From Stigmatella erecta (GTDB lineage: Bacteria > Myxococcota > Myxococcia > Myxococcales > Myxococcaceae), in NCBI RefSeq assembly GCF_900111745.1, contig NZ_FOIJ01000009.1, forward strand, positions 124,001 through 188,000: a stretch of DNA of 64,000 bases. The letters run 5' to 3'. A program made the translations under genes and the position numbers. Below the pieces are notes generated by a model that was not told the origin of the DNA, made no database searches, and was given only the letters and a program-made list of their open reading frames with translations. This document shows positions 1-64,000 of the stretch, piece by piece; position 1 is the first letter of the stretch; the number at the start of each line of letters is the position of its first letter.

Positions 1-747
1 CTGCGCCGCACGGGCACCGTGCTGGAGACCTTCGCGGCCCTGCCCCGGTGGACCCAGCCTCCCATCGTGCGCTGTGTGCGCGCCATGGCCGACGGCATGG
101 GTGATGTGAGCCGCCAGCTCGAGCTGGTCCCGCCCGCCAGTGGCCTGAAGGATCTGGAGGCTACATTGACCTACTGCTACTACGTGGCGGGCACGGTCGG
201 AGAAATGCTGACGGATCTTTTCATTGGGTTTGCGCCTCAGCTCGCGCCCCAGGGAGAGACGCTCCGGGCGCTGGCCCCCGCGTTCGGACGGGCCCTGCAG
301 CTCATCAACATCCTCAAGGATGTCCGCGAGGATTTGGAGCGAGGCTATTGCTGGCTTCCCCAGACCCTCATGTCGGCGCATGGGCTCACCGCGCCCACGC
401 TCTTGAAGCCTGAGAATCGGGGACGGGCGGTGGCGATGCACAACGAGCTCATCGCCGTGGCCCGGCGCGAGGCGGACATCTCGCTGGAGTACGCGCTGCG
501 CCTGCCCGTGGAGGAGCCGGGCCTGCGGCTGTTCTGTCTGTTGCCCCTGTTCTTCGCGGTGCTTACGCTCTCGCGGCTGGAGAACAACCCCGCCGTGTTC
601 GAGCCCACGCCGGTGAAGATCAGCCGCGCCTCCGTGCAGGAGATCATCCTGCTTACCCAGCGCAACGTCGCGTCGGATCCGGCGCTGCGGGCGATCTACC
701 AGCAATGCCTGTCAGGAGCCCTCCAGCCGGAAGCCCTGACGTCATGA
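1..747 (+). CDS. Squalene/phytoene synthase, C-terminal part (cut by window start)
   Basis: The frame is open through base 1, so the true start lies upstream; a GTG at 19 is in frame but is not needed as a start. The protein belongs to the squalene/phytoene synthase family, which condenses two prenyl diphosphates head to head (two farnesyl-PP to squalene). The visible part carries the second aspartate-rich signature, LINILKDVREDLERG followed by a Y-x-W-L-P stretch, encoded near 301-360, and the helix YCYYVAGTVGEMLTDLF just before it. The first aspartate-rich motif must be upstream. The stop overlaps the start of the next gene, an oxidosqualene-type cyclase (ATGA, 744-747), so squalene formation and cyclisation are translationally coupled. 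That context favours squalene synthase over phytoene synthase. Confidence 0.9.
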   Translation: MRRTGTVLETFAALPRWTQPPIVRCVRAMADGMGDVSRQLELVPPASGLKDLEATLTYCYYVAGTVGEMLTDLFIGFAPQLAPQGETLRALAPAFGRALQLINILKDVREDLERGYCWLPQTLMSAHGLTAPTLLKPENRGRAVAMHNELIAVARREADISLEYALRLPVEEPGLRLFCLLPLFFAVLTLSRLENNPAVFEPTPVKISRASVQEIILLTQRNVASDPALRAIYQQCLSGALQPEALTS

Positions 748-2696
748 GCGCCACCGCCGAGGTTCGCACTCCCCGGTCCGAGCCTGTCATTCAGCGCGGG
801 TTGGAGGTGCTGGCCTCGACCCAGGACGCGGAGGGCTCGTGGTACGGGGACTACGGCGGGCCGCAGTTCCTCATCCCCATCTATGTCGCCGGACTGCACG
901 TGATGGGGCGTGTCCCGGAGCCTGCTCAGCGCGAGGGGCTCGTGGCGTACCTGCGCCGCCACCAGAACGCCGATGGGGGCTGGGGACTGGATGTCGAGTC
1001 GCCCAGCCAGGTGTTCACCTCGGTGCTCAACTACGTGGCCCTCCGGCTCATGGGGGTGGCGGAGGACGACCCGAGGCTGAGAAGGGCCCGGCAGTGGTTC
1101 CTGCCCCGGGGCGGCGCGCTGGCCAGTGGCGCGTGGGGGAAGATCATCCTCGCGCTCTTGGGGCTGTACGAGTACCGCGGCCTGCAGCCGGTGCCCCCGG
1201 AGCTGTGGCTCCTGCCCGAGTCGCTGCCCGTCCATCCGTCCCGGCTCTGGTGCCATTGCCGCATGGTGTACCTGCCCATGAGCTGGCTCTATGGGCGCAA
1301 GGCCCGGGCCCCCGAGTCGCCGCTGCTCGCCGCCCTCCGGCGGGAGATCTTCGACGGGGATTACGCGCAGGTGGACTGGACGGCCGCGCGCGAGCGCGTG
1401 TCGCCGACGGATGTCTATACGCCGCGCACGGTGTGGCTCAAGGCCGCCAACCAGCTCATGCTGGGCTATGAGCGGGTGGCGGGGAAGCAGCTCCGGGAGC
1501 GCGCGCTTGGCTTCGCGCTGGAGCAGATCCGCGCCGAGGACGAGGCGACGCACTACATCTGCATCGGCCCCATCAACAAAGTGCTCAACATGGTGGTGTG
1601 GCACTTCGTCAACCCGGAGGGGCCCGAGGTGCGCGCCCACCTGGAGCGGCTGCCGGACTACTTCTACGAGGCGGCTGACGGCATCAAGATGAACGGCTAC
1701 AACTCCTCGGAGTTGTGGGACACGGCCTTCGCCGTCCAGGCGGTGGTGGCCACTGGCGCCTCGGAGGCCACCCGGCCCATGCTGGCGGAGGCCGCCCGGT
1801 TCATCGAGGCCAACCAGGTGCTCGAGGACACGCGCGAGCCCGCGCGCTTCTACCGCCACCCCAGCAAGGGTGGCTGGCCCTTCAGTACGCGAGAGCATGG
1901 CTGGCCCATCAGCGACTGCACGGCGGAGGGGCTCAAGGCCTGTCTCGCCCTGGAGCCCCTGGGGCTCAACCGCGTGCCCGAGGCCCGGCTTCAGGACGCG
2001 GTGGGGCTCATCCTGTCCATGCAGAACAAGGATGGCGGCTGGGCCACCTACGAGCTTCAGCGCGGCCCCCAGCTGCTCGAGGTGCTCAATCCCTCGGATG
2101 TCTTCTCCACCATCATGGTGGACATCAGCTACGTGGAGTGCACCTCCGCGTGCGTGCAGGCCCTGGCCGCGTGGCGCAAGCACACCCAGCGCCCGGATGC
2201 CCGCGTGGACGAGGCCATCGCCCGGGGCGCGGCGTTCATCCGGAAGCTCCAGCGCGAGGACGGCTCGTGGGTGGGCTCCTGGGGCGTCTGCTTCACGTAC
2301 GGGACGTGGTTCGGGGTGAAGGGCCTGCTGGCCGCCGGGGCCTCGCCGGAGGACCCGGCCCTGCGCCGGGCCACCGCCTTCCTGCGCTCGCACCAGCGGT
2401 CCGATGGCTCCTGGAGCGAGGTGGTCGACAGCTGCCGCCAGGGGCGCTGGGTCGAAGGCAAGGACGGCCATGCCGTCAACACCGCGTGGGCGCTGCTGAC
2501 GCTCGCGGCGGCCGGTGAGCAGGCCTCCGACTCCGCCCGGCGGGGCGCCCAGTGGCTGCGCGGCCGTCAGCAACCGGACGGGCGTTGGCCGCCGGAGCCC
2601 ATTGCCGGCATCTTCAACCGGACGTGCGCCATTCACTACGACGCCTACCTGCGGATCTTCCCCGTCTGGGCGCTCGCGGTGTGCGACAAGCGCTAG
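744..2696 (+). CDS. Oxidosqualene cyclase (lanosterol/cycloartenol synthase type)
   Basis: A 650-residue triterpene cyclase. The start is the ATG at 744, which overlaps the upstream stop; an earlier in-frame start at 705 lies inside the upstream gene and adds nothing conserved. The catalytic motif is DCTAE (Asp391, nt 1914), the form used by 2,3-oxidosqualene cyclases. Squalene-hopene cyclases instead have DxDD. QW repeats are visible (QNADGGW, QNKDGGW, QREDGSW, HQRSDGSW, QQPDGRW), as is the C-terminal FNRTCAIHYDAY block close to that of eukaryotic cycloartenol/lanosterol synthases. The role should be proton-initiated ring closure of oxidosqualene to a protosterol at the membrane. Sterol-forming cyclases are known from Stigmatella and other myxobacteria. 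Which sterol is made cannot be read from the motif alone. Confidence 0.9.
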   Translation: MSATAEVRTPRSEPVIQRGLEVLASTQDAEGSWYGDYGGPQFLIPIYVAGLHVMGRVPEPAQREGLVAYLRRHQNADGGWGLDVESPSQVFTSVLNYVALRLMGVAEDDPRLRRARQWFLPRGGALASGAWGKIILALLGLYEYRGLQPVPPELWLLPESLPVHPSRLWCHCRMVYLPMSWLYGRKARAPESPLLAALRREIFDGDYAQVDWTAARERVSPTDVYTPRTVWLKAANQLMLGYERVAGKQLRERALGFALEQIRAEDEATHYICIGPINKVLNMVVWHFVNPEGPEVRAHLERLPDYFYEAADGIKMNGYNSSELWDTAFAVQAVVATGASEATRPMLAEAARFIEANQVLEDTREPARFYRHPSKGGWPFSTREHGWPISDCTAEGLKACLALEPLGLNRVPEARLQDAVGLILSMQNKDGGWATYELQRGPQLLEVLNPSDVFSTIMVDISYVECTSACVQALAAWRKHTQRPDARVDEAIARGAAFIRKLQREDGSWVGSWGVCFTYGTWFGVKGLLAAGASPEDPALRRATAFLRSHQRSDGSWSEVVDSCRQGRWVEGKDGHAVNTAWALLTLAAAGEQASDSARRGAQWLRGRQQPDGRWPPEPIAGIFNRTCAIHYDAYLRIFPVWALAVCDKR

Positions 2697-2732
2697 CCGT
2701 CCGCCGTACCGCCAGCAAGGAGCCAGTCCGCC

Positions 2733-4982
2733 ATGTTTCGCGCGCTCGCCAGGGCCGTCCATCTCCACCGGGGGCTCGTGTTCGTGGCGAGCGCCGTGTT
2801 CCTCGCCCTGGCCGTGGCCGCCCTCGTGTACGGCGGCCGCCTCAGCACCGGCGTCATTGAAGGCACCGAGGCGGAGCAGGCCCAGCAGCTCGCGTCGGCC
2901 ACCACGGTGGGCTCCTCGGACACCACCCTGGCCGTCGTGTTCCACTCGGACACCCTGCGCAGCGCCAGCCCGGAGTTCCAGGACGCGCTGAAGGCCACGC
3001 TGGAGGCCGCCGCGAAGCTGCCCACCGTGGAGGGGGTGCTCTCTCCCCTGGGGGCGCCCAAGGCCGTGGCCGCGCAGCTCCAGGCGGACACCGGGCATGA
3101 CACCCTGGCGCTCGTCCGGCTCAAGGGCGACATCCGCGAGGCCACCCGGGCCTTTCCCGAGGTCCGCGCGGTGCTGAGCGCGGGGCCCTTGCAGGCCACC
3201 GTCACCGGGCGCATCGCCTTCATCGACGCGCTGAACCGGCTCCTGGAGAAGGACCTGCTGCGCGCCGAGCTCATCTCCTTTCCGCTGGCGCTGCTGGTGC
3301 TGCTGCGCGTTTTCCGGACGTGGGTGGCCTCGCTCCTGCCGCTGGTGGTGGGCGGGCTCGCGGTGCTCTCGGGCGTGGCGGGCGTGTTCGTGCTCTCGCA
3401 CGTCACCGACATGGCCCAGTACACCCTCAACGTCGTGTCCCTCATTGGCATGGGGGTGGCCATCGACTACTCGCTCTTCATCGTCAGCCGCTTCCGCTCG
3501 GAGCTGGACAAGGGGCTGGACACCCAGGCGGCGCTGGAGCGGACGCTCGACACGGCGGGGCGCGCGGTGGCCTTCTCGGGGCTGGCCGTGGCCGTGGGGC
3601 TCGCGGGGCTGCTGTTCTACCGGGGCTCGTACCTCAGCGCGATGGGGATGGGCGGTGCGCTCGTCGTCGCCTTCGCGGTGCTGTTCGCGCTGACGGTGCT
3701 GCCCGCGCTGCTGTCCTGGCTGGGCCCCCGGGTGAACCGGGGCCGCGTTCCCTTCCCGCGCCTGTTCGAGCCCAAGGAGGGGCTGTGGCATGGCCTGGCC
3801 ACCTGGGTCATGCGCCATCCGGTGCTGGTGCTGGTGCCCACGCTGGCCCTCCTCGTGGCGGTGGGCTTGCCCTTCCTGCGGCTCCAGCTGGCCGCCACCG
3901 ACATCACCGCGCTGCCTGCGGAGACCGAGGCGCGGCGCGGCGCCGAGTCCTTGCGGCAGCTCTTTCCCCGGCAGGCCGCCAACGGCGTGCTGGTGGTGGT
4001 GCGGTTCCCCTCGGGCAGCGCCTTCACCGCCGAGCGCATGGGGGCGCTCTACGACAAGCGCCTCCATTTCGAGCGCATCCCGGGCGTCCTCGGTGTCGAC
4101 AGCATCGTCAACCTCAAGGAGAGCATGGACCGGGAGGCGTACCAGGAGCTGGCCGACTTTCCCGAGGACATGCTGCCCAAGGAGTTCGGCCAGGCCCGGG
4201 ATGCGTACCTGCACGGCGGCGTGACGGTGATGCGCGTGCTCACCGAGGTCTCCGCCTCCAGCCAGGCCGCCCGGGACATCGTGGAGACGATCCGTAAGGA
4301 CCGGGCGGTGGGGGATGGACGGCTGCTGGTGGCGGGGCAGACGGCGAGCGACGTGGACGCGGGGCACTTCGTGCGTGAGAACACCCCGCGGGCCATTGGC
4401 TTCGTCATGGGGCTGATGTGCGTGGTGCTCTTCGTCCTGCTCGGCTCGGTGGTGCTGCCCCTCAAGGCGATGCTCATGAACCTGCTGTCGATCGCGGGTT
4501 CCTTCGGCGCGCTGGTGTGGATTTTCCAGGACGGGCACTTGAGCGGCCTCTTGGGCTTCGAGCCCGGCCCCATCGAGCCCTCGCTGCCGGTGCTGCTCTT
4601 CTGCGCCCTGTTCGGCCTGTCGATGGACTACGAGGTGCTGCTGCTCAGCCGGATGCGCGAGGAGTGGGAGCGGACCCGCGACAACACCCAGGCGGTGGCC
4701 GAGGGGCTGGAGCGCACCGGCGGGCTCATCACCAGCGCGGCGGCCATCATGGTGGCCGTGTTCGCCGCGTTCTCCCTGGCCCATGTGGTGGTGGTGAAGG
4801 CCATGGGGGTGGGCATGGCCATCGCCGTGGCGCTGGATGCGACGCTGGTCCGCATCCTGCTCGTGCCCGCGATGATGCGCCTGTTCGGGGACTTCAACTG
4901 GTGGGCCCCGAAGGCCCTGGCGCGCTGGCTGTCCCTGGCGCAGCACGCCCATGGGCCCTCGGATGGGCCGCCGCCCCGCTGA
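2733..4982 (+). CDS. MMPL/RND family membrane transporter
   Basis: A 749-residue RND-superfamily protein of the MMPL type. It has two repeats, each with one N-terminal membrane helix, a large periplasmic loop (about residues 45-170 and 395-550) and a cluster of helices. Each cluster carries the family motif with a conserved Asp-Tyr: GMGVAIDYSLFIVSRFRSEL near residue 240 and LFGLSMDYEVLLLSRMREEW near residue 630. Such proteins export lipids or hydrophobic metabolites using the proton gradient. It follows the sterol cyclase after 36 bp on the same strand, so a role in moving sterols or related lipids toward the outer membrane is a fair inference (compare HpnN with hopanoids). It could equally be a general lipid exporter. 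It ends 2 bp before a convergent gene. Confidence 0.85.
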   Translation: MFRALARAVHLHRGLVFVASAVFLALAVAALVYGGRLSTGVIEGTEAEQAQQLASATTVGSSDTTLAVVFHSDTLRSASPEFQDALKATLEAAAKLPTVEGVLSPLGAPKAVAAQLQADTGHDTLALVRLKGDIREATRAFPEVRAVLSAGPLQATVTGRIAFIDALNRLLEKDLLRAELISFPLALLVLLRVFRTWVASLLPLVVGGLAVLSGVAGVFVLSHVTDMAQYTLNVVSLIGMGVAIDYSLFIVSRFRSELDKGLDTQAALERTLDTAGRAVAFSGLAVAVGLAGLLFYRGSYLSAMGMGGALVVAFAVLFALTVLPALLSWLGPRVNRGRVPFPRLFEPKEGLWHGLATWVMRHPVLVLVPTLALLVAVGLPFLRLQLAATDITALPAETEARRGAESLRQLFPRQAANGVLVVVRFPSGSAFTAERMGALYDKRLHFERIPGVLGVDSIVNLKESMDREAYQELADFPEDMLPKEFGQARDAYLHGGVTVMRVLTEVSASSQAARDIVETIRKDRAVGDGRLLVAGQTASDVDAGHFVRENTPRAIGFVMGLMCVVLFVLLGSVVLPLKAMLMNLLSIAGSFGALVWIFQDGHLSGLLGFEPGPIEPSLPVLLFCALFGLSMDYEVLLLSRMREEWERTRDNTQAVAEGLERTGGLITSAAAIMVAVFAAFSLAHVVVVKAMGVGMAIAVALDATLVRILLVPAMMRLFGDFNWWAPKALARWLSLAQHAHGPSDGPPPR

Positions 4983-4984
4983 GC

Positions 4985-6589
4985 CTACTGGCGCGCCTGC
5001 CGGTAGTCGCTCAGGGGCAGCGGGCGGACGAGCTTCGTGCCCACGCGCAGCCAGAGCGTGCCCTCGTCGTCCACCGACGCGCCCATGCTCCCGGCGTTGA
5101 GCCGGTAGCGGAACAGCTCGCCGTTGGCCGCCTTCTCCGTGGCGACGATTTCCAGGGGCGCGGGGTAAGGCGCGTTCGCCGCGCTGTTGAGCACGAAGAG
5201 CGCCTCGGGGAACTGGCCCCCGCCGCCCGATTGCACCTGGTTCACCACCAGCGCGCCCTCGGGGGTGAGCGGGGCCTGGTCCTTGTTCAGCACGGCGCCG
5301 GTGCTCGCATCGAGCACGTACACCTGCTGGGGCGCGATGGCCGCCAGGCGGGAGTTGTTGGCGAAGGGCACCGTGGCGACGATCTGCCGGGGCAGCACGG
5401 GCGGCTGCGTCCAGCGCTGCGAGGTGCCCTCGCACCCCTCCGACTGCGTCTTGCACGCGAGCAGCTCGGTGGCGGCGCCCTGGAGGCTGAAGGCCATGTA
5501 CAGCAGGGTGCCGTCCACGCTGAAGGTCGCCGGGGGGCTGACCGTCGGAATGGTCTCCGCGCTGGCGAACTCCTTCATGAGGTACGTGCCCACGTAGCCG
5601 CCGCCGCCCGCGCCGTTCGCGGCCCCGTAGCTGATCTTCGAGACCACGACCCGGGCCCGGCCACTGGGCGCCCCGGCGCTCGTGATGGAGGCCACCAGGA
5701 CGACGCCATCCGTGGTGGCCACCGGCGTGGTGACGGCGAACCCGTCCACGCTGGTCTTCCACTTGAAGGCCACCGGTGGCGAGGAGGGCTGGTGCGCGAT
5801 GCGGTACAGGGCCTTGTCGTCGCCCCCCGCGCCCGCGTCATAGATGATGGCATCGCCGTCCGTGCCCACCGCCAGCAGGTCCAGGAGGTAGTCCGTGCGG
5901 CCGGTGATGTTCAGGTTCCGGTCGAAGGCGAAGGCGCCCGCGTTGGGCGTCCAGATCCACCGCTTGCCGGAGACGGGGTGAATGGAGGTGATGACCGTGT
6001 CGTTGGTGCACAGGAACGGCATCCGCACGGACTTCTCGGTGATGACGCCGCCGGCCTTGGTGACCCGGAAGAGGTAGGGGATGCCCGTCGCGTCGTTGCC
6101 GCACCCGATGAAGCTCACGGAGGCGCCGCTGCCCTCGGCGATGAACTTGTCGGTCACCACCTGGGTGCCCGCGGGGGCGTCATACACCTCCGCCACGGGG
6201 AAGAAGGTGACCGGCTGGGGCTGGGAGTAGTTCTCCAGCTTGTCGGTGCACACCACCTTGGCGCGGAGCGAGAAGTACCCCGCGATGCCCTTCGTGTACT
6301 TGAACTCGTTGCGCTGGATTTCCACGGGCACCTGGCCCCCACCGCTGTAGGCCACCCCCTTGATGTAGGTGTCCCCATCGTAGATGGACAGGCTTTCGAT
6401 CTGGTCACAGCCGGTGGCCCCCACCTGCACCGTCACCTTGGTGCCGACGACGTTCGTCTCGGTCACCGACAGCGTGGCCTGGGGGGGATCCTTGATAGGC
6501 GGCTTGTCATTACCGCCGCAGGCGGTGGCGAGGACAGGAAGGGACAGGAGGGCAGTGCGCAGGAGCGCCAAGCGGGCGAGGTCCGTCAT
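4985..6589 (-). CDS. Putative lipoprotein, possible beta-propeller
   Basis: A 534-residue protein of unknown function. The N-terminus is a lipoprotein signal peptide with lipobox LATAC (Cys24) followed by GGNDKPP, a flexible linker that fits export to an outer or inner membrane leaflet. The rest is rich in Thr, Gly and Val and contains repeated short strands with wording such as YVLDASTGAVLNKD, which resembles PQQ-type or other beta-propeller blades. Several Cys residues (for example in CGNDATG and CKTQSEGCEG) could form disulphides. It lies tail to tail with the MMPL transporter and 36 bp downstream of the OmpA-type gene on the same strand, so the two envelope genes may be co-transcribed. 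No enzyme motif was seen. Confidence 0.65.
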   Translation of the reverse strand: MTDLARLALLRTALLSLPVLATACGGNDKPPIKDPPQATLSVTETNVVGTKVTVQVGATGCDQIESLSIYDGDTYIKGVAYSGGGQVPVEIQRNEFKYTKGIAGYFSLRAKVVCTDKLENYSQPQPVTFFPVAEVYDAPAGTQVVTDKFIAEGSGASVSFIGCGNDATGIPYLFRVTKAGGVITEKSVRMPFLCTNDTVITSIHPVSGKRWIWTPNAGAFAFDRNLNITGRTDYLLDLLAVGTDGDAIIYDAGAGGDDKALYRIAHQPSSPPVAFKWKTSVDGFAVTTPVATTDGVVLVASITSAGAPSGRARVVVSKISYGAANGAGGGGYVGTYLMKEFASAETIPTVSPPATFSVDGTLLYMAFSLQGAATELLACKTQSEGCEGTSQRWTQPPVLPRQIVATVPFANNSRLAAIAPQQVYVLDASTGAVLNKDQAPLTPEGALVVNQVQSGGGGQFPEALFVLNSAANAPYPAPLEIVATEKAANGELFRYRLNAGSMGASVDDEGTLWLRVGTKLVRPLPLSDYRQARQ

Positions 6590-6625
6590 GGGCCCCGACT
6601 CTACCCGCGCGGCGCCTTCGTGGCA

Positions 6626-8767
6626 TCACCGCTCCAGGATGATGAACTCGACCCGACGGTTGAGCTCCTTGCCGCGGGGCGTGAGGTTGGGGGCGATGGG
6701 GCGGGTATCCCCGAAGCCCTGCACCTCCAGGCGCGCCGCGTCGAGCCCTGACTGGGTCAGGAAGGTGGCCACCGCCTGGGCCCGCTCCTGGGAGAGCTTC
6801 AGGTTGGCCTCCGGGTTGCCCTGGTTGTCCGTGTGGCCCTCGATGCGCACGCGCTGGAGGCCCTGGCGGACGATGGTGTCCATCACCTCGGCCAGCAGGG
6901 GCTGGCTGGCCTCCAGGAGGACGGCCTTGCCCGGGGCGAACTGGACCTGCTGCTGCAATTCCAGCTTGTTCGGCACCACCGTGACCAGCGGCTTGCCAGG
7001 CAGGGGCTTCAGGTCGAAGGAGAGCTCCAGCGCGCCGCCCTCGGCCGCCTGGATGTCGCGCGTCTGCGCCAGGTAGCTCGGGGCGATGACCTCCACCCGG
7101 TAGTGCCCCGGGGGCACCTCCAGCTTCGTGGGGGCGGAGGCGGACGTGGAGAGCTCCTGCGCTTTCGGGCCCTTCAGCCGCAGGGCGGCCGCCACCGGCT
7201 TCTTCTGGACGGTGGTGGAGAGGGTGAGGGTGGCCGGCCGGGCCATGGCCTCCAGCGACACCTCCAGGACAGGAAGGGCATCGGGGGTGAGCGTCAGGTC
7301 GCGCTCGACGTGCTTGTAGCCCTCCTTCTGCAGGGCGAGCCGCACGGTGGTGCCGCTCGGCAGCGGATAAGACAGGAAGCGCCCCGTGTGGGGCTCCGTC
7401 GCCACCGGGGGCAGGCCGGAGCCCGGCACCAGCACCAGCACGCCCGGCAGCGGCTGGCGCGTCTTGGCATCCAGCACCACCCCGGAGACCTGCACCGTCC
7501 GGGGCACCATGGACACCGCCACGGGCTTCTCCCGCACGGTCTCGATGACCCGGGTGGCGCCCGCGCGGTGGAACGGGTCCACGGTGTAGGAGGCCCCCAG
7601 GAAGACGTTCACCGGAGGCGTCGCCGGGACGCCCAGGCCCACCGTGCGCGAGAGGCCGAACTCCGCCCCCACGCTGAAGGTGACATCCTTGAGGGCGGTG
7701 ACCTTGGCGCCCAGACCGAACGTCTTCTGCGCCGCGCCGAGGGAGGAGACGGTCCGCCCATCCGGGGCGATGAGGCCCTCGTCCTCCACGCCCAGCGGGG
7801 AGGCCAGGTTGAACTCCATGAACGGGGTGAAGGCGCGCAGCGGGGCCTCCACGCCGAGCCCGAAGCTGAAGCGGTGGTAGCGGTTGACGCCCAGCCCGTA
7901 CTCCTCGGAGGCGTTGAGCACGGTGGCGCCCGCCAGGTCCCCCGTCCCGTCGAAGAGGAAGCCGACGTTGCCGTGGACGCGCAGCAGCGGGAACTCGGGG
8001 CGGATCTGCGGGACGTCATAGGTGGCGATGAGCCGCGGCGCGAAGCCGAAGGCGTACCGGTCCACGTCCTGGTTGCCCACCCCCGAGAACGTCAGCAGCC
8101 GCAGGTCGGCGCCCGCCCACAGGCCCGGCACCCACTGCTTCGTGCCGCGGGCGCCCACGGTCAGATCTCCCAGCGATTGGATGAGCTGGGGCGAGGCGCG
8201 CGAGTTGGTGTTCGCCGTGACGGTGTAGGCGGTGAACACCTCCAGGAACTCGAACGGCGCGTAGGCGAGCGCGAAGCTCCCCGAGGTGCGCGTGTGCGAG
8301 GCGCCGAGCACCGGGAAGTCGCCGTTCTGGAAGAACTCGCCCGTGAGCGAGAAGCGCAGCAGGCGGGGCGTGCCGAGATCCGCCCCCGCCACGCGCAAGA
8401 GCCCCACGCCGCCCACGGCACTGGCCGTGTGGCGGAGGTTCCGGGCGTCGATCCAGCCGTTGTGCAGGGTGGCGGGCGTGTGCGGCTCGCCTCCCGGGAG
8501 GATCCGCTCCTGGGTGGAGATGACGGGGGCCGCCTCCGTAGAGGGGGAGGACGGGGCGGCGCTGGGCGCCTCGGGCGCTGAGGAGGGAGGCCCAGCGGGC
8601 GCTGCCGCGGCCGCAGGTGTGGAAGTGGAAGGAAAGGTGTTCCACGCGTCCGTCCCCTGCGCGTGGGCCTGGGACGTGGCGAAGCACGCGGTCATGGCCG
8701 CGGCGCGCCAGAAGCGGCCCGGCGGGAAGATTCGAGGGGAATGCACGGGGGCGAGTATACGCTGCAT
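6626..8767 (-). CDS. OmpA-family outer-membrane protein with beta-barrel and carboxypeptidase-like domain
   Basis: A 713-residue exported protein. The signal peptide ends near AHAQ, about residue 36; the ATG at 8767 has a GAGAGG sequence just upstream. Residues about 45-85 are rich in Pro, Ala and Ser. Residues 110-390 look like an outer-membrane barrel with alternating strands. About 415-580 there are two segments like the carboxypeptidase regulatory fold (GVVLDAKTRQPLPGVLV). The last 110 residues are an OmpA peptidoglycan-binding domain: VRIEGHTDNQGNPEANLKLS, then a Q-G-F-G-D-x-x-P stretch and NRRVEF at the end. It should anchor the outer membrane to peptidoglycan and may form a pore. It is divergent from the kinase gene at 8931, with 163 bp between them. 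Confidence 0.85.
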   Translation of the reverse strand: MQRILAPVHSPRIFPPGRFWRAAAMTACFATSQAHAQGTDAWNTFPSTSTPAAAAAPAGPPSSAPEAPSAAPSSPSTEAAPVISTQERILPGGEPHTPATLHNGWIDARNLRHTASAVGGVGLLRVAGADLGTPRLLRFSLTGEFFQNGDFPVLGASHTRTSGSFALAYAPFEFLEVFTAYTVTANTNSRASPQLIQSLGDLTVGARGTKQWVPGLWAGADLRLLTFSGVGNQDVDRYAFGFAPRLIATYDVPQIRPEFPLLRVHGNVGFLFDGTGDLAGATVLNASEEYGLGVNRYHRFSFGLGVEAPLRAFTPFMEFNLASPLGVEDEGLIAPDGRTVSSLGAAQKTFGLGAKVTALKDVTFSVGAEFGLSRTVGLGVPATPPVNVFLGASYTVDPFHRAGATRVIETVREKPVAVSMVPRTVQVSGVVLDAKTRQPLPGVLVLVPGSGLPPVATEPHTGRFLSYPLPSGTTVRLALQKEGYKHVERDLTLTPDALPVLEVSLEAMARPATLTLSTTVQKKPVAAALRLKGPKAQELSTSASAPTKLEVPPGHYRVEVIAPSYLAQTRDIQAAEGGALELSFDLKPLPGKPLVTVVPNKLELQQQVQFAPGKAVLLEASQPLLAEVMDTIVRQGLQRVRIEGHTDNQGNPEANLKLSQERAQAVATFLTQSGLDAARLEVQGFGDTRPIAPNLTPRGKELNRRVEFIILER

Positions 8768-8930
8768 GGCAACCCTCTCAATTTTGGTGAGTCGCCTGCA
8801 GGCTGGCCTGCTGGTTCGCGGGCGGATTCAACGGCATGATTCGACACAACCCCATGAAGGTTCACGCACTGATCAGCTTGGATCCCCTCCCTCGCGGAGC
8901 CGCTGACGGCTCTCGCTGTCGAGGCGCGCT

Positions 8931-11423
8931 TTGAGTTCCGGGATGGCGCCAGAGCAGCGCGGCCGTGTTCTGGTGGTGGGGGGCCGCACGGCGAGGGAGT
9001 CCCTGCTGGCGCGGCTGTCCGAGAGTGGCTTCGAATGCGCCTCCGCCGAGGATGTGGAGGGCGTGCCGCAGGCGGCCACCAGCCTCCAGCCCGAGGTCAT
9101 CCTGCTGGCCACGGCGGCCAAGCAGGCCGCGGAGACGCTGGAGGGCATCCGGAGCATCGCCCAGCTGCGGCATGTGCCCGTGCTGGCGGACGTGTCGCGC
9201 TCGCGCTCCACCGAGGCGCTGAAGAAGCTGGCGGTGGACGGCTTCATCCGGGGTTCCGAGGAGATGGTGCCCCGGGTGGAGGCGGCGGTGCGCGCCGGGC
9301 GCCTGCGCGAGAGCGAGGAGCGCACCCGGCTGCGCATGGGGATGTTGCTGGAAATCACCCAGGCGGCCACCAGCTCGCTGGAGATGGAGGAGATCCTCCA
9401 CATCGCCGTGGAGAAGGTGGGCCGCGTCACCGGCTCGGACCGCTGCTCGGTGGTGCTGGTGGAGGGCTCGCACGCGCGCACGGGCACGGTGGTGGCCACC
9501 CAGGAGAACCCCTCCCTGGTCCACCTGGAGATTGAAATCGTCCGCTACCCGGAGCTGCGCCGGGCCCTGGAGACGCGCCAGGCGGTGCTCATCGAGAAGG
9601 CGGAGAACGATCCGCTGATGGCCGACGTGCGCCCCAGCATCCTGCCGCTGGGGGTGAACTCCATCCTGGTGCAGCCGCTCATCTGCCAGGACGACCTGCT
9701 GGGGGCGCTCTTCCTGCGCCACTCGCGCCCGGATTCCACCTTCGGCCCGGACGAGCAGCAGTTCGCGCAGGCCGTCGCCGGCGTGCTCGCCAACGCCATC
9801 CGCAACTCCCGCCTGCACACCGCCGTCAAGCGCAAGCGCGAGGACCTGGAGCTGGCGTACGTGGAGCGCTACCGCGAGCTGACGGACGCGAACCGCCGCC
9901 TCAAGGAGCTCAACCGGCTCAAGGATGAAATCATCGCGGTGTGCAGCCATGACCTGCGCGCCCCGCTCCAGGTGCTCCTGGGCCACGGCCGGCTGCTGCT
10001 GGAGAGCCCTATCAACGCCGAGCAGAAGCAGTCCACCGAGGCGATGATCCGCCAGGGCCGCAAGATTCTCGGGCTCGTCGAGTCGCTGCTGGAGAAGGGC
10101 AAGGGCGAGGCGGCGCGGCTGTCCATCGAGCCGCGGCGGCTGGACATGGCGCTGCTGTGCAAGGAGAGCACGCACGAGCTGAACATCCTGGCCTCCCAGC
10201 GCGGGGTGACGCTGCGCGCCGAGGCGCCCGAGAGCCTGATGCTCATCGGCGACGAGGTGAAGCTGCACGAGGTGCTGCAGAACCTCATCACCAACGCCAT
10301 CCACCACGCGAAGGACTCGGGGAAGGTGACGGTGCGCGCCCTGCGCCTGACGCGGCCGGACGGGGACGCGGTGAAGATCACCGTGCAGGACGACGGCTCG
10401 GGCATTCCCCCGGACGAGCTGCACCTGGTGTTCGACCGGTACCGGCACGGCCCGAAGGGCACGGGACTGGGGCTGGCCATCTGCAAGGAGTTCGTGGAGC
10501 TGCACGGCGGGGAGATCTGGGCGGAGAGCCCGCCGGAGGGCGGCTGTACCTTCGTCTTCACGCTGCCCATGGCGCAGGAGGCGCCGCGCAAGGCCCAGGC
10601 CTCGGCCAAGGTGGAGCCGGTGCAGCCGCGCGTGCTGGTGGTGGAGGACGAGGCGGAGATCGCCGCGGTGCTCGCCGAGGTGCTGCGCTCGCGCTACCGG
10701 GTGGAGGTGGCGCGCGACGGCCAGGAGGGCCTGGCCCGGGCACGCTCCATGCGCCCGGAGCTGGTGGTGATGGACGTGTTCCTGCCCAAGCTGGACGGCC
10801 TGGAGGCCACGGTGGCGCTCAAGTCCTCCTCGGACACGGCGCACATCCCCGTCATTCTCCTGTCGGCGCACCAGGGGGTGGCCGAGAAGGTCCGCGCGCT
10901 CAACCTGGGCGCCGTGGACTACATGAGCAAGCCCTTCAACGCCATGGAGCTGCTCAACCGCACCGAGCGCGCGCTCAAGTCCGTGGCCGAGCGGGAGCCC
11001 GAGCGCGCCGCCGCGGCGGTGACGCTCCGCTCCGGCAGCGATCCGGGCACCAACCTGTACGACAAGCGCGGGCTGATGGCGAAGCTGGAGGTGGAGGTGG
11101 CCAAGGTGCGGCGCTACCACCGCCCCATGAGCGTGGCGGTGCTGCGGCCCGAGCGTTCCCAGACGGACGTGCCCCGGGGGGCGGCGGATGTGCTGCGCAA
11201 GCGCCTGCGCCCCCTGGATGCGGTGGCCCACATGGGCTCCGGGGTGTTCTGCGTCATGCTGCCCGAGTGTGATGCCGAGTCCGCGCGGACCGTCATCCAG
11301 CGGCTGCTGCCCGAGCTGCAGGCGTCCTCCGGGCTCGCCTACCAGCCGGCGGTAGCGGACGTCAGCCAGGACAGCGATCCGGTGGACCGCATCCTGGACA
11401 AGCTCGGCGCGCCGCTCGTCTAA
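8931..11423 (+). CDS. Hybrid sensor histidine kinase with degenerate N- and C-terminal signalling domains
   Basis: An 830-residue cytoplasmic signalling protein with no membrane segment. Order: a receiver-like N-terminus (about 10-125) whose phospho-acceptor strand reads VILLAT and has no Asp; a GAF domain (about 140-295); a HisKA helix with CSHDLRAPLQ (His340); an ATPase domain with GTGLGLAICKEF (about 445-550); a true receiver (about 565-685) with phospho-acceptor Asp615 in VVMDVFLP and the Lys of SKPFN; and a C-terminal GGDEF-like fold (about 700-825) in which GGDEF is replaced by GSGVF, so it cannot make cyclic di-GMP. The phosphate should pass from His340 to Asp615. The listed start is TTG at 8931; ATG at 8943 is an equally good choice. 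Confidence 0.88.
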   Translation: MSSGMAPEQRGRVLVVGGRTARESLLARLSESGFECASAEDVEGVPQAATSLQPEVILLATAAKQAAETLEGIRSIAQLRHVPVLADVSRSRSTEALKKLAVDGFIRGSEEMVPRVEAAVRAGRLRESEERTRLRMGMLLEITQAATSSLEMEEILHIAVEKVGRVTGSDRCSVVLVEGSHARTGTVVATQENPSLVHLEIEIVRYPELRRALETRQAVLIEKAENDPLMADVRPSILPLGVNSILVQPLICQDDLLGALFLRHSRPDSTFGPDEQQFAQAVAGVLANAIRNSRLHTAVKRKREDLELAYVERYRELTDANRRLKELNRLKDEIIAVCSHDLRAPLQVLLGHGRLLLESPINAEQKQSTEAMIRQGRKILGLVESLLEKGKGEAARLSIEPRRLDMALLCKESTHELNILASQRGVTLRAEAPESLMLIGDEVKLHEVLQNLITNAIHHAKDSGKVTVRALRLTRPDGDAVKITVQDDGSGIPPDELHLVFDRYRHGPKGTGLGLAICKEFVELHGGEIWAESPPEGGCTFVFTLPMAQEAPRKAQASAKVEPVQPRVLVVEDEAEIAAVLAEVLRSRYRVEVARDGQEGLARARSMRPELVVMDVFLPKLDGLEATVALKSSSDTAHIPVILLSAHQGVAEKVRALNLGAVDYMSKPFNAMELLNRTERALKSVAEREPERAAAAVTLRSGSDPGTNLYDKRGLMAKLEVEVAKVRRYHRPMSVAVLRPERSQTDVPRGAADVLRKRLRPLDAVAHMGSGVFCVMLPECDAESARTVIQRLLPELQASSGLAYQPAVADVSQDSDPVDRILDKLGAPLV

Positions 11424-11460
11424 GGGCCTGCCCGTGCCAGGCCGGGGGAGGCGCGCTAGA

Positions 11461-13347
11461 ATGGGTTTCCGCGTGCGCCCCTTTCGCCTCCACCGAGCCG
11501 TGCCGCTGTGGGTCCTGGTGGGCCTGTCCGTGTCCGCGTCCGCGGCGCCCGGGCGGCGCCCGTCCGTGGACCGGGAGGCGATGCGCGAGGCCATCAACGC
11601 CCGGGAGGGGGAGGAGCGGTATGCCTCCCCGGCTAGCTACGCGCACTTCCTCCAGTCCCGGCGCTTGCACCACGCCGGGGCGCACGAGGCCGCGGTGGAT
11701 GAGCTGCGGCTGGCGCTGGCCACGGACGAGGGCAACCCCTACCTCCTCACCCGGCTGGGCGAGGAGTACGCGCGGCTGGGGGAGCTGGCCAAGGCCGAGC
11801 GCGAGCTGCGCCGCGCCGTGGAGCGCTCGCCCCAGTACTACCCGGCCCACGTGCTGCTGGGGCGCATCCTCCTGGAGGGCAAGCGCTACACGCGGGCGCG
11901 GATGCACCTGCGCCGCGCGGTGGGGCTGCGGCCCCGGGAGCCCGAGGCTTACTGGGCGCTGGCCCAGGCCTACCTGGAGACGCGTGAGCCGGACGAGGCG
12001 GTGAAGGTGGTGGAGGCGCTGGCCACGGCGCTGCCCGGGGAGGCCTCGGGCTACCGCCGCCTGGGGCTCGCCCTGGCCGAGCGGGGGGATCGCTCCCGGG
12101 CCGAGCGCCTGCTGGTGCGCGCCACCGAGAGAGACCCGGGCGATGGGGAGGCCTGGGTGGCGCTGGCCCGGCTGTACGAGGCTGCGGGGCGGCTCTCGAA
12201 TGCCGAGGAGGCGTTCGCCCGCTCCCTCGAACAGGATGCGGACAACCGGGAGGTGCTGCTCTCTGCGGGCCGGGTGGCCCTCAAGCAGGGCTCGGCCACC
12301 CGGGCGCGGGCGTACTTCGACCGGTTGCTGTCCCTGTCGGACGATCCGGAGCTGACGGTGCGGGTGGCGTTCGCCTTCCTCGCCTCGCGCGAGACGGCCG
12401 CCGCGGCGGAGGTGCTGGACACGGCCCGCCGGAGCACCCCCCTGGAGCCGCGCATCTCCTATTACGCGGGGCTCGTCCACGAGCGCCGCCGCCGCTACGC
12501 CGAGGCCGCGGCGGCCTATGGCGAGGTGCCGGAGACTTCCGAGCTCTTCGAGGAGGTGCGCATCCGCCGCGCGGGGTGCCTCTCCCGGGTGGGGGCGCAT
12601 GCCCAGGCGCTGGCGATCTACCTGCAGGCCTTGAAGGACGGCCCGGAGGACGCGGCCCTGTGGGTGCAGTATGCCCGGGCGGTGGAGCGGGGCGGGGCGC
12701 CCGCGCAGGCCGAGGCCCTGCTGAAGGAGGCCCTGGGGCGCACCCCTTCCGCCGAGGTGTACGAGGCGCTCGCCGCCACCCGGCAGCGCCAGGGGCGCCC
12801 GGCCGAGGGGGTGGCGGTGCTGCGCGAGGCGCTCGCCCAGCGCCCCCGGGACGAGGCGCTCCTGTACGCGCTCGGGGGGGCCTATGAGCAGCAGGGCCAG
12901 GTGGAGGGGGCGCTCGCGCAGATGCGGGCCGTGCTGCGCATCAACCCGGACAATGCCTCGGCGCTGAACTTCCTGGGCTACCTGCTGGTGCTGCATGGGC
13001 AGGACGTCCAGGAGGCGGAGCGGCTGGTGCTGCGCGCCCTGGCGCTGCGCCCGGACACGGGGGCCTTCCTCGACTCGCTCGGGTGGGTCTACTTCCGGCG
13101 CAAGGAGTACCAGCGCGCGGTGGAGACCCTGGAGCGCGCCACCCAGCTGGAGCCCGAGGAGCCCGTCATCCTCGAGCACCTGGGGGAGGCGTACCGGGCG
13201 GCCTCCCGGCCCGCGGACGCGGCGGAGGCCTGGCGCCGGGCCCTGGAGGTGCTGACGCTGGACCCCGAGGCCGCCGAGCTGCCAGCGCAGCGGCAGGGGC
13301 TGGAGCGGAAGCTGAAGATGCTGTCCACGGAGCCGCCGGGCCGCTAA
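11461..13347 (+). CDS. Exported tetratricopeptide-repeat protein
   Basis: A 628-residue protein made almost wholly of TPR units (for example EAYWALAQAYLETREPDEAV, and PDNASALNFLGYLL, typical of large bacterial TPR scaffolds). The start is placed at ATG 11461, 10 bp after a GGGGGAGG ribosome site; an in-frame GTG at 11434 lies upstream of that site. The N-terminus then reads as a signal peptide (VPLWVLVGLSVSASAA), so the protein is probably periplasmic or attached to the envelope. TPR arrays bind partner proteins; the partner is unknown. It is followed 12 bp later by the hydrolase gene and is probably co-transcribed with it. Confidence 0.85.
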   Translation: MGFRVRPFRLHRAVPLWVLVGLSVSASAAPGRRPSVDREAMREAINAREGEERYASPASYAHFLQSRRLHHAGAHEAAVDELRLALATDEGNPYLLTRLGEEYARLGELAKAERELRRAVERSPQYYPAHVLLGRILLEGKRYTRARMHLRRAVGLRPREPEAYWALAQAYLETREPDEAVKVVEALATALPGEASGYRRLGLALAERGDRSRAERLLVRATERDPGDGEAWVALARLYEAAGRLSNAEEAFARSLEQDADNREVLLSAGRVALKQGSATRARAYFDRLLSLSDDPELTVRVAFAFLASRETAAAAEVLDTARRSTPLEPRISYYAGLVHERRRRYAEAAAAYGEVPETSELFEEVRIRRAGCLSRVGAHAQALAIYLQALKDGPEDAALWVQYARAVERGGAPAQAEALLKEALGRTPSAEVYEALAATRQRQGRPAEGVAVLREALAQRPRDEALLYALGGAYEQQGQVEGALAQMRAVLRINPDNASALNFLGYLLVLHGQDVQEAERLVLRALALRPDTGAFLDSLGWVYFRRKEYQRAVETLERATQLEPEEPVILEHLGEAYRAASRPADAAEAWRRALEVLTLDPEAAELPAQRQGLERKLKMLSTEPPGR

Positions 13348-13359
13348 GTTCCGGGCCCG

Positions 13360-14196
13360 ATGGCACGTCACGACGAGGGCTTCTTCAGCGCGAAGGACCA
13401 GCTCCGGTTGCTCTGGACGCTGGATGTCCCGGAGGACGCCCCCCGCGCGCACGTGCTGCTGGTGCACGGCTACGGCGACCACATGCAGCGCTACCGCTTC
13501 GTCACGGACGCGCTGGTGGCCAGCGGCTTCGCCGTGCACGGCTTCGACTACCGCGGCCATGGCCGCGCCGAGGGGCGCCGGGGCCACTGTGGGCGGTGGC
13601 CGGAGTACCTGGACGACCTGTCCCTGGCCTGGGAGCGGGTGGGCAAGGCGGCGGGGACGCAGAAGCGCTTCCTGCTCGGCCACAGCCACGGCGGGCTGAT
13701 GGTGGCCCACTTCCTGGAGCAGGGCGCCGGGGGCGTGGCGGGCGCGGTGCTGTCAGCCCCCTACTTCAAGCTGGCGCTGGCGGCCCCCGTGGCCAAGCGG
13801 GCCGGGGCCCACGTGGGCAACTGGGTGGCACCGGCGCTGCGCATCAAGAGCGGGCTCAAGCCGGAGGACCTCAGCCGGGACCCGGAGGTGGTGCGCATGA
13901 CGCGCGAGGACCCCCTCTACATCGACACCGTCACCCCGCGCTGGTTCGTCGAGTCCAGCAAGGCCCAGACCGAGGCCCTGGCCCAGGCAAGTCGCGTGAC
14001 AGCACCCATTTTCATCTTCTGCGGATCCAACGATGGCGTGGCGGCGCCGGCGGGGGCCCGGGGCTTCTTCGAGGCGGTGGGCTCGGCCGACAAGAAGTTC
14101 AAGGAGTATCCCGGCATGTTGCACGAGCCGCTCAACGAGCTGGGGCGCGAAGAGGTGTTCCGGGATATCTCCGGCTGGATCTCCGCCCATCTCTGA
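13360..14196 (+). CDS. Alpha/beta hydrolase, monoacylglycerol lipase/lysophospholipase type
   Basis: A 278-residue serine hydrolase. The triad is visible: nucleophile Ser109 in GHSHGG, Asp225 in GSNDGVAAP and His255 in MLHEPLNE. The oxyanion region is HGYGDHMQRY, the usual form in the monoacylglycerol lipase/lysophospholipase group. It should hydrolyse a fatty acyl ester, perhaps a lysophospholipid or monoglyceride, in the cytoplasm, since no signal peptide is seen. It sits between a TPR protein and the bactofilin genes; this position gives no clear clue to its job. Confidence 0.85.
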   Translation: MARHDEGFFSAKDQLRLLWTLDVPEDAPRAHVLLVHGYGDHMQRYRFVTDALVASGFAVHGFDYRGHGRAEGRRGHCGRWPEYLDDLSLAWERVGKAAGTQKRFLLGHSHGGLMVAHFLEQGAGGVAGAVLSAPYFKLALAAPVAKRAGAHVGNWVAPALRIKSGLKPEDLSRDPEVVRMTREDPLYIDTVTPRWFVESSKAQTEALAQASRVTAPIFIFCGSNDGVAAPAGARGFFEAVGSADKKFKEYPGMLHEPLNELGREEVFRDISGWISAHL

Positions 14197-14248
14197 CATA
14201 ATGACGGCCGTCTTCTACGCGAATGGCGCTCCCGAGGGTCACCACCGC

Positions 14249-14590
14249 ATGGCACAGGGCGAAACGGGCATCATCGGCAAGGGCATCGTCATCAAGGGCA
14301 GCCTCACCGGCGGCGGCGATCTCGTCATCGAGGGGCGGGTGGAGGGGCAGATCGCCCTGAAGAACCACCTGACCATCGAGGGAACCGGCAAGGTTCAGGC
14401 GGACATCCGCGCCGAGGAGCTGACCATCAACGGCGAGGCGAGCGGCAACATCGACGCCTCGACGCGGGTGTCCATCAACACCTCGGCGAAGGTGGCCGGC
14501 GACATCAAGGCGCCGCGCATCGTCATCGAGGATGGGGCGGTGTTCAATGGCTCCATCGAGATGGAAGTGAAGCTGCCGGACGACATCTAG
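14249..14590 (+). CDS. bacN: Bactofilin, first of three (BacN-like)
   Basis: A 113-residue bactofilin, one short right-handed beta-helix domain built from repeats such as GDLVIEGRVEGQI and SGNIDASTRVSINTSAKVAGDI. Bactofilins polymerise without nucleotide into filaments at the cell pole or membrane. The start is set at ATG 14249, 10 bp after GAGGG, giving MAQGETGIIGKG; an in-frame ATG at 14201 adds 16 residues but has no ribosome site. Three tandem bactofilin genes followed by a ParB-like gene match bacN-bacO-bacP-padC of Myxococcus xanthus, where the bactofilins hold the ParABS chromosome segregation system near the poles. The name rests on this order and on domain type, not on alignment. Confidence 0.85.
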   Translation: MAQGETGIIGKGIVIKGSLTGGGDLVIEGRVEGQIALKNHLTIEGTGKVQADIRAEELTINGEASGNIDASTRVSINTSAKVAGDIKAPRIVIEDGAVFNGSIEMEVKLPDDI

Positions 14591-14608
14591 CGTCCCGTCG
14601 CGGGACGC
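14590..14608 (+). other. Perfect hairpin between bacN and bacO
   Basis: An 8-bp perfect inverted repeat, GCGTCCCG and CGGGACGC with a TCG loop, begins at the last base of the bacN stop codon. No T run follows, so it is unlikely to be an intrinsic terminator. It may instead protect the 3' end of the bacN message or adjust bacO output within the same transcript. Confidence 0.5.
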
Positions 14609-14638
14609 AGCACAACCCTTCGGAGGGGTGCAACACTC

Positions 14639-14962
14639 ATGGCGAATACGGTCATTGGCTCGAGCATCGTCATCGACGGGGAGATCTCCGGCGACGAAGA
14701 CCTGGTCATCCAGGGCACGGTGAAGGGGAAGATCTCCCTCAAGGAGAGCCTCTACGTGGAGGGCAGCGGCGTCGTCGAGGCGGACATCGAGACGCAGAAC
14801 GTGGAGATCGCCGGCCGGGTGACGGGCAACATCGTCGCCAGCGACAAGGTCGAGCTGAAGACGGACTGCCGCGTGGTGGGCGACATCAAGGCCCCCCGCA
14901 TCCTCATTGCCGACGGGGCCTCGTTCAAGGGCAACGTCGACATGGACCAGAAGGAGCGGTGA
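14639..14962 (+). CDS. bacO: Bactofilin, second of three (BacO-like)
   Basis: A 107-residue bactofilin consisting of the core beta-helix only (GDEDLVIQGTVKGKISLKES, AGRVTGNIVASDKVELKTD). The start ATG follows a clear GGAGGGG site (14622-14628). It is separated from bacN by 48 bp containing a hairpin, and the next bactofilin starts 3 bp after its stop, so the three genes form one unit. It should co-polymerise with its neighbours, as reported for BacN, BacO and BacP in Myxococcus xanthus. Confidence 0.85.
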   Translation: MANTVIGSSIVIDGEISGDEDLVIQGTVKGKISLKESLYVEGSGVVEADIETQNVEIAGRVTGNIVASDKVELKTDCRVVGDIKAPRILIADGASFKGNVDMDQKER

Positions 14963-14965
14963 CGC

Positions 14966-15598
14966 GTGGCGACGGCGAAGGAGCTGACCGGCGCGTCCGG
15001 GGACAACACGGTGGTGGGGCCCTCCATCCTCATCAGCGGCAGGCTCACCGGCGATGAGGACCTCACCGTCCGGGGACGGGTCGAGGGCGAGCTGACGCTC
15101 AGCAAGACCCTCATCGTGGAGACCACGGGCGTGGTGAAGGCCAACGTGGCGGTGCGCAACGCCATCATCAGCGGCGTGGTGGTGGGCAACATCAACGCCA
15201 CCGAGAGCGTGGAGCTCACCCGCGAGGGCCGCATGGTGGGCGACATCCGCTCCCCGCGCGTCATCATCGTGGACGGCGCCAGCTTCCGCGGCCGGGTGGA
15301 CATGGGCGAGGTGGAGCCGGGCCGCGTGCCCGCCTCCCGTCCGGCGGTGACCCGCCCCACCACGCGCGCGGTGGCCACGGTGCCCGCCCGCCCGGCGGTG
15401 CCCGCGCGCACGGCGGCCCCCACGCCCCCGTCGCGTCCCGTGCCCCCGCCGCCCCCGGCGAAGCCCGCATCCAAGCCGCTGCCGCCGCCGCCGCCTGCCG
15501 CCGCGGCCGCGGCGCGCACCGAGGTGTCCGCGCCCGTGCCTCCCGTGGTGGGAGCGGGTGCGAAGAAAAAGGTCGTGGTGAAGAAGAAGGCCCGCTAG
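14966..15598 (+). CDS. bacP: Bactofilin with long Pro/Ala-rich tail (BacP-like)
   Basis: A 210-residue bactofilin starting at GTG 14966, after an AAGGAG sequence at the end of bacO. Residues 1-115 are the beta-helix core. Residues about 120-190 are a disordered Pro/Ala tail ([14 protein letters not shown] and [13 protein letters not shown]), and the last residues are the basic run [11 protein letters not shown]. In Myxococcus xanthus BacP is the bactofilin with an extended tail and it binds partner proteins, including PadC. The tail and basic end here are the likely docking segment for the ParB-like protein encoded next. A GC hairpin spans the stop codon (15590-15605) and could reduce read-through. 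Confidence 0.85.
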
Positions 15599-15608
15599 GG
15601 CGGGCTTT
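15590..15608 (+). terminator. Weak GC hairpin at the bacP stop codon
   Basis: GCCCGC and GCGGGC form a 6-bp stem with loop TAGG (15590-15605), followed by TTT only. It overlaps the bacP stop. It could act as a partial terminator or attenuator that lowers padC relative to the bactofilins. The short T tract makes full termination unlikely. Confidence 0.35.
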
Positions 15609-15665
15609 CGCCGTGCCGCCCCGGTGACGTGCGCGGCACGGTGCCGGGCCGAGCCAGGGGTACCG

Positions 15666-16601
15666 ATGGACGCCGAGAACAGGGTCGACGGAGAGGACGG
15701 GAAGCCGGAGATGCCAGAGGAGCCGTCTTCGGTCCCTCCGCCGCAGGAGGGAGCATCCGCTCACCCCGAGGAGCCGGGGCAGGGCGCTTCGCCCGAAGGT
15801 GGGGCGGAGCCGTCCCCGGACACGGCCGCCTCCGGCGAGTCCGCCCCGGGGGAGGCGGAGGCTTCGCATGGCGGGGAGCCGCAAGGCACGCCGGAGGAGG
15901 CTACCGCCGGGGAGCCGTCCGCGCAGGCCGAGCCCGCAAGCGCCCAGGAGGCGGCCTCGCCGGAGCCGCTGGCCGAGCTGCGGCCGCCGCCCTCGCTGGA
16001 CCGGATGGTGCTGGCCTCGCTGCCGCTGGAGCAGGTGGAGGAGGACGCCACCTTCCGCATCCGTCCGCCCGGGGAAATTTCCGCGCTGGCCACGGACATC
16101 GCCCGGCTGGGGCAGCTGTTCCCGGTGGACGTGCGCGCCGTGGGGCAGGACCGCTACCAGATCATCTGCGGCTTCCGGCGCGTGGCGGCCCTGCGCTTCC
16201 TCAAGCGGGACCGGGTCCAGGCGCGGGTCCACGAGGCGCTGTCGGACGAGGATGCGCTGCTCATCGCCCTGGCGGCGGCCATTCACGCCAACCCCGTGGA
16301 CCTCGAGGAGCTGGAGGCCAAGCGCGAGGCGCTGGAGTCCACGGGGCGCCTGAGCGCCGCGGCGCGGGACATGCTGGAGAAGGCGCTGGAGTCCGATGAC
16401 TCGCTGGCGCCGGAGTCGGTGGAGGAGGAGGTGGACGCGGACGAGCTGGCCGCGGACGCCGCCCAGCGGCTGGGCACCCTCAACCAGGACCTGTCCCTGC
16501 TCGCCGACGTGTTCCTGTCGCTGGACGAGGCGCGCCGGGCGGAGCTGCTGATGCAATTGCGGTACTCGGCCGAGCTGGTGGAGTACCTGGAGAACCTGTG
16601 A
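15666..16601 (+). CDS. padC: ParB/Srx-fold protein (PadC-like)
   Basis: A 311-residue protein. Residues 1-105 are acidic and low-complexity (Glu, Pro, Ala, Gly). Residues about 110-210 are a ParB/sulfiredoxin-like domain with [13 protein letters not shown] in the place of the ParB GERRxRA nucleotide-binding motif. The C-terminus is an acidic helical segment. There is no helix-turn-helix for parS, so it is not the chromosomal ParB. In Myxococcus xanthus PadC is a ParB-like protein that links the ParA ATPase to bactofilin filaments, and its gene follows bacP, as here. The start is ATG 15666 with AGGGG five bases upstream; an upstream in-frame GTG at 15624 is less likely. The stop overlaps the pyrE start. 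Confidence 0.8.
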
Positions 16602-17167
16602 TGGCGACGCCCCTGGCACGTGACCATGCGCGGTTGTTGGAACTGCTGACCGAGCGCTCCTTCGAGCGGCGCCGCGTGGTGCTCGCCTCTGGCAAGGAGT
16701 CGGACTTCTACATCGACTGCAAGCGCACGGCGCTCATGGCCGAGGGCCACTTCCTCATCGGCCGGCTGCTGCTGGATGTCATCCTGCGCGAGGCCTCGCT
16801 GGCGGTGGGCGTGGGCGGGCTGACGCTGGGCGCGGACCCCCTCGCCTCGGCGGTAAGCCTCACCAGCTACCTGGCGGGCTCTCCCATCGAGGCCTTCATC
16901 GTCCGCAAGGAGCCCAAGGGGCACGGCACGGGCCAGTGGATCGAAGGGCTGGCGGCGCTCGGCCAGCACGCCCCGGTGGCCATCGTCGAGGACGTGGTGA
17001 CGACGGGGGGCTCCACGCTCAAGGCCATCGAGCGGGCCCAGGCCGAGGGGCTCAACGTGCTGGGCGCCTTCGCGCTGGTGGACCGGCTCGAGGGCGGACG
17101 CGAGGCCGTGGAGGCCGCGGGCCACCGGCTCTTCTCGCTCTACACGCGCAAGGACTTCATTCCGTGA
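16601..17167 (+). CDS. pyrE: Orotate phosphoribosyltransferase
   Basis: A 188-residue enzyme of pyrimidine synthesis that joins orotate to PRPP to give orotidine 5'-phosphate. The PRPP-binding signature is VAIVEDVVTTGGST (acidic pair Glu130-Asp131). The flexible-loop lysines (RKEPKGHGTG) and the N-terminal SGKESDFYIDCK block are all present, so it looks functional. The ATG at 16601 shares its A with the padC stop; a GTG just before it (16598) is an alternative. It is translationally coupled to padC upstream and to a lipoprotein gene downstream (GTGA overlap), so a housekeeping gene rides in the cell-polarity operon. Confidence 0.95.
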   Translation: MATPLARDHARLLELLTERSFERRRVVLASGKESDFYIDCKRTALMAEGHFLIGRLLLDVILREASLAVGVGGLTLGADPLASAVSLTSYLAGSPIEAFIVRKEPKGHGTGQWIEGLAALGQHAPVAIVEDVVTTGGSTLKAIERAQAEGLNVLGAFALVDRLEGGREAVEAAGHRLFSLYTRKDFIP

Positions 17168-17793
17168 AGAAGGGCCTGCTGATTTCGGGACTGCTGGGGC
17201 TGCTGCTGGGCTGTACCACCACGCCTCCCACCATTGGAGATCCGGCCCCCCAGCTGTCGGACCGCCGGGCCGAGCAGGCCTACCAGGAGCTCTTCCTGCA
17301 GTACTCGGACCGGGCGGAGATCTACGACGGGTTCGACACGCGGGTGTTCGCCGGGGCCACGTTCCAGACGCTGGCGTTCCGGGAGGCGCGCGTGCAGCGC
17401 CTGGCCCAGTTCCAGTACCTGCCCAAGCCCCGCGTGGAGGAGCTGCTGGCCAAGGAGCGCGCCGAGGAGGCGGAGTTCCACGAGTTCTGGCTCGGCGTCC
17501 ACGTCAACGACTACCGCTTCGAGGACTTCGGGCGGAAGAACACCATCTGGCGCATGGTGCTGCTGACGCCCTCCGTGGAGGTGGAGCCGGCGTCCATCGA
17601 GCGCCTGGGCCGCTCGAACCTCTCCATGCGCTCGTTCTACCCCTACATGGGGGTGTTCTGGATTGCCTACCGCATCCGCTTCCCGAAGGTGCTCACGGAC
17701 GGCACGCCGGTGATTCCGCCCACGGCGAGCCACGTCCACCTGCGCCTGGCCTCCACGCTGGGCCACGCCGAGCTGCGGGTGCACGCGCGCTGA
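17164..17793 (+). CDS. Putative lipoprotein
   Basis: A 209-residue protein of unknown function. It starts at GTG 17164, which overlaps the pyrE stop. The first 17 residues are a lipoprotein signal: two Lys, a Leu/Gly-rich core and lipobox LLLGC with Cys17. The mature part is charged and helical in its first half (KPRVEELLAKERAEEAEFHE) and contains many aromatic residues later. No family was recognised. It is the last gene of the bactofilin-padC-pyrE unit and ends 6 bp before a convergent gene. Confidence 0.75.
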   Translation: MKKGLLISGLLGLLLGCTTTPPTIGDPAPQLSDRRAEQAYQELFLQYSDRAEIYDGFDTRVFAGATFQTLAFREARVQRLAQFQYLPKPRVEELLAKERAEEAEFHEFWLGVHVNDYRFEDFGRKNTIWRMVLLTPSVEVEPASIERLGRSNLSMRSFYPYMGVFWIAYRIRFPKVLTDGTPVIPPTASHVHLRLASTLGHAELRVHAR

Positions 17794-17799
17794 GGGCGC

Positions 17800-18393
<594 letters not shown>

Positions 18394-18394
18394 G

Positions 18395-19105
18395 TCAGAA
18401 ACCTCCGCGCCGCTCCGGGTAGGCCGCGAACACGGCCACCACGGCGGCGATGAAGAGCAGCAGGGGCAGGGCGCGCGCGTAGACGGCCTTGCCCATCTTC
18501 AGCGCCAGGCCGCAGGGCAGGCCGAACAGGACGCCGCCCAGGTGCCCCGCCCAGCTCACCCCCGGAATGAGGCTGATGAGGGCAATCTGCAGCAGCCACA
18601 TGCCCAGCTGCCGCCGCGTGTAGCCCGGGGAGATGGGCAGCAGCGCGCCCAGCCAGCCCAGGATCATGCCCGAGGCGCCCACGGTGGGCTGCTCGAAGTC
18701 GAACAGCAGCGCGAAGGCGGCCGAGCCCACACACGTCACGAGCGACAGCCCCAGGAAGCGCCACGGGCCAATGGCCCGCTCCAGGCTGGGGCCGAGCGTG
18801 AAGGCCGCCGACATGTTGAAGAGCAGGTGGATGGGGCCGCCGTGCTCGAAGGCGTAGGTGATGACGCGCCAGGGCTGGCCGTGCTGGACCAGGGGGCCAT
18901 AGAGGGCGAGCGGCTTGCCCACCCGCTCCAGCCACTCGCCGCCGGGAATCAGCCCCCGGCGCAGCAGGAACCCATCCAGGAAGAACATCACCACCGAGAG
19001 GGCAATGACGGCCGTGCACACCGGCGTCCACCGCCGGGGCGGGGGCTCGGGGGCCGAGGCGGGAGCGGGGCTGGGGGCATCCAGGATGCGGGGCTTGCGC
19101 GCCAT
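18395..19105 (-). CDS. Rhomboid intramembrane serine protease
   Basis: A 236-residue membrane protein with about six hydrophobic helices after a Pro-rich cytoplasmic tail (residues 8-25). The rhomboid dyad is present: Ser145 in GASGMI and His188 in AGHLGG. The oxyanion residues His93 and Asn97 (HLLFNM) are also present. It should cut membrane proteins within or near a transmembrane helix. Its substrate is unknown. The gene lies 6 bp downstream of nadB and 1 bp upstream of the LOG gene, all on the minus strand. Confidence 0.9.
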   Translation of the reverse strand: MARKPRILDAPSPAPASAPEPPPRRWTPVCTAVIALSVVMFFLDGFLLRRGLIPGGEWLERVGKPLALYGPLVQHGQPWRVITYAFEHGGPIHLLFNMSAAFTLGPSLERAIGPWRFLGLSLVTCVGSAAFALLFDFEQPTVGASGMILGWLGALLPISPGYTRRQLGMWLLQIALISLIPGVSWAGHLGGVLFGLPCGLALKMGKAVYARALPLLLFIAAVVAVFAAYPERRGGF

Positions 19106-19111
19106 CGGTCC

Positions 19112-20701
19112 TCAGGGCCCGCGGGAGACCACCGTGTCGCGCATCCCGTGGTGGTCATCCGTGTTGGGGTAGTCGAGCGTGAAGTGCAGGCCGCGGCTCT
19201 CCTTGCGGCGGCTGGCGCAGTCGACGATGAGGTGGGCCACGTCGGCGATATTGCGCAGCTCGATGACGTCCGGCGTCACCTTGAAGCGCCAGTAGTAGTC
19301 GCGGATCTCCTCGCGCAGCAGGTCCAACCGGCGCCGGGCGCGCATCAGCCGCTTGTCCGTGCGGACGATGCCCACGTAGTTCCACATGAGCCGGCGGATC
19401 TCATCCCAGTTGTGGGTGACGACGACGCTCTCGTCCGAGTCCACCGCGCTGCCGGCATCCCACTCGGGGGCCTCCTGGGGCGCGGAGGTGAGGGCGCGCA
19501 CCTCATCGGCGGTGGCCACGGCGGCCCGGTGGCCGAAGACGAGCCCCTCCAGCAGCGAGTTGGAGGCGAGCCGGTTGGCCCCATGCAGCCCCGTGTGGGC
19601 CACCTCGCCCACCGCGTACAGGCCGGGCACCGAGGTGCGGCCGTGCAGATCCGTCACCACGCCGCCACACATGTAATGGGCCGCGGGCACCACGGGGATG
19701 GGCTGCACGGCCATGTCGATGTTGAAGGCCTTGCAGGTGGCGTAGATGTTGGGGAAGCGGTCGGTGAGGAACGCGCGCCCCAGGTGCGTCATGTCCAGGT
19801 GGACGCAGTCATCGCCGGTGCGCTTGAGCTCCGCGTCGATGGCGCGGGCCACCACGTCGCGGGGGGCCAGCGCGCCCATGGGGTGGTAGCGCTCCATGAA
19901 GGTCTGCCCGTTGCGCAGCCGCAGCTTGCCGCCCTCGCCCCGGAGCGCCTCGCTGATGAGGAAGCTCTTGGCCTCCGGGTGGTACAGGCACGTGGGGTGG
20001 AACTGGTAGAACTCCATGTTGGCCACCTGGGCGCCCGCCCGGTAGGCCATGGCCACCCCGTCCCCCGTGGCCACATCCGGGTTGGAGGTGTACAGGTACA
20101 CCTTGCCCGCGCCGCCCGTGGCCAGCACCGTCACCTTGCACAGGAACGTGTCGATGCGGCCGTTCTCGGCGAGCACGTACGCGCCCACGCACCGGCCGGC
20201 CTTCCCCGGGGTGGTGCGCCGGTCGAGGATGAGATCGATCGCCGCGGTGTGCTGCAGGAAGGTGATGTTGGGCTGGGCATCGCACGCGGCGAGCAGGGCG
20301 CGCTGCACCTCGCGGCCGGTGATGTCCCCGGCGTGGATGATGCGCCGGGCGGAGTGGCCGCCCTCGCGCGTCAGATCGAACTCGCCGCTGGAGTGCCGGT
20401 TGAACTCGGCGCCGAACGCGACGAGCTCCTGGATGCGCTGGGGCCCCTCGCGCACCGTGACTTCCACGGCGTCCAGGTGGTTGAGCCCGGCGCCGGCCGC
20501 CAGGGTGTCCTGGACGTGGGCCTCGAAGCTGTCGGTGGGCGCCAGCACGCTGGCGATGCCCCCTTGCGCGTACTGGGTGTTGCTCTCGTAACGTTCACGC
20601 TTGGTCAGCACGGCCACGGAGCCGTGCTGGGCGGCTTGGAGGGCGAAGGAGAGACCTGCGACACCGCCCCCCAGGACGAGGAAGTCGAAGCGCTGGGGCA
20701 T
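19112..20701 (-). CDS. nadB: L-aspartate oxidase
   Basis: A 529-residue FAD enzyme that oxidises L-aspartate to iminoaspartate, the first step of NAD synthesis. The Rossmann FAD motif is at the start (FLVLGGGVAGLSFA). The active-site blocks are TREGGHSARRIIHAGD, EFYQFHPT, HYMCGGVVTDLHGRTS and GLHGANRLASNSLLEGL. Length is normal. The start at 20701 gives MPQRFDFLVLGG; the frame stays open further upstream, but that part runs into the divergent transglycosylase gene and is not conserved in character. nadA is not nearby in this window. Confidence 0.95.
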   Translation of the reverse strand: MPQRFDFLVLGGGVAGLSFALQAAQHGSVAVLTKRERYESNTQYAQGGIASVLAPTDSFEAHVQDTLAAGAGLNHLDAVEVTVREGPQRIQELVAFGAEFNRHSSGEFDLTREGGHSARRIIHAGDITGREVQRALLAACDAQPNITFLQHTAAIDLILDRRTTPGKAGRCVGAYVLAENGRIDTFLCKVTVLATGGAGKVYLYTSNPDVATGDGVAMAYRAGAQVANMEFYQFHPTCLYHPEAKSFLISEALRGEGGKLRLRNGQTFMERYHPMGALAPRDVVARAIDAELKRTGDDCVHLDMTHLGRAFLTDRFPNIYATCKAFNIDMAVQPIPVVPAAHYMCGGVVTDLHGRTSVPGLYAVGEVAHTGLHGANRLASNSLLEGLVFGHRAAVATADEVRALTSAPQEAPEWDAGSAVDSDESVVVTHNWDEIRRLMWNYVGIVRTDKRLMRARRRLDLLREEIRDYYWRFKVTPDVIELRNIADVAHLIVDCASRRKESRGLHFTLDYPNTDDHHGMRDTVVSRGP

Positions 20702-20747
20702 GGGTGCGACCCTTAACGGGTGTAAGTGCCGGAAACAAGGCGTTTTC

Positions 20748-20776
20748 TTGAGGACTTTCTGGCGGAGGTCTAAGGT
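20748..20776 (+). promoter_or_regulatory. Possible sigma-70 promoter for the transglycosylase gene
   Basis: In the 87-bp gap between divergent nadB and the transglycosylase gene, TTGAGG (20748-20753) and TAAGGT (20771-20776) lie 17 bp apart, 12 bp before the start codon. The match to consensus is moderate. The minus-strand promoter of nadB must also lie in this short gap. Confidence 0.35.
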
Positions 20777-20788
20777 TACGGGGCCGCC

Positions 20789-21472
20789 ATGCGCATGCGT
20801 TTCGCCGTCATTCTCTGCGGGTTGCTGCTTCCCCTGGGGGCCTGGGCCTCCGAGGGCATCTACCGCTACGTGGAGAAGGACGGCACCATCATCTATACGA
20901 ACGTGCCGCCGCCGGGGGGCAAGAAGGCCCGCAAGCTCAAGGGCACCTTCACCGAGGCGCCCAAGGCCTCCTCCGCCGTGCGCGGGCGGGCCAGCATCCC
21001 CGAGGAGCTCGAGCCGCACGTCTCCACGGCCTCCCTGCGCTACCGCATCCCCGCGAGCCTGGTGCGCGCCATCATCCAGGCCGAGAGCAACTTCGACGCC
21101 AAAGCCGTGTCCCCCAAGGGCGCCTGTGGGCTGATGCAGCTCATGCCCCAGACGGCCACGGAGATGTACGTGAAGGACATCTTCGACGAGAAGGAGAACA
21201 TCGAGGGCGGGGTGCGCTACCTGCGGGTGCTCGCCAACACCTTCGAGGGGGACATGGTGAAGATGATCGCCGCGTACAACGCGGGGCCGCACGCGGTCCG
21301 CAAGTACGGTGGCAACGTGCCTCCCTACACGGAGACGCAGGAGTACGTGCGCAAGGTCCTGCAGCTCTACCACCACTACAAAGAGCGCGAGCGGCTCGTC
21401 AGCAACGAGCCCCGCGAAGCGAATGCCGATGGCGACGACGCGAGCGGCGGGGCCGGAGACGGATCCCGTTGA
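20789..21472 (+). CDS. Lytic transglycosylase (SLT domain) with DUF4124-like N-terminus
   Basis: A 227-residue exported murein hydrolase that cleaves the MurNAc-GlcNAc bond to leave an anhydro-MurNAc end. The signal peptide ends near AWAS (residue 21). Next is a short DUF4124-like segment, IYRYVEKDGTIIYTNVPP. The SLT domain (about 70-205) has the catalytic Glu99 in IIQAESNFD, GLMQLMPQTA and the AYNAGP motif near residue 155. The C-terminus is polar. Its last 44-50 bases overlap the next gene in another frame. Confidence 0.92.
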   Translation: MRMRFAVILCGLLLPLGAWASEGIYRYVEKDGTIIYTNVPPPGGKKARKLKGTFTEAPKASSAVRGRASIPEELEPHVSTASLRYRIPASLVRAIIQAESNFDAKAVSPKGACGLMQLMPQTATEMYVKDIFDEKENIEGGVRYLRVLANTFEGDMVKMIAAYNAGPHAVRKYGGNVPPYTETQEYVRKVLQLYHHYKERERLVSNEPREANADGDDASGGAGDGSR

Positions 21473-23417
21473 CGACGAGTTCCTGAACCTTCTCTACCGC
21501 GGCGGCGAGCTGCTGGCGGCCGGGAAGCTCACCGAGGCCCAGGGCTACCTCGAGCGGGCCCACCAGATGCAGCCGAAGAACGAGAAGGGGCAGAACCTTC
21601 TCGGGCTGACGTACTTCAAGCTGGGGCTCTTCGACCGGGCGGCGGAAATCTACGAGATGCTGGTGCGGGAGAACCCCGTGGACCCCACGCTGCGGGTCAA
21701 CCTGGGGCTCGTGTACCTGAAGACGAACGCGCTCCAGCGCGCGGTGCGCGAGTTCGAGGTGGCGGTGGACCTCGCGCCGGACCACAAGAAGGCGCACAAC
21801 TACCTGGGGCTGGCGCTGGCCCAGCAGAGCGAGTACGGGCGGGCGCGCGAGCACTTCCTCCTGTCGGGCAGCGATGCCATGGCCGAGAAGATGTCCCGCG
21901 CCATCGCCGGGGAGACGTTCGTCCGGGAGACGCCGGTGCCGCTGGCCCCGGAGCGGGGTTTCCCGGAGCTGGAGCGGCCCGCCGCGGCCAGCCCGCAGGG
22001 CAGCACGCCCCTGGCGGACGCCGCGAGCGAGGAGCTCGACATCGACGTCATCGAGGAGGAGCCCACGCCGCCCGTGGCGCCGCCGCCCCCGAGCCTGGTG
22101 GCCCGGCCGCCCGCGCTCACGCCGCGCCAGGCGCCCCCTCCGCCCCCGGAAGATGACTGGGGGGCGCAGTTCGGGCTCGACGAGGTCCCCGCGCCGCAGA
22201 CCCAGCCCCTGGGCGAGTTCCCGGAGATCGACGCCGAGGCGCTCGCTTCCGAGCAGGCCCCGGAGCAGCCTCCCCTGGAGCTGCCGGTGCTGTCCGCCGA
22301 GGAGCTGGCGCCGCAGGCCGAGGCCGCCCCGGAGGAAGTCCCGGTGGAGGAGGCACCGGTGGCGGAGCCCGCGGCGTCCGCGCCCCCCCTGGGCATGGAG
22401 ATGGGGGCCCTGCCCGAGGAGTCCTCCTGGGCCGAGGCCCTGCCGGGCGGCGAGGAGGTGCCTCAGGAGAGTCCGTTCTCGGAACCGCCGCCGCCTCCTC
22501 CTCCGGAGGCCGCGCCCGAGGTCCCGGTGATGTCCTTGGAGGAGCTCTCCGAGGACGGGATGCCGGTGCTGACCGCGGAGCCCGAGAACGCGGAAGACCT
22601 GGCGGCCATGGCCCAGCACGAGCCGCCCCCCGCGCCGGTGGCCCCGGAGCCGGAAGCCCTGGCGGAGCCCCCTCCCGCGGAGGCAGCCTTCGCGGAGGCC
22701 CCGCCGCCCGAGCCGGTCCCGGACGCCGATGTCGTGGAGGCGCCGGCCGAGGCCTTCGCGCCCCCGGCGGTGCCCACGCCGATGCTGGGCGAGCTGGCGC
22801 CCTTGCTGCCCCTGGCGGATCCAGGTGCGCCGGGCACGTTCACCGTGGGGCCGGAAGGCTGCTCGGTGAAGGTGGCGGGCCAGGTGATGCTCCGGCTGGA
22901 GGGGCTGGTGGCGTTCTCCGGCAAACTCACCTTCCAGCCCGAGACGAAGCGGTTCCGGGGCCGTGCCACGGACAAGCCGTTCGGGGAGGGCGCCGGACAG
23001 ATGGTGCGCGCCAGCGGGCAGGGGGCGCTCTTCGTGGAGCCTGCCGCGCGCCGCTCCTTCGTGGCCATGGATCTGGGGGAGGAGTCCGCCTACTTCCGGG
23101 ACGAGAGCGTCTTCGGCTTCGAGGAGCCGGTGGTGTTCGAGAACGGCCGGGTGCCCTCGGAGGTGGCGCCGGACCTGGACCTGGTGCACCTGCGGGGCAG
23201 CGGGAAGGTGCTGCTGAGCCTCGCGGGGCCGCTGCGGCTGGTGCCGGTGGGGATGCAGAGCCCGGTGTCGGTGCCGCTGACGCACCTGGTGGGCTGGCAG
23301 GGGAACCTGACGCCCCGGGTGGTGGCCCTGCTGCACGGGGGGGCCGGAGAGATCCTCCAGACGGCGGTGGAGCTGAGTGGCGAAGGATTTGCCCTCATCT
23401 GCCTGCCGGTCCGCTAG
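21429..23417 (+). CDS. TPR protein with C-terminal AIM24 domain
   Basis: About 662 residues. The start is uncertain: ATG 21429 or 21423, both inside the end of the transglycosylase gene. The N-terminal 150 residues hold three to four TPRs (KNEKGQNLLGLTYFKLGLFD, DHKKAHNYLGLALAQQ). A long acidic, Pro/Ala/Glu-rich disordered linker covers about 180-450. The last 190 residues look like an AIM24 (DUF124) beta-sandwich: GCSVKVAGQVMLRLEGLVAF, FVAMDLGEESAYFRDESVFG and a closing GEGFALICLPVR. No signal peptide is seen, so the protein is probably cytoplasmic. TPR-AIM24 proteins are common in myxobacteria; the molecular role is not established as far as I know. Confidence 0.82.
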   Translation: MATTRAAGPETDPVDDEFLNLLYRGGELLAAGKLTEAQGYLERAHQMQPKNEKGQNLLGLTYFKLGLFDRAAEIYEMLVRENPVDPTLRVNLGLVYLKTNALQRAVREFEVAVDLAPDHKKAHNYLGLALAQQSEYGRAREHFLLSGSDAMAEKMSRAIAGETFVRETPVPLAPERGFPELERPAAASPQGSTPLADAASEELDIDVIEEEPTPPVAPPPPSLVARPPALTPRQAPPPPPEDDWGAQFGLDEVPAPQTQPLGEFPEIDAEALASEQAPEQPPLELPVLSAEELAPQAEAAPEEVPVEEAPVAEPAASAPPLGMEMGALPEESSWAEALPGGEEVPQESPFSEPPPPPPPEAAPEVPVMSLEELSEDGMPVLTAEPENAEDLAAMAQHEPPPAPVAPEPEALAEPPPAEAAFAEAPPPEPVPDADVVEAPAEAFAPPAVPTPMLGELAPLLPLADPGAPGTFTVGPEGCSVKVAGQVMLRLEGLVAFSGKLTFQPETKRFRGRATDKPFGEGAGQMVRASGQGALFVEPAARRSFVAMDLGEESAYFRDESVFGFEEPVVFENGRVPSEVAPDLDLVHLRGSGKVLLSLAGPLRLVPVGMQSPVSVPLTHLVGWQGNLTPRVVALLHGGAGEILQTAVELSGEGFALICLPVR

Positions 23418-23428
23418 AACCCGCCCCC

Positions 23429-24106
23429 ATGGACCGAGCCACGAGGAAGCAGCGGAAGCGCGAGGAGCGGGCGAGGCGCCGGGCGGCTCGCAAGGAGAGC
23501 GTGCTCATCCAAGAGTTCTGGAACCTGCCCAACATGCTGACGATGGGCCGGATCCTCCTGATTCCGCTGTTCGTGTGGTTCACCTACGACGCGGATCCGT
23601 TCTACTCGCTGATGGCGGGCATGGTGTTCGCCGTGGCCTCCATCACGGACGTGGTGGACGGGTACCTGGCGCGCAAGTGGAACCTCATCACGGTGGTGGG
23701 CAAGTTCATGGACCCGCTGGCCGACAAGCTCATCGCCATGGCGGCGCTGGTGATGATGGTGCGGCTGGGGCGGGTGGCGGCCTGGGTGGTCATCGTGCTG
23801 CTGGCGCGCGAGCTCATCGTCAGTGGGCTGCGCACCATCGCGGCGAGCGAGGGCATGGTCATCGCCGCAGGGCAGGAGGGCAAGTGGAAGACGAGCCTCC
23901 AGCTGGTGGGGATCATTTCACTCTGCGTTCACTATGTTCACCCCTTGGATTTGGGCTTCCAGGTGGTAACGGTGGACTACAACTTGGTGGGCCGGGTGCT
24001 GGTGTACCTGTCGAGCGCGTTCTCGGTGTGGAGCGCGGTGGTGTACTTCCGGGCGTTCTTGGCGATGCTCGCCCGGCGCGGCAAAACCGATGCACAGAAT
24101 GCTTGA
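23429..24106 (+). CDS. pgsA: CDP-diacylglycerol-glycerol-3-phosphate 3-phosphatidyltransferase
   Basis: A 225-residue membrane enzyme that makes phosphatidylglycerol phosphate. The CDP-alcohol phosphotransferase motif D-x2-D-G-x2-A-R-x8-G-x3-D-x3-D is complete (Asp74, Asp77-Gly78, Ala81-Arg82, Gly91, Asp95, Asp99). Residues 1-24 are a very basic tail (RKQRKREERARRRAARK). About five hydrophobic helices follow. It starts 11 bp after the AIM24 gene, so the two are probably co-transcribed. The motif is shared by related phospholipid synthases, but length and sequence fit PgsA best. Confidence 0.9.
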   Translation: MDRATRKQRKREERARRRAARKESVLIQEFWNLPNMLTMGRILLIPLFVWFTYDADPFYSLMAGMVFAVASITDVVDGYLARKWNLITVVGKFMDPLADKLIAMAALVMMVRLGRVAAWVVIVLLARELIVSGLRTIAASEGMVIAAGQEGKWKTSLQLVGIISLCVHYVHPLDLGFQVVTVDYNLVGRVLVYLSSAFSVWSAVVYFRAFLAMLARRGKTDAQNA

Positions 24107-24176
24107 CGGGCCAGATGCGGGTCGGTATACCCCGCCTCGCTTCGACGGCGCGGAAACGCGGTGGCGGGCAGCACAT

Positions 24177-24251
24177 GCGGGAATAGCTCAGCGGTAGAGC
24201 ATCGCCTTGCCAAGGCGAGGGTCGAGGGTTCAAATCCCTTTTCCCGCTCCA
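24177..24251 (+). tRNA. tRNA-Gly (anticodon GCC)
   Basis: A complete cloverleaf. Acceptor stem GCGGGAA (24177-24183) pairs with TTCCCGC (24241-24247); D arm GCTC/GAGC; anticodon stem TCGCC/GGCGA with loop TTGCCAA, anticodon GCC; T arm GAGGG TTCAAAT CCCTT; discriminator T; and encoded CCA (24249-24251). It reads glycine codons GGC and GGU. It sits exactly at the left edge of the PKS/NRPS region. Confidence 0.97.
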
Positions 24252-24253
24252 TG

Positions 24254-24281
24254 AAGCCCAGGTAACCCCTGGGCTTTTTTA
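24254..24281 (+). terminator. Intrinsic terminator after tRNA-Gly
   Basis: A 9-bp perfect stem, AAGCCCAGG (24254-24262) with CCTGGGCTT (24268-24276) and loop TAACC, is followed by an unbroken T run to 24281. It should end the pgsA/tRNA transcript and insulate it from the biosynthetic operon. Confidence 0.9.
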
Positions 24282-24370
24282 TTTTCTGCCCTCCTGGTGT
24301 CCCGCGGGCGCCGGCTGCTTGAGCACATCCAGGTGCTCGCGCCGAATTCACGGCCTGATGGGTCGGTTGC

Positions 24371-24404
24371 AAACCGCGCAAACGCCAGACCCCTGGCGTG
24401 GTTT
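24371..24404. promoter_or_regulatory. Nested inverted repeat, possible operator
   Basis: CGCCAG (24383-24388) and CTGGCG (24393-24398) form a perfect 6-bp palindrome with a 4-bp centre. An outer pair, AAACC (24371-24375) and GGTTT (24400-24404), extends it imperfectly. It abuts the possible -35 box at 24402. A dimeric repressor or activator could bind here; no regulator gene lies in the window. Confidence 0.35.
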
Positions 24405-24431
24405 ACATCTCTTTCTCGCGAATTGTAGCCT
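24402..24431 (+). promoter_or_regulatory. Possible promoter of the PKS/NRPS operon
   Basis: TTTACA (24402-24407) is a good -35 box; the best -10 box at 18-bp spacing is TAGCCT (24426-24431), a weak match. It would give a leader of about 150 nt before the ATG at 24588. It is the only reasonable sigma-70-like pair I found in the gap. Confidence 0.3.
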
Positions 24432-24577
24432 ATCCGACGTTTGTTGCTCTTGGTGGGCCGGTCTCTCTTTTCAGGCCGTTCCCCAGACGCCTCGGCCCGG
24501 CTCTGTCCACATCAGGACGCAGGCGACGGCGTGGCAGCTTTTTTCGGCGCCCCGCAGGTGGCCGCGCTCTCGTGCAG

Positions 24578-24585
24578 AGGAGAGG
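24578..24585 (+). promoter_or_regulatory. Ribosome binding site that fixes the start of the first PKS gene
   Basis: AGGAGAGG lies 2 bp (5 bp from its AGGAG core) before ATG 24588. The open frame extends to 24441 with no such site, which is why 24588 is preferred. Confidence 0.75.
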
Positions 24586-24587
24586 TG

Positions 24588-27275
24588 ATGAGGGACGAGG
24601 TCCGCGGTGCCATGGTGCGACTGCTCTCCGGCCTCAACGCGGAAGAGCGGTCCTCCCTCCTCGCGCTGTTGCAAAGCGAGCAACCGGAGAACGACCCGGT
24701 GGCCGTGGTCGGCATGGGGGGCCGCTTCCCGGGCGGCGCCCACTCGCCTGAGGCCTTTTGGCGTCTGTTGCAGGAGGGCAGGAGCGGCATCACCGAGATC
24801 CCCAAGAGCCGCTGGGACATCGACGCGCTCTTTCATCCGGATCCGGACGCGCGCGGGAAGATGTACGGCCGCTGGGGGGGCTTCCTTGAGGGCGCGGATC
24901 AGTTTGACCCGCAGCCGTTCGGCATCTCCGATGAGGAAGCGGCGCGGATGGACCCGCAGCAGCGCCTGCTCCTGGAGGTCTGCTGGGAGGCACTTGAGAG
25001 CGCGGGCGAGTCTCCGACGGGGCTCGCCGGCAGCCGCACGGGCGTCTTCGTGGGGCTCGCGGACCAGGGGTACAACCGCGTTCGCGAGCCCGGGCACCTG
25101 GATGACTTCAGCGTGACGGATCACCTCACCAGCGTTGCCAGCGGCCGATTGTCCCACGTGTTCGGGTTCCACGGGCCGTCGGTGTCCATCGAGGCCGCGT
25201 GCGCCTCGTCGCTGGTGGCGCTGCACCTGGCCGCCGGGAGCCTGCGGCGGGGGGAGTCGGACCTCGCGATTGCCGGTGGCGTGACGCTGCTGCTGCAGCC
25301 AGAGATTTCATTCCATTTCTGCAAGCTCGAACTCATGTCCCGGGACGGCCGCGTCAAGGCGTTCGACGCGAAGGCGGACGGCGCGGTCCGGAGTGAGGGC
25401 TGTGCCTTGCTGGTGCTCAAGCGCTACTCGCAGGCGCTCGCCGACGGCAATCCGGTGCTCGCGCTGCTGCGCGGGGGGGCATCCACCAGCACGGGCCGCG
25501 GCGTGAGCCTCTCGGCGCCCAGCGTGCCGGCGATGCGGCGCGTGATGAGCGACGCGCTCGCGTCCGCAGGGCTCACCCCTGCGGACGTGGACTACGTCGA
25601 GACGCACGGCTCGGGCACCTGGGCGGGGGATGCCATCGAACTGCAGGCGCTGCGGGACGTCTTCGGCGCGCCACGGCCCGACGGGACGAAGTGCGTGCTC
25701 GGCGCGGTGAAGACGAACCTCGGGCAGATGGAGTACGCCGGCGGCGCCGCGGGCGTCATCAAGGCCATCCTCGCCTTCCAGAACGAGGCCATCCCGCCGA
25801 ATCTGAACTATTCGACGCCGCACCCGCGCGTCCGTCTGACGGACACGCCGCTCGTCATCCCCACGCAGACGCAGCCGTGGCCGAGAGGGGCCCGGCGGCG
25901 CATCGCAGGGGTCACCGGCTTCGGCCTGAGCGGCGCCCTTGCGCATGTGCTCCTTGAGGAGCCGCCGCTCCAGAGCGGCGCGGACGTGACGGCGCGGCGC
26001 CCGGTGCACGTGCTCACGCTGTCCGCGAGCTCGGCCGAAGCGCTCGCCGCGCAGGTGGAGCGCGTGGCGCCGCTGCTCGACGCGATCCCCGAGCAGTCGC
26101 TCGGGGACTTTTGCTTCACCGCGAACGCCGGCCGCGCCCATTTTTCGCACCGGCTCGCGGTCACGGGACAGACTCCCGCGCAGCTGAGGGACCGGCTCCG
26201 TTCCTGGCGAGGAGAGGCGCCGGCGGAGCGCCGCGAGCCGCAGCGGGTGGGGTTCCTCTTTCACGAGGAGTTCCTGCCGCAGGGGGCGCCTGGGCAGGAG
26301 CTGTACGCGACGCAGCCGGTGTTCCGGGACGCATTCGACCGCTGCACCGCTGCCTTCGCGGCCTCGGGCGCGCAGCGGGAGGTGCCTGCCGCGGAGCAAA
26401 CCCAGTTCTCCCTCGGGTTCGCACTCGCCGAGCTGTGGAAGGCGTGGGGCGTGCGTCCGGCGGTGGTGCTCGGCAAGGGTGCCGGCGAGGTGACAGCCGC
26501 ATGCGTCGCCGGGGCCATGGACCTTGAGACGGCCGTGCGCACGCTCGTAGCGCGGCCCTCGCGGGAGGACGGTGCTGGGTACCCGCTGATTGAGGCACTT
26601 CCACCGTTCCGATGGACGGACCTCGCTCAGACGCTCGAAGGTCAGAAGGTCACCTTCCTGATCGGCATGGCGCAGGGCGAGCCCGGCCACTTCGGCCTGC
26701 CCGGCTTTCTGCCTTCGTTCCGGGCAGGGCGGGGGGATTGGGAGGCGCTGGCCGAGTGCGTGGCGCGGCTCTACGAGCGCGGCGTCGAGATTGACTGGCG
26801 AAGCTTTGACCGGCCGTATGGGCGGCGTGCCGTCGCGTTCCCTGGGTACACCTGGCAGCGCCGGCGATTCTGGCTGCACCGGCCGACGGACGGCTCGGAG
26901 CCCGTCGAGCTCCCTCGCGCCGATGACACGGCGGCGCGTGTCCGTGCCGTGCCGGCGCAAGAGCGTCGCGCGCTCCTGCAGGCCCACCTGACGGCCCACC
27001 TCGCGAAGGCGCTGCGCGTTGCCGCCGGCGAGCTCAGCATGAACAAGCCGCTCATCCTCTTGGGGCTCGACTCGCTGATGACGGTGGAGCTGCGGCGCAA
27101 GCTAAAGTCCGAGTTCGGGTTCAACCTCGCGGTGGCGCGCCTGCTCGCGGGCGCGTGCATCGCGGACCTCGCACAGGACATCGAGCACCACCTGGCGGCG
27201 TCCAGTGCCCTGGCCGAGGGGCCGCCCCCCGTTCACGGCCCCGGCACCGAAGAGCGTGAGGTCATCGAGCTATGA
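24588..27275 (+). CDS. PKS module with atypical KS, dead truncated AT, and ACP
   Basis: An 895-residue type I PKS. The start is ATG 24588 with AGGAGAGG just upstream. Order: helical N-terminus (1-35, possible docking segment); ketosynthase (36-460); AT remnant (about 550-760); ACP (about 790-868) with phosphopantetheine Ser829 in LGLDSLM. The KS keeps its nucleophile (Cys205, EAACASS) and the first histidine (His340, VETHGSGT), but the second catalytic histidine of the GHLE motif is Gln380 (TNLGQMEYAGG), and the LGDP block is AGDA. The AT is about 120 residues short, lacks the small subdomain, and has GKGAG instead of GHSxG, with Gly631 in place of the serine. It should therefore move an acyl chain onto its ACP without extending it, or load a starter. 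Its stop overlaps the NRPS start. Family role is certain; the precise step is inference. Confidence 0.88.
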   Translation: MRDEVRGAMVRLLSGLNAEERSSLLALLQSEQPENDPVAVVGMGGRFPGGAHSPEAFWRLLQEGRSGITEIPKSRWDIDALFHPDPDARGKMYGRWGGFLEGADQFDPQPFGISDEEAARMDPQQRLLLEVCWEALESAGESPTGLAGSRTGVFVGLADQGYNRVREPGHLDDFSVTDHLTSVASGRLSHVFGFHGPSVSIEAACASSLVALHLAAGSLRRGESDLAIAGGVTLLLQPEISFHFCKLELMSRDGRVKAFDAKADGAVRSEGCALLVLKRYSQALADGNPVLALLRGGASTSTGRGVSLSAPSVPAMRRVMSDALASAGLTPADVDYVETHGSGTWAGDAIELQALRDVFGAPRPDGTKCVLGAVKTNLGQMEYAGGAAGVIKAILAFQNEAIPPNLNYSTPHPRVRLTDTPLVIPTQTQPWPRGARRRIAGVTGFGLSGALAHVLLEEPPLQSGADVTARRPVHVLTLSASSAEALAAQVERVAPLLDAIPEQSLGDFCFTANAGRAHFSHRLAVTGQTPAQLRDRLRSWRGEAPAERREPQRVGFLFHEEFLPQGAPGQELYATQPVFRDAFDRCTAAFAASGAQREVPAAEQTQFSLGFALAELWKAWGVRPAVVLGKGAGEVTAACVAGAMDLETAVRTLVARPSREDGAGYPLIEALPPFRWTDLAQTLEGQKVTFLIGMAQGEPGHFGLPGFLPSFRAGRGDWEALAECVARLYERGVEIDWRSFDRPYGRRAVAFPGYTWQRRRFWLHRPTDGSEPVELPRADDTAARVRAVPAQERRALLQAHLTAHLAKALRVAAGELSMNKPLILLGLDSLMTVELRRKLKSEFGFNLAVARLLAGACIADLAQDIEHHLAASSALAEGPPPVHGPGTEEREVIEL

Positions 27276-30200
27276 GCGTCACCGAACTTCTCTCCGGACT
27301 TGCGCAGCTGGGGATTCACATCTCGCTCGGCGAGGGCGGGCAGCTGTCCGTGAACGCTCCGAAGGGGGCGCTCACTGCGGAGATCCGCCAGCGAATCACC
27401 GAGCACAAGCCGCAGCTCCTCGTGTTGCTCCGGGAGCGCAAGGCACAGCCGGCCGAGCCCGAAGTCCCTGCGCTCATGGCTGACCCCGCGAACCGCTACG
27501 AGCCGTTCCCGCTCACCGACATCCAGCAGGCGTATTGGCTGGGGCGGGGCGGGGCCGTGGAGATGGGCGACGTGTCCATCCACGTGTACTGGGAGCACGA
27601 TTTCCGCCCCCTGGACGTTTCCCGGATGGAGCGCGCCTGGCAGAAGGTCATCGCCCGCCATGACATGCTCCGGGCGGTCATCCTTCCGGACGGGCGTCAG
27701 CAAATCCTTCGCGAAGTCCCGCCGCTGCGCATTGGCGTGCTCGATCTGAGTCAGGCCTCGCCCGCCGAGGTCGAGGCCGGGCTCGCGCAGGTGCGCGACG
27801 CGCTCTCGCACCAGGTCCTCCCGCTCGATAGGGCACCGCAGGTCGAGGTCCGCGCGACGCACCTGCCCGGCGGCGTCACCCGGCTCCACCAGAGCGTCGA
27901 CCTGGTCCAGCTCGACGGCGGAAGCCTCGCGCTGCTCGCGTACGACGTTGCCCGGGCGTACCAGTACCCGGACGCGGAGCTGCCGGCGCTGGACATCTCG
28001 TACCGGGACTACGTCCTTGCGGAGCGCAAGCTGCACGACAGCCAGACGGCGCAGCAGTCCCTCGCGTACTGGCGCTCGCGCGTGCGAGAGCTGCCGCCCG
28101 CTCCGGAGCTCCCGCTGGCCCGCGCGCCTTCGTCGCTCAAGACGAGCCGGTTCAAGCGCCGGGTGGCACGGCTGGATGCGACGCGCTGGGCGCAGCTGCA
28201 GGCGAGGGCGAAGGCGCGCGGACTGACGCTCTCGTCGGTTCTCATCTCGGTGTACGCCGAGGTGCTCGCGGCCTGGAGCAAGAGCCCGCGCTTCACGCTC
28301 AACATTCCGCTCTTCAGCCGCATGCCCATGCACCCTCAGGTCAACGAGCTGCTGGGCGACTTCACCTCGATGATCCTCCTGGGGCTGGACCTCTCCGCTC
28401 CGGAGAGCTTCGAGTCGCGCGTCCAGCGGACCCAGGCCCAGCTGTGGCAGGACATCGAGCACACGCAGCACATCAGCGGGGTGCAGGCGCTGCGGGAGCT
28501 CGCGCGCGTCCAGAAGACGTCCAACGCGTCGCTGCCCATTGTCTTCGCGAGCTTGCTCAGCCTGCGCTCCGAGGGCTACGCCGACTGGGCGTCCGCGTGG
28601 AAGCAGATCTCCGAGCCGGTCTTCACGCTGACCCAGACGCCGCAGCTGTGGATCGACAACCAGGTCCAGCAGGAGGACGGGGGGCTGGCCGCGTCCTGGG
28701 ACTCCGTGGAGGAGCTGTTCCCCTCCGGCATGCTGGATCAGATGTTCGAGAGCTACCGGCTCCTGCTGGAGCAGCTCGCGACGGAGGAAGCTGCCTGGAC
28801 GGAGGTCCGCCCGCGGCGCGTGGCGCTACCGGCTGAAACGGTGCGGCTCATCGCGGAACTCAACGCCACGGACGCACCAGTCTCCACCGAGACCCTGTAC
28901 TCGCTCTTCCAGAAGCAGGCACAGGCGCGCCCCCAGGCCGAGGCTGTCATCAGCCCGCGCCGCACGCTGACCTACGAGGAGCTGCACGGGCGCGCCAACG
29001 CACTCAGCCACCGGCTGGGAGCACTCGGCTGTGCGAAGGGCCACCTTGTCGGCGTGGTGATGGAGAAGGGCTGGGAGCAGCTCGTCGCCGTGCTCGCGGT
29101 CCACGGGTGCGGCGCGGCGTACCTGCCGGTGGACCCCGAGCTGCCCCCCGAGCGGCTGAAGCTCCTCCTTGAACAAGGCCAGGTGCGTGCGGTGCTCACG
29201 CAGCCAGACGTCGATGCGAGGGTCTCCTGGCCGCAGGGGCTGGAGCGTGTCGTGGTGGAGGACGCTGGGCCACAGGGCCCCGAAGCCCTGCGCCCGGTGG
29301 CGCCTCCCGCGCCGGAGGACCTCGCGTACGTCCTCTACACGTCCGGCTCCACCGGGCTGCCCAAGGGGGCGATGCTCAGCCACCGCAACGCGGTCAACCG
29401 CATGCTCGACGTCAACGCACGCTTCGGCGTCGGCACGGGGGACCGGAACATCGGGCTGACCGCGCTCAACCACGACCTGTCCGTCTACGACGTCTTCGGC
29501 ATGCTCGCGGCGGGAGGCTGCGTGGTGCTGCCGGATGCGGCGTCGGTGAAGGACCCGCTCCACTGGGTGGAACTCCTGACACGCGAGCGGGTGACGTTCT
29601 GGAACAGCGTGCCCGCCTTCATGGAGATGCTGGTCGAGACGCTTGAGCGCGACCCGTCCCAGCCGCGTCCGGCCGATCTGCGCAAGGTGGTTCTCTCGGG
29701 GGACTGGGTGCCAGTTACTCTGCCCAATCGCATCCGCGCGCTCGCGCCGGGGGCGCAGGTCATCTCCGCGGGCGGGCCCACGGAGACGTGCGTCTGGGAC
29801 ATCTGCTACCCGGTGGGGACGGTGGACCCGTCGTGGCCGAGCATCCCCTACGGACGGCCGATGACCAACGCGCGCTACCACGTGCTCGACGAGCAGCTCG
29901 AGCCGCGCCCGGTGTGGGTCCCCGGCCAGCTGTACATCGCGGGCGCCGGTGTGGGGCTCGGCTACTGGGGAGACCCGGAGAAGACGCAGCAGAAGTTCAT
30001 CACGCATCCGCGGACCGGAGAGCGGCTGTACCGCAGCGGCGATCTTGGCCGACTGCTCCCGGACGGCAACATCGAGTTTCTCGGGCGCGAGGACCTGCAG
30101 GTGAAGATTCAGGGCCACCGCATCGAGCTCGGGGAGATCGAGGCGGCACTGTCGCAGCATCCGGCGGTCCGGGTTGCGGCGGTAACGGTGGCCGCGCCTG

Positions 30201-30729
30201 CCGGCGGCAAGAAGCGGCTCGTGGCGTTCGTCTCCATCAAGCAGGAGGCGTCCGAGGAGACGCTGATCGAATTCCTGCGTGAGCGGTTGCCCTCGCACAT
30301 GCTCCCCACGCTCGTGTTGAGGGACTCGCTGCCGCTCAGCGCGAACGGCAAGGTGGACCGCAAGGCGCTGGCCGAGCTCGCGCTCGAGCAGGCTCAGCCG
30401 AAGGCTGCGTTCGTCGCGCCGGGCAGCGAGCTTGAGCTTCAAATCAGCCGGCTCGTCCAGCAGGAGCTCAAGCTCTCCGAGCTCAGTGTGGACGGCCAGT
30501 TCTTCGACCTGGGCGCGGATTCCACGGCCATCGTGCGCATCACCGCCGCGCTGCGCGAGACGTTGAAGCTCGACGTGCGCGCCACGGACCCGTTCCGCTT
30601 CCCGACGGTACGTTCGCTCGCGGCATTCCTGGCGCAGAAGGGGAGCGGGCCTGCGGCGGCAGTGCAGGCAGGGGCGGATCGCGCGGCGGCGCGGCGTGAG
30701 GCTCGCGGACGCCGCAAGGGGGCAGAAGG

Positions 30730-30733
<4 letters not shown>
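27272..30733 (+). CDS. NRPS module: docking, heterocyclisation, adenylation (Cys predicted), PCP
   Basis: An 1153-residue NRPS. Order: TubC-type N-terminal docking domain (1-62); heterocyclisation domain (about 70-490) with DLVQLDGGS, the DxxxxDxxS signature (Asp210, Asp215, Ser218) in place of HHxxxDG; adenylation domain (about 535-1010) with YTSGSTG at 689; PCP (about 1045-1115) with Ser1084 in LGADS. The specificity positions read by eye are D735, L736, Y739, N778, then L, S, A, V, W, close to the DLYNLSLIWK code of cysteine-activating domains in thiazole pathways such as epothilone. The module should add cysteine to the incoming acyl chain and cyclise it to a thiazoline. No oxidase domain is inserted, so the ring may stay a thiazoline. 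Both ends overlap neighbours by ATGA. The Pro/Ala/Arg-rich C-terminal tail may be a docking segment. Confidence 0.92.
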
Positions 30734-43701
<12,968 letters not shown>

Positions 43702-43721
<20 letters not shown>

Positions 43722-46700
43722 GCTGAACCGTCAAGAGGTGTTGGCGAAGGCGCTCGCGGAGATCAAACAACTCCGGGTGAAGGCGCAGGCGGCCGAGCGC
43801 GAGAAGCGCGAGCCGATTGCCATCGTCGGGATGGCCTGCCGCTTCCCAGGGGGGGCCGACTCGCCAGAAGCGTTCTGGCGCCTCTTGCGTGACGGCGTCG
43901 ATGCCACGTCGCAGGTGCCGAAGGAGCGCTGGGACGCGGAACAGCTCTACGACGAGGACCCCGAGGCGCCCGGCAAACTCTACGTGCGCCGCGGAGGCTT
44001 TCTCGAAGGCGTGGACCGCTTCGACGCCGGGCTGTTCGGCATCTCGGCGCGAGAGGCTGCCGCCGTGGACCCGCAGCACCGGATGTTCTGGGAGCTGTGC
44101 TGGGAGGCACTCGAGAGAGCGGGCCGTGCGCCGCTCGGGCTCTCAGGCAGCGCGGCCGGCGTCTACGTCGGCATCAGCAACCACGAGTACCCGCCGGGCG
44201 GTGTGGAGCCCACCGAGGCGGACCCGCTGATGATTGGCGGCAACGCCACGAGCTTCATCGCGGGCCGGCTCTCGTACATGCTGGGGTTGCGCGGGCCCAG
44301 CGTGGCCCTGGATACCGCGTGCTCGTCGTCGCTCGTCGCGGTTCACCTGGCTTGTCAGAGTTTGCGCTCGCGAGAGACGGACTTCGCGCTCGCGGGTGGG
44401 GTAAACCTCATCCTGTCGCCCCACGGGACTTTGCTCCTGTGCAAGGCACGGGCGCTCGCGCCAGACGGGCGGTGCAAGGCGTTCGATGCGTCCGCGGATG
44501 GGTATGGGCGAGGGGAAGGCGGTGGCGTCGTCGTGCTCGAGCGGTTGTCGGACGCGCTCGCACGGCGTGCCCCCATCCTCGCCGTTATCCGTGGCTCGGC
44601 AGTCAACCAGGACGGCCACCGCAGCGGGCTCACGGTCCCCAACCCGGCGGCGCAGACGGAGCTCATCCGCGCCGCGCTCGCCAACGCAGGCGTGCGCCCT
44701 TCGGACGTCCAGTGCGTCGAGGCACACGGGACCGGCACCGCACTCGGAGACCCCATCGAGATGCGAGCGCTCGGGGAGGTCTACGCCGAAGGGCGTGCCC
44801 TGGAGCACCCGCTGTGGGTCGGCTCTGTCAAGACGAACCTCGGGCACCTCGAGTCCGCCGCGGGCATCGCGGGGCTGCTCAAGACGGTGCTCGCGCTGCG
44901 CCACAGGCAATTGCCGCCGCACCTCCACTTCGTGCGGCCGAACCCGGACATTCCCTGGCACGCGCTCCCTCTTCAGGTGAACGGCGCCCTGAGGCCCTGG
45001 GAGCGCGACGGAGGACGGCGTGTTGCCGGCGTGAGTTCCTTCGGCGGAAGCGGAACCAATGCGCACGTGGTGCTCGAGGAGGCGCCGGACGCGCCAGCCA
45101 GCCCCGCGGTGTCTGGAGAGGATCGCGCGCAGGTGCTCACGCTCTCGGCGAAGCAGGAGGAAGCGCTCTGTGCGCTCGCCGCCAGGTACGAGGCGCACCT
45201 GGCGGAGAACCCCACGCTCTCCCTGGCGGAACTCTGCTTCACCGCGAATACCGGACGCGCGCACTTGCCGCACCGGCTCGCGGTGGTGGGACGGAGTGCG
45301 TCCGAGCTGCGCGCGCTGCTCCAGGGCGCCGTGCAGGGCCGGGAGGTAACGGGCGTCGTCTCGGGCGTGGTGCGCGGCGAGGCGCGGCCCAAGGTGGCAT
45401 TCCTCTTCACCGGCCAGGGCTCGCAGTACGTGGGGATGGGGCGGGGCCTGTATCAGACCCAGCCGGTTTTCCGCCGCGCCCTGGATCGCTGCGCGGAGCT
45501 GTTTGGACCGTGGCTGAGCCAGCCGCTCCTCTCCGTCATGCATGCGGAGGAGGCCGGTACGGAAAGCCTCCTGAACGAGACCGGGTTCACGCAGCCCGCG
45601 CTCTTCTCCCTCGGGTACGCGCTCGCGGAGCTCTGGCGCTCGCTCGGCGTCGAGCCGGTCGCGGTGCTGGGGCACAGCGTCGGCGAGCTGGCGGCAGCGT
45701 GCGTCGCGGGAGTGCTGTCCCTTGAGGACGCGGTGACGCTCGTGGCCGAGCGCGCGAAGCGGATGCAGGCGCTGCCCCCGGGCGGCGCGATGTTCGCCGT
45801 GGCGTGCGGTGAGGAAGCGGTGCGGGCCGTGCTCGCCACGTGGGGGCCAGACGCCAGCATCGCCGCGCTCAACGGGCCTGAGGAGACCGTCCTGTCCGGG
45901 GAGGAGCGGGCGGTGACCGGCGTGGCCGACGCGCTGAAGTCGCAGGGCATCCAGGCCAAGCGGCTCCCCGTGTCGCACGCGTTTCACTCGGCGCGGATGG
46001 AGCCCCTCCTCGAGGACTTCGAGCGGGCGGTCTCGAAGCTTCGGTTCCAGGCGCCCCAGCTGAAGCTGGTCTCCGGGCTGACGGGGAAGCTCGATGGTGG
46101 AGCGGCCACGGGAGCGTCCTACTGGCGCAGGCAGCTGCGCGAGCCCGTGCGCTTCTCGGACGGCGTGATGGCGCTGGCCCAGCTCGGTGTGGACACGTTC
46201 ATCGAGCTGGGACCATCCCCCACGCTGTCCTCACTCGCGCGTACCTGCCTTCCCGAAGGACCGCACCGCTGGCTCCCTTCACTCCAGAGCAGGCGCGACG
46301 ACGCGGCGACGTTCCTCGGCAGCGTGGCACGGCTCTACGCGAGCGGTGCCGGCATCCGCTGGGAGGGACTCTTCCCGGACGGGCTGAGGCGGCTCGAGCT
46401 GCCGACGTACCCGTTCCAGCGGCAGCGCTACTGGATGCAAGGCCGGGCTCCGGCGGCGCCGGCCCAGCGCGTCCGGCAGGGGCACCCGCTCCTGGGTATC
46501 CGCACCGAGACGCAAAACGGCCCGGTGTTCGAAACCGAGGTGCGCGCCTCGGACCTCGCCGTGCTGCGCGACTTCCGTGTGTTCGGGACCATCATCGTCA
46601 GCGGCGTGGTGCAGGTCTCCTTCGCCATCCTCGCCGGGGCCGAGGTGCTGGGCGGACAGGGACAGGCGCAGATGTCGGATCTTGTCTTCTTCGAGCCGTT

Positions 46701-48531
46701 CACGCTCGACGAGGAGGCTCCGGCGCGCGTCCGCCTCCTGCTGGTGAACCCGGAAGCGGGACAGGCGCGCTTCGAACTCCACAGCGCGCTCACGTCGCAC
46801 GGGGGCCCGCCGGAGTGGAGGCGCCACTGCGCGGGCACGCTGTGCATGAGTGACGAGGATGGGGTGCAGGCCGGCGAAGCGCTGGTGCTGGACGGCATCC
46901 GCGCCCGCTGCACCACCGAGCTCTCGGCCGAAGCGTTCTACCAGTCCTATTGGGCGGACGCGGACCAGTGGTTCGGCCCGAGCTTCAAGGGGCTGACGCG
47001 AGTGTGGGGGGGTGACGGCGAGCTGCTTGCCGAAATCGAACCGACGGAAACGGGTCTCGCCGAGCCCGAAGCGGCGGGGCTCGTCGGCCGCGTGCTGACG
47101 GAGGCTTGCGCGGCGGAGGCTTGCGCGCAGTCGATGAAGGTCTTGTTCCCGAAGGAGTCCGAGTTCGCCTCGCGCGCCTACCTGGGGGTGGGCATGCAGC
47201 GCTCGCGCGGAGCCTTCCCGTCCGTGGGTGGGAAGCGCTTCGGTCACGCGCGCATGCGCCCGTCAGCTCCTGGGGAGACGCGGCTCTTCGCGGATGTGCG
47301 GCTCTTCGATGCGGACGGCCGGGTCATCACGACATACGAGGGTCTGAGCTACGCGCCCATCCAGTCCGAAGTGCTCCAGAGACTGGCGGCGCGTCCGAAG
47401 CGAGCGCGCGCCAGCGGGCCGGACCGCGCGCAACTGCTCTCGGCCGCGAGGCCGGAGCGCTCGCGCCTGTTGGAGACGTACCTCTTGCGTCAGCTGGAGG
47501 CGCTCCACGGAGCGCCCGTGCCTGGACTCGAGCCAGACGCATCGCTGGGGGAATTTGGCTTCGACTCCATCCAGTTCACCGAGCTCCGGGGGTGGATACG
47601 CAAGGATCTCGGCGTGGAGCTGCCCGCGGAGCAGCTCACGGCGGCCGCCAACCCGCGTGCCATCGCCGCGGCGCTCGCAGTGCGGCTGGCACCGGAGCCT
47701 GCTGCGGCCGCACCCGTGAGTGTCTCTGCTCCCGTGCAAGCCAGGGAGTGGATTGCCCGGTGGGATCGCCCACCGGCGGACGAGGCGCGCCTGCGCCTGT
47801 TCTGCTTCCCGTTCGCCGGAGGCGGAGCGTCCACCTACCGTGGGTGGGGCAAGGCGCTGCCGCGTGGGGTGGAGGTGTGCATCATCCAGCTCCCTGGGCG
47901 CGAGAACCGGTACAGCGAGCCGCCCGTGGAGCAGCTCTCCGTGATGCTCGACACCCTGGAGCGAGAGATGGCTCCGCTGCTGGACCTGCCCTTCGCGTTC
48001 TTCGGCACGAGCATGGGCGGCCTCCTCGCATTCGAGCTCGCGCGGCGGACCCGCGCACGCCGGGGCGTGTCGCCGGTACGGCTGTTCACCGCGGCATCGT
48101 ACGCGCCGCACCGGGGGCCGTCCGCGCCGCTCGCGGAGCTGATTCGCACGGGGGTGCACGGCGCGGACCCGGCGCTCCTGCGACGCTTCAAGGTTGTCCC
48201 GGATGCGTTGTTCGCTTCTCCGGATATGCTCAAGGTGGTGCTGCCGCCGCTCTACGCGGACCTGAGGCTCGTGCGCAGCTATCAGTACGACGATGAGCCG
48301 CCGCTCGCCTGTCCCATCACGGCCCTGTGCGGCACGCAGGACCCGATGATGACCCGCGACAACGCCGCCAGCTGGTCGCATCACACCGTGGCCGACTTCA
48401 CCTTGAGGATGATTCCGGGCGAGCACCTGTTCGTGCGGACTGCGCAGGAGGCGGTGCTCGAAGTGGTCCGCGAAGAGCTCTCGCGGCACCTGGCGCAGCT
48501 CGAGCGGGGTGTGGCGAAGGTGGCTTCGTGA
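43702..48531 (+). CDS. Terminal PKS module: KS-AT-DH(degenerate)-ACP-TE
   Basis: A 1609-residue PKS. The start is ATG 43702, inside the end of the previous gene, with GGGAG upstream; the frame itself opens earlier at 43648. An N-terminal coiled coil (11-32) is for docking. KS: Cys207, EAHGTGT, NLGHLE. AT: Ser659 in GHSVGE, HAFH at 759, malonyl type. A DH-fold domain (about 923-1223) keeps the HPLLG start and the FGPSFKGL block, but the catalytic HxxxGxxxxP reads FRVFGTIIVS (Phe958). No KR is present. ACP: Ser1289 in FGFDSIQ. Thioesterase (about 1350-1605): Ser1437 in GTSMGG and His1575 in GEHLF; the pattern PFAGGGASTY...LPGRENR resembles stand-alone type II thioesterases. It should release the finished chain, perhaps after a cyclisation by the DH-like domain. 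This gene marks the chemical end of the line, though not the end of the operon. Confidence 0.92.
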
Positions 48532-48550
48532 AGATGAGTGAGGGAGAGAC

Positions 48551-49708
48551 GTGAGCCAGAGCGCAAAGGCGTGGTTCCTCTACGCAGCAGACGCGGCGAG
48601 CACGGGCAAGCAGGCCGAGCTCGTCTACGGTGACCTCCCGCTGCCGGACCCCGGCCCGCGCGACGTGCTCGTCGAGCCGCTCTACGGCTCCTGGGAGGGC
48701 AATATGGGCCACTGCGTCCAGCGCAAGCCCATCGACGTCGCCCGGTTCCGTGGTGAAGAGCGTGTCGTCATCGGCAACGCGGGCGTCGTGCGCGTGCTGA
48801 GCATGGGCAACGAGGTGCGGGGCTGGAAGGAGGGGCAGTGCGCGCTCATCCTCCCCGACTCGGCGCTGGATCCCTGGGGCTACCCGACGAAGGCGTTCGC
48901 GTACGACATGGCGGGGACGACGGGCTTTCTGTCCACGCGCATGGTGCTTCCGGCGAGCGACCTCGTGCCGCTGCCCGAGAAGACACGGCACTCTTACGCC
49001 CAGTGGGCCGGGTTCTCCGCGCGCTACACCACGGCGTGGTCCAACTGGCGGCTGGCGTTCGGGACGTACCGGCTGATGGTGCCCCACGAGCGCAACCCCT
49101 CGCCAAACGTCTGGGGCTGGGGCGGGGGGACCACGCTCGCGGAGCTGGATCTCGCGCGCAGGCACGGCTGCACCACGGTGATGCTCTCGGCGTCGGACGA
49201 GCGGCTCGAACTCATCCGTCAGAGCGGCGTCACCGCGCTCGACCGGCGCCGGTTCGGCGACCTCTATTACGACGAGCTGCGCGCAGGGACCGACGGCGCC
49301 TACCGCCGAGCGTACCAACAGGCGGAGGCCGCATTCGTCCGCGAGGTGGAGGAGCGTACCGGCAAGCGGATGGTGCAGATATTCGTCGACTACATCGGCA
49401 CGCCGTTCTTCCGTGCCACGCGCCGGGTGCTCTCGCGCGAGGGCGTCATCACCACCGCCGGCTGGAAGGAGGGCATGGCCACCTCCTTCATGCGCGCCAC
49501 CGAGTGCATCGAGCGCCACCAGTACATCCACACGCACATGTGCACGCGCGAGGAGGTCCTCGCGGCCATCGAATACGGCGAGCGAGAGGGCTGGATGCCC
49601 ACCGTCGACGCGCGGATTCACGCTTTCGATGAGGTGCCTGCGCTGTCCCAGAAATTTCTCGAGGGCAACGTCGGGTTCTTCCCGGTGTTTGCGGTGAACC
49701 CGGAATGA
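48551..49708 (+). CDS. Medium-chain dehydrogenase/reductase, distantly CCR-like
   Basis: A 385-residue MDR-superfamily protein starting at GTG 48551 after AGGGAGAG. It has an N-terminal GroES-like half (to about 150) and a nucleotide-binding half with VWGWGGGTTLAELDLARRHG. No zinc-ligand Cys cluster is seen. A long insertion after the nucleotide fold (about 235-270, FGDLYYDELRAGTDGAYRRA) and the following VEERTGKRMVQIFVDYIG, VLSREGVITTAG and YIHTHMCTREE line up by eye with crotonyl-CoA carboxylase/reductases, though the match is distant. It could reduce an enoyl-CoA to an alkylmalonyl extender, or act as a trans enoyl reductase on the PKS. It lies 19 bp after the TE gene and overlaps the giant PKS start. 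Confidence 0.78.
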   Translation: MSQSAKAWFLYAADAASTGKQAELVYGDLPLPDPGPRDVLVEPLYGSWEGNMGHCVQRKPIDVARFRGEERVVIGNAGVVRVLSMGNEVRGWKEGQCALILPDSALDPWGYPTKAFAYDMAGTTGFLSTRMVLPASDLVPLPEKTRHSYAQWAGFSARYTTAWSNWRLAFGTYRLMVPHERNPSPNVWGWGGGTTLAELDLARRHGCTTVMLSASDERLELIRQSGVTALDRRRFGDLYYDELRAGTDGAYRRAYQQAEAAFVREVEERTGKRMVQIFVDYIGTPFFRATRRVLSREGVITTAGWKEGMATSFMRATECIERHQYIHTHMCTREEVLAAIEYGEREGWMPTVDARIHAFDEVPALSQKFLEGNVGFFPVFAVNPE

Positions 49709-52700
49709 GTCCGCCGGTGGGAGACATGCAGAGGCCACAGCTCGAGGGTTGGCTGCGCGTGCAGCTGGGGGCGCTGCTCGGCGTGGCGCCGGACGTGCTG
49801 GACCCATCGGCGCGCTTCAAGACGCTCGGACTTGACTCTGCGCGCGCGACCGAGCTCGTGGCCCGTCTGTCCGCGCACCTGAAGCGTGCGTTGCCGCCGA
49901 CGCTCGCGTGGGAATACCCGACGCTCGAGCGGCTTGCTGCCTACCTGACCACGAGCCCGGGCGGGGGACCGTCCGTGAAGGAGCCCGCGGCCGAAGGGGC
50001 CCGGGCCTCCGCAGAAGACGAGCCCATCGCCATTGTCGGCATCGGCTGCCGGTTCCCTGGCGGTGCGAGTTCGCCCGAGGCGTACTGGGAGCTGTTGCGC
50101 AAGGGCAAGGATGCCATCGGCGAGGTGCCCCCGGACCGCTGGAGCCTCCCCGAGTACTTCAGCCCGGATCTCACCGTTCCCGGAAAGATGAGCACCCGGT
50201 GGGGCGGGTTCCTGGATGGGGTGGATCGGTTCGATCCGCACTTCTTTGGCATCAACGCCCGCGAAGCCGCACAGATGGACCCGCAGCAGCGGCTCGCGCT
50301 GGAGCTGGCGTGGGAGGCGCTGGAGGACGCGAACATCGTCCCTGAGGCGCTGCGCGAGAGCCCCACCGGCGTCTACCTCGGCGCGATGTGGAGTGACTAC
50401 GCGCGCCTGGCCAGCGAGTGGCAGGTGGACCCGTATACGGCCACGGGCCAGGACACCAGCATCCTCGCGGGCCGCCTGTCGTATGTGCTTGGGCTTCGCG
50501 GGCCGAGCTTGGTGGTCAACACCGCGTGCTCCTCGTCGCTCGTGGCGCTGCACCTGGCATGTCAGGGGCTGCGGAGTGGGGAGGCGAGCGTGGCGCTCGC
50601 GGGCGGCATCAGCCTCATCCTGTCCCCGCTCAGCACGGTGGCGATGTCCAAGTTCGGCGCGATGGCGCCGGACGGGCGCTGCAAGGCGTTCGACGCGCGC
50701 GCCAATGGCTATGTGCGCAGCGAGGGCGGGGGCGTGGTGGTGCTCAAGCCGCTCTCCCGCGCCCTGCGCGACGGCGACCGCATCTACTGCGTGGTGCGCG
50801 GCACCGCCATCAACAACGACGGCTTCTCCAACGGCCTGACCGCGCCGAGCCCCCAGGCGCAGGAGGCCGTGCTGCGCGAGGCGTACGCGCGCGCCGGTGT
50901 ACCACCGGAGAAAGTCCACTTCGTGGAGGCCCACGGGCCGGGGACTGCACTGGGGGACCCGATCGAGGCTGGCGCACTCGGTGCTGTGCTCGGGGCGGGA
51001 CGGGTGCCGGAACATCCGTTGCGCATCGGCTCGGTGAAGACGAACCTGGGGCACCTGGAGGCCGCTGCCGGCATGGCGGGCTTGGCCAAGGTCGCGCTGC
51101 AGCTCCAACGCCGCTCTCTGGTGAAGAACCTCCACTTCGAGACGCCCAGCCCGCACATCGACTTCGAACGGCTCAAGCTGAAAGTCCAGACCGAGCGCGA
51201 GCCCTGGCCGGTGACGGGCGAGGTGCCGGTCGCAGGGGTGAGTTCGTTCGGCTTCGGAGGGACGAACGCGCATGCCGTTCTGGAGGCGGGCCCCTCGAGT
51301 CCCGCCACGCTGCTGGCGTTCGGAGCCCCGGACGCCCAGACGCTGCGCCGCCGTGTGCTCGAACTCCTGGATGCTGTTTCGGCGCTCCACGAGACGGAAG
51401 AACTCCGAGGCGTGGCCAAGGAAGCGGGCCTCTCGCTCGCGGCGGGGCCAGTGCGTGCGGCGTTCGTCGCGCGAGGCCCCGGCGAGATGGCGGAGTTGCT
51501 CTCCGCACGCCTTCGGGATGGCCGCACCGCGCCGGTGAATGGCACCCCCCACGTGTGTTTCCTGTTCCCAGGCCACGGTGCGCAGTGGGTGAGCATGGGC
51601 CGCGACCTCCTGGCCTCGTCTGAACACTTCCGCGCCGGGATGGAGGCGTGCGACCAATTGTTCCGGCCGCTCGCGGGCTGGTCTTTGCTCGACGAGCTGG
51701 TGGCTCCGCCGTCGCGCTCGCGCCTGGCGGAGGTGGACGTCGTCCAGGCGGTGCTGTTCGCTATTGAGGTGTCGCTCGCGTCGCTGTGGCGCTCTTTCGG
51801 CGTGCGTGCGGATTCGGTCGTTGGGCACAGCGTGGGCGAGGTCGCCGCGGCCCATGTCGCAGGCATCCTGTCGCTGGAAGACGCGGTGAAGGTCATCCAC
51901 GAGCGCGGGGTCCTCACGCGTGAGCTTGCGGGGAAGGGCGGGATGGTGTGGCTCGCGCTGGGCGCGCAGGACGCCTTGGCGCTCGTGCGCGAGCTTGGTG
52001 TGGAGCTCGTGCTCGGCGCGGAGAACGGCCCGCGTTCCAGCGTGCTGTCTGGCGGCGAGGAGGCGCTCGCGTCGCTGCTCGCCGTGCTCGCGTCGCGCGG
52101 GATTCGCGGGGGCCGCGTGAACATCGCGTTCGCGTCGCACAGCCCGCAGATGGATGTGCTGCTCGCCCGGTTCGAGGAGCGGCTCGCCGGGATTCGGCCG
52201 CGGCAGAGCCGCGTGGAGATGGTGTCCACCGTCACTGGCGCTGTGCTCGCCGGGCCCGAGTGTGACGCGGCCTACTGGGCGAGGAACCTGCGGCAGCAGG
52301 TGCGCTTCTCCGCCGCCATCGGCGCGGTGCTCAAGCGCCCCGGGGCGCTCTGCGTGGAGGTGAGCCCGCATGCGACGCTTGAGCGGCTCGTCCAAGAGAA
52401 CAGCCCGAGGGGCGCATCCACGCCCGTCTTCGCGTCGTTCCGGCGTGGCGAGGACGCGCTCGGGGGCTTGTTGTCCACGCTTGGGGCGCTGTACGAGCGG
52501 GGTGTGTCGCCCGACTGGGAGGGCGTGTATCCAGGGGTGCGCGCGCAGCCTCTGCCCGAGGCGCTCCGGGTGCGACGGCCGGACGTGGATGCGCCGGCGG
52601 GGCCCGCGGTGGTGCTGCCGCTCTCTGCGAAGAGTCCGGGCTCGTTGCGCACGCTTGCGCAGCGCTTGCGCGAGTTCCTCCGCTTACCGGAGGGCGGCTC

Positions 52701-55700
52701 GCCCGTGGACCTCGCGTTCACCGCGGGGTTGAAGCGCACGCACCACGAGCTGCGGGTGGCCGTGACGGGAAGCACCCGGGGTGAGCTGGCGGATGCGCTG
52801 GAAGCGTGGTTCGCGGCTGGCGAGGACCCTCCGAAGCCGCCTCTTGGGCGGCGGCCACGCGTCGCCTTTGTCTTCCCGGGACAGGGTTCGCAGTGGGCCG
52901 GGATGGCCGTCCGGCTGATGCAGGAAGAGGCCGTCTTTCGTGACGCCCTTCATCGGTGCGACGCGGCCATCCTGAAGGTCGCAGGCTGGTCCCTGCTCGA
53001 GGAGCTGCGTGTGCCCGAGCAGACGTCCCGGCTCACCGGCGACGTGGAGGTGATTCAGCCGGCGCTCTTCTCCGTGCAGGTGGCGCTGGCAGCCCAGTGG
53101 CGCGCGTGGGGCGTGGAGCCGGCTGCGGTGGTGGGCCATAGCATGGGCGAGGTGGGCGCGGCACACGTCGCCGGTGTGCTGTCGCTGGAGGACGCGGTCC
53201 GCATCATCTGTGTGCGCAGCCGGCTGGCGAAGCGCACCAGCGGCCACGGCGCGATGGCGCTGGTGGAGCTGAGCGCGGACGCGCTGGGCACGTACCTGGC
53301 CCCCGTCGTGGACAAGGTCTCGGTCGCGGCGGTCAACGGGCCCTCGACGACGCTCCTCTCGGGCGAGGCGGAGGCTGTCGACGCGCTGCTCGTCACGCTT
53401 GAGGCGCAGGGCGTGTTTTGCCGCCGCGTGAAGGTGGACTACGCGTCTCACAGCCCCCAGATGGATGCGCTCCGGGAGGACATGCTCGGCGAGCTGAATT
53501 CCGTCCGCGCACAGGCGGGGGCCGTGCCCATCCGCTCGACGGTCACCGGCGCATGGACGGACGGGCGCGAGATGTCCGGCGCCTACTGGTTCGACAACAT
53601 CCGCATGCCGGTCCAGTTCTATCCGGCGGTGCGTGCGCTGGTGGAGGAGGGCTTCGACGCGCTCGTCGAACTCAGCCCGCATCCGGTCCTCGTCCCGGCC
53701 CTTGAGCAGAGCGTGCGCCATCTCGGCTCCCCGGCGCGGGTGCTCGCCTCGCTGCGGCGCGGCCAGGACGAACGGAGTGAGCTGCTCGCGGGGGTGGCGG
53801 CGCTGTACGCCCGCGGAGTGGACGTCGCGTTCGAGCGGCTCTCTCCACCAGGTGCCAGGGCCGTCCCACTTCCCACCTACCCATGGGACAAGGCCCGGTA
53901 TTGGCTTGAGCCCGCGACGGAAGAGGCGGGGCCTGTGCGCGCGCTGCACGGCCGGCGCGTGCAAAGCCCTGGGCGCGATGCGCACTTCGTGTGCCCGGTG
54001 GGCGTCGAACATCAGCCTTACCTCGCGGACCACCGCGTGTTCGGTGACGTCGTGGTGCCTGGGGCGTTCTACGTCACTGCGCTGGTGTCGGCGGCCACGG
54101 AGGTTCTCGCTGGAGCGGAGGTGACGCTCGAGCAGGTGGAGATTCCACGGGCTTTACCCCTCGCGGGTGGGCGCTCGGAGCGCCTCCACCTGCTGCTCAC
54201 GCCGGATGAGGCCGGTGCGGCGCACGAGGCCTCGGCGTCCACGGCGGGCGTGGACCCGGAGGAGCCCTGGAGGCGGCACGCGCGAGGGCGTCTAACGCAG
54301 GGCAGGGCGCTCGGGCACGGCGAGTCTCTGGCTGCCGTGCAGGCCCGTTGCCGTCGCGCGGCGGACCCCGAGCGGTTCTATGCAGACCTCGCGGACCGAG
54401 GGATCGAACTGCACCCGCGGTTCCAGGGAATTGGCCAGCTGTGGATCGCCGAGGGCCAAGCGCTCGCAAGGCTCGAGCCCGATGCGGAACTGGGCATTCG
54501 CGTGGCCCTGTTGCACCCGGCCGAGCTGGACGCGTGCATCCAGACGTTGATTGCGGCCGCGCCTGGATTGGAGGCGGGGAAGGCGTTCGTCCCCTTCGCG
54601 CTTGAGCGGCTGACCGTGAGCACGGGCGCCGGCCGGCCAGCCTTTTGCCACGCGGTCGTGCGTACGAACTCGGGGGAGGCCTGCCTCGGAGACCTGTGCG
54701 TCTTCGACGAAGCGGGAAGGGTCATCGCCGAGGTGGAAGGGCTCCAGCTCAAGCAGGCCGTGCGGGAGCGGTTCGGGGCGGCGCAGGAGGCCGCCGAGAC
54801 GGAGATGGCGCTGGAGGCCGCGTGGTTGCGTCAGGACCGGGCGCAGGCGACAGCACATGCGCCGGGGCGATGGGTGCTCTGTGCCGACGATGCGGGCCCT
54901 GCCGACGCGCTGGCGCAGACGCTCCGCTCGCACGGCGCCGAGGTGTTGCGGCTCCCGCTTTCGGGACGTGACGGCGCAGCGGTACTTGAGGGGACGCTGC
55001 GCGGTGTGGTGGTGATGGCAGGCCACTCCTCCGATGTGCAGGCGTTCGGTTCGGCTGTTGCCTGGATTCGGGCGATGGCCCGCGCCGCGCGCCGGGACCC
55101 ACCGCGGCTTTACCTGGTGACGCGGGCAACACAGCAGGCTCCGGGGGACGAGGTCGTCCTTCCGGAACTCGCGGTGCTCTGGGGCCTCGGCCGCACGGTG
55201 GCCTACGAGCACCCGGAGTTGCGGTGTGCGCGAGTCGATCTTCCCGCATCGCCGCTGGAGAGAGAGGCGGACGCACTGGCCGCAGAGCTCCTCTCCGGTG
55301 ATGTGGAGGAGGAGATCGCTCTGCGCGCAACGGGCCGTCACGTGGGCCGGCTCATGCGGATCTCGCGCCGTGTGCTGCCGCCTCCGGTGCTCGCTGGCGA
55401 TGGCACGTACCTTGTCACGGGCGGCCTCGGTGGCCTCGGGCTTCTTGCCGCGCGGTGGCTCGTCGAGAACGGGGCGCGCCAACTGGCCCTCGTGGGGCGG
55501 AACAGGTCACCCACGGCGCAGCAACTTGATGCCCTCCGCGCCCTTGAGCAAGAAGGCGCCATCGTCCATTTGCTGTCCTGCGACGTCTCCGACGCCACCC
55601 AGGTGGAGCGGTTGCTCGCGGACATCGCTCAGCAGCTGCCTCCGCTCAAGGGCGTCATTCACGCGGCGGGCATGCTCGAGGACGCGCTCCTCGTGGACCA

Positions 55701-58700
55701 GGACGCCGAGCTGTACCGCCGCGTGGCCGCCGCGAAGGTGCTCGGTGCGTACCACCTCCACCGCTTCACCCGTGGCCTCGCGCTGGACTTCTTCGTCCTC
55801 TACTCCTCGGTGACGTCCGTCCTTGGCTCGCCAGGCCAAGCGAACTACGCCGCGGCGAATGCGTCGCTGGACGCGCTCGCGCGGCACCGCCGGACGTTGG
55901 GACTCCCGGCGCTGAGCATCAACTGGGGGCCGTTCGCCGGTGTGGGGCTCGCGGCGGCCCAGGAAAACCGCGGTGCGCGTCTCGCCTCGCGGGGGCTGCG
56001 CAGTTACTCCGCGGATGAGGGCATGGCGCTGCTCGGACGCGCGCTCGGGGTGCGCGGTGCGCAGGCTATCGTGGCGGATCTCGACGAGCGCCAGTGGATG
56101 GAGTTCTACCCTCAGGCTGCGGGCTCACCGTGGCTGCAGGGGCTTCTGGCGCCGCGCAGGGCGCGGCCCTCCGCGAAGCCGGCGCGCGCCGTGCTGCAGC
56201 AGCGGCTCGCAGCGGCCGAGCCCTCCAAGCGCCCCGCGCTGCTCGAGGAGTGGCTGCGTGAGCTGCTGGCGCAGGTGCTGCGAATCGAAAGCCGCTCCAT
56301 CGAGAGCGATGCTCCCTTCAAGACGCTTGGCTTGGATTCGCTGGCCGGGCTAGAGCTTCGCAACCGGCTCGAGGCCGCGCTCGGGCAGCGGCTGCCGGCG
56401 ACGCTCGTCTGGACATACCCGCACCTTGGCGCGCTCGCCGGATATCTCTCGACACGCGTCGAGGTGGAGCTCGCGGCGAGCGTGGATGCTACCGCCGGCA
56501 GAACCGCCGCACTCCTGGCCTCGGGAGCCCCTGCTGGGCAGCAGGGTGCGGACGGCATCGCCATCATCGGCATGGGCTGTCGCTTCCCGGGTGGCGGAGT
56601 AGACCCCGAGGCGTATTGGCGCGCGTTGTCGCAAGGGGTGGATGCGGTGAAGCCGCTGCCACCGTCCCGCTGGCCCAGTGGGCGGATGCCGCTTGCGCCC
56701 GGGGGGCAGTACGCGGCCTTGCTCGACGACGTCGAGGGCTTCGACGCCGCGTTCTTCGGCATCTCCTCGCGCGAGGCGGCGGCGATGGACCCGCAGCAGC
56801 GGTTGCTGCTCGAGGTGGCGTGGGAGGCGCTCGAGGACGCGCACCAACTCCCCGAGCGGCTCGTGGGCTCTAAGACGGGAGTGTTCGTCGGGCTGATGAA
56901 CGACGACTACAACCTCGAGGGGCTCGCGCTGGCACCGCAGGAGCGCGACGTCTACTCGACCACCGGCAATGGCCACAGCTTCGCGGCGGGGCGTCTGTCG
57001 TACGCGCTCGGGCTTCAGGGTCCTTCGCTTTCGGTCGACACCGCGTGTTCGTCCTCCGCGGTGGCAGTGCACCTCGCGTGTCAGAGCCTCAAGTCCGGGG
57101 AGAGTGCGCTGGCGATCGCGGGCGGCGTCAACCTCATCCTCTCGCCGCACTCGATGGACATGGTGGCGCGGACGCAGGCGCTGTCTCCGGATGGGCGCTG
57201 CCGCACGTTCGATGCGCGTGCGAACGGCTTCGTGCGGGGCGAGGGGTGTGGCGTCCTCGTGCTCAAGCGGCTTGAGGACGCGCTCGCGGACGGCGACCCC
57301 ATCTGTGCCGTCATCCGCGGGTCCGCGGTCAATCAGGATGGCCGCTCCACCGGGCTCACCGTGCCCAACGTCCTCTCCCAGCGGGCGCTGCTCCAGGAAG
57401 CGCTGAGGAGCGCGCGCGTCGCGCCGTCCGAGGTCGGCTACGTGGAGGCGCACGGCACGGGCACGTCGCTCGGCGACCCCATCGAGTTCGAGGCGCTCAA
57501 GGACGTCCTCGGGCAGCCGCGCGCCGGCGGGCAGCCGTGCGTGCTCGGCTCCGTGAAGACGAACATCGGGCATCTCGAGTCCGCGGCCGGCGTGGCCGGG
57601 ATCATCAAGGCGGTGCTCGCGCTCAAGCACGGCGTACTCCCGCGGCACCTGCACTTCCAGGCGCTCAACCCGCGCATGTCGCTGGATGGGACGCCGTTCG
57701 TCATCCCGACGGAAGAGTTCCGCTGGCCAGCAGGGGAGAAGCGCCGCATCGCTGGTGTCTCGTCGTTTGGCCTCAGCGGGACCAATGCGCACCTGATCCT
57801 TGAGGAGGCGCCGCGCTCTGCGGCTGAGCCCTCGCAGGCTGGCAGCCCCGCTGCATACCTGTTGGCGCTGTCCGGCCGCAGTCCGGCGGCATTGACCGCG
57901 CTGGCGGCCCGCTACGCGCGCCACCTTGAGGCCGCCCCGGCCGCGGACGTGTGCTTCACGGCCGCAACGAAGCGTACGCATCACGCGCACCGGCTGGCCG
58001 TGGCCGGCAGGACGCCGGAGGAGTTGAGGCAACGCCTTGAGGCCCTGGCCGCGGGTGAGTCGCCGGCGTTCTGCTCTCGCAGTCCTGTCGAGCGGCCCCA
58101 GGGACTGAGAGTCTGGGTCTTCCCAGGCCAGGGCAGCCAGTGGGCTGGGATGGGGCGTCAGCTCCTGGAGCGCGAGCCCGCGTTCCGCTCCGCGCTGGAG
58201 GCCACCGCGCGAGCGATCCAGCCGCTCACGGGCTGGGACGCAGTGGAATTGCTGCGCGCGCCGGACCTGGCGGCACAGCTCGAGCGGGTCGAGGTGGTGC
58301 AGCCGCTCCTGTTCGCCATGCAGGTGGCACTTGCCGCGCAGTGGCGGGCGTGGGGCGTGGAGCCGGACGCCGTCCTCGGGCACTCGATGGGCGAGGTCGC
58401 GGCGGCGCATGTGGCAGGAGCGATCTCTCTCGAGGACGCAGCGCGCATCATCTGCGTGCGCAGCGCCGCGGTGGCCACCGTGCAGGGCCAAGGCGGGATG
58501 GCGCTGGTCGAGCTTGGCCGCGAGGAGGCCGAAGCGCGGCTGCGCGGCTACGAAGACCGCCTCGCGGTGGCTGCGGACAACGGGCCACGCACCAGCGTGC
58601 TCTCGGGGGACCTGAGGGCGCTCGAAGAGGTGCTCGCGGGCCTGGAGCGAGACGGCGTCTTCTGCCGCAAGGTGAAGGTGACGTACGGCTCCCACAGCCC

Positions 58701-61700
58701 GCAGATGGATGCGCTCAAGGCGCCACTCCTGGCTCAGCTCACGGACGTCACGCCGCAGCGCGCACAGGTGATGATGATCTCGTCCGTCACTGGGCGGCGC
58801 GTGGCGGGAGAGGAGCTGACGGCAGCGTACTGGGTGAACAACCTGCGCGAGCCCGTGTGCTTCTGGGGTGCGGTACAGTCTCTCGCGCGCGAGGGCTGCG
58901 CGTCGTTCCTTGAGGTTAGCCCGCACCCAGTGTTGTTGCCGGCCATCCGGGAGGGACTCAGCTCGCTCGGGGTGGAGGCGGCGGACCTGCCCACGCTCAG
59001 GCGCGACGACGACGAGTCGGTCTCGATGCTCGCGACGCTGGGCGCTGCGTATGCGCTGGGGCAGCCGGTCCGGCTCGAGGCGCTGTTCCGCGAGGGGGCG
59101 AAGCCCGCCCCGCTTCCCGGCTATCCCTGGGACCGCAAGCGTTTCTGGTGGAGCGCACCTCGCGTCTCGGACCGTGTGGAAGACGCCGCCGTCGAACCGG
59201 GCAGCGCGTTACACGGCAGGCGCGTGAGCAGCCCCGGGCGCGAAGTCCTTTTCGTGTCGAGCGTGGGCACAGCGCTGCAGCAGTATCTCGGCGAGCACCA
59301 CGTCCATGGCCAGCTCATTGTTCCGGGCGCTTACCATCTGGCTGCCGTCATGAGTGCCGCGGCCGATGCGTTCGGCGCCACCGCGCTGACGTTGGAGCAG
59401 ACCGAGCTGCCGTCTCCGTTGCTCCTGGAGGAGGGGGACACGGCGCGCCTGCACGTGCTGCTGACGCCTGCCGCCCACGGCTCCGCCCACACATTCTCCA
59501 CCGCGAGCACGGCCTCGGACACCTTCCATACGCACGCCAGGGGTGAAATCAGCGCCGGAGCGCAGCTCGGAGCTTCCGAGCCGCTTGAGGCTGTCCGGGC
59601 CCGGTGCACGGAGGAGGCGCAGACCGAGCAGTGGTACGAAGAACTGCGGAGCCGCGGCATCGCGCTCGGGCCTTCGCTCCAGTCGGTGCGGCAGATGTGG
59701 CGCGCTCCGGGGGAGGCACTCGGAAGGATTGAACTCGCGGTCCCCTCCAGCCGAGGGAGCCTGCTGCACCCGCTCGAACTGGACGGATGCCTTCAGACGC
59801 TGGTCGCCGCGGCACCCTCGCTCCCGGCGGGCCAGGCGTTCATTCCCTTCGCGCTCGAGCGGCTGCGGTTCTTCGGCCGCGGCGAAGGCCCACGCTTCTG
59901 CCACGCGGCGCTGCGCAGCGTCTCCGAGGAGGCGTGTGTGGGCAACCTTCGCGTCTTCGACGAGGCCGGTGAGTTGGTGCTGGAAGTCGATGGGTTGCAG
60001 CTCAAGCGTGCGGATCCGGCAGCCCTGCGGAACGACGCGCGCGCGTGGCAACAGTGGGCGTGGGAGGTGGGCTGGGAGCAGGCCTCTCTGCCGGCAGCAC
60101 GGACGCGTGGAGGCCGTTACTGGCTGCACGGTGACGGCGCGGAACTCACGGCCGATGTCCAGCGCGCCCTTGAAGCTGCTGGCGCGCATGTGGAGCGGCT
60201 GGACGCCGCAGCAAGCGCCGGGCGTCTGCGCCGCGAAGCAGAAGGACTGAGTGGAGCCGTCGTCGTGCTCAGCGGCGCGGAAGGGACGTACGCCGCTGCG
60301 TACGCGACGGCGCTCGATTGGATGCAAGCGCTCTGCGGCGCCGAACTCAGGGACGTGCCTCGCCTGTGGGTGGTCACGCAAGGCACGCAGCAGGTGCGGC
60401 CGAACGACGCGGTCCGTCCCGACGGAGCCGTGGCATGGGGGCTTGCGCGCACCGTGGCCTACGAGCATTCCGAGCTGCACTGCACGCGGCTGGACGTGGA
60501 AGGCCGGCCAGGTGATGGTGAGCACGTCGCCAGGGAGGTGCTGGCAGCAGGCCCCGACGAGGAGGTGGCCCTGCGGGAAGGCGCGCGCTTCGTGGGACGG
60601 CTCCGGCGGGTCCGCCGCAGCGGCACCACGCGCACGTGGCACATCGACCCTGCGGGCGTCTATCTGGTGACTGGCGGCCTTGGCGGCCTGGGGCTCGAGG
60701 CGGCGCGGTGGCTCGTGGCCCGGGGAGCGCACAACCTGGTGCTGCTCGGCCGCGAGGGCGCGCGGACGCCCGAGCAAAAGCAGGCAGTCAGCGCGCTCGG
60801 AGCGCAAGTCGAAGTCGCGTGCGTGGACGTCGCGGATGAGGTGGAGCTCGCGCGGCTCTTGGAGCGGCTCGGTGAGCGGCTGCGCGGTGTGGTGCATGCC
60901 GCGGGCGTCATCGACGACGCGCTCCTCGAGACCCAGGACGCCGCGCGCTTCGAGCGCGTGGCACGCCCGAAGGTGCAAGGAGTGAGACTCCTGGACCAGT
61001 TGACGCGGCGGCACGCGCTCGACTTCTTCGTCGCCTATTCGTCCGTGGCGTCGGTCCTGGGCTCACCTGGCCAGAGCAACTACGCCGCGGCCAACGCCTA
61101 CGTGGATGCGGTGTGCCTTGGGCGGCGCGCCCAGGGCTTGCCGGCCGTGAGCATCAACTGGGGCCCGTTCTCGGGCGTCGGGCTGGCGGCGGCCGAGGAA
61201 CAGCGGGGCCGGCGGCTGGCGGCACGCGGACTGCGTAGCTTTGGCCCGGAGGAGGGGACGGCCCTGCTCGACGGCGTCCTCGGGTCCGTCCAGGGACAGC
61301 TCGCACTGATGGACATCGACGGGAGGCAATGGCGCGAGTTCTATCCGCAGGTGGCGGCGAGCCGTCGTCTGGAGGCCCTCTTTCAGGGCACTGCGCAGGC
61401 CTCATGGACGCCCTCCACGCAGGGGGCTTCGATGCTCCTGCCGTCACTGCGCCGCGCCCAGGTGGGCCAGCGCCCCGCGCTCGTGGAGCAGTTCGTACGC
61501 GAGCAGCTGGGCCAGGTGTTGCGGCACGACGATGTCCGTGCCATCGAGCGCAGCGCGCCCCTGCGCAGTCTGGGGCTGGACTCGTTGATGGCGCTGGAGT
61601 TGCGCAACCGGCTCGAGGCGGGCCTCGGGTTCAAGCTTCCGGCGACGGTGGCATTCTCGGTTCCTCACCTCGCGGGGCTGGTGGAGCACCTGCTCGGCCG

Positions 61701-64000
61701 CGTGGCCGAGTCGCTCGCGGAGGAGCCTAGAGCAGTGCCGGGCGCCCCTGTCGCGAAGCCGGCGCCCGTCACCCCCATGGCCCCGGAGTCCATCGCCATC
61801 GTGGGGCTCGGCTGCCGCTTCCCGGGTGGCGCGAAGGACCCAGAGTCCTACTGGCAGCTTCTCGAGGGCGGCGTGGATGCGGTGAAGGAGATTCCCGCCT
61901 CGAGGTGGCCTGGAGGGCGGCCGCCCGTGCTCGCCGGTGCGCGGTGGGCGGCGCTGTTGGATGCGGTGGACGGCTTCGATGCGGGGTTCTTCGGCGTCTC
62001 ACCGCGTGAAGCGGCGGGGCTCGATCCGCAGCACCGCCTGCTGCTCGAAGTCGCCTGGGAGGCGCTCGAACACGGGCACCAGGTTCCAGACCGGCTCGTG
62101 GGCAGCAAGACCGGCGTCTTCGTCGGCATCATGAGCCAGGACTACAACCTGCGGACGCTCGCGCTACCGGCGAACCAGCTCGACATCTATTCCAGCACCG
62201 GCAACGGGCACGCGTTCGCGGCGGGGCGCATCTCCTACCTGCTTGGGCTGCAGGGCCCCTGCCTCTCGGTGGACACGGCGTGTTCCTCGTCGCTCGTGGC
62301 GCTGCACCTGGCGTGTCAGAGCCTGCGCAGCGGCGAGAGCGACCTCGCGCTCGCGGGAGGCGTGAACCTCATCCTGTCGCCACTATCAATGGAGGTGGTT
62401 GCGCGTACGCAGGCGCTATCGCCGGACGGCCGCTGCCGCGCGTTCGACGCGCGCGCGAACGGCTTCGTGCGCGGCGAGGGCTGCGGGGTGGTGGTCCTCA
62501 AGCGGCTCTCGGATGCTGTGCGCGACGGGGACCGTATCTGGGCGGTGGTGAAGGGCTCGGCGGTGAATCAGGACGGGCAGTCCAGCGGCCTCACGGCGCC
62601 GAACGGGCGCGCTCAGGAGTCTCTCCTGCGCACGGCACTGGAGGGTGCGGGCGTGAAGCCGGAGCAGGTGGGGTACGTGGAGGCTCACGGAACCGGCACG
62701 TCGCTCGGCGACCCCATCGAGTTCGAGGCCCTTGCCAACGTGTTCGGAGGGGCGCGGAGCGATGGCTCGGTCTGTGCCATCGGCTCGGTGAAGACGAACA
62801 TCGGGCACCTTGAAGCCGCGGCGGGAATGGCAGGGCTCATCAAGGCGGTGCTCGCGCTGCAGCACGAAGCGATTCCGAAGCAATTGCACTTCGAGGCGCT
62901 CAATCCGCGGATGACCCTGGAGGGTACTCCGTTCTCCATCGCCTCCGCGCCGCGTGCATGGCGGAAGGGGACGCAGCCTAGAGTCGCGGGGGTGAGCTCG
63001 TTCGGCTTGAGCGGTACGAACGCGCACGTGCTGCTCGAGGAGCCGCCGTTGCAAACGCACGCGGCGGATGCCGCGGTCCACGACGGTGCGCTCTTGCTGC
63101 CGCTCTCCGCGAAGAGTGAGGCGGCACTGCGCGAACGGGCGCTCGCGTTCGCACGCCACGTCTCGGGCGCGGACCGCGCGAGGCTTCGCGACATTTGCGC
63201 TACGGCGGGGGGGCGGCGCAGTCACCACACGCACCGCTTCGCGGCCGTTGGCACGAGCGCGGGAGAGCTGAGTGAACGTCTCGAGGCGCTTGCGCGAGGC
63301 GAGTTGCGCCCGGGATGCACGCGTGGAGACAGCGCACTCGCGGGACGTGGGCGCGTGTTCGTGTTCCCGGGGCAGGGGAGTCAGTGGATTGGGATGGGGC
63401 GCCGGTTGATGGCGGAGGCTCCCTTCCGTGACGCGCTCTCGCGCTGCGCCGAGGCACTCCGGCCGCACGTGGGATGGGATCTCCTCGAGGTGCTTGCGTC
63501 CGAGGGGTTGCCTGCGCTGTTGGAGCGCGTCGAGGTGGTGCAGCCGCTGCTCTTCGCGATGCAAGTGTCCCTGGCGGCGCAGTGGCGCGCGTGGGGCCTG
63601 ACGCCGGATGCAGTGGTGGGCCACAGCATGGGCGAGGTCGCCGCCGCGCACGTGGCGGGCGCGCTCTCGCTGGAGGACGCGGCGAGCGTCATCTGCCTGC
63701 GCAGCGCGGCGGTCGCAACCGTCGAGGGCCAGGGCGGCATGGCGCTGGTCGAGCTGTCGCGAGAGCAACTCGGCCAGCGGCTGAAGGGCCAGGAGTCACT
63801 CCTCGCGGTCGCAGCCCAGAACGGACCGAGGTCGAGCGTCGTCTCGGGCGATGTGATGGCGCTGGAGGCGCTGCTCGAGCGCCTCGAGGCGGAGGGCATC
63901 TTCTGCCGCCGGGTGAAGGTGACGTACGCGTCACACAGTCCTCAGATGGAGCCGCTCACGCCCGTGCTGCTCGCAAGCCTCCGCGGCCTTCAGCCGATGC
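49705..64000 (+). CDS. Giant PKS, ACP-KS-AT-AT-DH-KR-ACP-KS-AT-DH-KR-ACP-KS-AT... (runs off window)
   Basis: One uninterrupted frame from ATG 49705 to the window end, at least 4765 residues. The start overlaps the reductase stop (ATGA); an in-frame ATG at 49726 is the alternative. The protein begins with an ACP rather than a docking helix, and its first module has two AT domains. This ACP-KS-AT-AT order is the split loading arrangement known from myxobacterial pathways such as myxothiazol and stigmatellin, where one AT loads the starter onto the N-terminal ACP. This gene is therefore the likely start of the assembly line although it lies last in the visible operon. Modules 1 and 2 both carry complete DH and KR domains and methylmalonyl-type ATs, so a chain of alpha-methyl conjugated double bonds is expected. 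Module entries give residues. Confidence 0.95.
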   Translation, partial: MSPPVGDMQRPQLEGWLRVQLGALLGVAPDVLDPSARFKTLGLDSARATELVARLSAHLKRALPPTLAWEYPTLERLAAYLTTSPGGGPSVKEPAAEGARASAEDEPIAIVGIGCRFPGGASSPEAYWELLRKGKDAIGEVPPDRWSLPEYFSPDLTVPGKMSTRWGGFLDGVDRFDPHFFGINAREAAQMDPQQRLALELAWEALEDANIVPEALRESPTGVYLGAMWSDYARLASEWQVDPYTATGQDTSILAGRLSYVLGLRGPSLVVNTACSSSLVALHLACQGLRSGEASVALAGGISLILSPLSTVAMSKFGAMAPDGRCKAFDARANGYVRSEGGGVVVLKPLSRALRDGDRIYCVVRGTAINNDGFSNGLTAPSPQAQEAVLREAYARAGVPPEKVHFVEAHGPGTALGDPIEAGALGAVLGAGRVPEHPLRIGSVKTNLGHLEAAAGMAGLAKVALQLQRRSLVKNLHFETPSPHIDFERLKLKVQTEREPWPVTGEVPVAGVSSFGFGGTNAHAVLEAGPSSPATLLAFGAPDAQTLRRRVLELLDAVSALHETEELRGVAKEAGLSLAAGPVRAAFVARGPGEMAELLSARLRDGRTAPVNGTPHVCFLFPGHGAQWVSMGRDLLASSEHFRAGMEACDQLFRPLAGWSLLDELVAPPSRSRLAEVDVVQAVLFAIEVSLASLWRSFGVRADSVVGHSVGEVAAAHVAGILSLEDAVKVIHERGVLTRELAGKGGMVWLALGAQDALALVRELGVELVLGAENGPRSSVLSGGEEALASLLAVLASRGIRGGRVNIAFASHSPQMDVLLARFEERLAGIRPRQSRVEMVSTVTGAVLAGPECDAAYWARNLRQQVRFSAAIGAVLKRPGALCVEVSPHATLERLVQENSPRGASTPVFASFRRGEDALGGLLSTLGALYERGVSPDWEGVYPGVRAQPLPEALRVRRPDVDAPAGPAVVLPLSAKSPGSLRTLAQRLREFLRLPEGGSPVDLAFTAGLKRTHHELRVAVTGSTRGELADALEAWFAAGEDPPKPPLGRRPRVAFVFPGQGSQWAGMAVRLMQEEAVFRDALHRCDAAILKVAGWSLLEELRVPEQTSRLTGDVEVIQPALFSVQVALAAQWRAWGVEPAAVVGHSMGEVGAAHVAGVLSLEDAVRIICVRSRLAKRTSGHGAMALVELSADALGTYLAPVVDKVSVAAVNGPSTTLLSGEAEAVDALLVTLEAQGVFCRRVKVDYASHSPQMDALREDMLGELNSVRAQAGAVPIRSTVTGAWTDGREMSGAYWFDNIRMPVQFYPAVRALVEEGFDALVELSPHPVLVPALEQSVRHLGSPARVLASLRRGQDERSELLAGVAALYARGVDVAFERLSPPGARAVPLPTYPWDKARYWLEPATEEAGPVRALHGRRVQSPGRDAHFVCPVGVEHQPYLADHRVFGDVVVPGAFYVTALVSAATEVLAGAEVTLEQVEIPRALPLAGGRSERLHLLLTPDEAGAAHEASASTAGVDPEEPWRRHARGRLTQGRALGHGESLAAVQARCRRAADPERFYADLADRGIELHPRFQGIGQLWIAEGQALARLEPDAELGIRVALLHPAELDACIQTLIAAAPGLEAGKAFVPFALERLTVSTGAGRPAFCHAVVRTNSGEACLGDLCVFDEAGRVIAEVEGLQLKQAVRERFGAAQEAAETEMALEAAWLRQDRAQATAHAPGRWVLCADDAGPADALAQTLRSHGAEVLRLPLSGRDGAAVLEGTLRGVVVMAGHSSDVQAFGSAVAWIRAMARAARRDPPRLYLVTRATQQAPGDEVVLPELAVLWGLGRTVAYEHPELRCARVDLPASPLEREADALAAELLSGDVEEEIALRATGRHVGRLMRISRRVLPPPVLAGDGTYLVTGGLGGLGLLAARWLVENGARQLALVGRNRSPTAQQLDALRALEQEGAIVHLLSCDVSDATQVERLLADIAQQLPPLKGVIHAAGMLEDALLVDQDAELYRRVAAAKVLGAYHLHRFTRGLALDFFVLYSSVTSVLGSPGQANYAAANASLDALARHRRTLGLPALSINWGPFAGVGLAAAQENRGARLASRGLRSYSADEGMALLGRALGVRGAQAIVADLDERQWMEFYPQAAGSPWLQGLLAPRRARPSAKPARAVLQQRLAAAEPSKRPALLEEWLRELLAQVLRIESRSIESDAPFKTLGLDSLAGLELRNRLEAALGQRLPATLVWTYPHLGALAGYLSTRVEVELAASVDATAGRTAALLASGAPAGQQGADGIAIIGMGCRFPGGGVDPEAYWRALSQGVDAVKPLPPSRWPSGRMPLAPGGQYAALLDDVEGFDAAFFGISSREAAAMDPQQRLLLEVAWEALEDAHQLPERLVGSKTGVFVGLMNDDYNLEGLALAPQERDVYSTTGNGHSFAAGRLSYALGLQGPSLSVDTACSSSAVAVHLACQSLKSGESALAIAGGVNLILSPHSMDMVARTQALSPDGRCRTFDARANGFVRGEGCGVLVLKRLEDALADGDPICAVIRGSAVNQDGRSTGLTVPNVLSQRALLQEALRSARVAPSEVGYVEAHGTGTSLGDPIEFEALKDVLGQPRAGGQPCVLGSVKTNIGHLESAAGVAGIIKAVLALKHGVLPRHLHFQALNPRMSLDGTPFVIPTEEFRWPAGEKRRIAGVSSFGLSGTNAHLILEEAPRSAAEPSQAGSPAAYLLALSGRSPAALTALAARYARHLEAAPAADVCFTAATKRTHHAHRLAVAGRTPEELRQRLEALAAGESPAFCSRSPVERPQGLRVWVFPGQGSQWAGMGRQLLEREPAFRSALEATARAIQPLTGWDAVELLRAPDLAAQLERVEVVQPLLFAMQVALAAQWRAWGVEPDAVLGHSMGEVAAAHVAGAISLEDAARIICVRSAAVATVQGQGGMALVELGREEAEARLRGYEDRLAVAADNGPRTSVLSGDLRALEEVLAGLERDGVFCRKVKVTYGSHSPQMDALKAPLLAQLTDVTPQRAQVMMISSVTGRRVAGEELTAAYWVNNLREPVCFWGAVQSLAREGCASFLEVSPHPVLLPAIREGLSSLGVEAADLPTLRRDDDESVSMLATLGAAYALGQPVRLEALFREGAKPAPLPGYPWDRKRFWWSAPRVSDRVEDAAVEPGSALHGRRVSSPGREVLFVSSVGTALQQYLGEHHVHGQLIVPGAYHLAAVMSAAADAFGATALTLEQTELPSPLLLEEGDTARLHVLLTPAAHGSAHTFSTASTASDTFHTHARGEISAGAQLGASEPLEAVRARCTEEAQTEQWYEELRSRGIALGPSLQSVRQMWRAPGEALGRIELAVPSSRGSLLHPLELDGCLQTLVAAAPSLPAGQAFIPFALERLRFFGRGEGPRFCHAALRSVSEEACVGNLRVFDEAGELVLEVDGLQLKRADPAALRNDARAWQQWAWEVGWEQASLPAARTRGGRYWLHGDGAELTADVQRALEAAGAHVERLDAAASAGRLRREAEGLSGAVVVLSGAEGTYAAAYATALDWMQALCGAELRDVPRLWVVTQGTQQVRPNDAVRPDGAVAWGLARTVAYEHSELHCTRLDVEGRPGDGEHVAREVLAAGPDEEVALREGARFVGRLRRVRRSGTTRTWHIDPAGVYLVTGGLGGLGLEAARWLVARGAHNLVLLGREGARTPEQKQAVSALGAQVEVACVDVADEVELARLLERLGERLRGVVHAAGVIDDALLETQDAARFERVARPKVQGVRLLDQLTRRHALDFFVAYSSVASVLGSPGQSNYAAANAYVDAVCLGRRAQGLPAVSINWGPFSGVGLAAAEEQRGRRLAARGLRSFGPEEGTALLDGVLGSVQGQLALMDIDGRQWREFYPQVAASRRLEALFQGTAQASWTPSTQGASMLLPSLRRAQVGQRPALVEQFVREQLGQVLRHDDVRAIERSAPLRSLGLDSLMALELRNRLEAGLGFKLPATVAFSVPHLAGLVEHLLGRVAESLAEEPRAVPGAPVAKPAPVTPMAPESIAIVGLGCRFPGGAKDPESYWQLLEGGVDAVKEIPASRWPGGRPPVLAGARWAALLDAVDGFDAGFFGVSPREAAGLDPQHRLLLEVAWEALEHGHQVPDRLVGSKTGVFVGIMSQDYNLRTLALPANQLDIYSSTGNGHAFAAGRISYLLGLQGPCLSVDTACSSSLVALHLACQSLRSGESDLALAGGVNLILSPLSMEVVARTQALSPDGRCRAFDARANGFVRGEGCGVVVLKRLSDAVRDGDRIWAVVKGSAVNQDGQSSGLTAPNGRAQESLLRTALEGAGVKPEQVGYVEAHGTGTSLGDPIEFEALANVFGGARSDGSVCAIGSVKTNIGHLEAAAGMAGLIKAVLALQHEAIPKQLHFEALNPRMTLEGTPFSIASAPRAWRKGTQPRVAGVSSFGLSGTNAHVLLEEPPLQTHAADAAVHDGALLLPLSAKSEAALRERALAFARHVSGADRARLRDICATAGGRRSHHTHRFAAVGTSAGELSERLEALARGELRPGCTRGDSALAGRGRVFVFPGQGSQWIGMGRRLMAEAPFRDALSRCAEALRPHVGWDLLEVLASEGLPALLERVEVVQPLLFAMQVSLAAQWRAWGLTPDAVVGHSMGEVAAAHVAGALSLEDAASVICLRSAAVATVEGQGGMALVELSREQLGQRLKGQESLLAVAAQNGPRSSVVSGDVMALEALLERLEAEGIFCRRVKVTYASHSPQMEPLTPVLLASLRGLQPM
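49732..49950 (+). other. N-terminal loading ACP of the giant PKS
   Basis: Residues about 10-82 form an acyl carrier protein with phosphopantetheine Ser45 in LGLDSARATEL and the usual second helix, ending at PTLERLAAYL. Its place before the first KS, without its own AT, marks it as the starter carrier of a split loading module. Confidence 0.85.
50020..56460 (+). other. Module 1 of the giant PKS: KS-AT-AT-DH-KR-ACP
   Basis: KS (106-535): Cys275 (NTACSSS), His410 in HGPGT, NLGHLE. First AT (613-930): Ser709 in GHSVGE; specificity FASH (809-812); its GQGSQ block is GHGAQ. Second AT (1053-1370): Ser1146 in GHSMGE; YASH (1246-1249), methylmalonyl type. DH: His1443 in HRVFGDVVVP and Asp1609 in ELDACIQ, intact. 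KR: GGLGGLG near 1905, stereo-motif LED, Tyr2048. ACP: Ser2212. One AT should load the starter on the N-terminal ACP and the other should load the extender; by analogy the more divergent first AT is the loader. Confidence 0.87.
56551..61710 (+). other. Module 2 of the giant PKS: KS-AT-DH-KR-ACP
   Basis: KS (2286-2700): Cys2448, EAHGTGT, NIGHLE. AT (2802-3119): Ser2894 in GHSMGE; specificity YGSH (from Tyr2994), a one-residue variant of methylmalonyl YASH. DH: His3198 in HHVHGQLIVP and Asp3360 in ELDGCLQ, intact. KR: GGLGGLG near 3655, stereo-motif IDD (B-type), Tyr3793 in SNYAAAN. ACP: Ser3960 in LGLDSLM. Expected product: one alpha-substituted, probably methylated, trans double bond. Confidence 0.88.
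61786..64000 (+). other. Module 3 of the giant PKS: KS-AT (cut by window end)
   Basis: KS (4029-4450): Cys4193, EAHGTGT, NIGHLE all intact. AT (from 4551): FPGQGSQW, Ser4641 in GHSMGE and YASH (4741-4744), methylmalonyl type. The window ends inside the AT, so its reductive domains are unknown. Confidence 0.9.

Follow-up and report, generated by a model that had tools for sequence, protein, structure and literature searches.

The analyzed window is a stretch of 64,000 nt from Stigmatella erecta (GCF_900111745.1, NZ_FOIJ01000009.1, positions 124,001-188,000, forward strand); all coordinates given below refer to this window, and the operon features within it are on the plus strand. The gene of interest, PKS1 (24588-27275), encodes an 895 aa protein with the KS-AT0-ACP architecture (Pfam), where AT0 is an AT remnant, that is conserved across four genomes. 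PKS1 is the first gene of a head-to-tail operon of eight genes that extends past the end of the window. It overlaps the gene for NRPS2 (27272-30733), which consists of a TubC_N docking domain followed by Cy-A-PCP, with no Ox domain (Pfam). Next come two genes resolved by profile search, PKS3 (30730-35292; KS-AT-KR-ACP) and PKS4 (35289-43721; a module with an intact KS, an AT0 reading GHGVG and an ACP, followed by KS-AT-DH-KR-ACP), and then PKS5 (43702-48531; KS-AT-DH-ACP-TE), the start of which is suggested by the orthologue in genome G079 and the longest ORF of which begins at 43648. The terminal module in PKS5 has a DH but no KR ahead of the TE. A zinc-type dehydrogenase/reductase (48551-49708) is kept in the operon, as indicated by conservation, and is followed by PKS6 (49705-64000, continuing to 68286 outside the window), in which profile search identifies an ACP-KS-AT-AT-DH-KR-ACP loading part and two further modules, and by PKS7 (68283-73676, outside the window; KS-AT-DH-KR-ACP). 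Upstream of the cluster (14966-17167), genes for a bactofilin, a ParB-like protein and a phosphoribosyltransferase-like protein occur in a row that resembles the myxobacterial bactofilin-ParB locus.

The PKS1 frame is open throughout and its product matches the Pfam profiles for KS, linker, a fragment of Acyl_transf_1 and PP-binding. Conservation in the four-genome comparison begins at M[RK]DEVRG, which places the start at 24588 and not at the TTG at 24441. The N-terminal helical segment (24588-24680; modelled helices 2-14 and 18-30) is similar to the N-terminus of PKS7 and is a probable docking helix. The KS domain (24693-25967; PF00109/PF02801) adopts a well-predicted KS fold, with CurL (4mz0) as the best match among the solved structures. 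The AlphaFold model of the complete protein has an overall pLDDT of 63, with a good KS but a poor AT gap and ACP; the model was trusted for the KS fold only, and the geometry of Gln380 was not drawn from it. In the KS, the nucleophile Cys205 (25200-25202; sequence and alignment) and His340, the histidine of the HGTGT-type motif, here HGSGT (25605-25607), are retained whereas the GHLE histidine is replaced by Gln380 (25725-25727), which is invariant among the orthologues. The catalytic set is thus Cys-His-Gln as opposed to the Cys-His-His triad of an extending cis-AT module. These assignments agree with an earlier sequence-only reading of this DNA, made without database searches.

Three further substitutions in the KS had not been noticed in that reading. 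Leu451 (25938-25940) replaces the TNAH asparagine, which is equivalent by alignment to FabF Asn404 and is present in 93 of 93 ordinary KSs; Thr443 (25914-25916) replaces a near-invariant Ser beside the gating loop in the alignment; and Thr302 (25491-25493) occupies the loop-2 position equivalent by alignment to FabF Asp265, at which 86 of the 93 ordinary KSs carry Asp. The alignment indicates that Pro349, another conserved site, is changed as well. In FabF, Asn404 together with Asp265 couples two gating loops, and His303 and His340 (FabF numbering) bind the substrate carbonyl (PMC7138838). The joint loss of residues associated with malonyl chemistry and with the gate would fit an enzyme that only transfers chains.

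The AT remnant together with the post-AT linker (26223-26876) is both inactivated and truncated. The elbow that normally carries the nucleophile reads GKGAG (26472-26486; residues 629-633), without a Ser, and the GHSxG of a functional AT is missing. Only positions 15-116 of the 319 in the Acyl_transf_1 profile are matched, the region is about 125 residues shorter than in CurL (query 657-691 versus CurL 706-865), and alignment with other ATs shows that the small subdomain is absent. The Pfam, CurL and AT alignments all therefore bear out the earlier description of an AT without serine or small subdomain and, given the Cys-His-Gln set and the lack of GHSxG, PKS1 is indeed not a normal extender, as that reading maintained. 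The ACP (26979-27185; PF00550), by contrast with the dead AT, has an intact Ser829 (codon 27072). The protein ends with an EEREVIEL tail (27243-27272), conserved as EEREVIxL in the four genomes, which is a candidate SLiM docking motif and, being on the donor side of the PKS1/NRPS2 junction, a candidate binder of TubC_N.

All eight operon genes are found in the same order and with no internal stop in three further genomes, one of which is from another genus. The PKS1 orthologues are 89-94% identical, and Gln380, Cys205, His340, Ser829 and the Ser-less AT, with an elbow of GKGAG, GKGVG or GMGVG, are common to all four. Gln380 and the missing AT Ser are neither a sequence error nor chance because they are identical in four species. 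The dN/dS values (Nei-Gojobori) are 0.10-0.18 for the PKS1 KS, 0.01-0.15 for the other KSs and 0.32-0.48 for AT0; the PKS1 KS is under purifying selection, slightly looser than that on the neighbouring KSs, and the AT is wearing away. Among the 980 genomes scanned, a GQxE ketosynthase is confined to the four PKS1 orthologues. The pattern employed, K[ST]NxGQxE, is exact, so that alternative spellings would escape it; it matches 4 of the 195 genomes of the phylum, all PKS1 orthologues, compared with a summed total of 548 matches of the ordinary GHxE pattern in the 96 genomes of the family. The 386 genomes of the phylum that includes the Nostoc locus yielded five matches and no KS, these cyanobacterial candidates being rejected by eye as PlsX-type sequences, and the order to which the Burkholderia locus belongs had zero matches in 399 genomes. 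The nearest AT0 matches from other phyla, those in Nostoc and Burkholderia, do not have the GQxE change.

Another feature that was overlooked in the earlier reading is the presence of dead ATs next to intact KSs elsewhere in the same line. In module 1 of PKS4, the AT (36906-37613; AT alignment) is truncated and has a Ser-less GHGVG, invariant in the four genomes, beside a complete Cys-His-His KS. The third dead AT of the line belongs to PKS7 and reads GYGAG (GFGAS in G079), again beside an intact KS; in three orthologues, a further ~80 residues of its small subdomain are lost, so that this AT appears to be a case of erosion caught in progress. Because PKS4 module 1 and PKS7 combine dead ATs with intact KSs, AT loss alone is not a mark of non-elongation here. 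A search of the operon for a discrete AT found none.

A second, independent family of KS-AT0 proteins combines the same changes. The GYxE pattern identified ten genomes of two genera of the same family (G002-G007 and G032-G035; loci L047-L052, L057-L068 and L081-L084) in which a KS encoded in a cluster different from that of PKS1 reads GYPE or GYAE; GYLE matches in G014, G015, G057 and G058 turned out to be histidine kinases and were rejected as KSs. In the two clusters read to their end (G007 and G004), the KS-AT0 protein is the last one, with no ACP after AT0, and no TE was seen. Altogether, Gln or Tyr variants are present in fourteen genomes. At the GHLE site, the 109 collected KSs have His in 93, Gln in 4 and Tyr in 12 rows, two of the latter being repeats of one genome. 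The 16 rows without the His are exactly those without the TNAH Asn, and the other 93 keep both; the Ser443 to Thr replacement is common to the Gln and Tyr lineages. In the phylogenetic tree, the Tyr clade has as its sister an intact KS that is encoded in the same cluster as the Tyr KS and belongs to an AT0 module; the Gln clade is located elsewhere, on a long stem. With the trait columns removed, the grouping of the Gln and Tyr KSs is rejected by the AU test (p-AU 1.8e-6), which rules out a single family. The joint change of His and Asn arose twice, each time beside a dead AT; these are two events rather than sixteen because rows within one clade are not independent. That an unrelated module type lost the same residues in parallel points to a genuine relay role and not to decay.

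The gene order in the operon differs from the module order given that PKS6 carries the loading module and PKS5 the TE, which puts the TE gene ahead of the gene for the loading module (43648-64000). We infer that the simplest line is PKS6, PKS7, PKS1, NRPS2, PKS3, PKS4, PKS5, with PKS1 most likely being a mid-line bridge between PKS7 and NRPS2. Since the operon has a single TE and its loading module is not in PKS1, an upstream donor is needed for PKS1. As for the acceptor, a link between PKS1 and NRPS2 is inferred from the gene overlap, the N-terminal TubC_N domain of NRPS2 (PF18563, E 1.8e-13) and the conserved EEREVIEL tail; docking pairs of the SLiM/beta-hairpin type are established at junctions between carrier proteins and Cy domains (PMC9113145). 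The code of the NRPS2 A domain, read by eye, starts with DLYNLS and is cysteine-like. Since Cy-A-PCP lacks an oxidase domain, the predicted heterocycle is a thiazoline, not a thiazole, barring oxidation by an external enzyme. As to the name of the product, the literature searched on fulvuthiacene and ajudazol provided nothing decisive.

Taken together, these features make it probable that PKS1 is a non-elongating transacylase relay, functionally similar to the KS0 of trans-AT lines. The KS would receive the finished polyketide chain from the PKS7 ACP onto Cys205 and hand it, unextended, to Ser829 of its own ACP; lacking the second His, it would be unable to decarboxylate malonyl, and the AT remnant would be unable to load malonyl. 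Connected through the C-terminal tail of PKS1 and the TubC-type domain of NRPS2, the ACP would then offer the chain to the Cy domain of NRPS2, which would join it to an amino acid, probably cysteine. Conservation among orthologues, purifying selection and the parallel loss in the second family argue for a function of PKS1.

Skipping of PKS1 as a decaying relic, with PKS7 passing the chain directly to NRPS2, could be invoked to account for the deleted and fast-evolving AT0 as well as the long stem of the KS in the tree. This possibility appears quite improbable considering that the reading frame is intact in four species, the KS is under purifying selection, and both Cys205 and the ACP Ser are retained; furthermore, NRPS2 has a docking domain and it is PKS1 that carries a conserved tail whereas PKS7 stops directly after its ACP. 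The position of PKS1 as the first gene of the operon, immediately before Cy-A-PCP, is reminiscent of the epoA-epoB gene order in epothilone biosynthesis, which is the same, and could imply an EpoA-like starter module loading a short acyl group that NRPS2 converts to a thiazoline. Considering the dead AT, a KS unlike those of KSQ/KSY loaders and the absence of an acyl-CoA ligase among the genes seen in the operon, such a role would be most surprising, and the assignment as a starter from gene position was rejected in view of the loading module in PKS6, past the TE gene.

Alternatively, PKS1 might still elongate, provided that Ser829 receives malonyl from a free AT or from one in another module and that Gln380 takes the place of the second His, by analogy with Asn in the Cys-His-Asn triads of type III PKS and KAS III (PMC6274091). 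The pairing of intact KSs with dead ATs in PKS4 module 1 and PKS7 makes trans loading plausible here, and such loading has been proposed for irumamycin module 12, in which a dead AT with a GHS-to-Gly change would be served by AT11 (PMC11672594). Elongation nevertheless seems unlikely because Asn451, Asp302, Ser443 and Pro349 are changed in the PKS1 KS as well, the parallel family has Tyr, not an amide, at the site in question, and there is no discrete AT in the operon. For the non-elongating relay, a related expectation is that Q380H alone, which the sequence-only reading thought might regain condensation, probably would not restore it because other near-invariant sites are changed and the module has no malonyl loader.

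For trans-AT lines, non-elongating KSs that lack the HGTGT His are textbook knowledge. PKS1 belongs to a cis-AT line and lacks the GHLE His instead, along with the gating Asn (FabF Asn404, PMC7138838). There is an even chance that these proteins represent a separate class of relay KSs in cis-AT lines, with at least two origins, defined by the loss of the GHLE His and the gating-loop Asn, along with Ser443 to Thr, and by a dismantled AT. If so, losing chemistry and gate in parallel would reveal what transfer by itself demands of a KS. The changes in PKS1 and the independent changes at the same sites in the second family yield a testable claim that assigns some KS residues to chain transfer and others to malonyl chemistry and gating. 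In practical terms, prediction of chain length from sequence would leave such modules uncounted, and PKS1 would be a natural adaptor joining a PKS to a Cy-type NRPS.

Among the known systems, the KSQ/KSY loaders (pikromycin, GfsA, EpoA) share with PKS1 the KS-AT-ACP layout and have a non-condensing KS, as proposed for PKS1. In these loaders, the Cys is replaced by Gln or Tyr, the AT is active and decarboxylation is preserved; PKS1 does not belong to this type, as the earlier reading had already argued from the cysteine, because Cys205 is retained and the AT is dead. Colibactin ClbK (PDB 8cjh), which also precedes a Cy domain, and irumamycin module 12 contain a dead AT within the module, like PKS1. 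The KSs of these modules are thought to elongate, with malonyl from another AT, unlike in the proposal for PKS1, and we know of no loss of the GHLE His in either of them. The trans-AT KS0 (for example, MmpA and MmpE of mupirocin) resemble PKS1 in that the nucleophilic Cys is kept, one catalytic His is lost and a KS0-ACP unit, often located at a junction, takes over a chain without extension, as proposed for PKS1; MmpD, upstream of the mupirocin KS0, resembles PKS7 in that it has nothing beyond its ACP. In vitro, KS0 modules take over chains from the ACP that precedes them (PMC7619045, PMC10952193). They are, however, defined by the loss of the HGTGT His (PMC5764310, PMC4661987) and have no integrated AT, whereas PKS1 keeps this His as HGSGT, loses the GHLE His instead and contains an AT remnant in a cis-AT line with active-looking ATs elsewhere. 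Because the retained His340 fails the standard definition, PKS1 is not classed as a trans-AT KS0; of the earlier proposal of a cis-AT KS0 feeding a Cy domain, the relay part is supported by context, conservation, selection and parallel loss but the KS0 label does not hold in its usual sense. The literature searched, which included few subscription papers, yielded no cis-AT KS0 that lacks the GHLE His, a negative that is weak evidence. The GYPE/GYAE KS-AT0 proteins share with PKS1 the loss of the same His and Asn, the same Ser-to-Thr replacement and a dead, truncated AT, and differ from it in the presence of Tyr rather than Gln, in their independent origin and, where read to the end, in lacking an ACP.

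Follow-up and report, generated by a model that had tools for sequence, protein, structure and literature searches.

The region analysed here, which we refer to as the window, is a stretch of 64,000 nucleotides (C9:124001-188000) from the 9.21-Mb genome of Stigmatella erecta. The flank to the right of the window was also retrieved, and domains were assigned throughout by Pfam and motif mapping. Eight genes, A to H, occupy positions 24588-73676 and are all encoded on the forward strand (Table 1). The A domain of the NRPS encoded by gene B appears to be Cys-like, and the nearest solved relatives of this protein include BmdB and the Cy domain of EpoB. A Cy motif in gene B, upstream of the ending modules, marks it as a heterocyclising NRPS. 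Gene A probably encodes a non-extending relay module, given that its KS carries Gln in place of the second His and its AT is dead. A KS without the second His is expected of a relay module. The same Gln was observed in all four genomes that carry the cluster, and the dN/dS of this KS is 0.15.

Table 1. Features of the gene A-H locus, in window coordinates; positions above 64,000 lie in the right flank.
Feature	Position	Strand	Description
tRNA-Gly(GCC), left	24177-24251	+	Located with ARAGORN and blastn
Gene A	24588-27275	+	KS-AT0-ACP; KS second His replaced by Gln; AT truncated, without Ser
Gene A dead AT	26247-26606	+	GKGAGE, no Ser nucleophile
Gene B, NRPS	27272-30733	+	TubC-type beta-hairpin docking domain, Cy (DLVQLDGGS), A (residues DLYN-LS-A-VW), PCP
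Gene C	30730-35292	+	KS-AT(malonyl, HAFH)-KR-ACP
Gene D	35289-43721	+	D1 KS-AT0-ACP (GHG for GHS, truncated); D2 KS-AT(VAGHS)-DH-KR-ACP
D1 dead AT	36954-37337	+	GHGVGV, no Ser nucleophile
Gene E, terminal module	43648 (or 43702)-48531	+	KS-AT(malonyl)-DH0-ACP-TE; DH without His
TE, C-terminus of gene E	47758-48507	+	GTSMGG
Gene F, stand-alone MDR protein	48551-49708	+	Distant crotonyl-CoA carboxylase/reductase relative
Gene G	49705-68286	+	ACP-KS-AT-AT-DH-KR-ACP, then modules 2 and 3; extends past window end
Loading ACP (ACP_L)	49732-49953	+	Motif LGLDS; N-terminus of gene G, no preceding docking domain
KS1, first condensing KS	50011-51294	+	Triad Cys-His-His: TACSSS / EAHGPGT / KTNLGH
AT-a, putative starter-loading AT	51550-52464	+	GHSVGE...FASHS; Arg retained
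AT-b, extender AT	52861-53769	+	GHSMGE...YASHS; methylmalonyl type (YASH)
DH of module 1	53920-54684	+	Domain mapping
KR of module 1	55390-55959	+	Domain mapping
ACP1 of module 1	about 56245-56469	+	Domain mapping
Gene G modules 2 and 3, within window	56557-64000	+	KS-AT-DH-KR-ACP; KS-AT-DH-ER-KR-ACP
Gene H	68283-73676	+	KS-AT0-DH-KR-ACP
Gene H dead AT	69960-70808	+	GYGAGE, no Ser nucleophile
tRNA-Gly(GCC), right	73772-73846 (L009:12772-12846)		Identical to left copy, 75/75

Gene G encodes a PKS of 6193 residues, and its translation together with the domain mapping gave the order ACP-KS-AT-AT-DH-KR-ACP for the first module. The original prediction described a giant PKS that opens with an ACP and has KS-AT-AT in its first module; this order is confirmed, and the module proved to be complete, also carrying a DH, a KR and an ACP of its own. 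An N-terminal ACP followed by a KS and then by two ATs is the arrangement of a split loading module, and dual-AT loaders that open with an ACP have been described in the ajudazol, aurafuron, chondramide and gulmirecin pathways (PMC10646177). The serine of ACP_L is kept in all four genomes. The catalytic triad of KS1 is intact, which would make this domain competent for condensation, and the catalytic residues are retained in both AT-a and AT-b. The two ATs are 43% identical to each other, so a recent or assembly duplication is excluded. The tandem recurs at 93-95% identity in three further genomes, each assembled independently, and on this ground the possibility of an assembly artefact was rejected. 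Compared with G079, the genome from the other genus, dN/dS is 0.16 for AT-a and 0.16 for AT-b, so both have been kept by purifying selection. We hypothesise, with a probability of roughly three in four, that positions 49705-56469 encode the split loading module and first extension module of a hybrid PKS/NRPS assembly line in which the genes are arranged in a different order from that in which they work.

The sole TE domain detected in 141 kb around the window is the C-terminus of gene E. As predicted, it lies two genes upstream of the giant PKS, with the small gene F intervening, and the giant PKS does run to the right of the window, where further PKS sequence follows in gene H. The PKS line ends with gene H, at 73676, without the second TE that had been named as a sign of two pathways. 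Gene G starts directly with an ACP and has no docking segment, which indicates that it takes no upstream donor, while gene A opens with a docking-like segment and a KS and so needs one. Each half of the gene set supplies what the other half misses, and with the proteins acting in the sequence G, H, A, B, C, D, E each is used a single time, between a single start and a single TE. The proposal that synthesis begins at 49705, continues to the right and returns to the genes at 24588-48531 is therefore supported, with the handover from gene H to gene A as the step that we infer. The C-terminus of gene H has no recognisable docking tail after its ACP, and neither a TE nor a release domain, so the contact between H and A would be made without a sequence signature and is the weakest link in the order. 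At the next junction the C-terminus of gene A is an acidic stretch, GTEEREVIEL, which could be the partner motif for the docking domain of gene B; beta-hairpin docking domains of the TubC type recognise short motifs at the C-terminus of their partners (review PMC9113145).

The order of genes A-H is unchanged in G037, G036 and G079, with 88-95% DNA identity, giving four genomes from two genera in all, and every gene is under purifying selection. The alignment to G079 spans 24385-73684, with nothing beyond it in the 70 kb compared, and that to G036 spans 24543-73668; the left flank is also shared by G037. The preservation of both order and gene set in four genomes, with flanks that differ in two of them (G079 and G036), argues for one pathway acting as a functional unit. 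The presence of the cluster in at least four myxobacteria also provides a firm starting point for product prediction.

Gene F was rejected as a true crotonyl-CoA carboxylase/reductase (CCR), as it scored 47 bits against the curated CCR model TIGR01751, for which the cut-off is 378. The profile of its family does match the CCR 4gi2 over the full length (1.1e-9), and by these comparisons gene F would be classed as a CCR relative only. Members of this CCR-like MDR family (~385 residues) are 45-97% identical across myxobacteria and several adjoin Cy-A NRPS or PKS genes; among the curated NCBIfam models none matched the family above its own cut-off. It is possible that gene F makes an unusual malonyl unit for D2, where the AT motif VAGHS differs from both the malonyl HAFH and the methylmalonyl YASH. 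This raises the question of whether the locus holds two linked lines, with G and H building an acyl precursor of their own (such as a 2-enoyl thioester for gene F to convert to the unusual malonyl unit for D2) and A-E forming the product line. Something like a separate precursor line has reportedly been proposed for icumazole. The position of gene F, exactly between the TE and the loader, and the divergent D2 motif would both suit such an arrangement. In addition, a distinctive CCR family is named in the title of a 2023 paper on icumazole (cited in PMC12800573). However, A-E would then be left without a starter, as gene A has a KS with a dead AT and no loading domain. Four modules, as in G and H, would also greatly exceed the requirements of a small precursor, and the end of gene H carries nothing to release one. 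We consider this arrangement unlikely and favour a single line running from gene G to gene E.

Among the 47 KS domains placed in a tree, those from all sampled ACP-KS-AT-AT modules, KS1 included, formed a single clade with support of 100/100, in agreement with the earlier suggestion that this layout loads and starts synthesis as in other myxobacterial pathways. Among its members is the KS of a 4011-residue, MtaB-like protein of G038. A Cy-A NRPS follows this protein, in keeping with MtaB of myxothiazol. The entry G079_44377, labelled as a 'split' KS in the tree, is gene H, in which the AT carrying the deletion appears as two fragments, and was not counted in the clade. In the AT tree AT-a joined the first ATs of the ACP-KS-AT-AT tandem of G039/G041 (98/94) and fell outside the extender ATs, from which it is thus distinct, with the caution that long branches meet at this point; AT-b was placed among the extender ATs. 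A grouping of both ATs with non-loading duplicates, which the original prediction had taken as the mark of separate pathways, was not found. Of the two trees, that of the KSs gives the stronger support for a loader.

Both trees support the predicted tandem-AT loader, with the correction that AT-a retains the Arg that binds the free carboxylate of malonyl units and is in this respect atypical. This Arg is present in AT-b of every sampled tandem, while the first AT has Q, Y or E at this position in all but the window cluster and G039/G041. Loss of the Arg is usual for a first AT and does not define it, and its retention in AT-a marks a variant and does not exclude the module from split loading modules; it does mean that the loading role of AT-a is argued from position and tree. 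A first AT without the malonyl-binding Arg loads a monocarboxylic starter. Since AT-a keeps the Arg, the starter here is more likely to be a malonyl-type unit that is then decarboxylated. Across the sampled tandem-AT modules one residue sorts the loaders into two kinds, those with Q, Y or E in the first AT and those with Arg, and this split provides two testable kinds. The retained Arg would also be expected if AT-a were an ordinary duplicated extender AT, the N-terminal ACP a relic and the starter supplied from elsewhere. The placement of KS1 in the split-loading clade, the low identity and equal constraint of AT-a and AT-b and the conserved serine of ACP_L all speak against this, and we regard it as very unlikely; AT-a is better read as the starter-loading domain.

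The 49,520 bases between the two tRNA-Gly genes hold only genes A-H, and the same pair brackets the block in G037. In G036 the second tRNA copy matches at 94.5%, and the intact tRNA is found ~55 kb away from the block, beside a tyrosine integrase (C2:1794482-1794979). G038, a genome of the same genus that is without the block, carries a truncated integrase (C1:6693940-6694245) near the same tRNA. Copies of 27 bp of the tRNA 3' end were observed in G036 and G038, the latter also near this tRNA, and no such tRNA was found near the block in G079. The arrangement looks like insertion at a tRNA hotspot and suggests how such clusters move between species. That the genes with the TE and the right-hand PKSs are two independent pathways, neighbours by chance with the stand-alone enzyme gene and the TE between them, is strongly disfavoured and scarcely credible, as four genomes from two genera keep the halves together and in sequence, with unrelated surroundings in two, and identical tRNA-Gly genes enclose the whole set in two.

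In the proposed pathway AT-a would charge the N-terminal ACP with the starter, which KS1 would accept, and AT-b would load ACP1 with the first extender, of methylmalonyl type, to give an enoyl chain through the action of the DH and KR. Further elongation would take place on gene G module 2 (DH-KR) and module 3 (DH-ER-KR) and on gene H (DH-KR), after which the chain would pass to gene A, which most likely only relays it. The NRPS of gene B would add and cyclise a cysteine. C, D1, D2 and E would then add four C2 units, bearing in turn a hydroxyl, a keto, an ene and a keto group, the last assigned to gene E because it has no KR and a DH without the His. Ring closure by an aldol reaction of C2 with C7, together with lactone formation at the C9 alcohol, would generate an 8-hydroxyisochroman-1-one with a thiazol(in)e at C3. 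The TE would thus close the chain to what is most likely a 3-thiazol(in)yl-8-hydroxyisochromanone, similar to the ending of ajudazol.

A TE promoting isochromanone formation is named for ajudazol in the title of Buntin et al. 2010 (cited in PMC6616573). The reductive pattern at the end of the present line, KR, none, DH-KR and no active reduction, followed by the TE, corresponds to an ajudazol-type ending (KR / none / DH-KR / DH-TE), and in both it stands behind a Cy-A NRPS; the sequences were compared with the cluster of G006, a genome from another genus of the family. This colinear cluster (G006:C1:9025994-9106241) appears to be ajudazol-like and ends in Cy-A, ..., KS-AT-KR, KS-AT-ACP-KS-AT-DH-KR, KS-AT-DH-ACP-TE. 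Gene E shares 52% identity with its G006 homologue along its entire length, and in the KS tree the D2 and E domains are paired with the last two KSs of the G006 cluster (100/96 and 100/98). In contrast, the D2 AT motif VAGHS is YASHS in G006. The present line also differs from an ajudazol-type line in its permuted DNA order, its single amino-acid module and the dead ATs of D1, H and A. Ajudazol contains an oxazole, whereas the A domain here appears Cys-like. The Cy-A protein of G006 shows an apparent insertion in its A domain, which is Ox-like by position.

The loader itself shares with other myxobacterial split loaders (ajudazol, aurafuron, chondramide, gulmirecin and MtaB-like) the domain order, the intact KS triad, the KS clade and an extender-type AT-b. 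It differs in the Arg of AT-a, where most sampled first ATs have Q, Y or E, and in having its gene downstream of that for the TE. The loader is of a known kind, and the assembly line looks like a new variant. In icumazole, from Sorangium, a non-terminal TE reportedly divides the line. Icumazole would share with the present locus the isochromanone product family, a distinctive CCR and a TE placed before the end of the gene set.

The ATs of A, D1 and H lack the catalytic Ser in all four genomes. In gene H ~79 residues of the AT have been lost in frame in the three relatives, and the copy in the window is longer. The KSs of D1 and H are strongly constrained, with dN/dS of 0.07-0.13. With dead ATs in D1 and H the proposed line depends on an outside supply, and these two modules would receive malonyl from an AT acting in trans; three stand-alone ATs encoded at other sites in the genome (C7:69162, C15:127120 and C19:37626) could serve them. 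In most modules of the cluster the AT is intact, and the cluster contains no discrete AT gene; it does not qualify as a trans-AT PKS. The locus presents a natural series of dying ATs in a conserved cis-AT line, which bears on the origin of AT-less modules. A fuller picture can be drawn, in which a permuted assembly line with a malonyl-type starter makes a predicted thiazolyl-isochromanone, an undescribed product, from a mobile, tRNA-bracketed cassette of 49.5 kb. Three of its ATs would be dead, with one still being deleted in some species and the neighbouring KSs constrained, so that the line would be caught part-way from cis-AT to trans-AT. In its entirety this picture is tentative.

The same genome contains two more ACP-KS-AT-AT loaders, on contig 14 (L092:10978-14922) and contig 1 (L093:14689-18348). 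Two Cy-A NRPSs come after the contig 1 loader, and this locus resembles a myxothiazol-type cluster.
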